From NCBI RefSeq assembly GCF_020382885.2, contig NC_058498.1:7724501-7788500 (forward strand): a DNA stretch of 64,000 bases. Direction: 5' to 3'. The stretch is from Scatophagus argus (Eukaryota > Chordata > Actinopteri > Scatophagidae). Position numbers and translations under genes: made by a program. Position 1 is the stretch's first letter. The number at the start of each line of letters is the position of its first letter. The notes beneath the pieces were generated by a model. It did no database searches. It saw only the letters and a list, made by a program, of their open reading frames with translations, and was not told the origin of the DNA. Positions 1-64,000 of the stretch are shown piece after piece.

Positions 1-3000
1 GTTTTTGATACTCTGGTGTATCTTAATCTAGAGATACCACAACAGGTACTTTGTAATCACAATCTCTGATACTCTCAGATCTTAAATGCTACTCTTAATG
101 GTTCTTTATCAGCACTGTACTTCTCTGGATTAATAGAATAGTTAATATATATGATGTGCTTTAAGCTGCTGTTTTAACTGCATTCCAGATAACGAGATGT
201 GCTTGTAGAAACTGTCTCTCTCTCTTCTCTTCCCGAGTTCCTCAGGACACTTCTGTCAGGGCAGCAGGTACAGTCAATAGTTAACCCGGATAATCTTTTA
301 AGTGCCAGTGTCAAAGCTCCGTGTCCTCTTCACTGTCCTTTTCCGCTATCATCCACTCTTCCCTTCCCCTCCCCCTTTCAGTCCTTTCAGCACATCTAAA
401 TTTCAGTCTCGACCTTAACGACGGTGGCCAGTAGTCGCAGAGTTTGGAGTGGATGTGGGAGGGGGGAACTCCAGATCGTGAGGCTGGTGATGTTCTGTGT
501 CTTTCTTATTATCCACAAATAAAAATCCCTGTAGTTTTTTTTGCGAATGTCACCCAAACAGGAGCGAATAGTGCGTCTGTTGAGGGCTGTTTTCAGCCGC
601 GCACCTACCTGTCATTAGGATTTTCAGAGCATTTGTTCATTTTAAGAAAAATATACAATATCACCAGACTCAATGCACAACTCAGCTTTTCTTTCTGTTT
701 GTGTCTCTCTTTCTTTGCTCGCGAGAGTAAATGCAGTCGTTGTCCTTCCAGGTTCGAGTCGCACACTGAAATGTAATGCAGCGGTCGATGATTGTACTGT
801 ACTGAAGCAATACGGTCCGTCTCTGATAGCAGCCACATGGATGTAATGTGTGCAGACAAAACAAAAGTATGTCTATAACAGACTCTCCTGTGGAGAGACG
901 TGCCCGCGTCCAGGGATTGTGGCTTCCCATCATTCTCTGCGCCGCCGCAAAGCCGGAGAAAAGAAGAAAGCTTTTTCGTGTACTTGTGTGGGGATTATTA
1001 CATTTATGGTTCGTTGTTCTCATGATTTACGCCAGACGCCAGTCGGTGTGGCAGTTTAATAGCCGCTATTTCTCCGCTTTTTGAGTGCTGCTCTGCGTTA
1101 ACGATTTGCTCATAAAGTCTTTGGCGTGCTTCTAAAAGCCCAGGAATCAGTCCTCAGCTATTCCAAAAAGTATGGGGGGAAAAAAAGAAGTCTCCAGAAC
1201 AATCTCTGCACTGGCCTTATTCATGATAAACACTTAAAAAAAGAAAAAGGAAAACTTACTATGCAAATATTTAAGATTATCTAAAAGGTCAGTTCTTCAA
1301 TTACGACTTTATAGTTTATGATTGTACTTGAGAAGTAATCCCAATCAGACCAGTCAGACCCTAAATAAATAAATATCAACGTCTGTGTGTGAGCTGAGGT
1401 GTGTGTGTGTGGGTGGGTGTGGTGTGCCTTATACAGTAAGAGTACCACCCGGTACAGTATTACAGAAAGGAGATGTGTGGAAGGTTTTCAGACCACTTTA
1501 AATTACAGTCAGGAACATTGAGGTACTTATGATCAGCAGACACGACCTGTTAGAAACTGACCTGAAATGAACTTGGGTACTCACATTGTTTTATAGCCGT
1601 TTTGTTTTTGGGCTTCGACTTTCAGTCCAGCTGGAGTCACTCAGTGTTTTTCTTTGCTGCGGTGGTCGGTGGGAATCTTCCCGCCTGTGTTTGAAGAGAG
1701 GATCTCTGAATTTCTCTGGGTTATTTGACTTTTTTGTAAATTAGGTACTTTCTTTGGTTGTACTAATAGGTGATTACTTGTAGAGTTTTTGCTCTCTCTT
1801 TCTCTCGCTCTTTTTTTCCGCGTCTTTGTTTTCTCTTTTTTTTTTTTTAAATAAAATTATAAATAAAAGCTTGTGCACTCATTCTGAGCTAACTGTATTT
1901 TAAAAAAAAAAAGAAAATGTTTCTCAGAGGAGTTTCTCTAGTTGACTTTCATATTGATGAAAAATTATTTTCAACTGAATAGACGTGTATTTTTGCTGGC
2001 TTGAGTTTATTTTACATGGATAATATATGATTGGTGTTGTATGTTGGAGAAAAAAAAGACACCTAATATCTGAATGTTTTACATTTTATTTTTGGAACAA
2101 AAAAAAAAAAAAATTAGAGAGAATATTAACAAAGGTCACATGTAGCCAGTCATGTTCAAAAGCATTTGACACCTTCAAATCAAACATAAGCAGACTGACC
2201 CTTGCTTGTACATGGTACAAAGCTTATTGTTGTATCTGCATGTACGTACCTATAGGTGTTGTATATTATGATTTTGTTTAGTTTTATTGATGTGGTCCAT
2301 TCTGTTAGTATTAATTATTATTTCAGTATTTAGCACTTCCATCAAATCGAGAATCGGGGGTTTCGTACGAGACGCTCATTCTGCCGCGCGATGGCCGTTG
2401 TAACGTTAAGTCACCTGCCTTGCGTTTTACGTAGAAGGAAAAGCATTTCTACTTTGATCGCTGGCTAATGTGAATGTAACCGCAGACCTTTGAGGGGGGA
2501 GAAATACTCGAGCAGTCAGCTGCTGTGAAAGGATGATATGTAAAAGCTTTTGGTATCTCCGGTCCAGTTTACACTAACGTTGTACAACAGTGAGGAGGTG
2601 ATTGTCAGGTCTGCAGGCTTGGGATGACTAATGGAAACAATAGAGTGTCCCTGAATTTACAAATCTGGAGTGAGAGGGAGGTGACACACGATGTAGCAAC
2701 TTCTGAAAGTTTTATGGAGCGAGAACACAGATTCAACTCAACAAAGATCAGCGTCATTCCCCCATAGTCGCACATTAAAGAGGTGTGGACAAAATACAGT
2801 TCTTAACTTTGATTTTTTTTTTCCAGTCTTCTTATCAGGGAGTTGGGGGGGCGTGTTGTAACGATGATTAACTCTGCGGTATGTCATTTACTGATCTTCT
2901 GATTCTGTGCACACTTGCATGTTCTCATTGCAGAGAAAACAACTGTCTTAAACAACAGGTCAATCTAAAGTGCTACTCATGAGTAACTCGGTATAACTGC

Positions 3001-3060
3001 ACATAATGTATGCACTGTGAACTGAAAATAAATTATACTGGTTCATGCCTATGCATCTCG
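1..3060 (+). other. Non-coding stretch, probable 3' UTR or downstream part of a + strand gene entering from the left
   Basis: I see no open frame here with recognisable protein similarity or convincing exon boundaries. The sequence is AT-rich with homopolymer runs, and a good AATAAA poly(A) signal lies at 3028-3033. The next gene, crb1, ends on the opposite strand about 100 bases further on, so the arrangement is tail to tail. In human, CRB1 converges on DENND1B in the same way, so a dennd1b 3' UTR is a reasonable guess. That is inference from gene order only; nothing in the sequence identifies the gene. Confidence 0.35.
3028..3033 (+). terminator. Poly(A) signal AATAAA, + strand
   Basis: Canonical hexamer in AT-rich context, placed just before the crb1 3' end on the other strand. 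It probably terminates the gene that enters the window from the left. Confidence 0.4.
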
Positions 3061-3071
3061 GGGCTCTTTTT

Positions 3072-3113
3072 TCTATATATATATAAAATATAATAATATA
3101 TATATATATATAC
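3072..3113. repeat. (TA)n low-complexity tract
   Basis: An alternating AT run with short interruptions. It sits between the two convergent poly(A) signals at 3028 and 3155. Confidence 0.8.
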
Positions 3114-3139
3114 CAAAATTCAGAGATAGAACTGCAACA

Positions 3140-4124
3140 TGTGGAACCAAAACATTTATTCCAATCTACAATATTTTGTTGACAAAATAACTTAACACGA
3201 TAAAGTCACTTTAATAACAGCACATTTTCTATTTGCAGGTGCCAACAATTAATGGCAGAAATAAAATTCACAGTTTGAAAACAATGAACGAAATCATCAT
3301 TACAGTATATGCACTTAAAATTGCACTCCAGTCTATAGACGCTCTGGTAGGGACGGCCTAGTGGGAAACAAGAAACCTGACTCTTAAAGGACATTATTCT
3401 CTCAGTGAGGACCAGCAGTAGGACAAGTGCTACGGGAATGTTTGCTGAAAATAACAAACAAAAAAATTAATCAGTGCTTGCAACAACAATACAAAGAATT
3501 AGAAAGGCATTTTCCTGTAATAATAATAATCAGCTAAGATGAGTCAGGTGATGTTCTCTATTTTTCTTATTGTCAACAAATCTCAAGAAAAGATAACCAA
3601 CACCGATCAGATCCTACAAGCCGACTGACACATTGTCAGTGTTGATCTTTTCCTTAAAATTTGCTTGGTCTTACGTTTTAAATGAGGAACCTTCTGACTC
3701 ATTCTGCTTGTGGCTTTAAGACAATGTGACTTTCCTTTGACTGCTCACTGACCCGTCAGTCCTAAAATAATCACATCGGACAAAAGGATGTGACAGACTT
3801 TCTGAACTCGGATTTTTTCCTGTGGAGGAATGTACTGCCGGATGGTGAAGCAAGGTGCAAAATGTCCCAGGAAACAAGGATGGAGCTCACAAGGAGTTAC
3901 ACAAAAACTGTCACTGGATCTCATGCAGTCTTCCAGCACGTGCATGTACAAATGCATAAAGACAGCTGTAAAGTGAAGTGGAGGAGCTGCGAGGGGGAGA
4001 CCGTGTTTACATGCAGGCTGCAGATATTCTTCTGCAGCGTCCAGCAGTCTTCTGGCTTTAGCTCCTTCACTGCTGCTTTAAGCTCACCGTCGCCCTGCAT
4101 GTGAACACAGTCCTCGTCTGCACC
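3140..4124 (-). other. crb1: crb1 3' UTR (long, ERLI-tail isoform)
   Basis: This is the sequence downstream of the crb1 stop codon at 4125-4127, reaching a minus-strand AATAAA at 3155-3160. There is no conserved coding sequence. An acceptor-like site near 3450 followed by a short hydrophobic frame was noted but not accepted as an exon. Confidence 0.55.
3155..3160 (-). terminator. crb1: Poly(A) signal AATAAA for crb1
   Basis: TTTATT on the + strand reads AATAAA on the minus strand, about 970 bases past the crb1 stop. It is the first canonical signal I found there. Confidence 0.5.
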
Positions 4125-4343
4125 TCATATGAGCCTCTCCATAGGCGGCGGCTGAGTGATGCTCCACATCTCCACCCGCGATCCCTCCTTCTCCTGCCGG
4201 CTGGGACTGTATGTGCCGTGGGTGGCGCGGCGATTTAGCGCCACCACCAGGCCGACGGAGGTGAGGATGAGAGCGAGAAGCAGGACGACGGACACCAGAC
4301 TGACGGACAGCAAGAGGTCGGAGGTCAAACCCTCAGAGGTCAG
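4125..4343 (-). CDS. crb1: crb1 terminal exon 12: membrane span and canonical Crumbs tail
   Basis: The acceptor is a strong pyrimidine run ending CTTCCAG, and the exon starts in phase 0 with LTSEGLTSD. It encodes a run of Leu/Val/Ser membrane residues, then [14 protein letters not shown] and PPPMERLI followed by a stop. It joins exon 11 after CQTD. Because it begins in phase 0, it could also accept the upstream exons of the nested small gene at 5187-5614. Confidence 0.93.
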
Positions 4344-4451
4344 CTGGAAGAGGACGGAGGGAAACAACCAGAATCAGAATACAGGTGCATACCAGAAACT
4401 CAAAGCAAATGTTTGGTTTGAAGAAGCTCCCACACATGATATATTGTTTAT

Positions 4452-4524
<73 letters not shown>

Positions 4525-5798
4525 CTCCTCTCCTCACTACGTTGCACTACACCAGGCGCTCCACGCGCTCTGCCAAAGTGCTGATGGATGTGTTTCCCAG
4601 CTCGGCAGGTGGGTTGCGACCACCAGGAGCCTCAAGTTGCCGCGGACTGAAACCTCCCTCCGTCTGCCGCCTCTCTCGCAGTTTGGCGACGGCCAGCGCC
4701 AGCCCCAGCATCACCACTATCGCCAAGCCAACCAGACACGGCGCCAGCACGGCGGCCACACGTGAGCTGTATGGAGCGCGCTGCGTCTGTGGAGGATCAC
4801 ACACACACACACACACACACAGGCAAGATGCTGCCTGATGATCTCCTTAGCACATACACACCAAACACACCAAAAATAGCTTGTACACACACACACACAC
4901 ACACAATGAAGAAAAGCCGCTTTACATGAGGTGCCTGAAGGTGTTTTAATGACTTGTGAAACCTGCTAAGATTCATTTTTAACTAACAGCCTCGTGGCCC
5001 TTTGATCACCACACACAAGCAGCTTCACTACCAACCAGAAAAACACAATCACCCTGCATGCAAGCACACAGATTTCTGACCTCAAACCCGGTGAATCAAG
5101 GCGAATCAAAGCTTCCAGTGCAGCAGGTAAATCAATGTTAACATTCATTAACCAGCAGCAGAAGACTGAGCAGCACACACACTTACATCAGCAGTTGTGG
5201 TTGGCGTGGTTGGCGTGATAGTCGTGACGGCCTGAGTGGATGCTACAACAGCGCAACAGCTGTAAGTATCACTGCAATCCACTTCACATTTTGGCTGACA
5301 CCATCTTCATAAGTGAAGCCTCTAACTGAACTTGTCAGTTTACACAGACTTTGAACAAAAAAAAATCTCACAAGTCAGCAAACTTTACACTGAGCAATCA
5401 GCATGGAAACATAATTCTAATAAAAACACAACCATCCATATCCTGCGGCAAAAACTAACTGGTGTTCGGCACTGTAGACGCTACACTTCCTTTCCCTCTC
5501 GACAGACTCTTTGTTGACTCCTGGAAAGTGCTTACCTGTCACTGCAGCACAGTTGGCTGTCATAGCGAGTGTGACACAAGCGAGCCGGAGCAGCCTGCAG
5601 CCAGGACCCTCCATCAGTCTCCAAGTGCCACACACACACACACACACACACACACTCGCACAGAGACAAGGAGATGTCTAGCTAACCAGTCTCTAAGGTA
5701 CACGGCAAGGCAAGGCCACCCTGAAGCCTCAGCAGAGTAACTACACACAGAGAGAGAGACAGCAGCAATGCTTCCCTGCTGTCAGCACTATCAGCCTG

Positions 5799-5836
<38 letters not shown>

Positions 5837-8800
5837 CTGCCAGATAAGCTGCCCTCATACGTTTCTGTGATGCACACCGAACTTCTCTGAATGCCACCAG
5901 CTCTCTGCTGAAACTGCACTTCAGCGCCAGATGCTTTCTGTTTTTTTTTTCTTTTCTTTTTTTTTTTGCTGGCGAAGCACATCTCTTCCACTCGGCTTCT
6001 CCTCTCGCTCTCAAAGGATGGCCACATCAGTGCCGACACTGAAAAACCGCTCCCCATTCCCTCCACCTCTTTCGTCACCATTAGGCCTACCTGTGTGTGC
6101 AAAGGACACACACGCACACACACGTACATGCACACATCTAGACACAGACTTGCAAAATGCAGGATGGAAGCTAGGAGCCAGGTGCGTGCAACTTCTTATG
6201 GATTGTGTGGCCAAAAGTATGTGGGCATCTGAACATTACACCCCTATGTGTTTCCTGACCATCCCAATCAAAACCACTCTGCTGGCGTAGCAGATTCCGC
6301 TTTTCTGGGAAAGCTTCCCACAAGAGTCTGGAACATGGCTGCAGGGGATGGCTCCGCTTCACCCACAAGAGCTTCTGTGAGGTAAAGCACTGATGTTGAG
6401 GTCAGGACTCTGCGCAGGCCAGTCATCTTCTTCCACATAAAACTCATAAAAACATTTCTTCATTACAGTTCTGCTTGCCGTAATCACTCGTCCTGCTCAC
6501 GCTGGCCATAAAAAGATCCCTTCCTCATGTGGTTTCAGTGTAAGTCATGCTGTCAAACTGTACAGCCCAAGAAGCTCATCTGAGGCGAATTCTAAAACTT
6601 GCATTTTTGTACAAAATGTGGCCTGTAGAATCGGTCCCCTTTGCACCCGCGTTGAAAGCAGATTAATGAACAGGAAGAATGATTAAAACAAGCAGAACCT
6701 GTTTCTCTGTTCATATAGGAACCTGAGTATTGTTAAAGGCAGACCTGTGAACCTGTCCTGTTTACAGAGCCCTCACCCAAACTGTTGCCTGATGTTGCCA
6801 ATGCAAAACAGCCCCAACCCAACAGCACACGCGTGTACGTAAATGCTGCCGCATTGCCTTCACGCTGTGGGTCCGTGAACTTGGGCTATTCTGGGAACTA
6901 CTCACCCTACATCTTGTCAAGAGAGATTAAGTGTTTACGTTTGTTGTCACAGAAGCCTTCACATGTCTGCTCCTTCACTCACAAACACACACACACACAC
7001 ACACACACACTGATCCACAGCGAGGAAATCAATGAAAGGATTCGGACTGCGGTTAACCTTCAGCGGTTTGTCCAGGGGTGAAAAAATGGAGGAAAGAAAG
7101 TGGAAAGGAAACCAAGTATGTGATGGAAGAGAACAATGTGTTAAGAGAGATGAAAATAGGACAGAAGACAGACAAAGGCTGATAAGATTTCTTTTTTATT
7201 ATTTGACAAGACAGAGACAAGTTTTAAACTGAGACAGGACATGTGGACGATGATGAAGGAAAGACAGACTAATGGACATACATGGATCTTCCAGCGTGAT
7301 GTGAGAAGAACAGGACAAAAGGACACACAATAACACAATCAGGTCGGTGAGGAAGGGACAAGTGCAAGGACAATTTGACCACAGCAGCCCGGTGAAAGTT
7401 GATAAGTTAACGGTCGAGCAGGGCTTTTGTGTCCCTCACTCGGGAAGGTTTAGAGACAGAAACTTCTTCTTTGGTACACAACAACACGCAGCAGTCAGCC
7501 AGTCAGTCAGTCAGTCAGTGAGCACAGTGCTCTGAAAGCACATGGAGAACAAAGTGAGACGTCTCGTCGTCTTCGAGCCCCTGCAGGCGCCTTTGTAACT
7601 ACAACACTGGGTTTTCTTTGATAGTTCACAAATTCATCCGTTTGGAGCTCTCAAAATCCACTTCAGACAAGACTGACAGGATATCTTCAATGAGAGACAT
7701 TATAAATAACACGACATTTCAGCGTTCTTCACTGCATCAAGAAGTGCTTTACAAATGTAGACTATCCTGTTTAGTTTTGTACTGAAGTGATCGTTTGATT
7801 AATCACTTGGTCATTTGATTGAAAAAACAAAAATTGCCAACAACATTCTCTGATTTCATGTAGTTTGGAACTGAATTTCTTAGTTTTGGACTATTAAGCA
7901 CTTTGAATGTGTTGCTTTGGTCCCTGAGAACTATTGCTGAGCATTTTCCAAACAGAAAATGTACAGATTAAACGATTAATCAAATAACTGATCTGGTCGC
8001 AGGCAGCCTTGAACTGTGTTGTGTGTGTGTTGGTTTTCCAAGAGACTTCAGCATCTGTGATCTATATCTCCTTGAATAAGTAACTTACCTGAGTAAAATA
8101 AGTAACTATACTGAATAAGGTGCTTCTCATTACCACCGTCTCAAAGCTTAAGGCACAGATTCAGTTCTGTGGTACCTGACGTCAAACTGAAGAAAACTCT
8201 CACGTGTGAAAACCTGGTGTCCCGTTTAGGAAACCACGGCTCATTCTCATCTTTCCTGATCAGTCAGTCACTCACACATCTGTGCTGACAAACTCCATTC
8301 TGCAGCCAGTCGGACGTGCAGACAAACACACACACACACGCTCAGTCGTTGCCTCCCCAATCTATCTCTGGCTCATCGTCCAGCCTGAGGATGAGGTAGG
8401 AGAGCAGCTGGAACAGGTTCTGCCACAGCAGCACGGCCACGTAAAAGTAAATGTCGCTTACGTCCGTCTGGCACGTGTCTCCGGCGTAGCTCATGTCGCA
8501 CACGCAGACAAACTTGTTGATGAGGTTGCGGCAGTAGCCTCCGTTCAGGCAGGGGTTGGACTTGCACTCATCCACCTCCTGCTCGCACCTGCGGACGCAG
8601 AATCACAGCTCAGTCAGAGGAGGAGCTCCCACAGAACAACTGCTGAATACATGAACATTCAGTCTTATTCAGAGGTGGCTGGTGGAGGAGCCTGCTGCAG
8701 CAAACAGCACTGGCATCAGTGTAACAGAAGAGAAACTGTGAGAAATGTCAGGATACAAGGGTCACACTGTGTTACCAGTCAGCCAGTGGTTGCTCAGTGA

Positions 8801-11800
8801 GCTGTTGATTCTGAAACATGAATGATTGGGCTGATGCCAATTAAAAAACCCTGAAACCGGACTATTGGCTACTTCCAGGTTTTATTTAATAACATTCAGC
8901 TCTTTTTTTTCCTTTCCTACCGGTGTCCAATGAAGCCAGGCGGACAGTCACAGGACAGCTCTCGGTCAGTGCAGTTTCCTCCGTTGAAGCAGGTGTAGTT
9001 TCTGGTGTTATCCCCGCACACCGAAACAGGCAGCTTAGGCCGTCTGGTAGAAGGCAATCAGACATGTGACAGACGGGGTAAAATACATGTGGTGCTTTAT
9101 TTAAAGCAGCATGATCACAGGTGCTGAGGTGCTCAGCAGGGCACGTGAGTTTGACGTCTTCACGTCTGCCGGAAGCACAAGAATCAGCAAAGCAGGAGCT
9201 GTATTGTTCGACTTCCCACAGCCCCCCCACGGGGGAGACAAAGAGGCTTAGCGGGGGAACAGGATAATAAGATTAAAGACCTCCAGCAACTATTCACCAG
9301 CAGGACGTCAAATCATAAATGTCTTCTGTAACCTTGTTTTTGCCTAAAGCACAAAGGCTGTGTTCCTAAATGTTATGCACCTGTTGGGAACTTGGAATTC
9401 ACCCCTCAATGGTTACAAAGAACAGGCTTTTTTATTTCGTAAAGTGTACAATTTTGGTTGCTGAAGTTTTAATTTAGATGCCAGGAATCATTTTTGAACC
9501 ACAGCTGTCAGTCATTTGAACCGGTGGGTATCTCATTTTAAGACAAACAGTGTCACAGGGAGCGTTAATATTAGCTTTGCTTGGCATTTTGTTGCACGCA
9601 GCTGAAGACAAAAAAACAGGAGACATCGTACATGACATTTGAGAGAAGAATATCTAAAAGGAAACAAATAGCGAACACCTGAGAAATAGAAGAAAAAAAA
9701 AAGCAACTTACACGTTTTTGACAACAATGTACCACGGAATTTCTTCAATGCGTTCACTGGAGAGGAACAGAAAGAGAGACGGGGAAAGGGGGTAGAAAGA
9801 GGCACAAACAGGAGACACAAACAAAAAGAAGTCATTTTGATGAAAACTTTGCAGCGTAGATGTTCCCAGTAAAGGGAGATGTGCAGCTTGTCTGGTGTCT
9901 TGCTTAGCGAGACGCCTGCAAAGGTTTTTGCTTGTGCAAAAGAGGCAAAATGCAAGAGGCTGTGTGTTTACAGGATAAATGGTTGGAGGCGTTCCCCTGC
10001 TGGTTCTCCGAGGCAAACGGTAGATGACAGGGGAAAGAAACTGGCGCTGAACCAGAGAGCCGTGTGTAGTGAGACACCACAGCAGACTGAGGCCTTTTCT
10101 GGCTGACACTAGAATAGAAATGCAGCATCTGAGACGCTCGCTGCAGGCGTGGTTGAAATGCTGAACAGAGGCAGAGATGTGGAGACATTTACAGTGGAGG
10201 ATTTTGTTTGTGCTGTTTGTGTGGTCCCATGTCTCTGCAATTTGGAGCATTTATTTGCCTACTTTGTGTTTACTGACTAACTAAGCTCTCAAAACTGTCC
10301 ACAGGAGAGCAAAGCCATCTACAGTGCATGAAATATTTATATTGGGATTGTTTCCTCCTCTGTTTCCACAAGCCTTTTGCACTCACTGAAAACTCGCTAT
10401 TCTGCTATATTTTATATTCATTCAATCTCACTCTGTTGTCCTTCGCTTTTGTTCATTCAGCAAACAGCTCAACTTACTTGCAGAGGGGTCCAGTGTAGTT
10501 CTCAGGGCAGAGGCAGGCGTAGCTGTCCGGCCCGTGCAGACAGGTGCCTCCATGGGCACACAGGTGGTTTTCACACATATCCACCTCCTCATCACAGTTC
10601 ACGCCTGCGAAACCAAACTCGCAGGTGCACTCGTACGTCAGCCCTTTCACGCTGCAGTTGCCTCGAGCGCAGGGACCAGAGGCGCAGGTATTTGTGAAGA
10701 AGTCGCAGCGTCTCCCGGCCCAGGCCTCGGCACAGCTGCAGTTGTAGGTGTTGAACAAGTCCTGGCACTGGCCTCCGTTCAAGCAGGGGTTGGGCTCACA
10801 AACGGGGGCCCCGCCGCAGCCGAGGAGCGGAGGGTGCGGGGATGTCAGGATGAACTGCTCCTCCTGCAGACGCGGGAGGTTCACATCAGAGGAGCTGAGG
10901 TAAGACAGAGCGATGCCACCCAGCTCTACTGTGCCCAGACAGCCGGCCAGGGGCCATCCAGCATCAGGGGCCAGGCCTCCTAAGAAGATGTCCACCCCCT
11001 GCCTGAGGAAGTCCAGGTTGCCTCCTTGGCTCACGGAAGTGCTGGCCTCCTCTATTTCGTCATCCAAAACCATAGTCCAGCGGGAGGTTTGTGTCCACGG
11101 TGTTGCCATGAACAGGTGGACACTGTGCCACTCGCCATCGCTGACGCTCATCCTGCTGCTGAGGCTGACTGTAGACACACCATGGTCCTCCTGGATCTCC
11201 TTTTCAGTGTTGCTCTGAAGCTCCATGAAGAGGAAATCATCCTGGACAGAGAGTGTGATGAATGCTGAGCCCGTCTCTGCGTGAAGTATAGCTGCGTTAC
11301 GCTTACGCGTTCGAAGGTTTAGGGAAAGGTTAGTTAGATTGCGGGATATGTGGCCATTTCCCCGGTAGGACAACACAGTGCTGTCATTCAGGAAAGTTGC
11401 ATTGGAGTAGCCTGGGAGATGAGAGAAAATATCTGTTGAGTGTATTTGAATTCATTCATTTACACACTTGTTTTGTCACGCCATTAAAACTCCCTTGTCG
11501 GTTGGATACTCGTTTTTGATTATGTAGTAGAATACAACAAGGTCATTAGTGCTGAGGGCTGGTTCACAGGTTACAAAAACATCATTACAGCATGGAATTT
11601 ACGTGTTTCATAAGACCACAATCCTTTTAGGAGACAAGACGAGGTCATTTATCAGAAATACTTGTAAGGAGCAGGTATCCTCAATGAGTTAATCACTCAA
11701 CATGGGGAGGATCACAGGACAGACGGGAAACACGGCCAACCACCACTAATCCCAGCAAATAAAAAAGGATAAACTGGACTCAGGCCAATCCTGCTTTACG

Positions 11801-14800
11801 GAGTACATACAGCATACTGTGTGGGTGGATTACAGCCAGTACATAAGCAAACATGTTGTGTGACTAGTTTATGTCGTGGCAAATTAAGTCAGTAATGACC
11901 AAGTGCGCAAACAAAGTCCGAGATCAGGTAATGTATAAATACTCTAACAAGGTTCAAGGGCTTTTATTTAACTGAAATTATGTTTTGTTATTGTCTTATT
12001 GTCTTTGTTTTTACTTTTATGTTTTTTTTAATTTATGTCAGTTTGTTCACTTATGTCAACTCTGATTAACGGTTTCTCATGGACTTGAGTTTGACTCCCT
12101 GAAAGACATAACTTAAGACTACTTAATTATTAGGCCCACGGACTGAACGCACTTGGTCACAGGAGATCGTTAATCTCCAGCAATTTGCCTGAAGATTTGT
12201 GCCAAAACTTGGACCTCGCTGGTTGTGAAATGACGCAGCGTGTCTCAAATGAAATGAAAAACACATCTGCTTGTGTTGAAATGTCGCATGCCACTTACAC
12301 TCGTATCCCTGGTTCAGCATCCTGCACTCTGAGTCTGCGGGGCAAGGTGACAGCTCGCACCACCTGACCTCCTCACAGCGCCGCCCTGCTGTCCTGGAAG
12401 GGCAGACGCAGTTGAAGTCATCCCACGTGGAGTAGCACATCCCACCGTTTAGACAAGGGTTCCTCTGAGGATGAAGAATTGATACAGGGCCTTACTTTTA
12501 CCAAAAGATAACTAAAACCCAACAAAACATAACTGTTCTGTCAGTGACCGCTTTAACAGACATGAGTGTGAATTTTAAGCTAAATTTTAAAACAATTCTA
12601 CATGCCCTAAGCTACAAAATAGATATACTGTCAACAGTGATAGATGCTGGACAATTAACAAATATTGAAAAATAGTAGACTGTTTATACAGGCTTTTCAC
12701 TCACACTGCAGATGTTGTCCCCAGAGCATCCAGCAGTCACATTTTCCATGAGCTCCAGAGGGTAAGAGCTCAGTGAGGTGTCCAACCCAAAGAACTGCAG
12801 CCTCCTGTTATTGATCCTCAGGTCCTGGATACAACCTTTAAAATATCCACCAAACACTGAAGTCGTCCTCCTCTCCAGCAGACCTCCCACATGCACAGTG
12901 TCTCCTGCCTGGACACTGACGGTCCTGACCTCCATGTCGCCCTGTTTCTGAGCTGTTACATAGAGTGCAATATGATCTTTCACCATCTCCAAACTCACAA
13001 AGTGGACTTCCCCGTCATCAATCGCACTCTCCGCCTTCAGGCTCTCAAAGTCATTGAGCTGAACTGTGACCTTGCCGTCCTCCAGCCACATGTGCAGATA
13101 TCGGCTGCTGCTGTTGGCCAGCGCCAGGAGAAGTCCACTGTGCCTCCGTGTGCGCAGGAAGAGGGAGATGGAGAGGTCATGACCCAGATCATCGGTGACA
13201 GTGAACGCAGCATAACTCTGAGAGTCCTCATTCCCAAAGCGTGCAGTCACGTGTTCTGCAAAAAAAGGGGGGAAAAGGTAAACGACAATGAGAAATGACA
13301 AAATCACAAGAGAAAAGAGCCAGTGTGCACTGTGGTATTAATTTCTGGAAGTTCAAAAAAGTAATTCAATTGCAGTTTGTAGAGAAAGGACTACGATAGA
13401 AGAAAACAACAGTAGACTCAAACATGACAAAAGGAGAACTGGAGTGCATGTAACCTCATGTCAGTGTCCACCACAAACGTTTCTGTTTATTCTGTTTATA
13501 TCATCAGCACGGGGGGTGTAAAACAAGTTATTGTTTTCTCATTTGTTCTGAGCATTGAAACTAAATCTAAAAGAGCATCACGATAGATTTTTGTTGCAGA
13601 AAAAGACATTTAAGCGGTGCATGCTGAGGTCCCCGAAGGAACAGACACAGGCAGAGGACATCTAAGCAGCCAGCAGCCCTCATGTTCTGTATGTTCTGTG
13701 TCCACTGTCAGCACTTTCCACTGTGGGTTTGTCACTTTATAAGGCAGGCAGGACTTTGAGAGCATGTAAGGCTAAAGTAGAAAGGTCATATAAAAACCTT
13801 ATGAAAGCTGCAGTGAGTATGTGTGTGCATGTGAGCACTTGTGTGTGCCAATAACCCATCAGACACTGTGATCAGTAATCTGCTTTTAAAGACTCAAGAG
13901 GTTATAAATATCCTCTGTGGAAGCTATTAAACATATTTTCCGATGAAATTTGAGTGACAAATTCAAACTATAACTTTTTCAGTGCACTTTGATCATTTTA
14001 TTTCTGACGCACTGATAATCAACAGCTTACTGAATGCTGTAACATTTCCTTGCATGTTCCGTGTATTTCCAAAATAGGATCCCTTATATCCTTAATCCAG
14101 TGTGTTAGATAAGAGGATCTCTGTCTCAGTCCTTTACTGTGGCTTTTGATTGGCCTCATCTCTGACCCCCCACCCCCCCATCCTCTGCTACACATCAGCT
14201 TCTGAGGATGTTATCCAATTACTCACTTAATAAATTTGGTGTGAATATACACTTCCCTCCGGTCTCAATTAATCAGGATAGCTTAAAGCTTAGTAGTTAC
14301 ATGGAACTTTCATTTTTGGTTATTCAAGTGGTTACACGCACACCTTCCCTCCTCCAGTGTTGAGGCCATGGTTAAGGCCTTGTTCGGAGGAAACAGTGGA
14401 GCTGGAGAGATTATGTATTGCAACTCTGTCCCCACTGAGAAGCCAAGGACACGTCATGGTAGCCACATCCTGAAGCGCACCCTGCTTCATCAACTGTTTT
14501 ATTCTAAATGGGTCTATAATTCACAAAATAAAAGAACTTAATAGGAAACTGTTGACTGAGGTTAAAACAAAAATAAATAAGGTGAGACGAAGGGTCATAA
14601 CCTTACATTCAGACTTCTTTTTGAAAGCAGTTGGGTCACTCTCTGCTGGCCATTAGAAAGAATGCAGGTTCACACGCTTTTTCAGACCCGGAAGCTCTGC
14701 TCCAACTTTTTATTCTGTCTACGGGTCAAACTAAGCACCGTTCATACACGTAACTCCCACGTAATCCTACAGCTATCGGATTTGTTTGCTGGGTAACAGA

Positions 14801-17800
14801 AAATTTGTTGCGCTAAAGATGAAGTTACATCAAGAAAAAGCTCAGTAGCAAGGCTGGCATAAAATGTTGTGTTATTAGGCATAAAAAGTTGGCATAAAAA
14901 AAACAAAACCCCAAAATATAATAGCCAGTCGTCTCAATGTGCTCTTGTGTTCCTATTTAGGTCCTATAGAGGTATCAGTATTCCTTGTAGTACTACTAAA
15001 AACTGTCATACCTACTTATAATCTGGTGATGGAATATGCTGATGGGACTAGCAGATTTATATTTATATAGATTTTTTTATTATTATTTCTTTTATTTCTA
15101 CTCTGTATTGCAGCTACTTGACTGTGCAAATTCTCCCCATGTTTAACTCTATGATTTCACAGTGGTGTACGTACCCTCCTCACAGTCATGGCCCTCATAA
15201 GGTCTTGGACATCGGCACTGGTAGCTCTGCCACAGGTTGACACACTGTCCTCTGTTTTGGCAAGGCACATCGAGGCAGCGGTCCCCGTGGCTGCAGCCGG
15301 GGGACACATTAACAGCAGAATCGCTCAGCCATTCCTCAGGGACGATGAGCTGCCAGTCCACAAACACATCCTGCATGCAGCCAATGAATGCTGGAAGCGG
15401 AGAGTCCTCATTGGGGCCATTTGAGTCCTGAAGCACTCCTCCAATGAAAGTGTTCTGTGGAGGTGACACCAGCCCGAATAGGGTGCTTTGGACTGGGGCC
15501 ACCCTGTGGCACGACTGGCTCTCACAGCTTCCAGCGTCATCCAAGAGTTTCAGACTGAGCACCCACTTTCCAAGCACAGCCTCCACAGAATGCCACTCTC
15601 CATCTGTGACATTGTGGGGAAGCTCCAGGGCCTGGCTTGGGCTTTCTGCTACAGCCCCAGCAGAGGCCTCCTTTCTCAGTGTGAGACGAAGCTTCCCTTC
15701 ATCCAGCTCCAGGCTCAGCAGAAGCCCCCTGCTGTTCCGCTGGAACAACACCGCTCTGGGCAGAACAGTCTTGAAGCTGAGGGTGATGTTACAAGACACC
15801 TCAGCATCCACCAGGGGGCTCTGCAGCAGCAGGTAGCCTCTGCGCTCAAAGGAGAAGGTGGTTGGGGTCTTACAGAGGGGTCCAGTGTACCCAGGTGAGC
15901 AGGAACAGGTGTATCCGTGAATCCCATCCAATAGGAAGGGAGAGCAGGAGCCTTGGTTCTGGCATTCATGTCCATCACAGCCTTCTAACCTCACATCACA
16001 ATTTACTCCCCCATAGAGGATGCCATTGTGACTCTGTTTGAGGCAGTGGCAAATGTAGCCTCCGATGCGGCTCTCACACCTGCCCCCATTCTGGCAGGGA
16101 CTGGGGTCACACTGGTTTATCACCTCCTGACAGAGGGAACCTGTAAGTAGAGGAATACAATAAAGTAACATCACTCAAGCCCTCTTAAACTTTGTTACTG
16201 CTGTCACTAAAACGTGATTGCAGGTGTAAGTAATGGACTGTGACCTGATTTTAATTATTCTGCTGGCTGAAGAGTGATTGTGATTATTCCTTGTTCAGTG
16301 GTCTTGTGAGCAATAGATCTTCCTTCTACTGTTTACCACAAACAAGTAACAGTCAAGTACTTGTGCTGGGTTATTATGTGGGCCGATTACATAATGACGC
16401 CGAGTGAGGAAAACACTGGACATGTGCCCATTCCTTTCTCCCATTTTCCTCCATATTTGTCACGTTGTCATGTTCTTAGGTGTGTTATGTTTTGTTTTGT
16501 TTTTTTCACATTTCTGTGACTGGTGGCACACATTGGTCAAATAATAAATTATTTATTTGCATTATATTGGTATGAAGAAAAATACAAAAGAACACATGAA
16601 TTAAATAGATGTTACGTAATACTTATTATGCGTAATATAATTATATATACGTAATATCTATTTAGACAAAAACAACCTCTGATGTTACCTGTTCCGAGCA
16701 ACAAAATCCCCCAAATCCATGGTGCGGGTGTCCACATCATGCCGTGACTTTTTCCCAGAGGACAGCTCCAAATTTGTCTAACTGCACCATGTTAGTCTGT
16801 GGTGTGCGAACAGGTCCATCCCAGAGAAGGTCTGCTCCTTGTCTAGTGCTCTACGACCACAGAGGGCTAAGTGGCTCCAGTCAGGAGACCAGTAAAGCCA
16901 GATCCTGGGGATTAAACTAATACTATTTGGCCACCTTACTGAGTCAGTGCCACAGCGACTGGCAGAGAGTCAATTTTTAGAACACAACTCTCAGCAGGCA
17001 ACAGCTCACAGTCTTACCTGCACTGCTCGAGTCTTGTGTAAGCAGGAAAAACTAGAATTTTCTGCTTTCGCAACTGAAACGTTTGATGGATTTGATTTGA
17101 TTTCATAGCTATGTGACAATGCAATATATGCAGGGACATCAATGCATCAACAATATACTATAAATATATAAATGTTATTAGATGGAGTATTATTAGCTAT
17201 AGCAGACCACATTTCTCTCATTTAGCTTATTTGTAATTGATTAATTAGGTTCTCATTTCAGATTTCACCGCTAGAACAAGCTGAAAACAACATTACAGCA
17301 AATTAAAGCTACCAAACGCAGCTGAGTGATTAGGGCATTTTTTTTTATTTTTTTTCATCTCTTTAAAATATTTTACTGGGGGTGCTGAAATCAGAAAATG
17401 TCAAATTCAAAGGGTCAGTTCACTAAACTGTCCAGGGTGCTGATACTGATGCATCTGTTAAGTTAAACCTGATCTGCAGTGTTGGAAATGCTGATGAAAA
17501 GCCACCTCCACTGTTTAGTTGGTTCAGTTCCCCACGTCTGCCAGGTCAGTCAGTTTTGCTTGTCCACTCTCACAGTGGTTTTTCTTGTTTTGGTGTTCAC
17601 TTAATCAAAGAAAAATATTAGATTTTCTGAAGTCATTAAACCTGTGATGGGTTTGTGGTGTGACTCTGCATTTCCAGTTAGTTGTTAAGTTCAGTCCAGT
17701 TAGTCTTTTCTTTTCCAGGATGGCAAAGTCATCTCTGTCATCCTACTCTGGCTAGCGCTTGTTGTCTCTGTTGGTTAGGCTCAGGCAATGAGGAGTGAGA

Positions 17801-20800
17801 TTTGTTAGGGTTAGGTTAAAAATATTAGGGTAAGCCAATCAGAGGCAGGGAGGAAGGGTCATGCATTTGCTTTGTGAAAAAAGAAATAAATCATAAATCA
17901 TTGTGACCGGTGTGAAATCAGTGAACCTTTTCTTCTTCATGAGGAAAAAAAAAGGCAGTGTTACAATACAGAGAGCAGATGTAGAGTACAGTAGTGGAGA
18001 ATTACCATTTCACCCTGCTGTTGCTTCGACCAGAATCTGCTCACTGACCTGACCAGACATCTGCGATAGTCATGTCATAATACAAAACAATTTTGAGATT
18101 TTTGTAGTCCTGTCAGCCTGAACTAAAAACACAAAACAAATCTCTACGTACTGCAGAATGCACTGGAAACCACTTGCTGCTGCGTTACCATCATTGGATG
18201 CCTGTGAAAACATAATGAATTCCACTTTCAATTACCTGTTGTTCCTTGAAGACAGCTGCAGATGAAGCCTGCAGCATGCTGCTGGTCATAGTGTTCAGGC
18301 AGCAGAGGCTCACTGCCATACAGGGCCTGCCATGACCTCTCAACGCAGCGGCCTCCGTGCATGCAGGGGTTGCTGCCGCACTCATTGACGTCGATCTCAC
18401 ACTGACGCCCCTCAAACCCTGGGATGGGAAAGCAGATGGTGTTTCTGATGGGGATAATGCAGATAACTTACAGCATATATGACATACTGTGGAGATTAAA
18501 TAATAGTCAGTTTAGACATTAGAAATGTCTGTTTGCTGTTGTGGATGAGTTTACAATGCAATGCAATACACACAGAATGAACAGTATGATGCTATAATGA
18601 GTATACAAAGTTAGTATACTTCTGTGTCACTTTCACTCGTCTTATTCTCGGTACACAAATTTGTTTATCACTCATTTTTTCTCTTTCTGGCTTAGTATAC
18701 CTGCCTCTGTTGACCTTTCGAAATCTCCTTTAAATCTTTAAAACTGCTATAACTCACCAATGTATCATTTTCTTAACCGAGAAAGAAAAGAGGTGTTTCT
18801 GTACCTGGCCAACATGCACAGGTGTAGTTACCCTGGTTGTCCTCACAGATGGCGCTGTTGAAGCAGGGTTCAGAGCGGCACGGTGGTAGCGCTGTCTCAC
18901 AGTGTGTGCCCGTGAAGGCTGTGTGAGAGCAGTCACAGCTGTAGCTGAGATAATCAAGGATGCAGAAATCACATCATTTAGATTATTTACAAATTTTGCA
19001 TACAAGTCTGAGTTTACAGGTGTAAAATTGAAAACTACTAGGAATACTGTACAAAATAATTTTGCTTTTAGAGGCTGCAGCTTCTTCTGTTCGGTGACTG
19101 GAGCTCAGCGGCTTACTCATTCACTCCATCGATACACAAAGCCCCATTCTGGCATGGCCGCTCTTGGCACTCGTCGATGTTGATTTCGCACCGGTGTCCT
19201 TGGAAACCGGACAGGCAGGTGCAAGTGAAGCCACCTGGGTAGTCATGGCAACTGCCGCCATTGAGACATGGCTGTGATTGACACTCATCAATCTGAACCT
19301 CACAAGTGGCCCCTGTGAAGATTAAAGCAGTGGAGAAGTCAGAGGGCGAGTGAGCCTGGGAGACAGACTGAGGGCAAAGGGGCAAAAATGAACAAAGCTT
19401 TTTCTGGCTGTGATCATGTTTGGATTGCTCTTTCATCTCACAACAAGGCTTCGGCAGGTGTCTGCAGTTCTGCAGTACGTACCTAACAAATTTATCCCTG
19501 CACTTACGGAATACTAACCTCATGAAACGTGGGAAAAAGATGATGAGAATGAAAGTTTAATATGAATCAATACAACTAACTATGACAACTTTATAAATGG
19601 GGCTAAGCCAAAAGAGCTTTAGTTTTCTCTCATAACTAAAAATGGTTTGGAATCCCTACACCCCATCTAATCACAAAGCCATCTGTTATTTTACTATTGC
19701 TATGATGTGGTCTCCTACTTAAGATGCCCTTAGGAGACCTGGCACTGTTCTGTGTATACTCACCAGTGAACCCAGGAGAACACACACAGGAGAACCGGCC
19801 CACTCGGTCCACACAGGTGGCTCCGTTCCTGCAGGGCTGTGAAACACACTCATTCACATCAATCTGACAGTGAGCGCCCTGAAACCCCGGCACACAGAAG
19901 CACGAGTAGCCATCCCCGCGGGTTCTGCATATTGCCCTGTTCTGACACGGGTTTGGAGAGCACTGGTCCGCTGATGAAGGCAGCCTGTCGGGGGATGCGC
20001 CTAGGAACAGATCACATTTCGAAATATTAATATCACAGAACATCACTATGCTTGGTGATCAGGCTGAACTGGAAACCAGTGTTTTCCATCCATCCATTTT
20101 CTATACCGCTTATCCATCAGGGTCGCGGGGGAGCTGGAGCCTATCCCAGCTGACTACGGGCGAGAGGCGGGGTACACCCAGGACTGGTCGCCAGTCAATC
20201 GCAGGGCCAACACACAAAGACAAACAACCACACACTCTCACACCTATGTAGAGTGCAATGTAGAGTAGCCAATTGTGGGAGGAAGCCGGAGAAAACCCAC
20301 ACAGGCACAGGGAGAACATGCAAACTCCACATAGAAGGGCCCAGACCGGGATTCGAACCTGGAACCCTCTTGCTATGAGGCGACAGTGCTAACCACTGCA
20401 CCACCATGTTTTCATTTCTCCTAATAAATGAATTGTTTTAGGGTAGGAAAGGAACAACAGTTTGTTACAGATAAGAGTTTGCATTTGTCACTTACGATAA
20501 AATTTACTTCATAACATCCAACTGTCTCTAGATTACTGATTAGGAAAGTTGCTCTGCAGCACAGATCAAACTCCTCAGAAGCTACGTGACTATTACAAAA
20601 AGAATTCGGTCCAAACGATCCCATTACTGACTGAGTTTGCTTCTGTATTACATAAAAATGGTGAGTAGACGTGCTCTCAGTTGCTGTTGTTAAATGATCA
20701 TGTCTGACATGAAGCTCTTTTATCACTCTTTAGCTTGGACAAAAACGCTCTGTCTAGCAGATGTCAGAACAAGAGCTTGAAATTTAAGGGCCTCTCAAGG

Positions 20801-23395
20801 CGTCATGGCTGCCTGCCATGGAAACCAATTCCACTGTTTGGCTTCAGCATTCAGGCTATTTCCATGGTGACAGCATCCGACCGAACATTTGAGGCATTTA
20901 CTCCTTTACACTTTATGATGTGTTTTAATCAGCATGACATTAACGCCACGCTGCCCGAGCTCTGGAGTCACCTCAGTCAATGTGTGCTATACATACTAAT
21001 CAGAGGATCAGCACTTCATCCTCCCCATTAACAACAATGAAAAGCAATAAGTGTCAAACACATGTGTGCTTTTTTATATGAAGACAGAGGCATATTATGT
21101 AGATTATTGTTCATGTTAATCGCACTCATGTTACGCCACACTTGGCTCATTTTTTGCTGCACATTCAGTGTTTTTGAAGGATTCCCTTCTCGTCATTAAC
21201 AGCAGTAATACACAGTTTCTTTTATACTAATAAAAATAGAAATATGAAGACCCACAAGAACTGAACTTTAGGAGAAACATCCACACATTATGAAAGCACT
21301 GCATCTCATCTAAAAGACTTGTGAATCGTTTTAGTTACATTTCTCCAAAGTCCAACTTGGTATATTTAATGTCTTAGAACCAAAAACAAAGTTTGAGCAG
21401 TTTGAACATCATAGTTTCATGAAGATGTACCCACCAGTTGGTTGGATTTAAAAGGTTAAACAGTTTCACTGCAGCCTAAAACCAGACTTCTTGAGAACCT
21501 GAACCCGACCCTGATGCATTGCCTGTTTTTTCACTCTTCCTGACTCTCAAATCATATATCATGTCTGCCCTGAGCCTTGCCCCCTACAGCTTTTACACAT
21601 GCAAGAAAACATCAAAGGCAAATAGCTACCACTGCGGCATCTCAAAATTGCGCTACTACAGGCAGAACAAATGGGACCAGATCAGAGGCAATTATCCCCG
21701 TAATCTGTGGAATGTGCAGAACAACAAGGCACGACGCCACAGAAATGAAGCTTCAAATCAGCAGAACAAGTGTTGCTCCCACTAGATGATAATAAGACTG
21801 CACTACACGTCTTGAAGGCCAAATATGGATGTGGATGTGGCAATACTTGAAAGTATGCAAGTGTATCTCGCATGATGGGTACAAGAAAGATTCAACATCA
21901 TCATGAAGCTGAGGGCCACAAATGTAGCCACAGAGATCTCAACAGATCAATCCTCACGGATGATAATCGTGCACAGAAATCATGCCTCAAGAGCGCAATC
22001 AGGCTGAGTGCAGACTGTAAAGACCCAAAAGAGTGCAATCACACTCGGTGCTCCATCCTCACCAACTCAGCATGCGTCTGTATGCTCTGTCATTGATGGA
22101 GGTCACTCAGCTTCACAGACGGTTGGCAGGCTCCTCCAGGAGCAGCTTAGACATGTCTAGACTTGGACTTGGAGGTATGTGGGCTGATTCTCTTGGGGTT
22201 GTGATGGAGACCACGGGTATGAGGGGTGATGCTCTGACCATATGCCCATGTTAACTCTCATTACAGCCAGGATCAGCCCGTAAATTCAGACCAGATTAGA
22301 GGCACATCCTGCGGCAGTCTTTAGACTATGTGTATTGTCTGCAAAAAATACAGAGACAGACTCTGATAACAATTAGAAGCATGTAACCAACAGAGAATTG
22401 CCTGACCCTCTATGCACTTTTTTAGGTTTTTAGACATTTTTTTAGGAGACCATGACAGTTCATGTATGTTTTAAGATTTTCTCTTTTACTGAATCCACTG
22501 CTCTTTCAGGCAGAGTTCAGAGGATTCAGATGCAGGCCTGCTGCCGATTTCAGCAGCAGCTCCAGCCAACCACACATCCCCTCCCACAGCATGTAAGGCT
22601 TTTTCACATGCAAATCACTACTAAGGGTCTTTGTTTGGGCCTATCTGGAGGTCCTCAAATGGCACATGTGGGGCACCTGACACATCCTCTGGACTGATGC
22701 AAGTTACCAGGTTATCTGTCTGTCTGTTTGTTTGTTTCAGTGGTGATAAGAAGACGTGTGATCATTCAGTGTTTTGTGCAGCCGCAGGGACATTTAACGC
22801 CTCACTCCTTTGGTCCCATCACTTATCCACACCACCGCTCCTGCCGTCTCCCAATCCTCCCAATCCCCCACCCCCCGCCTCATGGGTCAGTATGCTGCCC
22901 CCCTCCATTGTCAGATCTGTTTTTGTCATCTTTCACTCCTTAGAAAATGTGTAGTGATGATGTCACCTCACAGTCTTAATTGATATTCCAAGCATGGGCT
23001 GGTTAAGATGCAAGCTCATTACTAGACTCTAATTCAAAACGCAGGGTCGATATTTCCCACTGCTCTACTTAATTTAAAAGTTCAAGGGAACTTTTGCATT
23101 AAAATAAAGTGTTGATAAAAGAAGCATGTTCTGAATGGGATTGGGAACTCAGACCAGTTGTGATCACACACAGAAAACCCAATGATACTGAACGGATTAT
23201 TAAATAATGTAGCAACGGTATAACTAGTTTACAGCTCGGCATTAAACAAGAAACTCGTGGTAAATAACTACAAAACTGAAATGAATGGCTACGGGAGAAG
23301 AGCAGTCACTTACCATCAATCGCGACCAGTGATGAGATGAGAACTGTGCATGCAAGAAGGACAAATTTTAGATCACGGTAACGAATTAAATCCAT
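4125..23395 (-). CDS. crb1: Crumbs homolog 1, long isoform (12 coding exons, 1307 aa)
   Basis: Apical polarity protein; its tail binds PALS1/PATJ-type PDZ and FERM partners at the subapical membrane, including in photoreceptors and Muller glia. Coding exons in order: 23314-23395, 19764-20000, 19117-19312, 18805-18944, 18236-18418, 15175-16140, 12705-13255, 12299-12464, 10478-11411, 8921-9043, 8462-8588, 4125-4343. Every junction has usable splice sites and the phases add up. Domains: signal peptide (1-28, start MDLIRYR), six EGF repeats (about 35-280), two more, LamG1 (about 372-555), one EGF, LamG2 (602-775), two EGFs, LamG3 (845-1020), five EGFs to 1235, membrane span (about 1243-1266), and a short tail with the FERM-binding motif [18 protein letters not shown] and terminal ERLI. 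The tail matches CRB1 better than CRB2. I count 16 EGF repeats; human CRB1 has 19, the difference being near the N-terminus. The start is the first ATG in its frame. Confidence 0.93.
4447..4452 (-). terminator. Poly(A) signal AATAAA for the nested CRB3-like gene
   Basis: A minus-strand AATAAA about 95 bases after the stop codon of the nested gene and before crb1 exon 12. It supports 4547-4786 being a true 3'-terminal exon of a separate transcript. Confidence 0.5.
4452..4522. repeat. Compound (TC)n(AC)n microsatellite
   Basis: About 22 bases of TC followed by about 48 bases of AC. On the minus strand it lies in the presumed 3' UTR of the nested CRB3-like gene, spanning its poly(A) signal at one edge. 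Confidence 0.95.
4547..5614 (-). CDS. CRB3-like small Crumbs protein nested in the last intron of crb1 (3 exons, 124 aa)
   Basis: Exons are 5536-5614, 5187-5242 and 4547-4786; lengths 79+56+240 give 124 codons plus TAG. Donors are GTAAG and GTAAGT; acceptors are GTTGTAG and CCTCCACAG. The protein has a signal peptide ([18 protein letters not shown], to about residue 24), a short Thr-rich ectodomain (about 27-50, likely O-glycosylated), one membrane span (about 55-77), then [10 protein letters not shown] and a C-terminus VERLV. Known family: human CRB3 is a 120-aa protein of the same layout with KLREKRQTEG and ERLI. Here the GTY of the FERM-binding motif is GGF and the last residue is Val, so partner binding may differ. 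The expected role, by family, is apical polarity and PALS1 recruitment. The start is the first ATG in frame. It could instead be an alternative short transcript of crb1, since its phase-0 junction also fits crb1 exon 12. I infer an independent gene because it has its own signal peptide, stop and poly(A) signal. Confidence 0.78.
4798..4821. repeat. (CA)n microsatellite abutting a 3' splice site
   Basis: Read on the minus strand this is a (TG)n run ending only about ten bases before the CCTCCACAG acceptor of the last exon of the nested CRB3-like gene. Confidence 0.95.
4885..4905. repeat. (AC)n microsatellite
   Basis: Pure dinucleotide run in the second intron of the nested CRB3-like gene. Confidence 0.95.
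5629..5655. repeat. (CA)n microsatellite upstream of the nested gene start
   Basis: On the minus strand it lies just upstream of the ATG at 5612-5614, in the presumed 5' UTR of the nested CRB3-like gene. It keeps that frame open upstream but supplies no ATG. Confidence 0.95.
5802..5834. repeat. (GT)n microsatellite
   Basis: Pure dinucleotide run about 190 bases upstream (minus-strand sense) of the nested gene start. It could lie in its 5' UTR or promoter. Confidence 0.95.
6199..6450 (+). mobile_element. Non-autonomous DNA transposon relic, Tc1/mariner-like by appearance
   Basis: It begins with the end motif GGCCAAAAGTATGTGGGCAT, followed by GAACATTACACCC, and continues through stretches about an accidental fail-safe wording typical of this family (CACAAGAG, GTTGAGGTCAGGACTCTG). 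The same family occurs reversed at 61655-62075. I recognise it as a very common repeat in ray-finned fish genomes; the superfamily name is from memory and less certain. No intact transposase frame remains. Confidence 0.6.
6985..7010. repeat. (AC)n microsatellite
   Basis: Pure dinucleotide run in the last intron of crb1. Confidence 0.95.
7493..7519. repeat. (AGTC)n tetranucleotide repeat
   Basis: About six tandem units of AGTC in the last intron of crb1. Confidence 0.85.
8342..8588 (-). CDS. crb1: crb1 alternative terminal exon (exon 11 read-through), CRB1-B-type C-terminus
   Basis: Exon 11 starts at 8588 and encodes the last EGF repeat, ending CQTD at the donor GTAAGC (8456-8461). If that donor is not used, the frame stays open: GTA AGC becomes Val-Ser, and 39 codons follow before the stop at 8342-8344. 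The extension is a hydrophobic segment containing [13 protein letters not shown] and then a short acidic end, [12 protein letters not shown]. This is a membrane span plus tail with neither FERM nor PDZ motif. From memory, the mammalian short isoform CRB1-B has a unique C-terminus with the same [13 protein letters not shown] core, so this looks conserved between fish and mammals. Random read-through would not be expected to give a well-formed membrane segment. Confidence 0.82.
9044..10477 (-). other. crb1: crb1 intron 9, no further feature seen
   Basis: It lies between exons 9 and 10. Frames here (for example 9533-10250) are not flanked by matching splice sites and show no EGF or LamG pattern. 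Confidence 0.6.
11412..12298 (-). other. crb1: crb1 intron 8, no further feature seen
   Basis: About 890 bases between exons 8 and 9. I see no EGF, LamG or repeat-family sequence in it. Confidence 0.6.
13256..15174 (-). other. crb1: crb1 intron 6, no further feature seen
   Basis: About 1.9 kb between the LamG1/EGF exon and the LamG2 exon. I found no exon-like frame or known repeat. Confidence 0.6.
16689..16740 (-). CDS. crb1: crb1 alternative first coding exon (signal peptide of the short isoform)
   Basis: On the minus strand an ATG ATG start is followed by [17 protein letters not shown] and then a phase-1 donor G|GTAACA. Exon 6 (15175-16140) begins in phase 1, so joining gives ...[16 protein letters not shown], a hydrophobic signal peptide running straight into the seventh EGF repeat. 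This is where the promoter and first exon of mammalian CRB1-B lie, upstream of the exon that contains LamG1. With exons 6-10 and the read-through exon ending at 8342, the predicted short protein is 1012 aa: ten EGF repeats, three LamG domains and the alternative membrane segment. It omits the six N-terminal EGF repeats and the ERLI tail. Confidence 0.75.
16741..18235 (-). promoter_or_regulatory. crb1: Intron 5 of crb1; expected location of the short-isoform promoter
   Basis: The short-isoform first exon at 16689-16740 requires a promoter in roughly the first several hundred bases of this stretch (minus-strand sense). I do not see a clear TATA box or recognisable photoreceptor site that I would stand behind. 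No other exon or repeat stands out. Confidence 0.35.
20001..23313 (-). other. crb1: crb1 intron 1, with one dispersed repeat
   Basis: A 3.3 kb first intron. It holds the dispersed repeat at 20092-20407. The moderately long frames at 21519-22254 and 22631-22954 show no family I recognise and lack splice context. Exon 1 and exon 2 join in phase without needing another exon. Confidence 0.55.
20092..20407 (+). repeat. Dispersed fish repeat with tRNA-like 3' end
   Basis: Starts CCATCCATTTTCTATACCGC and ends in GATTCGAACCTGGAACCCT...GTGCTAACCACTGCACCACCATG. The GATTCGAACC block resembles a tRNA T-arm/B box, which suggests a SINE or a LINE/SINE tail. Truncated copies of the same family are at 37084-37195 and 56552-56590. 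I cannot name the family with certainty. Confidence 0.7.
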
Positions 23396-24371
23396 ACTCG
23401 GGACAGGAAACCATCCTGCTCGTTGCGCTGAAGTCTTCCTTGTCTTGCGCGGCTCTATCTGTTTCTGCTGCGACTCATCTGCCGCCTGCTTCAGGGCCAC
23501 TTGATGCTCACTTGTCTTGTTGTTGGAGCACCAATAAGAGACTACAGCTTGGCGTCCAACACACACACACACACACACACACACCTCCTGCACAGAGCCA
23601 GGCAGTGAGTGATTATATGGGAGGGGAGTTACTGCAATGTTAAGGAATAACCATTTAAATATCACAACACTGGGCTCAGACACTTATGAGAGTACATACA
23701 GGCTTTAACTTTAGCTTCAAGTTGGTAAATATTATGTGCGTAAATTAAAACTAGTAAAATCCGTATGTCACTATTTGATACAATCATCTTGATATCAATT
23801 ATTGGACTATTTAATAGCATGTGGATGAATTAAAGATTAAAATGGAATTATTGATTTAAAGAATGTAAATTTCTGCAATAAGTACAGATAAATCAAAATG
23901 TAATTTATTGTTTTACATCAAACATTAAAATGATGGGGAGTTTAATAGTAACTAAATTGTTGATGATCGATGATCAATGACGTAGCTGGATTCAGTCATT
24001 AAATTGTTGATATGGAGTATTCAGTCTTCTCTACAAGAACTTACATAAAAGCAATGTCTTTATGTTGCACTGTGCTATGTACTTTGCACAATTTTAATTA
24101 ATTATTTAGTCAACACGGTCTACGTTGTGCGTCGTCTCAAAATAAAAAGAAAATGACAGAAACGAACAAACGTCAGCGTCCACTGAGAGTGCGAGGCGTC
24201 TCCATGGCAACGCGACCAGGAAGTCGAAGCTCAGAGGGAGAACGGACCAAAAAAAGATGGCTCTTTTGCTTTTGGCAAATAAAACTAACCTTTCGTACGC
24301 ATGACTTTGTCAGACTTCGCAGATTTTTTTCTGCCAAAACCTTACCGTAACATCTCCACCGTGAGTCCAGG
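23396..24371. promoter_or_regulatory. Head-to-head intergenic region between crb1 and axdnd1
   Basis: The two start codons are 976 bases apart on opposite strands. The region must carry the 5' UTRs and promoters of both genes. A (CA)n run at 23560-23584 falls in the presumed crb1 5' UTR. The frame upstream of the crb1 ATG stays open to 23683 but has no ATG. The long + strand frame at 24153-24350 is out of frame with axdnd1 and ends before its ATG. Confidence 0.55.
23560..23584. repeat. (CA)n microsatellite
   Basis: Pure dinucleotide run upstream of the crb1 start codon, in the presumed 5' UTR. Confidence 0.95.
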
Positions 24372-27300
24372 ATGTCTGCTCCCATGAGAGCCAATTCAGC
24401 GCCAAGTTCGTCGAGGGGGCAGCGGGCTAAGGAAACCAGAGGTGAGGTCACCGTGCAGGCAGTCCTGCTCAGCTAGCCGGTGGATGATAAGCTAATGTTT
24501 ACACATCCAGTTAGATACATAGACACAACAGCCTCAAACTTTTGCATTTATTTATGATTAAAAACTCCACTTTTCTCCTGAAACTTGACTAACAGTGAAG
24601 GAAAATGGAAGCTACAATCATTAGGGAATAAAACTCAAGAAAAAGAGACGAGAAAAGAAAAAATCTAAACTAAGCTTAATGGTTGAGTAAATATTAAATG
24701 TTTTTTTTTTTTAAATACAATATATATGTTCTTGCACTTAATTTGAAGTATACCCCACTGGTTCCCCAAAGACTCTTCTTCCAGTTGGAATCAAAGTATT
24801 CTATCTGATACACAATACTTTATTTCCCCCAGAAGTTGTGATAAACCTAACAAATATGGGAATCCTGAAGTTCCTACACTTTATTATATATGGAAACATC
24901 AAACTGTGAGGCACATGCATGAGAGTGTGAATTATACACCTGCCGATTTGTTTGAGTTTGATTTTGATTCTCTCAGTAGCAGAACTGAATTTTCAAGTCC
25001 CAGCAGAAAGCAGAGAGTCACCGCTTCCCCCCATCAACAACCAGATCATCCCAGATGAACTGCTGGTCAGCCTTACCTCTGCTGTCTGCAACAGGTGCAC
25101 ACTAGGGCACACTGCACACCATCGACACTGCAAGGTACGTTTAACTCCCATTAATATCTAAGAGGGTCATTTATGTGTGGCTGGAATCAGTTCACAGACT
25201 CACAGACTTTGTGTACAGGGCTATGGCATCAGACGGCCAGATGCAGTCTGGCATCACCCACTCGGACGCAAGAAATACAAATACTTTTTGGAGCAGCCGA
25301 CGTCCCTGACTGGAGCTGGCAGGTCAGCTATAACGTAAACAGTGTTGTTGCAGCCTTGTCTCTCCAAACATCCGGTGAATTGTTACTTTACTACAGTAAT
25401 TTCAGCAACACATTTATCCACGCGCTCTTAATACAAGACAGGTTTAATACAAAACCAGCTTGGTTTTGATTTTGCGTTGTCAAGACCAGAGACTTTGGCA
25501 AAGCCAATCTACAAATATTATTGTTTTCTGCAATGTGCAGATGACCCAAGGAGACTAAATGTGCATGTTTTTATTGTCTTCCAGGGATATTTCATTTCTG
25601 TGTGATGCTACAGTAACCCAGAGGAAGACAGTACCGCTCCCACCACTGACTGACCGGAGTGGCAACGCACAGGCGAGCTGCCTCAGCTTTTTTAATTTCT
25701 GGTCTTTTAACCTTTTGTGATAAAAAATAAGGAGGATAAGATTACCATGCGAATTTGAACAACAGTATCCATATCCATACTTTGAGATCAGTATAGCAGT
25801 AACTTGAAGTTTAACACATGCTAATGTTGTCATCTCTGGACATTTACTTTGGCATGGTGTGACCGAACGTACGTTAGAAAGATATTCAAATGGTTTCAAA
25901 TTCACTTTAGAAGATTGTGCAGTTTTCTTAAAATAATGTGATTTAGTCCTGACTTCAAATTCACATCTATTGCCATTCACCTATACATCTGAACTTTCTG
26001 TCTTTCAGAACTTGAGTGTCTCAGAAAGTCTGGTCCCAGAGGAATATCACATTGTGAAAAACAAAGGGCTGCAGAGCCTTGAGTTGTATGAAGAGTGAGT
26101 CAGCTTTTCCATGTACATCCACTTTATTATATCCCCGCTCAGTCGATAACTGGAGCCGTTATGTTCTGGGGTCGTCCCTCTGTCCATGCATCCGTCTCTC
26201 TGTCCCATTCTCATGAATGCGACCTCTCTCATTTGAGAGTTTCATCAGATTTACCGCAGATATCTCATTTGGAATCAAGGATGAACTTACTACTTGGTTT
26301 GTCATCTCACAAAACATTCAAAAACATGTTTTTAGCCATAATTCAATAATTCATAGATTAATTATGACAAAATTTAACACAAGCATCTCACAGGCTAATA
26401 CGATCAAGTGGTGATATTTTGTATACAAAAGCTCAAAGGCCAACTTCACCGTCACATCATAATGTTCTGCAAACATACTTTTTTAGCCATTATTCAACAG
26501 CATAACATAAGAACAGAAGGGCGGATTGTGAACATATTTCACATTTGGTCAAATACTGAAGTGGTGATATTAATCTTGGGTGTCCACTTTGAAACTGTGC
26601 TGATTGCACAGATCCTTTGTGCTGTGAAGCATCCATGTTTTAGAGTTTGTAGCTTCTTTGCAGAAACATCCATATCTGAAGCATCGTAGTCCAGGAACTC
26701 ATTGGTTTTGATGATATTCAGCTTCAGATTCAGCTCTCCATCAGTCACTACAACTATTATATGAGTCCGGTCTGACATGGATGTAAATTACAACTTGACT
26801 TGTGTGTAGAAGAATAGAACCGCGAGGTGGTAATTCTAGTTCATATTAACTCTGCACCCTCATGTCTTAATTGTCAAATTGTTTTGTTTTTGTCAAGTCC
26901 CTTGTTGCTTCTCTTCCTCAGTGCATTCACAGTGCAGCTGCAGGATGACGAGCAGAAGCTACGGGTCTTCCCTTCACTGTGAGTTCATAAATATGAATCA
27001 GTCTAGTCGAGTATTCTTCAATGACAGGTTTTCTTGTCTGAAATAGTGATGGTACAGAGCGTATTTGTAGAAAATGGTTATACTGTGTACCATTCAGTAA
27101 GATGAGGGCTGAATCTTTTTCATGAAAGTCCTTAAATGTGTATTAATACAGATTTGTGTGCATGATCTGTGTGTCTAGGAGGCCCAGTGGCAGACTTGAA
27201 GTGGTCCAGCTGATGAGTATGATGGACGACATGCTGCTGAAGGCTGGAGTGGATCAGCAGAGTGAAGAGCTGACTGAGCTCTCGCAGGTAAGAAAAAAGC

Positions 27301-30300
27301 ACAAAATACCGAGATGATCCCGAATATGTAAGCAAACAGTATACCAAGTCTAGAAGCCTGTGCTAATCATGACTTATGTATGATGAAGGATCATTTATTA
27401 ACACTGACAAGAACAGCATGTTTCACTCAGTGTTTCATCAGGCTCTTGCTCTGCTTATATCCAGATTTTAATGTTTTTGTGCATTAACTCCTGCCTCATC
27501 AAAAATACTGTATGCGGACTGTGCTGCTCGGGTGTGTTTTTTTCTGCAGATAACATCCCTGTCATAACCACAACATATTTAAAGATGTAAAATTTGTATA
27601 TGAAAAACGAAAGCGCTCAGAGATTCTTTCAGAAGTATAGCCGTCTGTACATACCAGAAACAGTGCAATGAAATGTCTTACAGATGGAGGGTCTGCTGGA
27701 TTTGGTTCGGGTGGAGCAGAACATCTACAACATTGTGTTCCATGAACTGATCAGGCAGGTCAGCGTGAGTTGTGCTGAGAGAGGACAGCTGCTTGCCAAG
27801 CTCAGGTTAGCAGTCAACACATTAGTGACAGCAGCTAAATGGTTAAACTGGATGAATGAGTTTAATGAACTGAACCAGTTAAAATCAGACTGTGGAAATA
27901 TGGATGGGAATAAGAAGTCATATAAAATGAAGCACAACTCTAGAATATTATTGCCTTTTTGTTAGCTTAAGTCCGTTAGTTCTGTTAGGTTAATTTTGAA
28001 ACAGGATTTGACACATATTTATTCACCTATAAATTTGACGTTTTCTGAAAGTATTTCCAGTAATGACCCCAGGAAGCTTTTTTCTCAGAAGCCCTTGTGT
28101 TTGTGTGTCCAGACAGCGCTACCAGTCCCTGCTCCAGCGAATCCCCCACCGTCTGAAGGCTCTGCACACTGAGGGAGTGGCGCAGCGGACTCTGGACCGG
28201 CGGCTCACTGAGGAGATCCACCACATCAAGACATCCATGCAGCACCTCAGCACGTACGTAGGTTAGGTGTCAGGCTGCTGGGTGGTGATTTAATAACAGT
28301 GTGCTATTATGAAGTGGTTTATTTATGGGTGTGCAAACCTCTTCCCAGGGAACTGTCCAGAATCAGAGACCACGATGCCTTTGTTTCCCAGCAAGCAGAG
28401 CGTGCTCACCAGCAGCTGGCTGGTGCCCTAGAGCAGACACACACCAACTCAGAGTCAGTCCTTTGAAACATGGAAGTTGTGTTCACTTAGTCCAAGTCAC
28501 ATTTGCATTCCAACGGCATGAACATTATGAGTGATTTATTTCAGGCAAATATTTCAAGTGCAAGTGCAGTTTAGTAAGCATGCAGTAAAAGTACAAAATG
28601 TGATCAGGTGTCTCCTCTCTTCTCAGTGTGGTCCAGGGTTACCACGAGCTGTACGAGCTACAGAGGATTCGCCTTGAGGCCCAGCTGCTCCACATGACTG
28701 AGGAGAGAGACTGCTGGAGTCAGCTCACCTTCTGCCTCGCCCTCAAGGTGTGTGAGCCATTCTGCCTTTTTTAAAACCTCATTTGTTTTATGTGCAGTTG
28801 GCGTAATGTTATGCTGGTTAAATAATCGAGTAACTGGTTGTGCAATCAGAGGGAGTGAGAATGCAGACCAACATGGATTGTTTTCGTGTATGGAGTGCTA
28901 TGGCCTTTTTTGTTGGAGGACCCTGAAGGGAGACCTGGAGGGCCTGCATAAGGCATTCATTAAAGTGTGAACATGCGGGTGGCCTCATTTTAATTTTCTC
29001 GAAGATGCTCAGTAAAAACAATATCAATTAAAGTCAGTCCAAACAAGTTCAGCGTGTTGTTCTGTGATTGTCAGTTGATCAGTCTGAAGAAGCTGAAGCT
29101 CATGAGTCAGCTGCATATCAGCGAGCAGAGCTGGTTCAAGACAGCAGAGCACTGCAGCCTTTACCTCACTTCACAGGTAACAATGCAGTTCCTGTTTCTT
29201 ATCATTTTCAAAAACCTTTAACACAACACAGGAGACCTTTTTAAGTGTTACTGGTGGTTCAGTTGCATTTGGACTTAGAAAGTGACTGTCCTGCTGCAGG
29301 ACACACAGGACCTGAATAACATCATGGAGTATATTAACCAATGGAAGGAGAAGTTGACTGCTTTCACATCCCAGCTGAAGAAGAAAGAGCATGCTCAGTG
29401 CAACCAGCTTAGTGACATCCACCAAGGCATCACCAAGTGGCTCAGCGATGGCTCTACACAGAACAAGTAAGGACAACCGAAGATGGGAAAGGAGATAATT
29501 TAATGTTTTGTTTTTAATTGTTTTTAATATCACCACAAAACTTTTATGACCTAATTTAGCATGCTTGTTCAGTCCAGTGAAGTCCATTTGTTGATAATGA
29601 GCAGTCCAAGTCATGGAGAAGAAGATGAGTTTGTGTGTGTATTCTGCATAAGATGCTCTTTCTTTACCTGAAGGTGTCCTGATCCCAAATATGAGAAGGC
29701 TTCACTGGAAAAGATTTATGCTGATTTGAACCAGTGGTTAAATGTAAGACAGTCCATTTACTTCCTGTGTGTGTGTTTGTCTTTTACTGATTATGGTCAT
29801 TGATGTTATCTCTCTGATGTATCTAAACTTTGTCATCTGTCTTGCGTCTTTTTTTTTTTTACATTAATCTTATTACTGTTATCTGTCTAATCTGTCTCAG
29901 CTCATGTCATGTTTTTGATCCAGTCACATCATCTCATCACTTAATCTCTCGTGATAATTATCACTTTTTCTGTCTGGTCCGTGTCATCCCCTTCGTTCTG
30001 TCACCTGTCGAACCTCTGTCGTTTGTTTCCTTCACCTCACATGTCTCATGTTTGTCCACTACTGATCACTTGTTACTCAACTGTAGAAATGAATTAAGTG
30101 TGAAAAATTATCTACATGGTTCTTAACTGAGGAGTCTAAGCATGTTTAACGTAATGTTTTAGCATCCATTTTCACATTGTATTCCAAACATCTTATGGAT
30201 ATTTTAAAATCTGGGTCATGAGGTATATCTAGTGAACAGGAAACTTTCCTTTGTTTTCCTAATGCCTTCCTCTGTATTCTGTTTCTCTGCAGGCTTTGGT

Positions 30301-33300
30301 CCTCCAGTGTGAGTGCTACCAAGGCGAGAAACTGCTTTGCTGCCAACAGACACTGGCCGAGCTCGGCCACGTCCAGGAAAAATGGCTGAATATGAGCCTT
30401 CGTCTGTTCAGAAGACACCCCTCTCCCAATGGTGAACCCCGTGGAGGCCAGCAAGCTGTAAGAGAGCTGGACGGGGTCCTGTCCGAGCTCCTCAAACAGC
30501 TGGACACGCAAGTCAGCGGAGATAGCGGTGAGGGCCATCAGAGTCACAATTATGAATAGTTCCTCTAGGAATTTTAGTTGAAATAAATGAAATGATTTTG
30601 AGATCTACCAACAGCTAAGCAAAGTATACACTTTCATGTGGCATTGCTTTAGATTTTGCTTGACAGTAGTCCAAATGGGTATCTGGAAACAAGCGGAACT
30701 ACTGACTGCTGCAAAAATATGACTATGGTGATTGTCAGATTTTGCAGTCCTGACGCTCACTCGCAGGCTATAGTCACAGAATAATATGCTGTATATCTGT
30801 CTCTTGTGTTTTATGAATGTTTTAATGGATCTTTTGGAAAAGTATTCTTAAGATATGGGCTAAAGTGTTGAAACTGATTCCAGCCATGCTGTTTCAGGGA
30901 CCCACGGACAGATCACGTCTCTGCTCGGGTCGATGGAGTCCTGGGTTTCCAAGCTTGGAAGAGTGATTGGCCAACCAGAATTGAAGCCCGTCTCTGACTG
31001 GCAGAAATTGGAAAAGGCACTTTACATGTGGCAGAGCTTGGCTGAAAAGGCCTTGCAGAGCATCTCCTGCTGGCAGACAGAAAACAAGAACAAAAACAAC
31101 ATTTATGACCCATAGTACGTTTTTCATGCAGTGGTATCACTAGTTGTCATGAATTGGAGTCTCGTACATATAAATCTACTAGGTTTAAATTTATACAACA
31201 ATCTGTCTTAAGACAACTGGCTGAAACAATGGATGAATGGAAAAGACAGATGCTTCATTGATCAGCATTTTGTAGATAAATTTGTAGAAAATGCTGAATG
31301 TTCTTTAGTACATCTACGCAATTGTTTCACTTTCACTTTTAAGTGATCTGTGACCTATAATGAACAAGTAGTTAATTAACAGAGTCGCAAATACTTTCCT
31401 GCTTTTTCTGTAAATTTACATTTAAATTTCCATGTTTTAACATGGAAATTTAAATATTCCCTGGTTGCTCTTTGTTTCTCTTGTGTGTGTTGTTTGTTCT
31501 AACAGTACAGAGACAGAAAAGGTGGTAGGCAAAGTGCAGGAGTTCGTAACCAGCCTGTCAAACTTCACTGATGGTGAGAACCAAAGACTCAATGAGGAGG
31601 TGAGTGCCAACTAGTTTCAGTCAACCTGTCAAGGAAGGAAAATGCTGCAAAAACATATCAGCTCCATGAATGTCATGCACAGATATTCTTGTGTTTCTTC
31701 TTTGTTGTTTACAACATTAGCTTGTACAGTCAACCACTTAGCAGCAGTTGTGGTTTCTGTCCCTGTGTTTCTTGATCAGGGTCATGTTCACAGTGGTTGC
31801 TGGGGGAGAAGAGATTCTCAATATTTTCCTTTTTTTTATCATTCAAATGACCTTTTTGGCTTTTTCACGTTCACGCTCTTTCAAGGTCTCGTCACAGGTT
31901 TAAGTGTTACCTCTCCTACCAGGTCAGGTCTATTCACATGGCTCAGATTCGCTGGATGTTGGATCTGTTGCTCCTCATGCTACCTGACCATAGCGAGGAC
32001 CAGACCCAAGAAGAGGAACACCACATAACAAACATTTCACAGCAGACATTGGAAGAGGAGGCCAAGATGCTGGCTGAGAAACTGGACTCTTTTTCCAGAT
32101 ACATCATCAGGTAGAGGTTTTTACCTGTTTACTACAGAATGCAGTAAAGTTTTCTTTAACATTGAAAGTGTCTTTTATAAAAATTTCTGACTGGGGGAGG
32201 ATCAGCAAAGAAGAATTTACTGGAGAATTTACGTTTGTTTTTAACTGCAGCTCTTGCAAGCTGATTCTGGAGGAGCAGACTCTGCAGAACCAACATGACG
32301 TTGATGTTGAAAATGAGATGAATGAACTCAAAAAGCTACAGGTAAGCAATGTTCTGAGTTCAAATAAATAAATAGCAAATAACTGATAGTTATATCAGGG
32401 CTGCATGTTTTTGCGTGACACAAGTAATCGGTGCTCGCAGTACACTTGAACACTCAAGACAGATATCTAATTGTGTTTTACATCTGCACAACCGGAAGAA
32501 AAAATATATTTGACTGAAACCATTTTGTCTGGACCATTTCTCTGAAGAACAATATAATTAATCAGCTGCTGTAATTTTTTAGCATACACCTATAGAGTGT
32601 TTTTTAGAGTAAAGTCGAGAATGCAGCTCTTTTTTAACAGTGCAGTTACAGATAAGGGTGAGTATCATAAACAAGCCAACATCTGGCTATGTGTGTGTAT
32701 ATCCTCAGAGGGAGGGCATTGATTGGGTGGAAACCTGTATGATCCTGCTCTCAGGAGTGAAAGGTGATCCTGTGGATCTGCCCGTCAGAAAGGCTGACCC
32801 TGCCACCAGCAGCGATGTCCAAGTCTCCCCAGCAGACAGCACAGAGTCTCTGGTGAGGTGTCGGTTAAAATACCCTCCATGTGGATAGAACTTGTTTATG
32901 AATTAATCACAGCAATGTTTGTTTTTTTATTTTTTTTCATTTTGATAATAGCCTTTTGTGTGTGTGTGTGTATGTGTGTGTGTGTGTGTGTGTGTGTTTA
33001 CAGGAGAACAATGAGGTTTCAGCAGAGCCTACAGCAGAGACTGAACTCGAATGTGAGACAGAATTGAAAGAGGTGATTCGTACTGCTGTGCCGTATGAGT
33101 GAAAAGCTCAGTGATATCCTGTAAGCATTTAGACTGTGTTTGAGAAAATGGAACATCGTGACTGCACAGCTTTAAGCTCATTCTGCAGTCTGTCCCTTGT
33201 TAGTGGGCACAGTGTAGTTTATCTAGGCATTTAAATAATTAAATATAGCGTATATTATTTTCTAGTGATTTAAATGTTGAAGGAAGAGCAGTATAGCAGT

Positions 33301-34963
33301 AGTACTGTGTCATATCAGTCCTCTTAAAGTGTAACCAAGCAAGACACTGAGGACCAGATCCATTCTGTTGTGTGGGACATCTGTGCTTTTAGTCAGCCTG
33401 TCAACACACCTATAGTTGGTGTCTGTATGCCTCTTTTCAGTTACTTGTGTGCCAAAATATTTTTTGTATTGTGAAGGCTAAACTTTTGATCAGTGTGGAC
33501 CTGACTAAAGTATAGAAAAGTTATTATATTGTTTGAATAATGGCATTGAGTTAGAATTTTGACCAGCGCTGTTTGGTTTACATTTATTGTATGACATGCA
33601 TTAACGTGATAATGTGCAGCTGTTACCAAATGAATGCTAAACATGATGATGATGATTAGGGCAGTCATGGTAATCTTGTTTCTCCACAGTGTACCACTGC
33701 AGGACATGAAACACAACAGGAGCTTTGTCAGGTATTAATATGGTTTCCAAACATCCCGGGATTGTCTGGAAGAGTGAAATTAGTCATTTATGTTGAAGGT
33801 TTTAGTGATTTAGTGCTTTGTATGATAAAAGGCATAACACGAACAACATGTATTTTTCTACATTGTATTCACTGTTTCCTTGAGAATTTGAATTTGTTGA
33901 AGACAAAACTGTTCTAAGTAATCAAACTCTTGAGGAATACAATGGATTTTACAAATGATCAAAGGAGCAAAGCTTGTTTTGCATGCTTATTGTACTGTAC
34001 TATCCAAGTTAAGTTGCTAAAAATGAACAGTATTGCTGTTGTCCTGCAGGGGGAGCTAACGGTTTGTGAGAGCCCAATGGTGAAGCTGATTGACTATGAT
34101 GGAAACATTAAGCAAAAAAAGCTTGCAGAAAGCAGCGTCCACCTGAATGGGGTCAGACAGTTAAATCACCCACTTTTAGTATTTTACTGTCATGTCTTTT
34201 ACTGTGTATACAACCAGACAAACTGCCTGTCTACGTCTCGGACCGTCTGTCTGTCTGTCTGTCTGTCCATCTGTCTGTCTGTCAGACTGAGGAGCTTGTT
34301 CGGTCTCCAGTGACGAATGAAGCACAGAAAGCTTTCAGTGATTTGACCACAGTAGGACTACTGCAGCAGGAACTGCAGTAAGTTTATTATCATTGGAGTC
34401 GAAGACACTTTTACATCTTCCAGACTCAAGTGGAGATTATTAGGCAAAATACTATCATAAGAACAATAAGGAAATAAATATATATTCGATTCACTGTCGA
34501 GTTCAATAACCCTCAACCATAAATAAGTTTGTAGAAGCAGAGTTTCTTTGGACATTCAGAAATGACCACTGTGGACCTCTACTGTAGTTGTGTACTTGCA
34601 AAGGTCATCCCGCTTAGATTTCCTTCCATGTGTTTGTCAGTGACTCCGAGCTGCGGGTCCAGAGTGCCGAGCAGCGAGCTCTGAAGGCTGAAGAAGCCCT
34701 ACAGGCAGCGTTGGAAAAGATTCAGGACCTGGAGAGACAACTGCAGGGTCCTCCCAGTCTGGAGGCCAAAAGTAGAGAAGGTACCAGATAAACAAAAACA
34801 TTGTATAAACAGTATTAAAACTTATACATGTATTTTTTGTGTTGCAGAGAAAAAGAGAACCCCACCACCTTCACTGCCAGCAGTAACACCTCCAGCTCCT
34901 CCAAAGAAAACCACAGCTGAAGCCAAACCGGCAAGCAGCACCAAGAGGACCAAGAAACGGTGA
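24372..34963 (+). CDS. axdnd1: Axonemal dynein light chain domain-containing protein 1 (26 coding exons, 1009 aa)
   Basis: A coiled-coil protein of the sperm axoneme/manchette. Exons: 24372-24441, 24977-25134, 25219-25322, 25585-25672, 26009-26094, 26922-26978, 27179-27287, 27684-27805, 28113-28253, 28349-28453, 28627-28747, 29075-29176, 29300-29466, 29674-29743, 30293-30527, 30898-31114, 31506-31599, 31923-32110, 32251-32341, 32709-32852, 33004-33072, 33690-33731, 34050-34151, 34286-34377, 34641-34780, 34848-34963. The frame is continuous. The N-terminus ([16 protein letters not shown]) is disordered. Residues about 110-390 carry the dynein light-chain-like domain ([12 protein letters not shown], then [18 protein letters not shown]), followed by long helical segments to about 775, an acidic low-complexity part, a coiled coil (about 925-965) and a Lys/Pro-rich basic end, KRTKKR. 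Length is close to the human protein (about 1012 aa). Its nphs2 and tdrd5 neighbours match human 1q25.2, which supports the name. The intron after exon 4 uses a GC donor. Confidence 0.95.
26150..26845. repeat. Dispersed repeat in axdnd1 intron 5 (second copy at 39117-39365)
   Basis: The part at about 26586-26845 shares a clear series of blocks with 39117-39365: GAAACTGTGCTG, GTAGTCCA..AACTCATTGGTT, CAGACATGGATGTAA, CAACTTGACT and GGTAATTCTAGTT. The 26150-26260 part (GTCCATGCATCCGTCTCTC...) also looks like a common fish repeat. I cannot assign a class, and no coding sequence remains. Confidence 0.65.
31420..31455. repeat. Perfect 15-bp inverted repeat with 6-base loop
   Basis: Left arm ATTTAAATTTCCATG at 31420-31434, loop TTTTAA, right arm CATGGAAATTTAAAT at 31441-31455. 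The arms are exact reverse complements. It lies in axdnd1 intron 16. Confidence 0.95.
32957..32997 (+). repeat. (TG)n tract directly before an axdnd1 acceptor
   Basis: A (TG)n run with one interruption, followed by TTTACAG and exon 21 at 33004. The repeat occupies the place of the pyrimidine tract. Confidence 0.95.
34242..34284 (+). repeat. (CTGT)n tetranucleotide tract forming the pyrimidine tract of axdnd1 exon 24
   Basis: About ten CTGT-type units with one CCAT interruption. The final unit, CTGTCAG, is the acceptor of exon 24, which begins at 34286. Confidence 0.95.
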
Positions 34964-35302
34964 TCTGATAAGGTGTCACAATGTGTGGGACTGTCCAGTT
35001 AATGTTGGTTGAACTATTTTTAAAAGCATATTTGGGGTTTTATATTCCATGGTTTTTCTCTGCCGTAATAACATCAGAGGGGACCCCTTCACCTGCACAG
35101 CATCATCCACCAATGCTGCCACATGAGTAAGAAAAAAGTATTTAGAGTATCAGGAGGTTGTACAATATTCAGACTTCTTGGCTGTTGTACCAGAGTGAAT
35201 GTAATTAGATTGCCATTCATATAACGGCTTGCTGTGGTTTTGTTTAACCTTGTGTCTGTGTCTTCCATGTAAAGGCAAATTAGTTTTGGTTTTCATCCAA
35301 AA

Positions 35303-35308
35303 AATAAA
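35303..35308 (+). terminator. axdnd1: Poly(A) signal AATAAA for axdnd1
   Basis: Canonical hexamer 340 bases after the axdnd1 stop. It is only about 40 bases from a minus-strand AATAAA at 35345-35350 that could serve nphs2. Confidence 0.7.
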
Positions 35309-35344
35309 GAGATGACATTTTGAAAAGTTAGACTTTCCTTGGCC

Positions 35345-35525
35345 TTTATTTACAAAACACAGAAATTGTCAAAATGTTAAACACACTCAGTTTATCTCCA
35401 ATTAAGACTCTCTGACCCTTCAGTGTTCGTCACTCAACTTCAATATCAGTCAGAAAAATCTTTAATATGAGATCATATTTTAACCACAAATAAACACAGT
35501 AATTTGGCTGGAAGTTTACTTTATT
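35345..35525 (-). terminator. nphs2: Candidate poly(A) signals for nphs2
   Basis: Minus-strand AATAAA occurs at 35520-35525, about 130 bases past the nphs2 stop, and again at 35345-35350. Use of the distal one would bring the nphs2 transcript almost onto the end of axdnd1. Confidence 0.55.
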
Positions 35526-35653
35526 TAACATGATCGAAATCTTCTGAAGCTCCACCACAAGCTGATATTTGCTGGCTCACACTCTTCTTGGCTCTTCAAT
35601 AATAATTACCATTTACATTTCACATTAATTTCAACCAATCCCACCACAGTCCG

Positions 35654-38600
35654 TCACATCATTGGTGAGTCTGTCTCTGGATCCTCCTCTGTCATCTCAC
35701 CATCTGGTTTGACTGCGGGGGGAGGAGGGGGTGGTAGGGATGAGAAGTCAGAGGTTGGGCTAACGAGATCTGGAGGGAGTGGAAAGACCAGGGCTGGGTG
35801 GAGGAGACGGAGGGAAGACCTGAACCCCTCCCAGGCATCTCTCTCCCCTTCTGCTGCTTTTGCCTGGAGGAGAGAAGCACTGCCATTTGAAATGTGTTTT
35901 TCTTAAATGAAATTACATTTTAAAAACAAAACCAAGCATTCAACTATGAAATACTAAACTTTTGTTTTTTTTTTTTTTAACCAAAAGCTGGTACAGTTAC
36001 TCACTCTGACTTGCTGTTGTCTCTTGGCTTCAGCCTCAGCAGCCAGACTCTGCTGTAACTCCACAGGAAAACTGAGCTCGTCTCTGACAGGAAATCAAAT
36101 GATAGCCTGGTCAGCATGAATATCACAGCACGCTACAAATCTCTACATTCTTCTTTACTGGAAAAATCACTGCATGCAGAGGACACGGAAAGTGAAGCAT
36201 TTTTCAGAAACATTTCCACCCTTTTGTATTGTACACATCAGTGTCTTTGTTCTAAAAATCTAAATCTAAATTCTCTTGAGCCATTTACACCATCGGCTGT
36301 TGATATCAGGTTCCGATGTCAGGCCGTCAGGATTGAAGTTCAAGAGCTTCTTCCTGCAGCCACTGATTTGCATTAGCGTTTAACAACCATACATGCTCAC
36401 CCAGTGCAGGAGGGGCATCGAGATCAGTTTCTGCATCCACGGTAACAAAAGCTAAACAACAAAACATTTCTGCCACAGGATGTAATGTCCTTTTTAGTCT
36501 TGACTGTAGTTATTCACTCAACAAAATAAATGCAGCAGAGGAAGGTTGATACAGAGAAGACAAATTACAACAAGTCTTACATGTCTGCTCTCTCTACCCT
36601 GATGCCCCAGCGGCAAGCAACAGAGTCAACGGCCGCTCGTATCTTCTGTCCGATCTTCGCCCTGTGCAGCAGGATGTGGCTGAATGTGTGTTGGGACAGA
36701 ACATCTCGGACGGCTGCCTGGACCAGAGTCTGCAGCGCTGTGGTCAGACTGAACAGCACTGTGCTGCACAAGGCGACATTTTCTATCTGGTAATAACACA
36801 CTGCACTCAACTCCGGCCTCACCAAGTCCTTTGTCACCACCTGCATATATGAGGAAAATATCTGTTAGAAGCCTCGCACAATTAATCTCTTGTCACCATT
36901 GGGTAAATTTGTTCAGTAGGGGGCGATAATTCATGTGCTGTGTAAGAAAGATGGAGTCTCACTGTAATATAAACTTCCCTGAAGGTACAATAATGAAAGT
37001 GGATGTACAAGTCCATCAGCCTCTTTATGAACTATGGAGGATTTACTGTACATTCAGGGAAAGCAAAGTGCATATACAGTAAATCCATCCATCCATTCAT
37101 TTTCTATACCGCTACTGCTTTATCCATCAGGGTGGCAGGTGGGGGGGCTGAAGCCTGTCCCAGATGACAACAGGTGAGAGGCGGGGTACACCCTCAGTTG
37201 TGTTTTTGTTAATTGTTCTGTACCGTGTGAGCAGGAACCTTCAGCATTTTCAGTCGGATGTCGACCTTGTGACACACATCGAGGAGAGGAAGGTAGAAAA
37301 GAAGGCCTGGAGAGAAGAGAGAGAAGGTTGTTATTTTTGCTATTAATTTTGTTTGATCGAGAAAGCGCAGATCTTTCGCTCTCAATTTGAGGGGTGTTCA
37401 AATGTTTCATGCGCCTGTAGCTGGATGTTCATCAGCCAACCAAAACCAAGAGTAATTCTGACACTGACACACATGTCAATTAACCTGATTTGACACATCC
37501 TTGATGGAAGCAAAGCCACAGTTTTTAAATAACTGCTGTCAAATGAAAACAAAGGGCTACGGCAATCGGTGACAACCTGGTCCTCTGGGTCTTCCACGCA
37601 ATAGATGCCCCATTCTGAAGATCACAGCTCTCTCATGCTCCCTCACTACCTGTCAATCAAAATGACAGACATCAGCAAGTTCAGCTGGCATGTCCAAATG
37701 ACATACAATACAAGCAAGGCTGCTATACACTGCCTCTGTACATGCAGTGTAGTCAGAAAGTGGTAGGACGCTGACACATTTTTCTTGTGTTGGCCGTGTA
37801 CTGTAGTGCAGTGGATTACAAAGCAAACATTGGATTTAAGGTGAAAGCACTGACTTTATAAAGTAGCTCTTTCACTTGTGCTAAAAAGCCACAATTTCCC
37901 CTAATTTCTCCAAATATTTTACTTCTTGTGGAGGTTAAAAAGATCGAAACAGAATTTTGATGTCTCAGAGGAAATTTGGATGATACAGTTCTAGTCCTTT
38001 ACCTTGTATCTAGAAATCAGTCTCAGTTTTGTTATGGAGATTATTCTACAGTGTTTGTTTTCTGTTTGGTCTGTTGTGTAGTCGTACTTTGACACAAAAC
38101 CAGATGGAAAAAGGGAGGAAGAGGAGAACCAGAGCCAAGACGAAGACCATCAGCAGCCACTCAAACACGCCCAAGTTCCTGTGTTTCAGACCTGCAGAGA
38201 TCCACTGGGGTCAGTATGAAGAAACCCAGCCAAGATACTCAGATTAAACAGAAAAACGAGTTTCTCTTCGAGCTCTTAAGATTCCTCGAGAGCAAAATGA
38301 AGAAGTTATTTAGGTCGTCACATTCCTGCATTTACATTGCTGTTTATTTTATTTTATGGATTTTTCTTTCAGAACATACGATTTCAGATCCTGTACTTTC
38401 TGGTTTCCACTTACTGTCCTCCTGCTGTGCTGCTTCCAAGAGCCCAAGGTTCTCCCCCTTGACCTCATCCTCTCTCACACTATCGATGTCCACCACCGTG
38501 GATTTCACCTTCACTTCTGTCTCCTGCTCCACCTCATTCGTCTCTGGCCTCTCCTTCTGTTGCTTTTCTTTCCTTGCTGATGATGCCTCAGGTACGCGGC

Positions 38601-38718
38601 CTGTCTTTGATGGCCTTTGTCGGTGACTTCTGGGAGACGCCGAGGCTCCCCTCTCCTTCCTGGGCGTCATTCTGGATCTTGGAGGGTGACTGGGGTGGAC
38701 ACTGGAGGACTTCTCCAT
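35654..38718 (-). CDS. nphs2: Podocin (7 coding exons, 370 aa)
   Basis: A stomatin/prohibitin-family hairpin membrane protein that scaffolds nephrin at the podocyte slit diaphragm. Exons: 38415-38718, 38088-38191, 37577-37649, 37224-37306, 36581-36840, 36005-36083, 35654-35863. The N-terminus is basic and Ser-rich, with STVVDIDSVREDE matching the podocin motif. The membrane hairpin (about 106-136) ends PFSIWFCVK. The PHB domain (about 137-300) contains REHERAVIFRMGHLLRG, VDIRLKMLKVP, VTKDLV, ICYY-like VCYYQIEN, DSVACRWGIRVER and ELQQSLAAEAEAKRQQQVR. The end, DSPMM, parallels human DSPML. Exon lengths 104, 73, 83 and 79 equal the human ones as I remember them, and 260 equals human exons 5+6 fused. 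The tail after QVR is 69 residues here, about 92 in human, and lacks the conserved GTPAAVQLRYLHTLQ segment. An in-frame ATG ten codons upstream (38746-38748) is an alternative start; I chose MEKSSS by similarity. Confidence 0.93.
37084..37195 (+). repeat. Truncated copy of the dispersed repeat seen at 20092-20407
   Basis: CCATCCATCCATTCATTTTCTA, then TACCGC, TTTATCCATCAGGGTGGCAGG and GAGAGGCGGGGTACACCC match the start of the larger copy. It ends about 30 bases from nphs2 exon 4, inside intron 4. Confidence 0.75.
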
Positions 38719-39116
38719 AGTGGCTGGAGGCTCTGCAGTAAAGAGCATCAAAGTGATGGCTGTTGGGATGCTTCTGCTTGATGGGCTGGTGGTAGGCAGA
38801 GAAGAAAGAGGAATTTTATCACTTTTACTGCCGTGAGTTACTTCCTCTGGCTGGAGGTCTGTAACTGGAGTCAGTGGTGCTGCCGTCTGCCGTGTTAATC
38901 AGGCAGAATATGTGGATTGTAAATTAGGTTGACTGTTGGACTGTGGGAGGACAGTAGTGGGAGTGCCACTGCTTTGTTTATCAAACAAAGTCAATTCAGT
39001 GGACCTTTCTGAGCGTGATACTTAATATCTGCTGTCAAACTAGCAAACTAAAACAAAAGAAAATGTTGAGATAATAATGTGGATCCTGGATCGGTGACAC
39101 GAATCTCAAATGCCTA

Positions 39117-39365
39117 CCTTGAAACTGTGCTGGCTTTATAGATCTTCTGTGCTGGCAATTTGCACACATTTTAGAATTCCTTTGCCGCAACATACACATT
39201 TGAAGCCCTGTAGTCCACCATAAGCTCATTGGTTCTGAGGATACTGCGCTTCAAGCGTTTGTAGCTGCACCATGTGAGGAGGCTTGTTTCAGTTACTACA
39301 TGTATGAGCCTGGACAGACATGGATGTAAGCTGCAACTTGACTGGTGCACAGAGGTAATTCTAGT
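39117..39365. repeat. Second copy of the dispersed repeat seen at 26586-26845
   Basis: Collinear blocks of similarity in the same orientation as the axdnd1 intron copy, with substitutions and small gaps. No open frame of note; class unknown. Confidence 0.65.
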
Positions 39366-40425
39366 TTCCTGTGAAGAGAGTAAAGATTTTTCCTAATCTT
39401 TCCTAATTTTTCTCAGGTTTTCAGTAGATGACACAGGAGCTTATCTAGACATGTCCCACTAAAATCGCTGACATCATTGCTTTGGAAAGTTGGTGGAGGC
39501 GAGCTGATATCATTTTTGTCTTAAATCGTGCTCACTATTACTATCATGAGTGCATGTCATATCAAATATAAAAGATTTTGACATGTTTCATTAAAATCTT
39601 TGTATCTTTATGCCATCCAGAGAGGGTAGCAGTCCAGCAATCAGAGTTTATTAATGGGACAAATTGTGTCAGGGGAGCTCAGGGGGAGTCACAGTTTGTC
39701 TTTAGAGGGAATGTACAGACTCAGGCCTCTTTCAACAAAGAGCTGATGTGGTTCTTCTGTGTTTTTACATTAGAAGACATGCAATATCCTCCCTACGGCA
39801 TCGTTAATTAACTTTAAATTGATTTTGGGACCCACTTGCTCTGCTTTGGAAGCCTCTGTGTGCAAACCCGGGCAAAGGTGCCTACAACCAACCAGTGTAA
39901 GCCCTGAAAAGGGGGCCAAGTTCTTGTTGGCTCAGGACTATGTCAAAATGCTACATACTAAGTGTTTAAGTAAATAGTGCTTGAATCAAAGTGAATAAAT
40001 GATAGCACAATGTCAGATATGACAAGGAGGGAATATTATTCTGATATCTGTACCCATTTTACAATATATCAATCATATTTTAATCATGTATGTATTTTAA
40101 AATTTTACTGCACATTGTATGTATGCAAACCCAGTCTAACTTATTTGGCACATACATGTTGGCCTATGCCTTAAACGTAAGACGATTAAAGAAATCTAAA
40201 TCTAAATAAATATCAGTAAGTTTGTGCTTAATAAATCGCACTGCTAAGTCAAGGATCTGCTTCAAAATGTATAAAGAGAGTTGACTTTTTTATTTGCATG
40301 CTGGTTCTCGGCTGGCCTCTGGATCTGCTGCGGCCCTGTAGGCCAACCTGACCGTCCACATGAGGTTCGCGTTGCTGTTTGTTTTGAACGCGTCGTCGTC
40401 TCCGCTCCTGGAAATAAACGATCTC

Positions 40426-40447
40426 TGTTCTTACTACTGTAAGAACA
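40426..40447. repeat. Perfect 9-bp hairpin near the presumed tdrd5 promoter
   Basis: TGTTCTTAC, loop TACT, GTAAGAACA. It follows a CpG-rich patch (GAACGCGTCGTCGTCTCCGC). Confidence 0.85.
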
Positions 40448-41319
40448 AAACGACGGGACAGTTTGTTTTAACTTAGCCAGGTAGCCGACTGGAAAAAAAT
40501 TGATTTGTGTTTGTACTTATTTTTAAGCTGTATATGAGCAGAGGCTTTCATGAATATAAGTTACCTGTTTTTTTTTTTCCTCAGAGCTGTTTTTACACTT
40601 ACGACTGCGCCCCAACGTGTTCGGTGGTCTGCTAGCAGCAGCAGCAGGTGTGGAGAAGGTGGGTGTTAAGGAAAATAAAAGCTCCAGATATCGTAGGAGG
40701 ATGTGGGAAAGATTTTGAGGACTTGGGACTAACGGTATGATTAGAGTACCTTCAAATGTACCGTTAAATTCACTGTAAATTCATCTGTTTAAAACTGCAG
40801 CGGCGGCACTTTGGTGAAGCTAACTTCTCGGGTTCCGCTGCCAGCCTACGCAGATCTTCTGTGGTACAGCGTGGAGGCTAGCTTAACTTTTGCTAATTGA
40901 GTAGCTGAGTCATGTGCAATTGGCGGTGATGTGTCTGCACTTGTTGGCTACTTTTTTACTCATGTTTATGGTGCAGGCGTGTTATTTCAAGAAGCTTTAT
41001 TGCACTTGTAATGCCATCAAATGTCAAAGGTAACGATTTAAGATGGCCGAAAGCGACTACTTTGAATGCGACGTTGTAGACTCAACTTTTCATCATTCAG
41101 TGACATTTTCTTTATCCATAAATATTTTTAAAGATGATTCTTAAAGATAAGTTAAAATTTGAAGACGTGGTGTTGTGTTATAAAAAACGCGATTCAAGAC
41201 ATTTTCTTATGGCAGCAGACTGACTAAAAGCAGTCAATAATATGAACTTGTTCTCCTGTCTGGTGTTCCTCCCAAGTCATTTGTTTTATTTCATTTGTCC
41301 CTCTTGCTGGGTTTTGCAG

Positions 41320-44300
41320 ATGCCACCAGACCAGATGAACCAGGAAGACATGTTGGCAAAGCTGAAAAAGGATGTTCGTTCTTTGCTCATTTCATCCAAA
41401 TTGGGCTTGGAGCCTGAGCAGCTCAGGCGGGACTACGTGTCCATGTTGGGGCATCCCATGCCCCTGAAAGTCTTGGGCTTCAGAAACATCATGGAAATGG
41501 TTAAGGAGATGCCTGATGTTGTTTCAGTTAACTTCAGGCCAGATGGCAGCATCTTCTTAAGGGGTAGAGTTCCTTTTTTCATAAGAGCATGTATTTGTTG
41601 TTTAATTCTGTTTCAGTTAAGCAATGATTTAAAAAAAAAAAAGCCTGTTAGTGTTTTGTGCCTTTGTCCTCTCAAACCACCACCTTGGTATGTCTGGCAT
41701 TGTAGCTGTTGGTGACGAGTCCACCCAAAACATTGAGGAGCTGGTAGCTAAGCAACGCGTATCTAAGGCTGACAAGAAGTTCAAGGGAGGGGGTTTCAGC
41801 AACTTTGCGCCCCGCCACTGTCATTCGTCTCCTCCTGTGGTCCTTCCCAGAAGAGGTCGTGCTCCTCTGGCTGTTCCTGTCCAGCTGAGGGCGCAGCTCC
41901 GCATACTCCTCTCCCAGGTTTGAATTGAATATAACCTGTGATGTTTTTGTTGGTCAGCGGCTATTTTAAAATTGTTTCTCACCAAAACGTATTGCGTGCA
42001 GCCTCCATATTGAGGTGGACTTTTAGGGACTGTGTATGGTTTTCAGCTCTTTGCTAAAAAGCTAACAATAACTAGAATCACCCTGTCTAAGTCAGCCTTC
42101 CTTCCTCTTGAAATGGGACAAAATTAGAGCTTCTAGAGTCCTCACTGATAGTTCTTTATGTAGCTCTGCTTTTGAAAAACATTTTCTCGTTTCAAGTAAT
42201 AATGCAGATGTTCTCCCAGGGTCCACTTCGGTTATCAGACCTGGAGGCCTGCTTCCTGCGTTGCTTTGGCCACCCGCTGCGTGCCCACAACTACGGCTTC
42301 TACTCCACTGGAGAAATGCTGGAGGCAGTGGCGGACCTGGTTCTTATCCAGCAGGGTAGGCTGGGCTCTGTTTTGAGCCTGAGGGAACCTCTGCTGCCCA
42401 CGCTGATGTGGAAACCGACCAGCTTGCCAATAAGGACTAGACCTATAAAGTCAGGGTGGCCTCGACCTGACAAGGCAGCCACCAAAGGGCCAGAGACAAA
42501 AACGCAGGCACCGGCAAAACCCCCAGGTTTGTTATTAGACAGGCAGTTCTGTTAGTTTCTTGATACACAGATGAATTTCCACACTTTGAATGTCTTGCTA
42601 GACCATGTCTCAAAAAACATTTACATTTGGCTTTTTTAAGATTGGATAATTAATCTGTCCATGAATTGGTTAAAAGTTAGTGAGGTTATTATGTCAGTAA
42701 TGACAAGCAAACATACAGCACAAACTTGATTTGAAAAAAACTTGAGGATAGACTTCTCTTAATTTGTAGCCTTGCTGTTATCTTCCTTTTTGAAACACCT
42801 CTGTGGTTTACTCCAGCTGAGGTCCCAGTGAAGCAGTCTCCTCTGAGCGAGCCCTCTACCAAGACCATGTCAGACTCTGTCCATAAAGAGTCAACAGATG
42901 TCAGTAACAAGGCAGAGATGGTCGAGAAGAACCAGGGAGCAGATCCAGAGATCTGCCGGGAAGGTCAGCTGTTTCAGAAACGTGTCCTCGAGGTTTGTTC
43001 TCAGGTTAAACAAGAAAATGCAGTACCTGCATGTGTGTCTTGTTGCTTAGAACAGTGGTTCCTAAACTTTTTCACATCAAGGACCCCTAAACTGACACAA
43101 ATTAGACCATAGGCCCCTGTTTGACAAGTCTTTGTCCCAGGATCTCCAGTTCAAGCCAATGATAACAGTTGTTCCTTATTGTTTTTTTTCTGTTACAGAT
43201 AGTGTATGAAACCCATGATCAAAGAAGTCTTACAGTCTGTCATTGTGTTACTTGTGGATTGAATTGTAGTGAAAATAAATTAATACCCTTTTTTTTGCCA
43301 GGGACCCCTTGAACAAGGTGATTTTGTGAATAATGACTTTCTCCAAGAACAGTTATCTTTGTCCTTTTGACTTAAATTCTTTTCCAGCTGGAGGAGGAGC
43401 TTCGCCAGCAAATCATGCAGAATGGAGTCGCTGGGACAATTAGACCTGAGCTGAAGGACAAACTACGCAAGGTTACAATTACCTTCTAGTTATAATTAAG
43501 AGCAGATGATTTAGTGTCGCTAGTGATTGCAAAACTTTGTTTCACCTTTATGTTACCTTCTGTGCCAAGAATTATTTTGCTACACAAGGTAACAAAGACC
43601 CGCGGTTACAAGTCTTGAAATGAAACCATTGATGTGTTTGTGACTCTACAGGTTGTAGGTCAGACCAGTGGTGGATTATCGGTCCACGATCTGCCTGCTG
43701 AGTACAAGGTAAAGAAAAAAAATAGTTATGCTGGGTACCTGTTTCTCTCCATAGTGCCATATGAGAGTTTATGACAAGTAAGTCGAGCTTAAAAATGCAT
43801 TTGAGAAACTGGGTTTTGTCTCTACACATTCAGCGCAATGAAAGGCATTGGCTTCACTGTTTCAGCTTTGCTTTTTTTTGAGCAGCTCTCTGATAGAGAA
43901 AGTAGCCCTACCTGCCTACTCCCAATAACAATTAGGAAGTGAGCAGTTTGAGGACAAAGATGTTTCTGTGCACATGAGTTGAACTCGGGTGATAATGAAA
44001 GATGTGTGGTGACTTTACAGGGGATCTGACTGTCTTTTTTTTCCCCTCAGAGACTTTTTGGTGAAGACTTGCCACTCCAACAGAGCGGCTTTGTCAGTGT
44101 TACTGAACTGGTCGGCGCCATGAGTGACACTTTCCACCTGAAACCTGCAGAACACAACACCGGACAGCACTGGATAGTCATGGACATACAGGACAGTGAC
44201 ATTAAACAATCAGGTGTGTGCTCACTTACCAGCCATCAGTATCACCCTCATCACTTCATTAGGGAGTACTGCCAGGTATGTCATGTAGGTTTAGCAAATA

Positions 44301-47300
44301 AAATCTGTGCTTGATCTTTGTTATTGTGAAATCGTTTGGTTTTAAGGAGGTTGTTTTACACAGACGTAGAATTGTCAGGCAGATGTAGTGGAGTACTGGC
44401 ACTGAGTGCCAATCAGCTTTCTGCCTCTAAAATTCTCCCACTTGGTGTCAGAAACTTGCAGAACCTGTTTCCTGTTTCTGTAGGATGCTGCCGTGTGCAC
44501 GAAAATATTCAATGTTCTTCTACTCAACAATCCATCATGATAAATGGTGGTGTGTGACAATCACGTGACAAGACATTCTGCTTCACTGGGACGTCAGCTG
44601 GAAATACCATGCATCAAAGCTGGAAGACTTCTGTTTTATTTTATAGGTTCAGTGGAGACTGACAGTTCGGCTGACGGTGTGAAGCACCCATTTACGAGCT
44701 ACTACTTCAGCTGTGGAGAGTCTCCCTGGGAAGGCAAGCTGAACGGACACGATGATGATGTCGCAGCAGATGACAAAAATGAGGACCTGGAGACCAGTAA
44801 CAATTGCAAGACCCATGAAATAGTTAGTCATCATATTTCTCTTTATTAGTTAACAAGCCTGTGTGGACAGTCTCTAGACTTCATTGGGTAATTGGAGCTT
44901 CCATGCGAATAATTAATTTTCATTGCCCTTAATAAGCTGATATCAGTGCGCTTTTGTTAGTTTACCTTGTTTAAAATGTTGATTATAATCAAACCTGAAA
45001 GCTGTTGATACTAATTAGAGCTGCTGTCAAATATTTCTGAACATAGAGTAACACTGCTGTGTTCTGCTTTTGTGTCAACGTGGTAGGTGTCAGAGATCTA
45101 CCCTGCCATTAAGGTGTATTGCAGCTCTGCGGTGCCCCTGGACGCCCTGCAGAATCAGCGTCTGAAACAGCCGACGCGCCATGGTCCTCGAGAACTGGTA
45201 GAGGTCCTGGTGGAGCAGGTGGAGTCGCCTGGACATTTCCACGTCCGCTTCAGCGAGAGTGAGGAGGCCCGAGCTCTGGAGGACATGATGATTGAGATGA
45301 GGTTGTGGACATGTTGAGTTGACAGATGATGTACTAACACTTGCTGTACCTATTGTGCCAGTTGCATTATTAAGAATTTCAGTTTAATCAGTAATGAAGT
45401 GTATAATGTCCTTTTTATATTTAGCATTTCATCATGCCTGGCACACTCACTTTATTAATTCAAACATTTATATACATTTAAAAATTTTCTACATCTTCAC
45501 ATCGCTGTTTAGTCTTAATTCAGTTCCTCTTTAGCCTTGAGAATTTTTTTAGTAAGTTGAAAGAAGTGACAAGAAACTGAATGAGATACGTAATATTCAC
45601 CCACCACGCTGACATCATTAAGTAGAAGCTGACCGCGATAAAGTAGAAGCTGGAAACTGTTTTCACTGTGGACTGTGCTGTAAAATATCCCAAAATGTAA
45701 TCATCACATTAGTTTTCTGATGCTTTTCTATAAAGAACAAATTATTGTATATTTACTGTTTTGTTTTTTTTTCTTCCCTTGTCTCCTCTAGACAATGTTA
45801 CACCTGTCCTGAGGTGTCAGACCGCTACCGCCTTCCTGATCGGTTTGTTCGACGGGGTCAGGTCTGCTGCGTGTCACCCAAAGGAATGTGGTTCTACCGT
45901 GTGGTTATCCATCAGATCATCAGCCCCACTCAGGTTAAAGTGTACTACGTCGACTTTGGTGACATGACGGTGGTACAGACCGCCAGACTCAAGTTCCTCA
46001 AGTACGGACATCAAACATTTAAACAGTTGAACAATAAAGCGTCCGCTACTGTGGCTAAGCTGATCAGCGTCTGTGTCTCTATCTTTGTGTCTCTCAGGTC
46101 GTGTTATTCGGTTCTTCCTGCACAAGCTGTTCCATCATCACTTGCTGGACTTAAACCCACCAGTGTGAGTCTGGTGGCGTATCTAATAATGTATTCACAC
46201 TTACCTGGTGACTCATTCTAAGGGCTGCCTCTAACTTCTGGTTAATGTCACAGCCGTCCATCCTGCATTAGTACATTAGACAGGCTTGAGTTTCATGTTC
46301 CTGCTTTTGACTTGATTGGTTATTTCTAAACCTTCCCCTCAGTGTTGGAATTTTCTTTTTTCATGGCCCACATCATGACTACTATGTTTATATTTGAATA
46401 TGCCATTAAAAGGTATAAAAGTGCAAATTGGTGGGGTGCTGTATGTACTTGAGGTGTTTTGTAGCTTTGTCTTGCTGCTTGCAGCTGCTGACACTTTAGC
46501 TGTAAAATCAAACTGCCATGCTACAGATTTCGAGAAATATGGTTGTACACTCATAGCTGCAATGCAAGATCAATTGACATGACAGTCTTCTTCGGGGTAT
46601 TGTAACGTGTTAGGAAGTTTAATGAATAAGAATGTCGTCGTTTGTCTCTTGCAGGGAAGCTGGACTGCTGAGGCCACTGCTTCTTTCCGCAAGCTGTGCT
46701 CTGACCGCACCCTGGTGGGCGCTTTGGATTGTTACACTGGAGATGTGCTGCAGCTCTACCTGTGTGACACACAGACTGATAAAGATATGTACATCCACAC
46801 TGTTCTGCTGAGCCAGGGCCACGGGACAGCTTGCAGTCCTGCAGCCAGTGCAGCAGTAAGAGACACACCTGCACACACACACAGGGACTTATATGTAGAG
46901 ATGGACTGTTTTTATTGAATCAATAGGTTAATCAATCAGTCAATAGATATTACAGGCTGTTGGCCCGTAAAGCAATTATCTCTGATAAATAGCGCTTGTT
47001 ATACAAAGACAACACGATTGACATTTGCTGTACATGCTCCACAAGGCATTCAGAGAGGAGGGAAAAAGACCAAGAGTTTTAACACAACAAAACTTATTTG
47101 AGCTGTCGAATAATAAATCATCCATTTTTGCTCACGACAGCTTAGCCGTTCTTACCCTTGTTTGTGTGTAAACTGCAGGTTAGTAGCTTCTTTTCAAAAT
47201 GCAAAAACAGGAAATTATCATGTATTTTATTGTCGGCCATGAGAAGCAGGTCATTGTTGGTTAGTGGTGTCGCCTGATATAATTACACCTCATACCTCCT

Positions 47301-50300
47301 GACTGACTTGTGCTGTGGTCATGACTGAAGTTACAGAAGCTTGCATGATTAATAATTTTAAATCAGATTAGTCAGAAGTTAATTCTAACTATGGCTTCTT
47401 CTGACTACAGGCACTCTGTGGTTTGAGTAGAATATTGAAATACAGAATATATTTATACTTGATCTACACGCCCACTCTAACTTTGTATACTTTACTGTAT
47501 TCTTTGTTTTCCTTCTTTAGCTTTGTGTCCCGGTCGGCCCAGTGAGTCTCTACCTGGGGGACGGAATGATTGACCTGCCAGAGCTTGAAGAAGAGACCAC
47601 TTACTCCCCCGAGTCAGCAAGCACACTCGAACAGTCCATGTTGACTTCACCACAGGTACACACACTCACACAAACACAGATCCAGCTTCTGCTGTTCCAT
47701 TTAAAAATCCTTGAGGTTCCAGTACAGCCAAAAGAAACCCATTAGTGTCCATACTAGGATGCTTGGTTTGTGGTGGATTTGCAGCTCTCGCCTCAGTTGT
47801 TGATCTGTGAGTGTGTTTTTTTTTCGTCTTGTGTCTTCTCTTCCTCCCCCTCTCGCCCAGTCTTTTTATGTTTGTGTAAAGCTTTTTATTCTCCATTGTT
47901 CACAGCACTTATCTCACCAGCCATACTGTCAGTGTGGCAGGCCCAGTGCAGCACCACACACCACCCTTAACACACACTGCCATGCACACATACACACTCA
48001 TCAACACACAGATTCACTTGCAGAAATGGGATTTGTCATCTAATGCTACTCATTGTATAGTCACAGTGTTGGGAAGGTCACAGCTTGTGGTTGGCCAATA
48101 AATCAGATGACAGCCAATCAGGGGCTGTTTAATGCATATTGGATTACGAGATTGCGTTTCTGACAGTAATGAGTGGACAGCTGTTAAACTGAACATATGG
48201 GAAAGGGATTTTACAATGATGCATTAAAAAAGCACCAGTTTTTAGTTTATTCTTTATTTTTCATATTGATTAAAGTTTACGAAAGTTGTATGATACATTA
48301 AAAAAAAAATCCCTTTGCAAACACTAATTCAACTACACTGAACGACAATAACAAAACAATAAAAATAACAAAGGCAACCGTAAACCCTCATGGATAAATC
48401 AATACCCCTATTTCATTAACACTTCACACTATGTAGTCGATGTTGGTTAAAGAACCAAAGAGTCAGTGTTCAGTTAATTTCAACTAAAGATCACCGTACA
48501 GTTTAATGTCATGATGTGATATGAATCTGAAGGAAACAGGAAGTTTCTTGGCATCTCAGGTTGAAGAGGAGGAGCAAAAGCTTCCCGCCCTTGAGTTTAT
48601 TGAGGACCATGAGGTCAGCCATCACCTCCAGGTAGGACCACCTTACACAGAACTCGTCTGCATCCGCACCACCACTACCTTCATGCCACATATTAACTAA
48701 ACTTTGGTGCTTTCAGTTTCTCTGTGTCACTTCACCATGTTGTTGGTTGTTGTTCAGCATCTGTATTTTGGAACCAAAAAATGCTTAAAGTCAAGTTTAA
48801 TTGATTATGAGTGTACACGAATAAGTCAAACAGCTTACACAATATGGGACCATACTATTTGGAGCCTTGCCTTAAAGGCAAAATATATTATATATTTGGT
48901 TGCTGTTTGTGAGCACATAATTGTAAGTTTGCCACTCCTCAGAGCTGCTTTACATATTCTTTCAGCTACAACCCTGGTGGAGTCAACTAGTTTGAGAGCA
49001 AATAATAAATAAATAAATATAAATGTAGGCTAATTTAAAGAGATATTTTCATATCTTAACTGTAGAGCAAGTACAAGACTTAAGTGCATATCAGTCTGTG
49101 CTGTGGAATGACATTGGTATACAAAACCACAATGAAATGGCTTTGACGGGGGGAGAAAAAAATGAAAGGGAAAAAGACAGGAAGGGACCCTCTTACACAG
49201 GAGTACAACATTTTGAGATTGGGATCTTAATTAGCCAGAAAGCACCACGTTTAAACATTTTGATCTATTGTGTTGAACATGACCTGCTCAGAAGCAGTTT
49301 TGGTGCACAACATAAGTTACCAAGCCACACTGGCAGGTGAACAAAAAAAAATAATTTCCAACCCTTGCAATCACATCAAATCCAGGGTTAACTCAGAAGT
49401 TACCTCACTACAGACTACAGATCCTGCTACATCGTGCACGCCTCTGAAGTCTTGATTATTGCTGTCTTGTTCAGGTTAAGGACACCAACCTGTTCAGTCC
49501 TCTGCTAAATGACCAAATCCTCGGTTGTGCTGAACTAGGCTGTTCCTTGTCCAACAAATCCCCCCCTACCAGTCCGTCCAGCAGTGCGACCGCCAGCCCT
49601 TTCACCCCTCCTGATTTGATCCAGACTGAGACAACCCCACCTCAGCATGAAGCTGATCTTAAAGTGAGAACATATCACTTGTTTTATGGTAGTGAAATCA
49701 CAGTGAATTTGAAATGCACTTTCAAGAATATATGATAGGAAGATTATATAATAAGTGGTGATTGTTTTTTGTGCTCTCTTCTCAAGACACAGAGCGTGAC
49801 TCCTCCGCCTGCTCCATCCAGCATTAATTCCACCCCCTGTTGTCGGACAACAGTAGAGGAGGAGAACAAGGTCGCTGTGCCCCTTTTGGTCGCACCACCT
49901 CCAAAACCGAGGACCCTGAGCCTCCACACCCTTGACCTGGGCCAGGGTACATGTACACACATAGCAGTTTATCCTTTTTTTCAGGAAGGACACAATGCTC
50001 ACATAAATCAAGTCGTTGAATCCAGTCATTTTTCTTTTCTGTAATTTTCTTGCAACAATATTGGCACTACATGTTTTTGTGCCAGTGTTATGTCCAGCAG
50101 ATTTCACATCAGGTTAAGCAAAATGCTTTGTTACGTGGTGAAAATATGAACATTTGTTTAAATCCTCAATCATTAGTAGTCATTGTTTTCTCCAAATTGT
50201 ACAAAGATAAAACTGTGGAAAGTTCTGTTGTACACTCAAAGGCTCATCTCTTTTCAATGAGGGCTCATTTGCTAATAGGATTATAACATGACCTTCATTA

Positions 50301-52510
50301 ACCTGCACGTGTACACAGAGAGAAAGAGGGAGAAGCCTTCAATGAAATTAGACTGTTTGCAGCTGCAGAGAGAATGTATTGATTTCCCTCCTGCTGCTTG
50401 CTGTGGTGGATCTGCCTGCACAGAGAACCTGACACAGATTCAGTTAGACCTGTTACCAGAGCTATTTGACCCAACAAGCTGCTTTCATGCAATGCGTTTC
50501 CTGATATCGATACACTGATGCTCCATCTTTCTTGTCCTGGCACAGTGTTAATGAAAAAAAAGCATAACAAAGGGGGTTAGGGTAGATTGATCTGAAGATT
50601 TTTATCTACTGTCTGACGATATTTCTTGTGCAAATTTTTCTCCGTCATGCTTTCGTCTCCTTTCATTATTTTGTCTCCCAGCGCGCCATGAGACTTGTGT
50701 GCTGACTTCCCTCAGAAACCTGACATTGCAGAAAATTTGAGTCCAGTAAATGAATAAAATAATGATAATAATAAAAAACAAAAATCAACAAAATCACTCA
50801 CAAATGCAAAGTTGGCACTTGCCCCTTGCTGCTATTCTTTTCCTTCTCTTTTGGAACACGACAGCTGAGTTTGTCTGCTCAGCATGTTTGTTCAGGGGTC
50901 AGCTTGTTGAGTTACACTGCAGGAAAAACACATTATGGAATAGTACAGCATTGAACAGAACAGAACAATAACATTTCTATATATTTTTTTAATACATTTA
51001 TTTATTATTTTTGGAAAAATCTTACAAGACTAACATGATGGAAGTGATTATGCAGATAGAGGAGTTAATTAAAAGCAAACTTGTCAGAAAAATGAACACT
51101 TGGGGCCTGTGCAGCAGCCAACCACAAGGGGGCGATCAAGATAATTTAGCTTCAATTTTTGGGAGCTCTCATGCTGTCTATCTTTATATACAGTCATTGT
51201 GTGGAAGGTGGTCAGTTTACTTTGAGTGATTAGCTTACACATTTACTGAACATCTCTAATAGTAATAGTAATGTCTTTATGTTGATAATTAATGAGGTGT
51301 TTATGCTGTACACTTTTATGAGTAAGGTGCATAATAATCAAGACTGTACATACCCTCACTGTTGATTTTTAGGACAAAAACAAAATGATAAACAGTGGCC
51401 TTCGCACAAGGAACTTGCACAGTGGCAATTCCTGAACAGACGTGCAAATAATCCCATATAGCACCCATTTTTCAACACGAAGATGCAACAAAAATGCAAA
51501 AGTCCACACACACACTGCAAGACTTTGTATGATACAGGCTCCATTAGAGTGTGTATGACGCTGTGTGTGTGTTTGGAGGAGGGTGAGGGTTTGTAAGGCA
51601 GACGCACAGTAAACCTTATTAAGGAGGAGGGTAATGCGGTTGCAGCTGATTAGCAGCCAACAACAGCAGAGCATCAGTGTGCTGAACGAAGCATGAAGAT
51701 CTGATGGCTTTGATTTACAGTCGAGACCCTAAACCAGACCGTCAAAGGAAGGCTGCCTTTATTTCACAGGCTTTAATTTGCTGATCAGTCCAGTAGATGA
51801 CAGGCACTTTCAGCGATTTGGATGTTTTTGTCGACTTTTTGTTTTATATTTACAAACCGTTGTTGAAAGAGATTAGACTGATGTAGTACACGGTTAACTC
51901 GGATCGGATGGTTAAACAATTGGAATATATGCATATAATACAGTCTGTCGGTACATACATACTGAAACATCAGTTAAAAGTAGTAAAAATTAAGATGGTG
52001 TATGTACCAAGTGTGTACACTATTTTAATTTTAAAATTTTACTTTCATAATAAAACTATTTTTGCAATTTCCTTTCAAAAGAAAGTGCTCTGCAACTGGA
52101 AACTGGAGCTACAAATAGCAATTAACTTAAAATGAGCTGTACATATTTTGCTTCACCAAACAAAAGCAGGTGCAATAGATTTATAACAAAACAGATGTCA
52201 GTTACTCATATCATTTTACACTCTGATTACGAGTTCACCAGGGTGTTGCTGTACCATTACTGTTTTTTGTCATTTTAATTAGGACTTTTAGTTCCCAATA
52301 CTTTGATTGGGAACCACTGGATTAATTTAGCTGTGAAGTTAGAAAAATGCTATTTACACATAAAAAAAAATGGTTTCTCTCTGCAGAATGTTTAGGAGTC
52401 ATTTAGCTGCTTTGTCTGGTGTCACCCTCTTTACTTTCAGCCATTTTTGCTTCATTGCTCCTTCTCTTGTCTTCCCTGCAGCCCAGCTCCGTTTGCAGGA
52501 GGCTTTTTAA
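41320..52510 (+). CDS. tdrd5: Tudor domain-containing protein 5 (17 coding exons, 898 aa)
   Basis: A germ-granule protein of the piRNA pathway; LOTUS domains bind RNA or Vasa-type helicases and the Tudor domain binds methylated arginine ligands. Exons: 41320-41563, 41706-41917, 42220-42526, 42817-42992, 43388-43471, 43652-43708, 44051-44213, 44647-44822, 45087-45301, 45792-46001, 46098-46164, 46655-46855, 47521-47655, 48560-48631, 49475-49663, 49787-49946, 52482-52510. LOTUS1 is about 7-81 ([18 protein letters not shown]), LOTUS2 about 153-205 ([16 protein letters not shown]), LOTUS3 about 316-405 ([20 protein letters not shown]). The Tudor core is about 495-650: [28 protein letters not shown] and [14 protein letters not shown] Ser/Pro/Thr-rich disordered C-terminus follows. 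The last, nine-residue exon is inferred from one good acceptor and frame and is less certain. If the preceding donor is skipped, a stop follows at about 50041-50043. Confidence 0.93.
49947..52481 (+). other. tdrd5: Last intron of tdrd5, or 3' flank if the gene ends earlier
   Basis: 2.5 kb with no recognisable exon. It contains an AATAAA at 50753-50758 that could end a tdrd5 transcript reading through the exon 16 donor. Confidence 0.4.
52482..52510 (+). CDS. tdrd5: Predicted terminal mini-exon of tdrd5
   Basis: CTTGTCTTCCCTGCAG is a strong acceptor. In the phase left by exon 16 (one base, G) it reads A-QLRLQEAF and then TAA. Only nine residues, so similarity cannot confirm it; a transcript would. 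Confidence 0.45.
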
Positions 52511-52880
52511 ATGGTTGTGTTTTTGTAGGGTACTTTGGTGTGCACATGTGTTCAATAATGTGTTCTAAATCTGTGTGCTGTGGATGCTAATGGACAGTAG
52601 TGTGTGCGAGTGTGTGAATAGGGTGTGCATGATTTTGAGGAGGTTAGTGTGGGAGCAGTTCGGTGTGTGTGTGTGAGAGAGAGAGAATTAGGGTGTATTA
52701 AGTCGCACTCATCCACTGAGAGATAATTTCTAGAAGAGAGACGCCTTTATTTTTATCCCAGTGTCAGTGTCTTATCTTCTGTATTAATTTTAGGACAATT
52801 TGAAGAAGAGAGAGTGAGCTAGGCTTCATTCTCCTGCTAATCCCTCAGGCTTGTGGTTCTGTTACTTCTGTGCACACATG

Positions 52881-52890
52881 CACACACACA

Positions 52891-52932
<42 letters not shown>
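52881..52932. repeat. (CA)n microsatellite with CGCG interruption
   Basis: Long dinucleotide run just downstream of the predicted tdrd5 end. Confidence 0.95.
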
Positions 52933-52933
<1 letters not shown>

Positions 52934-54413
52934 CAGCAGTGACACTAGCACTCCTGATGAAGCTTTTACACTCTACATTTATGTCATGCTTTGTTAAGTT
53001 TTTCTCCTTCTAACTCCAAATAGCACCTTAATCATCACCATGTGCACAGTTTACTGTGGGTGTTGTTATGGCAAGATTATTTGTGTCTCTCTTACGCAGA
53101 AGAATAGTCTAAAAGGGCCCACGTTAGTACAAGTGGTGTTGAATGCAGTCTATTAGTTTAATATGAAAGCAAAACCTCTACAGTGAATGAGAACAAAAAT
53201 AACAGTTTTGAAAGCCTCAAAAAACTTTTAACATCAAGCTTTTTCAAAGTGGTGCTCATCTGAGGTCAGGGATTGTTAACAAATTAAACAACGACTTAAG
53301 TCTTCACTTACATTTTGACCTTTATCAGGGAGCTGCAATTTTAATAGTTTAGTACAACAGTTTATGTTGTACTGTTGTGTTTATGTTGACTTTAGCATGT
53401 CTATCACCTGTATATTTGTGGTTTGGATGTTGAAGATGTTGAAAATGAAACCTCATAACGCTCGAGCCTTTCTTCCACAAGTCGGTACAGGTTTCTCAGC
53501 GCGCCTGCTACACTTCCTGCTGTTCTCCACCTGGATGCAGATGTGGCCAGTATTGTTTGGCAGCAGCATCCAGCTGCAGCTGAGCTCCGGGCTCAGTTAA
53601 TATGCGATGGCACACTCTGACAGTTCCATTAAACTGTATTTATGGCAGCCACAAGTAATCGATATGCAGATACGCCACGCTGTCCGCATTCCCACAATTG
53701 TCTTTGGTCCAGCGGTGCAATGCATCAAACTGCCATGCTCAGTGACAACGGAGACAATATACACCATCACTGGGTATTGTTTGTCCCCAAAGTCCTCTCT
53801 CTGCCTCTCCCTCATCTCTTTTCCTGACTCCATCCTCCCTCCCTCCTCATATCTCTTTTGTTATCCTTCTCTATCTGAACACTAACGTCTGTACAGAAAA
53901 TCTTTCGTTCTGTAAAAGATTAGAAAATCTATCCATTAAGCAGACAAGCAAAACAGAAGATACTTGAAGATACAATAAGTGCTGTGAATCAGTAGTTGAA
54001 ACCCTCTCTGCTCAATCCGTTGTTAGTCCCTTTTGCACATTAAGACGCTTAGCTATACAACATATTTGGCATGAGCAGGCTTAAACCTAATCATATAGAC
54101 AATGTCACAAACCAGCGGGATTCTGCCTTTGCACAGCCGCAGAGCTGTGAAACTGTAGTCTGCAGCTTTTGGTCCAGAGAGTTCCCTTGGGAGGGACCCG
54201 TCACTGTTCAACATTACAACTGTGTCGTGTCGAAGAAGCACAAAATAAATGGGGTCAAGGTCAGAACATGGTTGGATGGTTCTGCAAAATACTGGATTGC
54301 ATTCAGTGACAACATTTTTGAATGCTCAGCTGTCTGTCGAATGTCCACACAGCTACAGCTTGTGGCAGCTATACAGTGGTAACGATTAGTCAACTGTAAA
54401 ATGCAATTGCATA

Positions 54414-54465
54414 TTTTTTTGTTTGTTTGTTTGTTTGTTTTTTGTTTTTTTTGTTTTTTTTTTTT
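54414..54465. repeat. (TTTG)n / poly-T tract
   Basis: Several GTTT units grading into T-rich sequence. It could be an A-rich retrotransposon tail on the minus strand, but I see no element attached. Confidence 0.85.
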
Positions 54466-55869
54466 GCAGAAATTTAATTATGCTTGAAGTTACAGAAGAA
54501 TCTGTTGTAAGACTTTATGAAGGCACACCCAGCATGTTTGTTGAGTAAAGTTAATGTGTAAGGCCACTTGTTTTCTTATACACAGTGCACTAAACAGTTG
54601 TGATGTAGGCATGGATGGAGATTTTAATGAATCAGTTAAACCAGCTCAATTAGAATAATATGAATGAAAATGTCACTCAAAGGAGAGAAAGTCTTCACTA
54701 GAAATGTACTCTGTGTCACTTCTACTACCCGACTGTGCTCTAAGGCTGTGTCACTCATCATGTAGAATTCATTCTGCTCGTTAATTATGAATGAAAAAAA
54801 ATTCTCATCTTCTCATGAGTTGGCATGCAAAGACATTGATGTGGCTGCGTGTAATCAGTCTCAGACTGATGCTGTGTGTCTCTTCAATTAAGTGATGAAA
54901 CTTTTTGTTAAGAGAAAGCAGTGCTGAATGAAGAGCAGACCGAGCAGCGGGTCACCTGACGAATGGCTTCACTTGCAGCCAGCAGCATAACGCTGAGTCA
55001 TGATCAATCATCAGCCTCATGCCTCGACTCCTCTCTCCCCACCTTCTCTCTCCTTCTGTTTCATCCTCTCCTCCCTTCTTTCCCCCTCTCTTCTCCTCTC
55101 TCCGCTCTTCTTCCATTTTTGTCCCTCTTGTCCCTTCTCTCCCATCTTCCACATTTATCTTTGCAGCGACAGGAAACTGAAACATCACCGGTAGTCGTTG
55201 TTTACCAGGTTATATTTTAAAGTGATATTGACCAGCTGAAAATTAAATGTAGTGTAGTACTGCATGATAATTGGCAGAAATCCCTGTGGAACATAACGTC
55301 AGCACTGGTCATCAGGCCGTGCTTACTTGTCGTGAGGGCAGAAATGGCATCATTGGTTCAGCTGAACGGATGTGTTTTCTGGTTATGCATTACCTTTGGA
55401 AGTTTGTTTTAATATCCAATTTAAATTTTCTATTCTTGTTACAATTTCCCATGTGAGTGTATGTTGTTTGAAAAATTATATGTGATGTAAAGAACTGGGA
55501 TGTCCAAACAGGGAAAACAGTCAAATATAAATTTTCAGAAGGTTTTGATTATCATTTTGAATCCCTTAAGTCAACCAAATGACTCGCCCACATAAATACA
55601 CATATGCTTTTATTCCTGTTCATTTCAGTTTTGGTATGATGTGATTAATTTGGGTATTTTGATGTATTGCCATATTGGCTTTTCTTGTGTAAACAAACCG
55701 CACTTCAACGGTGGAAAAACTGAAATACAAACCGATCTCTGTTCACATTAGTGTGGACATGGCCAGAGAGGCAGCAGTTAGGACACTAAAATACCAGGGA
55801 TGGGCAAATCCAGATAAGCATCAAGTTAGCACAGCCTCCCAGCACAGGAAATAGCATTAGCTATGTTGT

Positions 55870-55896
<27 letters not shown>
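55870..55896. repeat. (AC)n microsatellite
   Basis: Pure dinucleotide run in intergenic DNA. A shorter (GT)n follows at about 55982-55999. Confidence 0.95.
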
Positions 55897-55901
<5 letters not shown>

Positions 55902-56551
55902 AACACAATGACCTCTTACTGCCCAGGTTGCCATAGAGATACTGCTCCCTCTTTACACATTCGAACAGATGTGGGAGGATATGTGTGTGTGTGTGTGTGC
56001 ATGCATGTATGTTCCTCCATCTGGTTTAGTGGTTGTGTGTTCACTGTATATGTCATATGCATTCAGCACCAGAAACACTGCTTTATTGGATTTCAAAGAG
56101 GCCCCACCTTAAGTCCCAATACTCACCAGATGGTATTTGAGTGCTGCATTTCCCAGAACCCACCTGTCAATCAAATAATGTGGGTGGGGCTTCGAATTTT
56201 CTGTTGATGCACTTTTGGTAGATGCATTTTTTTTCTCTGTCGGATCAACCGTCTGTTTCTTCTTCTGTTTAACACGTCATTGTGACATATGTCATCCTCA
56301 CAGTCACACATTGTCCCTCATGGACCAGCGTCTCCTGTTTTTCTTCTTCCGTCTCCATATTGGACTTGACTGTGAGACTCAAACCTTTGGCTCGAGCTCC
56401 TCACCTCTAATGAATAGCTTGTCTGGTGGACCGGTCGAGCAGCTGCAAGAGGCCAGTGTTTAGCTCATCTGCTGGGCCTCTTATTAAAATGAATGGTTCA
56501 AATCGGTCTTGTTAATTCTTATCACAAACTATTAGCCTGCTTTCTGGCATG

Positions 56552-56590
56552 TTGTCGCGACAGTGTTAACCACTGAACCACCAGCTCCTA
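56552..56590 (+). repeat. End fragment of the dispersed repeat seen at 20092-20407
   Basis: GCGACAGTGTTAACCACTGA followed by ACCACC matches the tRNA-like 3' end of the larger copy. Confidence 0.65.
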
Positions 56591-59099
56591 ATTTATCTAA
56601 CTTTTAACACAGTGTTTTCTTGTAATTGCTGAAAGTTAATTTTAAAGCCACTTTCTGCACACTGTGACCTCTTCCCCTTGAATCTGTGATCCAATAATTC
56701 AAGTCTAAGCCACTACCAGTCTGGCTAAAATGTGATACTGTATGAGTTTGGTCCTGGATGAAAGGAGGGAAGGTCGTTGCTGACTGACCCAGCAATTTGA
56801 TGCCCAGATCTGGTATCGCACCTGGCCAGTTCACTGCACCTTCCGCAGAGTCATTAGTATCAGTTAAATCATATGAATCCCCCAGAATAAGGACACTACT
56901 TCTGCTCCCGCTGGTTCTGCACTGTGGATGCTCTTCTGCTCTTCCTCAGGTGAGCTGCTGGTTTTGACGTGAGAGTGTGTTTGTGTGTGTTGTGGGTTTA
57001 CCGGTGGGGGTTTAAATCCAGCTCCACTGCTGTTTTAATACCTTTTTTGGGGCTTTACCTGAGAGCAGTTAGGAGAGCGAGAGGGGACAACAGCAAAGGG
57101 CCACCTGCTGCCAAAAACTCAGACTTTTGTGCATGGGGTGCACCCACAGAAAGCTTGAAATTTTATCTTTGATCATGCTTTTTTGGACGAGCATCTTTAA
57201 TGTCTTGATTATGAACATTTCAGGGTTTTTTATCAGTTGGCTGAGGATCACTTTGTTTTTAGTTTACAGAATTAATTCTGCATTTTAGGAGCTACGCTTA
57301 CATGTCACTGCTCTGAGCCAAGAAGTAGTTTGGCACATAACCCCCTGCCAAACAACCACTTTTCATTTTTAGACTTTTCTTTTGGCAGGTTTTGTATAGA
57401 ACAACCAAACAAAATGTTAAGTCTTAGTTTGTGAGTTTTGGAGATGTTGGTAGTTGGATTCTTTAAATCTTTGGACCGAGCCAGACTAACTTTTTCCCCT
57501 CATTTCCAGTCTTTATACTAATATAAAGTAACCAGCTGGCTGTCGCTACATATAAATAAAAAGCTCCGCTCTGTTTCACAGTCATCAGGTTCTTTGAGCT
57601 CTGATTGTTGACCAGGACGATCAGAGTCTACTGGGCAGCGCCGGTGGAGTGTCTGGCAGTGAGAACCTTTTTCCAGGATGCTGTGTGTTCACTTTCTTCC
57701 CAAGACGTATCCAGCTGCTTTAACATTTGTACCAGTGACTTATTGTGAAGCTAACAAGGCCTGCTATTTGTCGTCAGCCCAATCTTTGTATTTTGTGCTA
57801 TAGAGGGTAAAATGCCTTGCTGCAGCAATGAAAGCAGTTTTCTAGCTGAGTGAACACCGATGAAGTATGGATCTGTACAACCAGCACTCCCTGCAGCTTT
57901 ATCTCTGGGTAGCTATGAACTATCGTGAGCTGAACCACTTTTCTCTCATTCGTTTTTAACTGTGCTGCAAAATTAGCTTGTTAGCTGTGGAGGCCTTTAC
58001 CAATTTACTGTGGGTGTGTCTCACAGGCTGATGGTCAAATGTGAATGTGAAGCTAGTGGCCAAAGAGCTGGACGTCCCAGAAACATCAAGCAGGAGGATA
58101 AAGATGAATGTTTAGCAGACTCAGTATCAGCCTCAGAACTGATTACAGCTGAGTGAGTTCAATAGAAGAAAAAGTCTGTCAAATCAGATTACTTTAGAAT
58201 ATGTCTTCGCTCGACAGTAAGTTCAGACTTATTTGTGCTTATTTCTGTTTTACTAGGTAAATTTGGATGGGCAGTAGGTAAAGCACTGTGTTAAGTTACT
58301 TTATTAGCCAAATACGCTTAACATCTTGTCTCAGGCAGCTGTTCTGCTGCATTCACTGCAGCTCAACATCACGACTGAGGAAGTGTGAAAGCTGCTGCAC
58401 TTGTTTTTCAACATGTCTCACTAAAGGTTTGTTTGCCTTTTTACGTCCCACAGTCTGATTGTTAAAGCTTTTTAAATACTGCGGCATGTGATGTCGTGTG
58501 GACCCTAACCTGACTTCCACCACCCTCATCTTCCCAGCCGTATGAATCTGTGATCCGTCTCAGTTTTGTCGTGCAGCACATCCACATTTGGTCAGCCTGG
58601 CCTCCCCTCTCTGTCGATATTTGCGTAGACTTGGTTGCAACAGTAAGCTGATTAAGGGACCAGTGACTGAGGGCAAATCAATTACCTGTGGCCCAGTAGT
58701 CTGGGTTTGAGGGGGGAGTCGTTGCTATGGCATTTATTTACTGTGTTTAGGGCACAACCACATCACCGAGCCTCCTTTTTAAAATGGGAACATCCTGAAC
58801 AACCCATCACTGTAATTTATTATAAATATTGATATATATTTCCTCTCATTTAAATGTTGCTATGTACCTGTAGTAGTACAAATGTGTGTTTATAGTGATA
58901 TCATTGCACTTTATGGTACTCATCCTTTTAATCTTTCTGTTTCTACAAGCTGCAGTAAAGGGGAGCTCATAATACTCTGCCAGGCATCTACAGTGAAGTG
59001 GAACTTAAATGGAAAACGTGCACTTACAGCCATGTTTTAGTGGGATTAATAACAAGCTTAAATTCACATAAATATTTATATAGTGATGAAATGTACCAC

Positions 59100-59669
59100 A
59101 TCAGGTCCTTTGCCAAGGAGGAAATATGATACAGGGTGGCTCCTCTCCTCCCTCCGCCTCCTCCCAGTCCGCCCAGCAGCGGACTCCGTCATTTCGCCTC
59201 CTCGTCGTCCATCACTTGTTGGATGTGTCCGTTTGAATTTCTGTGGTTTCGAGCTTCCTGGTGATTGTTTCCCCTCCCGGAGTCCTGAGAAGAGCGCTGC
59301 TGTGTGTGAAGGTTAAAGCGTTTTTACAGGTCACATGCGCGTAAAAAGCGCCTGCCCTGAAGCGCCGTCCTTTGCTCCGGTTACGTACTGTGATTATGCT
59401 CCGTTTTTAGGTGTCTACCCGTCGTGGCTGTCTTTCTTCTCGTCCCTCTGACCTCTAGTCGGTCGGTTCCACAGCGGGAGTGTTGGGGTTTTCCTGCCGG
59501 CATCGTGCGCTCTGGACTCCGGCTCATCCTTGGAGAAGTTCCGCCGCAGTCTTATGCACATCAGTCCTCTGCTCTCCTCCCGCGGCGGTGAGGATGCTGG
59601 TGGCTTTTCATCGTCCACACTCTACAGGATTAGCCTGAGCTGTACAAACGGACCATGTAACCAGATCAG
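59100..59669 (+). promoter_or_regulatory. GC-rich block ending in a splice donor; candidate promoter and non-coding first exon of the next gene
   Basis: Compared with its surroundings the block is GC- and CpG-rich (CCTCGTCGTCC, GCGCGTAAAAAGCGCC, CCGCGGCGG) and ends GATCAG|GTACGTG, a good + strand donor. No long ATG frame with similarity is present, so it would be 5' UTR. In human the gene after TDRD5 is FAM163A, which would fit a far-off coding exon, but that is inference from gene order only. The long minus-strand frame at 59415-59618 is an alternative reading with no support. Confidence 0.4.
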
Positions 59670-61654
59670 GTACGTGTAATGGTGAAAAGAGGGTCACATT
59701 TTATGTTATGTCAGGAGAAATTGTTTTTTGTTTTTTTGTTTTTTAGATGCTAAAGACTCTGGACTCAAATGTCAAAGATAGCCCCTTGACTCGAGCCCCT
59801 TGATGTAAATGAGTGGCTCTCATTCAGTTGGAGTGGTGAAAATGTAAAGGTTCACATTGCCAACATAGAATTTGTGGCTCTAGTTCAATTCCATTTTAAA
59901 TTAAATGTGAAAAGGTGCCTTTAAGCTTGCCAGAGGTGGAGAGGAAGTGGCAGTGGAGCAGCTCAGCAGGAGCTGGACTCTGATGGGTTTTGCCATTTTG
60001 CTGCTGCTGTGATCTTCTTTCACTCTGGTTCAGTCTGGTCTTGGTGGCCTGCTGTAGCTGGCATAGTTAAAAACACTGCATAATTTCAAAAGACGATGAT
60101 AGGACCAACTTTGATCATCTACATTTAAATTACATGTAATCATGATGCATTTTGGACAGAAAGAGGTCACAAACTGAGCCAAACGATCACACTTACTTGG
60201 TCAGTGATATTCAACCCCCACTGGAGCTACAGGTATTGAAAATGCTTCAGCTGAATGTGTGGTCACTATAATAATAATAATAATAACTGTATTTATATAG
60301 CACCTGTCAAAAGCCAGGTTTCCAAAGTGCTTAACAATAATTTAAAAACAAAACTGACAAATTGTGAACTGAATAGAATGCAGTAAACAAAATGTATATA
60401 GACAAATGGTGAAGGTATAATATATGTATATTATTTGAATATATATACAAGAGATAAAAAGCAGATATATGCTACTCACTTGTCTGACAACAGAAAGGAA
60501 AAAACTCATAAGTTCATAAATTTATATCAGGAAAAGAAGGAATAATGATGGTGATGAATAGTTAACATGTCACTCAGCTATACTTCACCATATTATTGTG
60601 GTCTTCTGCTAATGTTACCGTTTGAATGATACAAATACTGTTATCTTTACTTGTGGGTTGTTATCAGGATGAGTTTTCTTATGGGTACAGCAGACATCCT
60701 GCCACGGGATAAAGAAATTTTTTTCTCTAATCCTGAGCTTTGGTTTCTCACAGAAGAACACGTTCAATAATGAATTAAACAACCTGTTTACTGTAAAACA
60801 TCTCTGGCTGCTTGCAGTGTTTCATGCACTTAAAGCTGTATGTGCCAGTGTCACCGCATCTCCTTGTCTTTAATATGTAATCACTTCACCACGTGCACAC
60901 GGCGGCTTCAGCACAGTTTTCGCAGCGTATTGATCTCCCACATTAACAGTCAGAAGCAGGTGCTCGGCTGCTCTGACCCATTTCTCACAGAGGAAGCTGG
61001 AAAATACAGCTTGACGAAATAACTGTTGAGCAGCCCCTCTCTATCCTCCTGTCTCCACCCTGCCCCAATAACACACACACACACTCACTCCTTAATTCCT
61101 CCACCTCCAATGGCTGCGATACAACAGGAAGTGGACTGATTTCCCAGAGGAGTCTGTAGTCAGGGCTGTCACAGCTAACACAGCAGCAACAGAGAAAATG
61201 TATTTAATACACAGGATGTATAGTGGTGTGCCGTGCCAACACTGAGGGAAATTACAACGAGCTGCTCGCAACATTTGGTCTGTCAGCGCTAAGTTGTTCT
61301 TTAACAGCATCTCTGGCTGGGAAACTAAATATTTGATTGACCTCAGTTAATTTGGAAAACGGTTACCCTTAGCTGCCTTGTTAACCTCAGCAAATCCTCA
61401 TGGCTCCTCATTATCCCTGCTGGGAGACAGTGTCTGTCACCACTTTTTGGTTGTTTTTTAGGATTTTTTTCTCCTTAGTTAAAGACTTGTTTGGACTGAT
61501 GAAATCTTTTCGAAACCTGCTGGACCAAGTCACCGTCAGGTGTTTGTGGTGATTTCAGCTAACAGCAGAAATATGTCGGTGTATGTAACGTATGGCCTGA
61601 CCAGACTGCAGATAACACTGCACACTACATATTTGCACAGTCTTCTTTATTATT

Positions 61655-62075
61655 GAATTCAGGTGCAGTATGGAGCTGTTTTTCAGGGGTTGTGCTTGGC
61701 TCCTTACTTCAAGTGAAGGGAAATCTTGGACAATACTATGCTTCCAACTTTGTGGCAACATCCTGGTGAAGACCCCCCTGCATTCCAGTGTACAAAACGA
61801 GGTCCACAATGGCAAATGACATGGCCAGATGGATCTAGTGTGGAAGAAGCTTGCTGGCCCGCACAGAGCCCTGACCTCAACCCCATCAAACACCCTGAGG
61901 ACTAACTGGAAGGGAGACTGCAGCACCAGTGCCAGACCCCAGAAACACTTTAAAATCTAGCCGAAAGCCCACCCAGAAGAACAGAAGCTGCCACAACCAC
62001 GGGGGGTGGGGACGGGGATGGAGGATGGACTGGTTTAATAGACAGGTGTCCCAATACTTTTGTATTAGGCACTGG
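61655..62075 (-). mobile_element. Non-autonomous DNA transposon relic, same family as 6199-6450, reversed
   Basis: Read on the minus strand it begins at the TACAAAAGTATTGGGACACC end and includes TTTGATGGGGTTGAGGTCAG, GGGCTCTGTGCGGGCC, GTTGCCACAAAGTTGGAAGC, ATTTCCCTTCACTTGAAGTA and CCTGAAAAACAGCTCCATAC. These are the hallmarks of this abundant fish family as I remember it. Its frames (for example 61555-61926) are not a host gene. The other end is not clear. Confidence 0.65.
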
Positions 62076-63878
62076 AAAAGCTGCCAGTGTGATACTGAAG
62101 TCCTCATCTGAGAGCTGACCTCGTATAAACGTCTGCATTTTAAAAGTTTTATAGTCTTCGTGGGTAGTTTCTGAGTCACAGTCGGCCAACTGAAAAATAC
62201 ATTCAAGAAAGCTGAACTGTAGAACGAGGCAGGCTGGTCAAAGTCGAGTCATCTAGTGAAGCTTTGCTGAGTTTTTCAGTTAAGCGCGACTCACAATTTT
62301 GTTTCATGTACACGTAAGACTGGCGTTAGTGGGCTTTGTTTGCGTCACAAGTCATACTGTAATTAAAATAAGAGTCCCAGCATCATCACTGGCTTAAATG
62401 AGCCTCTTTTTTAATTAAAGTAGAGACGCTGGTACATGAAGAAAGGAGTGTGAGTCATACATCGCATCACTTTCTGAAGGCAGGCTACAGTACTCAGCCT
62501 ACTTTTGGTTGTAAAGTCATGTCTTGTTTCCTCCTGCCAATGCTTCACTCTGTGTATTTTCTGGGACAACATGCATGATAGTGTATTTTTAAGTTGTGCT
62601 AGTGGTGTATACAGTATGATGTGTGTACATGTGTGTGCGTGTTTGTTGGGTTGGAAGCTGCCCTGAGAAAGTGTTTCAGTGTTTCAGGAGTGGTGTGTGA
62701 ATTATTGAAAAGCCCTCAAGGGTTTTTCTGGCTGCTGGATCAGTGTTCCTTGCCGTACAGATTGAAGTTGAGTGTACTGTAGTCACACTTCAGAGGTGAG
62801 ACGAGCTGTGTCCAAACTGCACTGCAGCACTTAGCGGGACAGGAAACATAACTCCAGCATCAGTCCCATACCAGCTCTTCCTCAGGTCTACCATGACTGA
62901 TCAGCTGTCAGAATAGATTTTGAATCTTTTGGCTGGTTTTTGGCACAGGTGTGTGGTTGAGAAAGACTCCTTGTCAGCCACTTTGACTTACGGATGTGAG
63001 AATGAGGAATCCATTTTGTTCGAGTGACCAACCCAGCACATACAGAAAGTCTCCCACTTCCTATTCAAGTGCAGATTTACATATGTGACACCAAAATGAG
63101 TATGTATGGTTCTTGATACAGTTTTAATCAGTACTAGATATTAAAGCTAATGTTTAAAATCGCATTAAAATTTCCCTTCGTAAACCCAGGTAAGACCCAC
63201 CCTCAAGACTTAGCAGTCAATCAGAAAGATAAGTGACGACCATTTGGCCGTGACAATTATGGTAATTTATTTAGGCATTTTTGAGTGAGTGAGTTTTATT
63301 AAATCTGTAGTCTTACAACTTGAATCCATGTGTGTGGCAAAAATAGATATATTATTTTTTCTTTAAGGATGTCATGTGTTCTAACTGTGGCTGCACACCC
63401 ACAGAGCCGTCAGCTGTTTCCAGTCGATAAGTAATTACCTGACTTGTAATTACTTAGTTCAGCGGTTTCCGAGATTTTTCACGTCAAGAACGTTTCAGCA
63501 CAGTGGGCATGCGTTGGATGGATGTTTAGAGATTATTCTAACAGGATTCTGCAGACAACACCAGGTTTAAATCGTTGAACCTCCACTATGTTGTGATTTG
63601 CATTAATTCTCCCACAGGCTAATGAATAGGAGCTGCCTTGGTGGCTGGTATCACAACTTGTAACTCTGCGGCGTTTGCGCAAGGTGATGTGTGGCGTGTG
63701 GATGTGAACACAGCTCCGATGTGCAGCCAGTCTGGGTCAGGATGAGACCAGCGAGAGGAAGGCTTGTTGGCAGAGCCCGAGGCCTCTGGAACAGAAACGC
63801 TGTTATCTGCTAACGTGGCTCTACTGCTGCTGGCTGCTGTGTCTGTGGTGACTCATCAAAACCACACACAGACGTATA

Positions 63879-63904
63879 CACACACACACACACACACACA
63901 CACA
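63879..63904. repeat. (CA)n microsatellite
   Basis: Pure dinucleotide run near the right edge of the window. Confidence 0.95.
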
Positions 63905-64000
63905 GACGTACACACATCCAGACATAATCACACTGACAAACATAAGTGCACACACGCAAACTACTGACGGAACATTCTTTGACATATTGGCGTGAACACA

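Follow-up and report, generated by a model that had tools for sequence, protein, structure and literature searches.

The last intron of crb1 in Scatophagus argus raises the question of whether a second, small Crumbs gene can be housed inside a large one. The DNA analysed (the window) is a stretch of 64,000 nucleotides from contig NC_058498.1 (assembly GCF_020382885.2, positions 7,724,501 to 7,788,500), and positions are counted here from its first letter. The first-pass annotation had described a complete CRB3-like gene within crb1; the presence of a CRB3-type unit there, on the same strand as the host, is borne out by the sequence, while its standing as a complete gene is plausible but unproven. 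The preferred reading, that crb1 carries a small nested Crumbs gene of CRB3 type within its last intron and on its own strand, is judged probable on sequence grounds, and the unit would be classed as CRB3-like, short of a proven CRB3 orthologue.

The host gene looks like crb1, not crb2, on the basis of a CRB1-B-like end, CRB1 letters and the neighbouring genes. Upstream of it, a block at 27672-46218 contains domains of an axonemal dynein light chain (27672, plus strand) and of a Band_7/podocin-type protein (36580, minus strand); on the plus strand, three OST-HTH stretches are found at 41-44 kb and a tudor domain at 45.7 kb. These neighbours resemble the human 1q25 genes AXDND1, NPHS2 and TDRD5, which stand in that order. 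The coding segments of crb1 lie on the minus strand and include a laminin-G and EGF coding ORF recognised by Pfam (10474..11451), other EGF/laminin-G exons spanning 12126..20058 (ORFs 12126-12491, 12687-13337, 15152-16174, 18231-18467 and 19639-20058) and the ORF 8342-8602; an EGF match at 8917-9057 is slightly below the Pfam cut-off. The penultimate coding exon (EGF; 8462..8588) has a phase 0 donor. The canonical last exon (4125..4343) encodes a membrane span, a segment of 36 residues and the stop, its C-terminal end being read as a sequence of 30 residues, and it matches Drosophila Crumbs (PDB 4wsi, E 4.7e-8).

When the penultimate donor is passed, a second membrane-type end (17 residues) is obtained, with an AATAAA at 7200 on the minus strand. 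This read-through end (8345..8461, minus strand) contains a CRB1-B-like tail of 14 residues, matching the mouse CRB1-B end at 42.9% over 14 aa (E 0.003; PMC7335077), and from the sequence a CRB1-B type 3' end seems to exist in S. argus too. In the 3' region of crb1, all three terminal coding segments are followed by an AATAAA (7200, 4452 and 3160, minus strand), a pattern that would suit a gene using three 3' ends.

Between the penultimate donor (8462/8461) and the canonical last exon, which begins at 4343, lies an intron of 4118 bases (8461-4344), and the nested unit falls within it, as had been claimed. Its three minus-strand exons join in frame, with GT-AG borders, over 375 nt that encode a protein of 124 aa (MEGPGC...VERLV) followed by TAG. 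The first coding exon (5536..5614) provides the ATG and a signal-like hydrophobic stretch (26 residues) and ends in phase 1 at the donor CAG/GTAAGC; the ATG has G at +4 and C at -3. The second (5187..5242) encodes a Thr-rich stub (19 residues) and is entered in phase 1 and left in phase 0, giving phase 1 at the exon 1/2 junction and phase 0 at the exon 2/3 junction; a second possible acceptor, in phase 0, is present at 5231. The third, which includes the stop (4547..4786), encodes a membrane span, a juxtamembrane segment (15 residues) and the VERLV end. Both this end and the ten-residue block beyond the membrane span, to which the first-pass annotation had drawn attention, are found in the product. 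The poly(A) signal AATAAA reported 3' of the nested stop was confirmed at 4452-4447 (minus strand), with a GT-rich stretch downstream, and lies 104 bases upstream of the canonical crb1 last exon. An origin of the unit as a retrocopy is ruled out because it has introns.

The best evidence for a nested gene comes from exon 1, a strong and unusual signal-like start exon in the right phase. A screen of ATG-to-donor candidates of 46-159 nt with a donor score of at least 4, on both strands and in all phases across the whole window, gave 435 candidates. Seven of these combined a donor score of at least 8 with a hydropathy of at least 1.9, and nested exon 1 was the single candidate that combined the same hydropathy with a donor score of at least 11.3, a cut-off chosen after the exon was known. 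Within 8340-5260, two start-exon candidates are in the phase 1 that is compatible with exon 2; nested exon 1 is the better of the two and the other is non-hydrophobic. According to weight tables for donors and acceptors, the donor score of exon 1 is matched by 0.08%, and that of exon 2 by 1.15%, of 3901 minus-strand GTs. The acceptors of exons 2 and 3 are mediocre, with scores matched by 15.3% and 4.4%, respectively, of 4386 minus-strand AGs, compared with 0.71% for the acceptor of the canonical crb1 last exon.

Other measures of coding character add less. An open stretch of 79 codons, such as that in exon 3, cannot be called rare (it arose in 4077 of 200000 draws, with discarded draws kept in the denominator). 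A codon-likelihood model built from 1041 crb1 codons is not discriminating and fails to single out the nested reading frames: exon 1 reaches 0.32 bits/codon (attained by 4.7% of random open stretches) and exon 2 reaches 0.18 (13%), while exon 3 reaches 0.41, against 0.36 and 0.35 in its two remaining frames, and values on the opposite strand rise to 0.43. A scan of 5500-6500 with a sigma-70-type model gave no promoter-like sites, a bacterial model that says nothing about a fish promoter, and the same bacterial scan gave one terminator-like site, with 0.8 expected in shuffles.

The affinity of the product with CRB3 was assessed with working versions of the human CRB3 and CRB2 sequences as queries. 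The final 20 aa of the CRB3 query agree with the available part of PMC6237394, and the query retrieves Drosophila Crumbs in PDB (E 4.1e-5). In tblastn against the window, the CRB3 query matched nested exon 3 (4759-4607) with 44.7 bits (E 5.4e-9), at 43% over 51 aa; its match to the canonical crb1 tail reached 43.1 bits (E 1.9e-8); the best of 500 shuffles of the query within span and tail reached 33.9 bits anywhere in the window, and none reached at least 44. The CRB3 tail alone scored 34.7 bits with the canonical crb1 exon and 33.1 with the nested exon (best of 500 shuffles, 25.8). With crb1's own tail scoring about equally, the CRB3 match shows a relation to Crumbs proteins more securely than it shows the unit to be CRB3.

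Local alignment of the nested tail gave scores of 74 with CRB3, 62 with CRB2, 44 with the neighbouring crb1 tail and 34 with Drosophila; in 2000 shuffles each, none reached the CRB3, CRB2 or crb1 score and 0.6% reached the Drosophila score. Identity to the CRB3 query is centred on the ten-residue block, in which 9 of 10 residues agree. A recent local copy of the crb1 last exon is disfavoured, the nested tail scoring higher with the CRB3 and CRB2 queries than with crb1; this ranking could also arise, however, if the tail is conserved and the copy evolved fast. In wider searches, the nested 124-aa protein had no relevant match in PDB (E up to 10), Pfam or NCBIfam, and the nested exon was not retrieved at E up to 5 by the Drosophila Crumbs tail or by the C-terminal 20 aa of human CRB3. 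Bacterial and viral contig collections gave 387 and 31 pattern matches, none confirmed as relatives by tblastn, an outcome to be expected where fish are not included.

In its general build, the predicted product is like vertebrate CRB3 (human CRB3A, zebrafish Crb3a/Crb3b): about 120 aa, a single span, an N-terminal hydrophobic stretch, a Ser/Thr-rich stub, a juxtamembrane block KLRE-RQTEG and a C-terminus of ERL plus a hydrophobic residue, encoded in the order of start exon, stub exon and membrane/tail exon. Across 19 residues counted from residue 58, the membrane span has a hydropathy of 2.71, and it is followed by the basic KLRERR, and EGF and laminin-G domains are absent from the 124 aa (Pfam, E up to 10). 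The N-terminal stretch, as judged from a hydropathy scan only, reaches 2.03 over 10 residues and is short and interrupted by an Arg. The nested unit differs from vertebrate CRB3 in its place inside crb1, in GGFSPR for GTYRPS and ERLV for ERLI (human letters as in the CRB3 query), and in a pre-terminal segment of 11 residues that fails to align with CRB3 NLKLPPE.

Some of these deviations have counterparts in other Crumbs proteins. The FERM-binding motif of Crumbs has been given as RxxxGxYxPS (PMC5968619), and the nested motif, the ten residues RxxxGxFxPR, matches it at 3 of 5 residues; F in place of Y is also seen in a placozoan Crumbs (PMC5968619). The pair of aPKC sites, TxGT, is incomplete in the nested TEGG, in which the first Thr is retained and the second is Gly, and such sites are also missing or partial in the Crumbs of other animals (PMC5968619). 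The nested C-terminus is ERLV, against the canonical PDZ-binding ERLI; CRB3B ends in CLPI (PMC4668553) and C. elegans CRB-3 in EGLI (PMC4359734).

The altered FERM motif and C-terminus, the weak acceptors and the codon statistics, which are no better than those of other frames, are all consistent with a decayed or decaying Crumbs copy, one whose exon 3 formerly functioned and whose exons 1 and 2 are joined by chance or are relics. Against such decay stand 124 codons free of stops and frameshifts, a span and ten-residue block that look conserved, and an exon 1 that is unusual within the window, and this explanation is considered very unlikely.

Nested exon 3 resembles the canonical last exon of crb1 in having a phase 0 acceptor and a span followed by a tail, and the Arg of the FERM motif is residue 40 from the start of the former and residue 39 from the start of the latter. 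This shared phase 0 start and near-equal register suggest that the two exons are homologous and that one was duplicated from the other. Their 19 aligned residues, with the score of 44, fall below the scores of CRB3 and CRB2.

The same phases allow the nested exons to be joined to crb1 itself. The penultimate crb1 exon can be spliced in frame from 8462 to nested exon 3 at 4786, both borders being in phase 0; it can also enter exon 2 at the acceptor 5231 (5231-5187) and continue in frame to exon 3. An alternative crb1 end is therefore a serious rival. Exon 3, alone or preceded by exon 2 from 5231, would then be an alternative last exon of crb1 with no separate promoter, yielding a long EGF/laminin-G protein that has a span and tail of CRB3 type and ends at the AATAAA at 4452; this nested end would be used beside the canonical and CRB1-B-like ends. 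The presence of an AATAAA for each terminal coding segment favours this explanation, as do the differing intracellular domains that mammalian CRB1 gains from alternative 3' exons (PMC7335077). It leaves unexplained, however, the strong donor of exon 1, the signal-like stretch and the phase that fits 5242. Splicing from the phase 0 crb1 donor to exon 2 at 5242 causes a frameshift, and a separate start is therefore favoured for the three-exon form. This explanation as a whole is judged unlikely.

Alternative promoters and ends inside crb1 are themselves not foreign to the gene, being found in the mammalian CRB1-B and CRB1-C isoforms (PMC7335077). CRB1-B keeps EGF/laminin-G domains and is without the Crumbs tail motifs, whereas the nested unit is without EGF domains and keeps a Crumbs-type tail. 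C. elegans, too, has a Crumbs protein as small as CRB3, and its C-terminus, EGLI, is likewise deviant; this CRB-3 was described as a gene without a signal peptide, and the available part of that paper makes no mention of nesting in a large crumbs (PMC4359734).

As a nested gene of its own, the preferred reading, the unit would have a transcription start of its own upstream of 5614 and would not use the crb1 5' exons, and the transcript would be spliced and polyadenylated near 4430. The predicted product would enter the ER through its N-terminal hydrophobic stretch and cross the membrane once, as a type I protein, with a short, Thr-rich and probably O-glycosylated exterior. Its cytoplasmic tail would have a weak hold on FERM proteins, and ERLV would bind PALS1 and PAR6 through their PDZ domains. 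The ERLV-PDZ contact would retain the product apically, where it may act as a compact polarity anchor in epithelia, like CRB3. Because the FERM motif matches at 3 of 5 residues and one aPKC Thr is missing, FERM binding would be expected to be weaker or differently regulated.

A different consideration is whether the unit corresponds to a known gene. Possibly, though this is not the expected outcome, it corresponds to a teleost crb3 that already has an annotation (an orthologue of crb3a/crb3b, or a crb3-like gene) and whose place inside crb1 has gone unremarked; this explanation is compatible with the mechanism of the nested gene and concerns novelty only. The presence of two crb3 genes in zebrafish (PMC5676222, PMC11129452) favours such an identity; no map position for either was found in the available parts of the literature on these genes. 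Zebrafish crb3a is expressed chiefly in the ear, whereas the main site for crb3b is the digestive system (PMC5676222). A Crumbs gene nested in crb1 was not found described in the titles, abstract openings and passages surveyed, mostly from outside the subscription journals, so that this negative counts only weakly towards absence.

The position of the nested unit also bears on the origin of CRB3. Human CRB1, CRB2 and CRB3 stand tail-to-tail with DENND1B, DENND1A and DENND1C, respectively; the window stops 3 kb past the 3' side of crb1. CRB1 (1q31), CRB2 (9q33) and CRB3 (19p13) lie within a set of paralogous regions, and a literature search found no paper on these map positions. The paralogous regions, in human 1q, 6p, 9q and 19p13, have been attributed to early genome duplication (PMC1578592). 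If these map positions are right, CRB3 occupies a place in which one would look for a large crumbs gene, and the expected ancestral state would be a large crumbs with a CRB3-type unit within it. The first-pass suggestion that the unit records the origin of CRB3 would agree with such positions. It is tentatively suggested, as a somewhat doubtful proposition, that the nested unit predates the vertebrate genome duplications and that the ancestral large crumbs held a small Crumbs in its last intron. With the same reserve, the 19p13 copy may have lost the large gene and kept the nested CRB3, and the fish crb1 copy may retain both. CRB3 would then be the survivor of a vanished crumbs gene and not a shortened one. 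A duplication within teleosts, or a relocated copy of crb3a or crb3b, is equally open as an origin. The parts consulted of the literature on Crumbs genes gave no explanation for the origin of a small CRB3 beside the large CRB1 and CRB2, and a CRB3-type gene inside crb1 offers a concrete and easily testable account.

If the nested gene is real, deletions or edits of the crb1 last intron in such fish would affect two polarity genes, and part of the reads assigned to the crb1 3' end would come from another protein. GT-rich repeats directly precede the acceptor of nested exon 3 (4800-4833, minus strand) and lie between the nested stop and the poly(A) signal (4453-4519, minus strand); these repeats will be an obstacle to read mapping and may also influence splicing.
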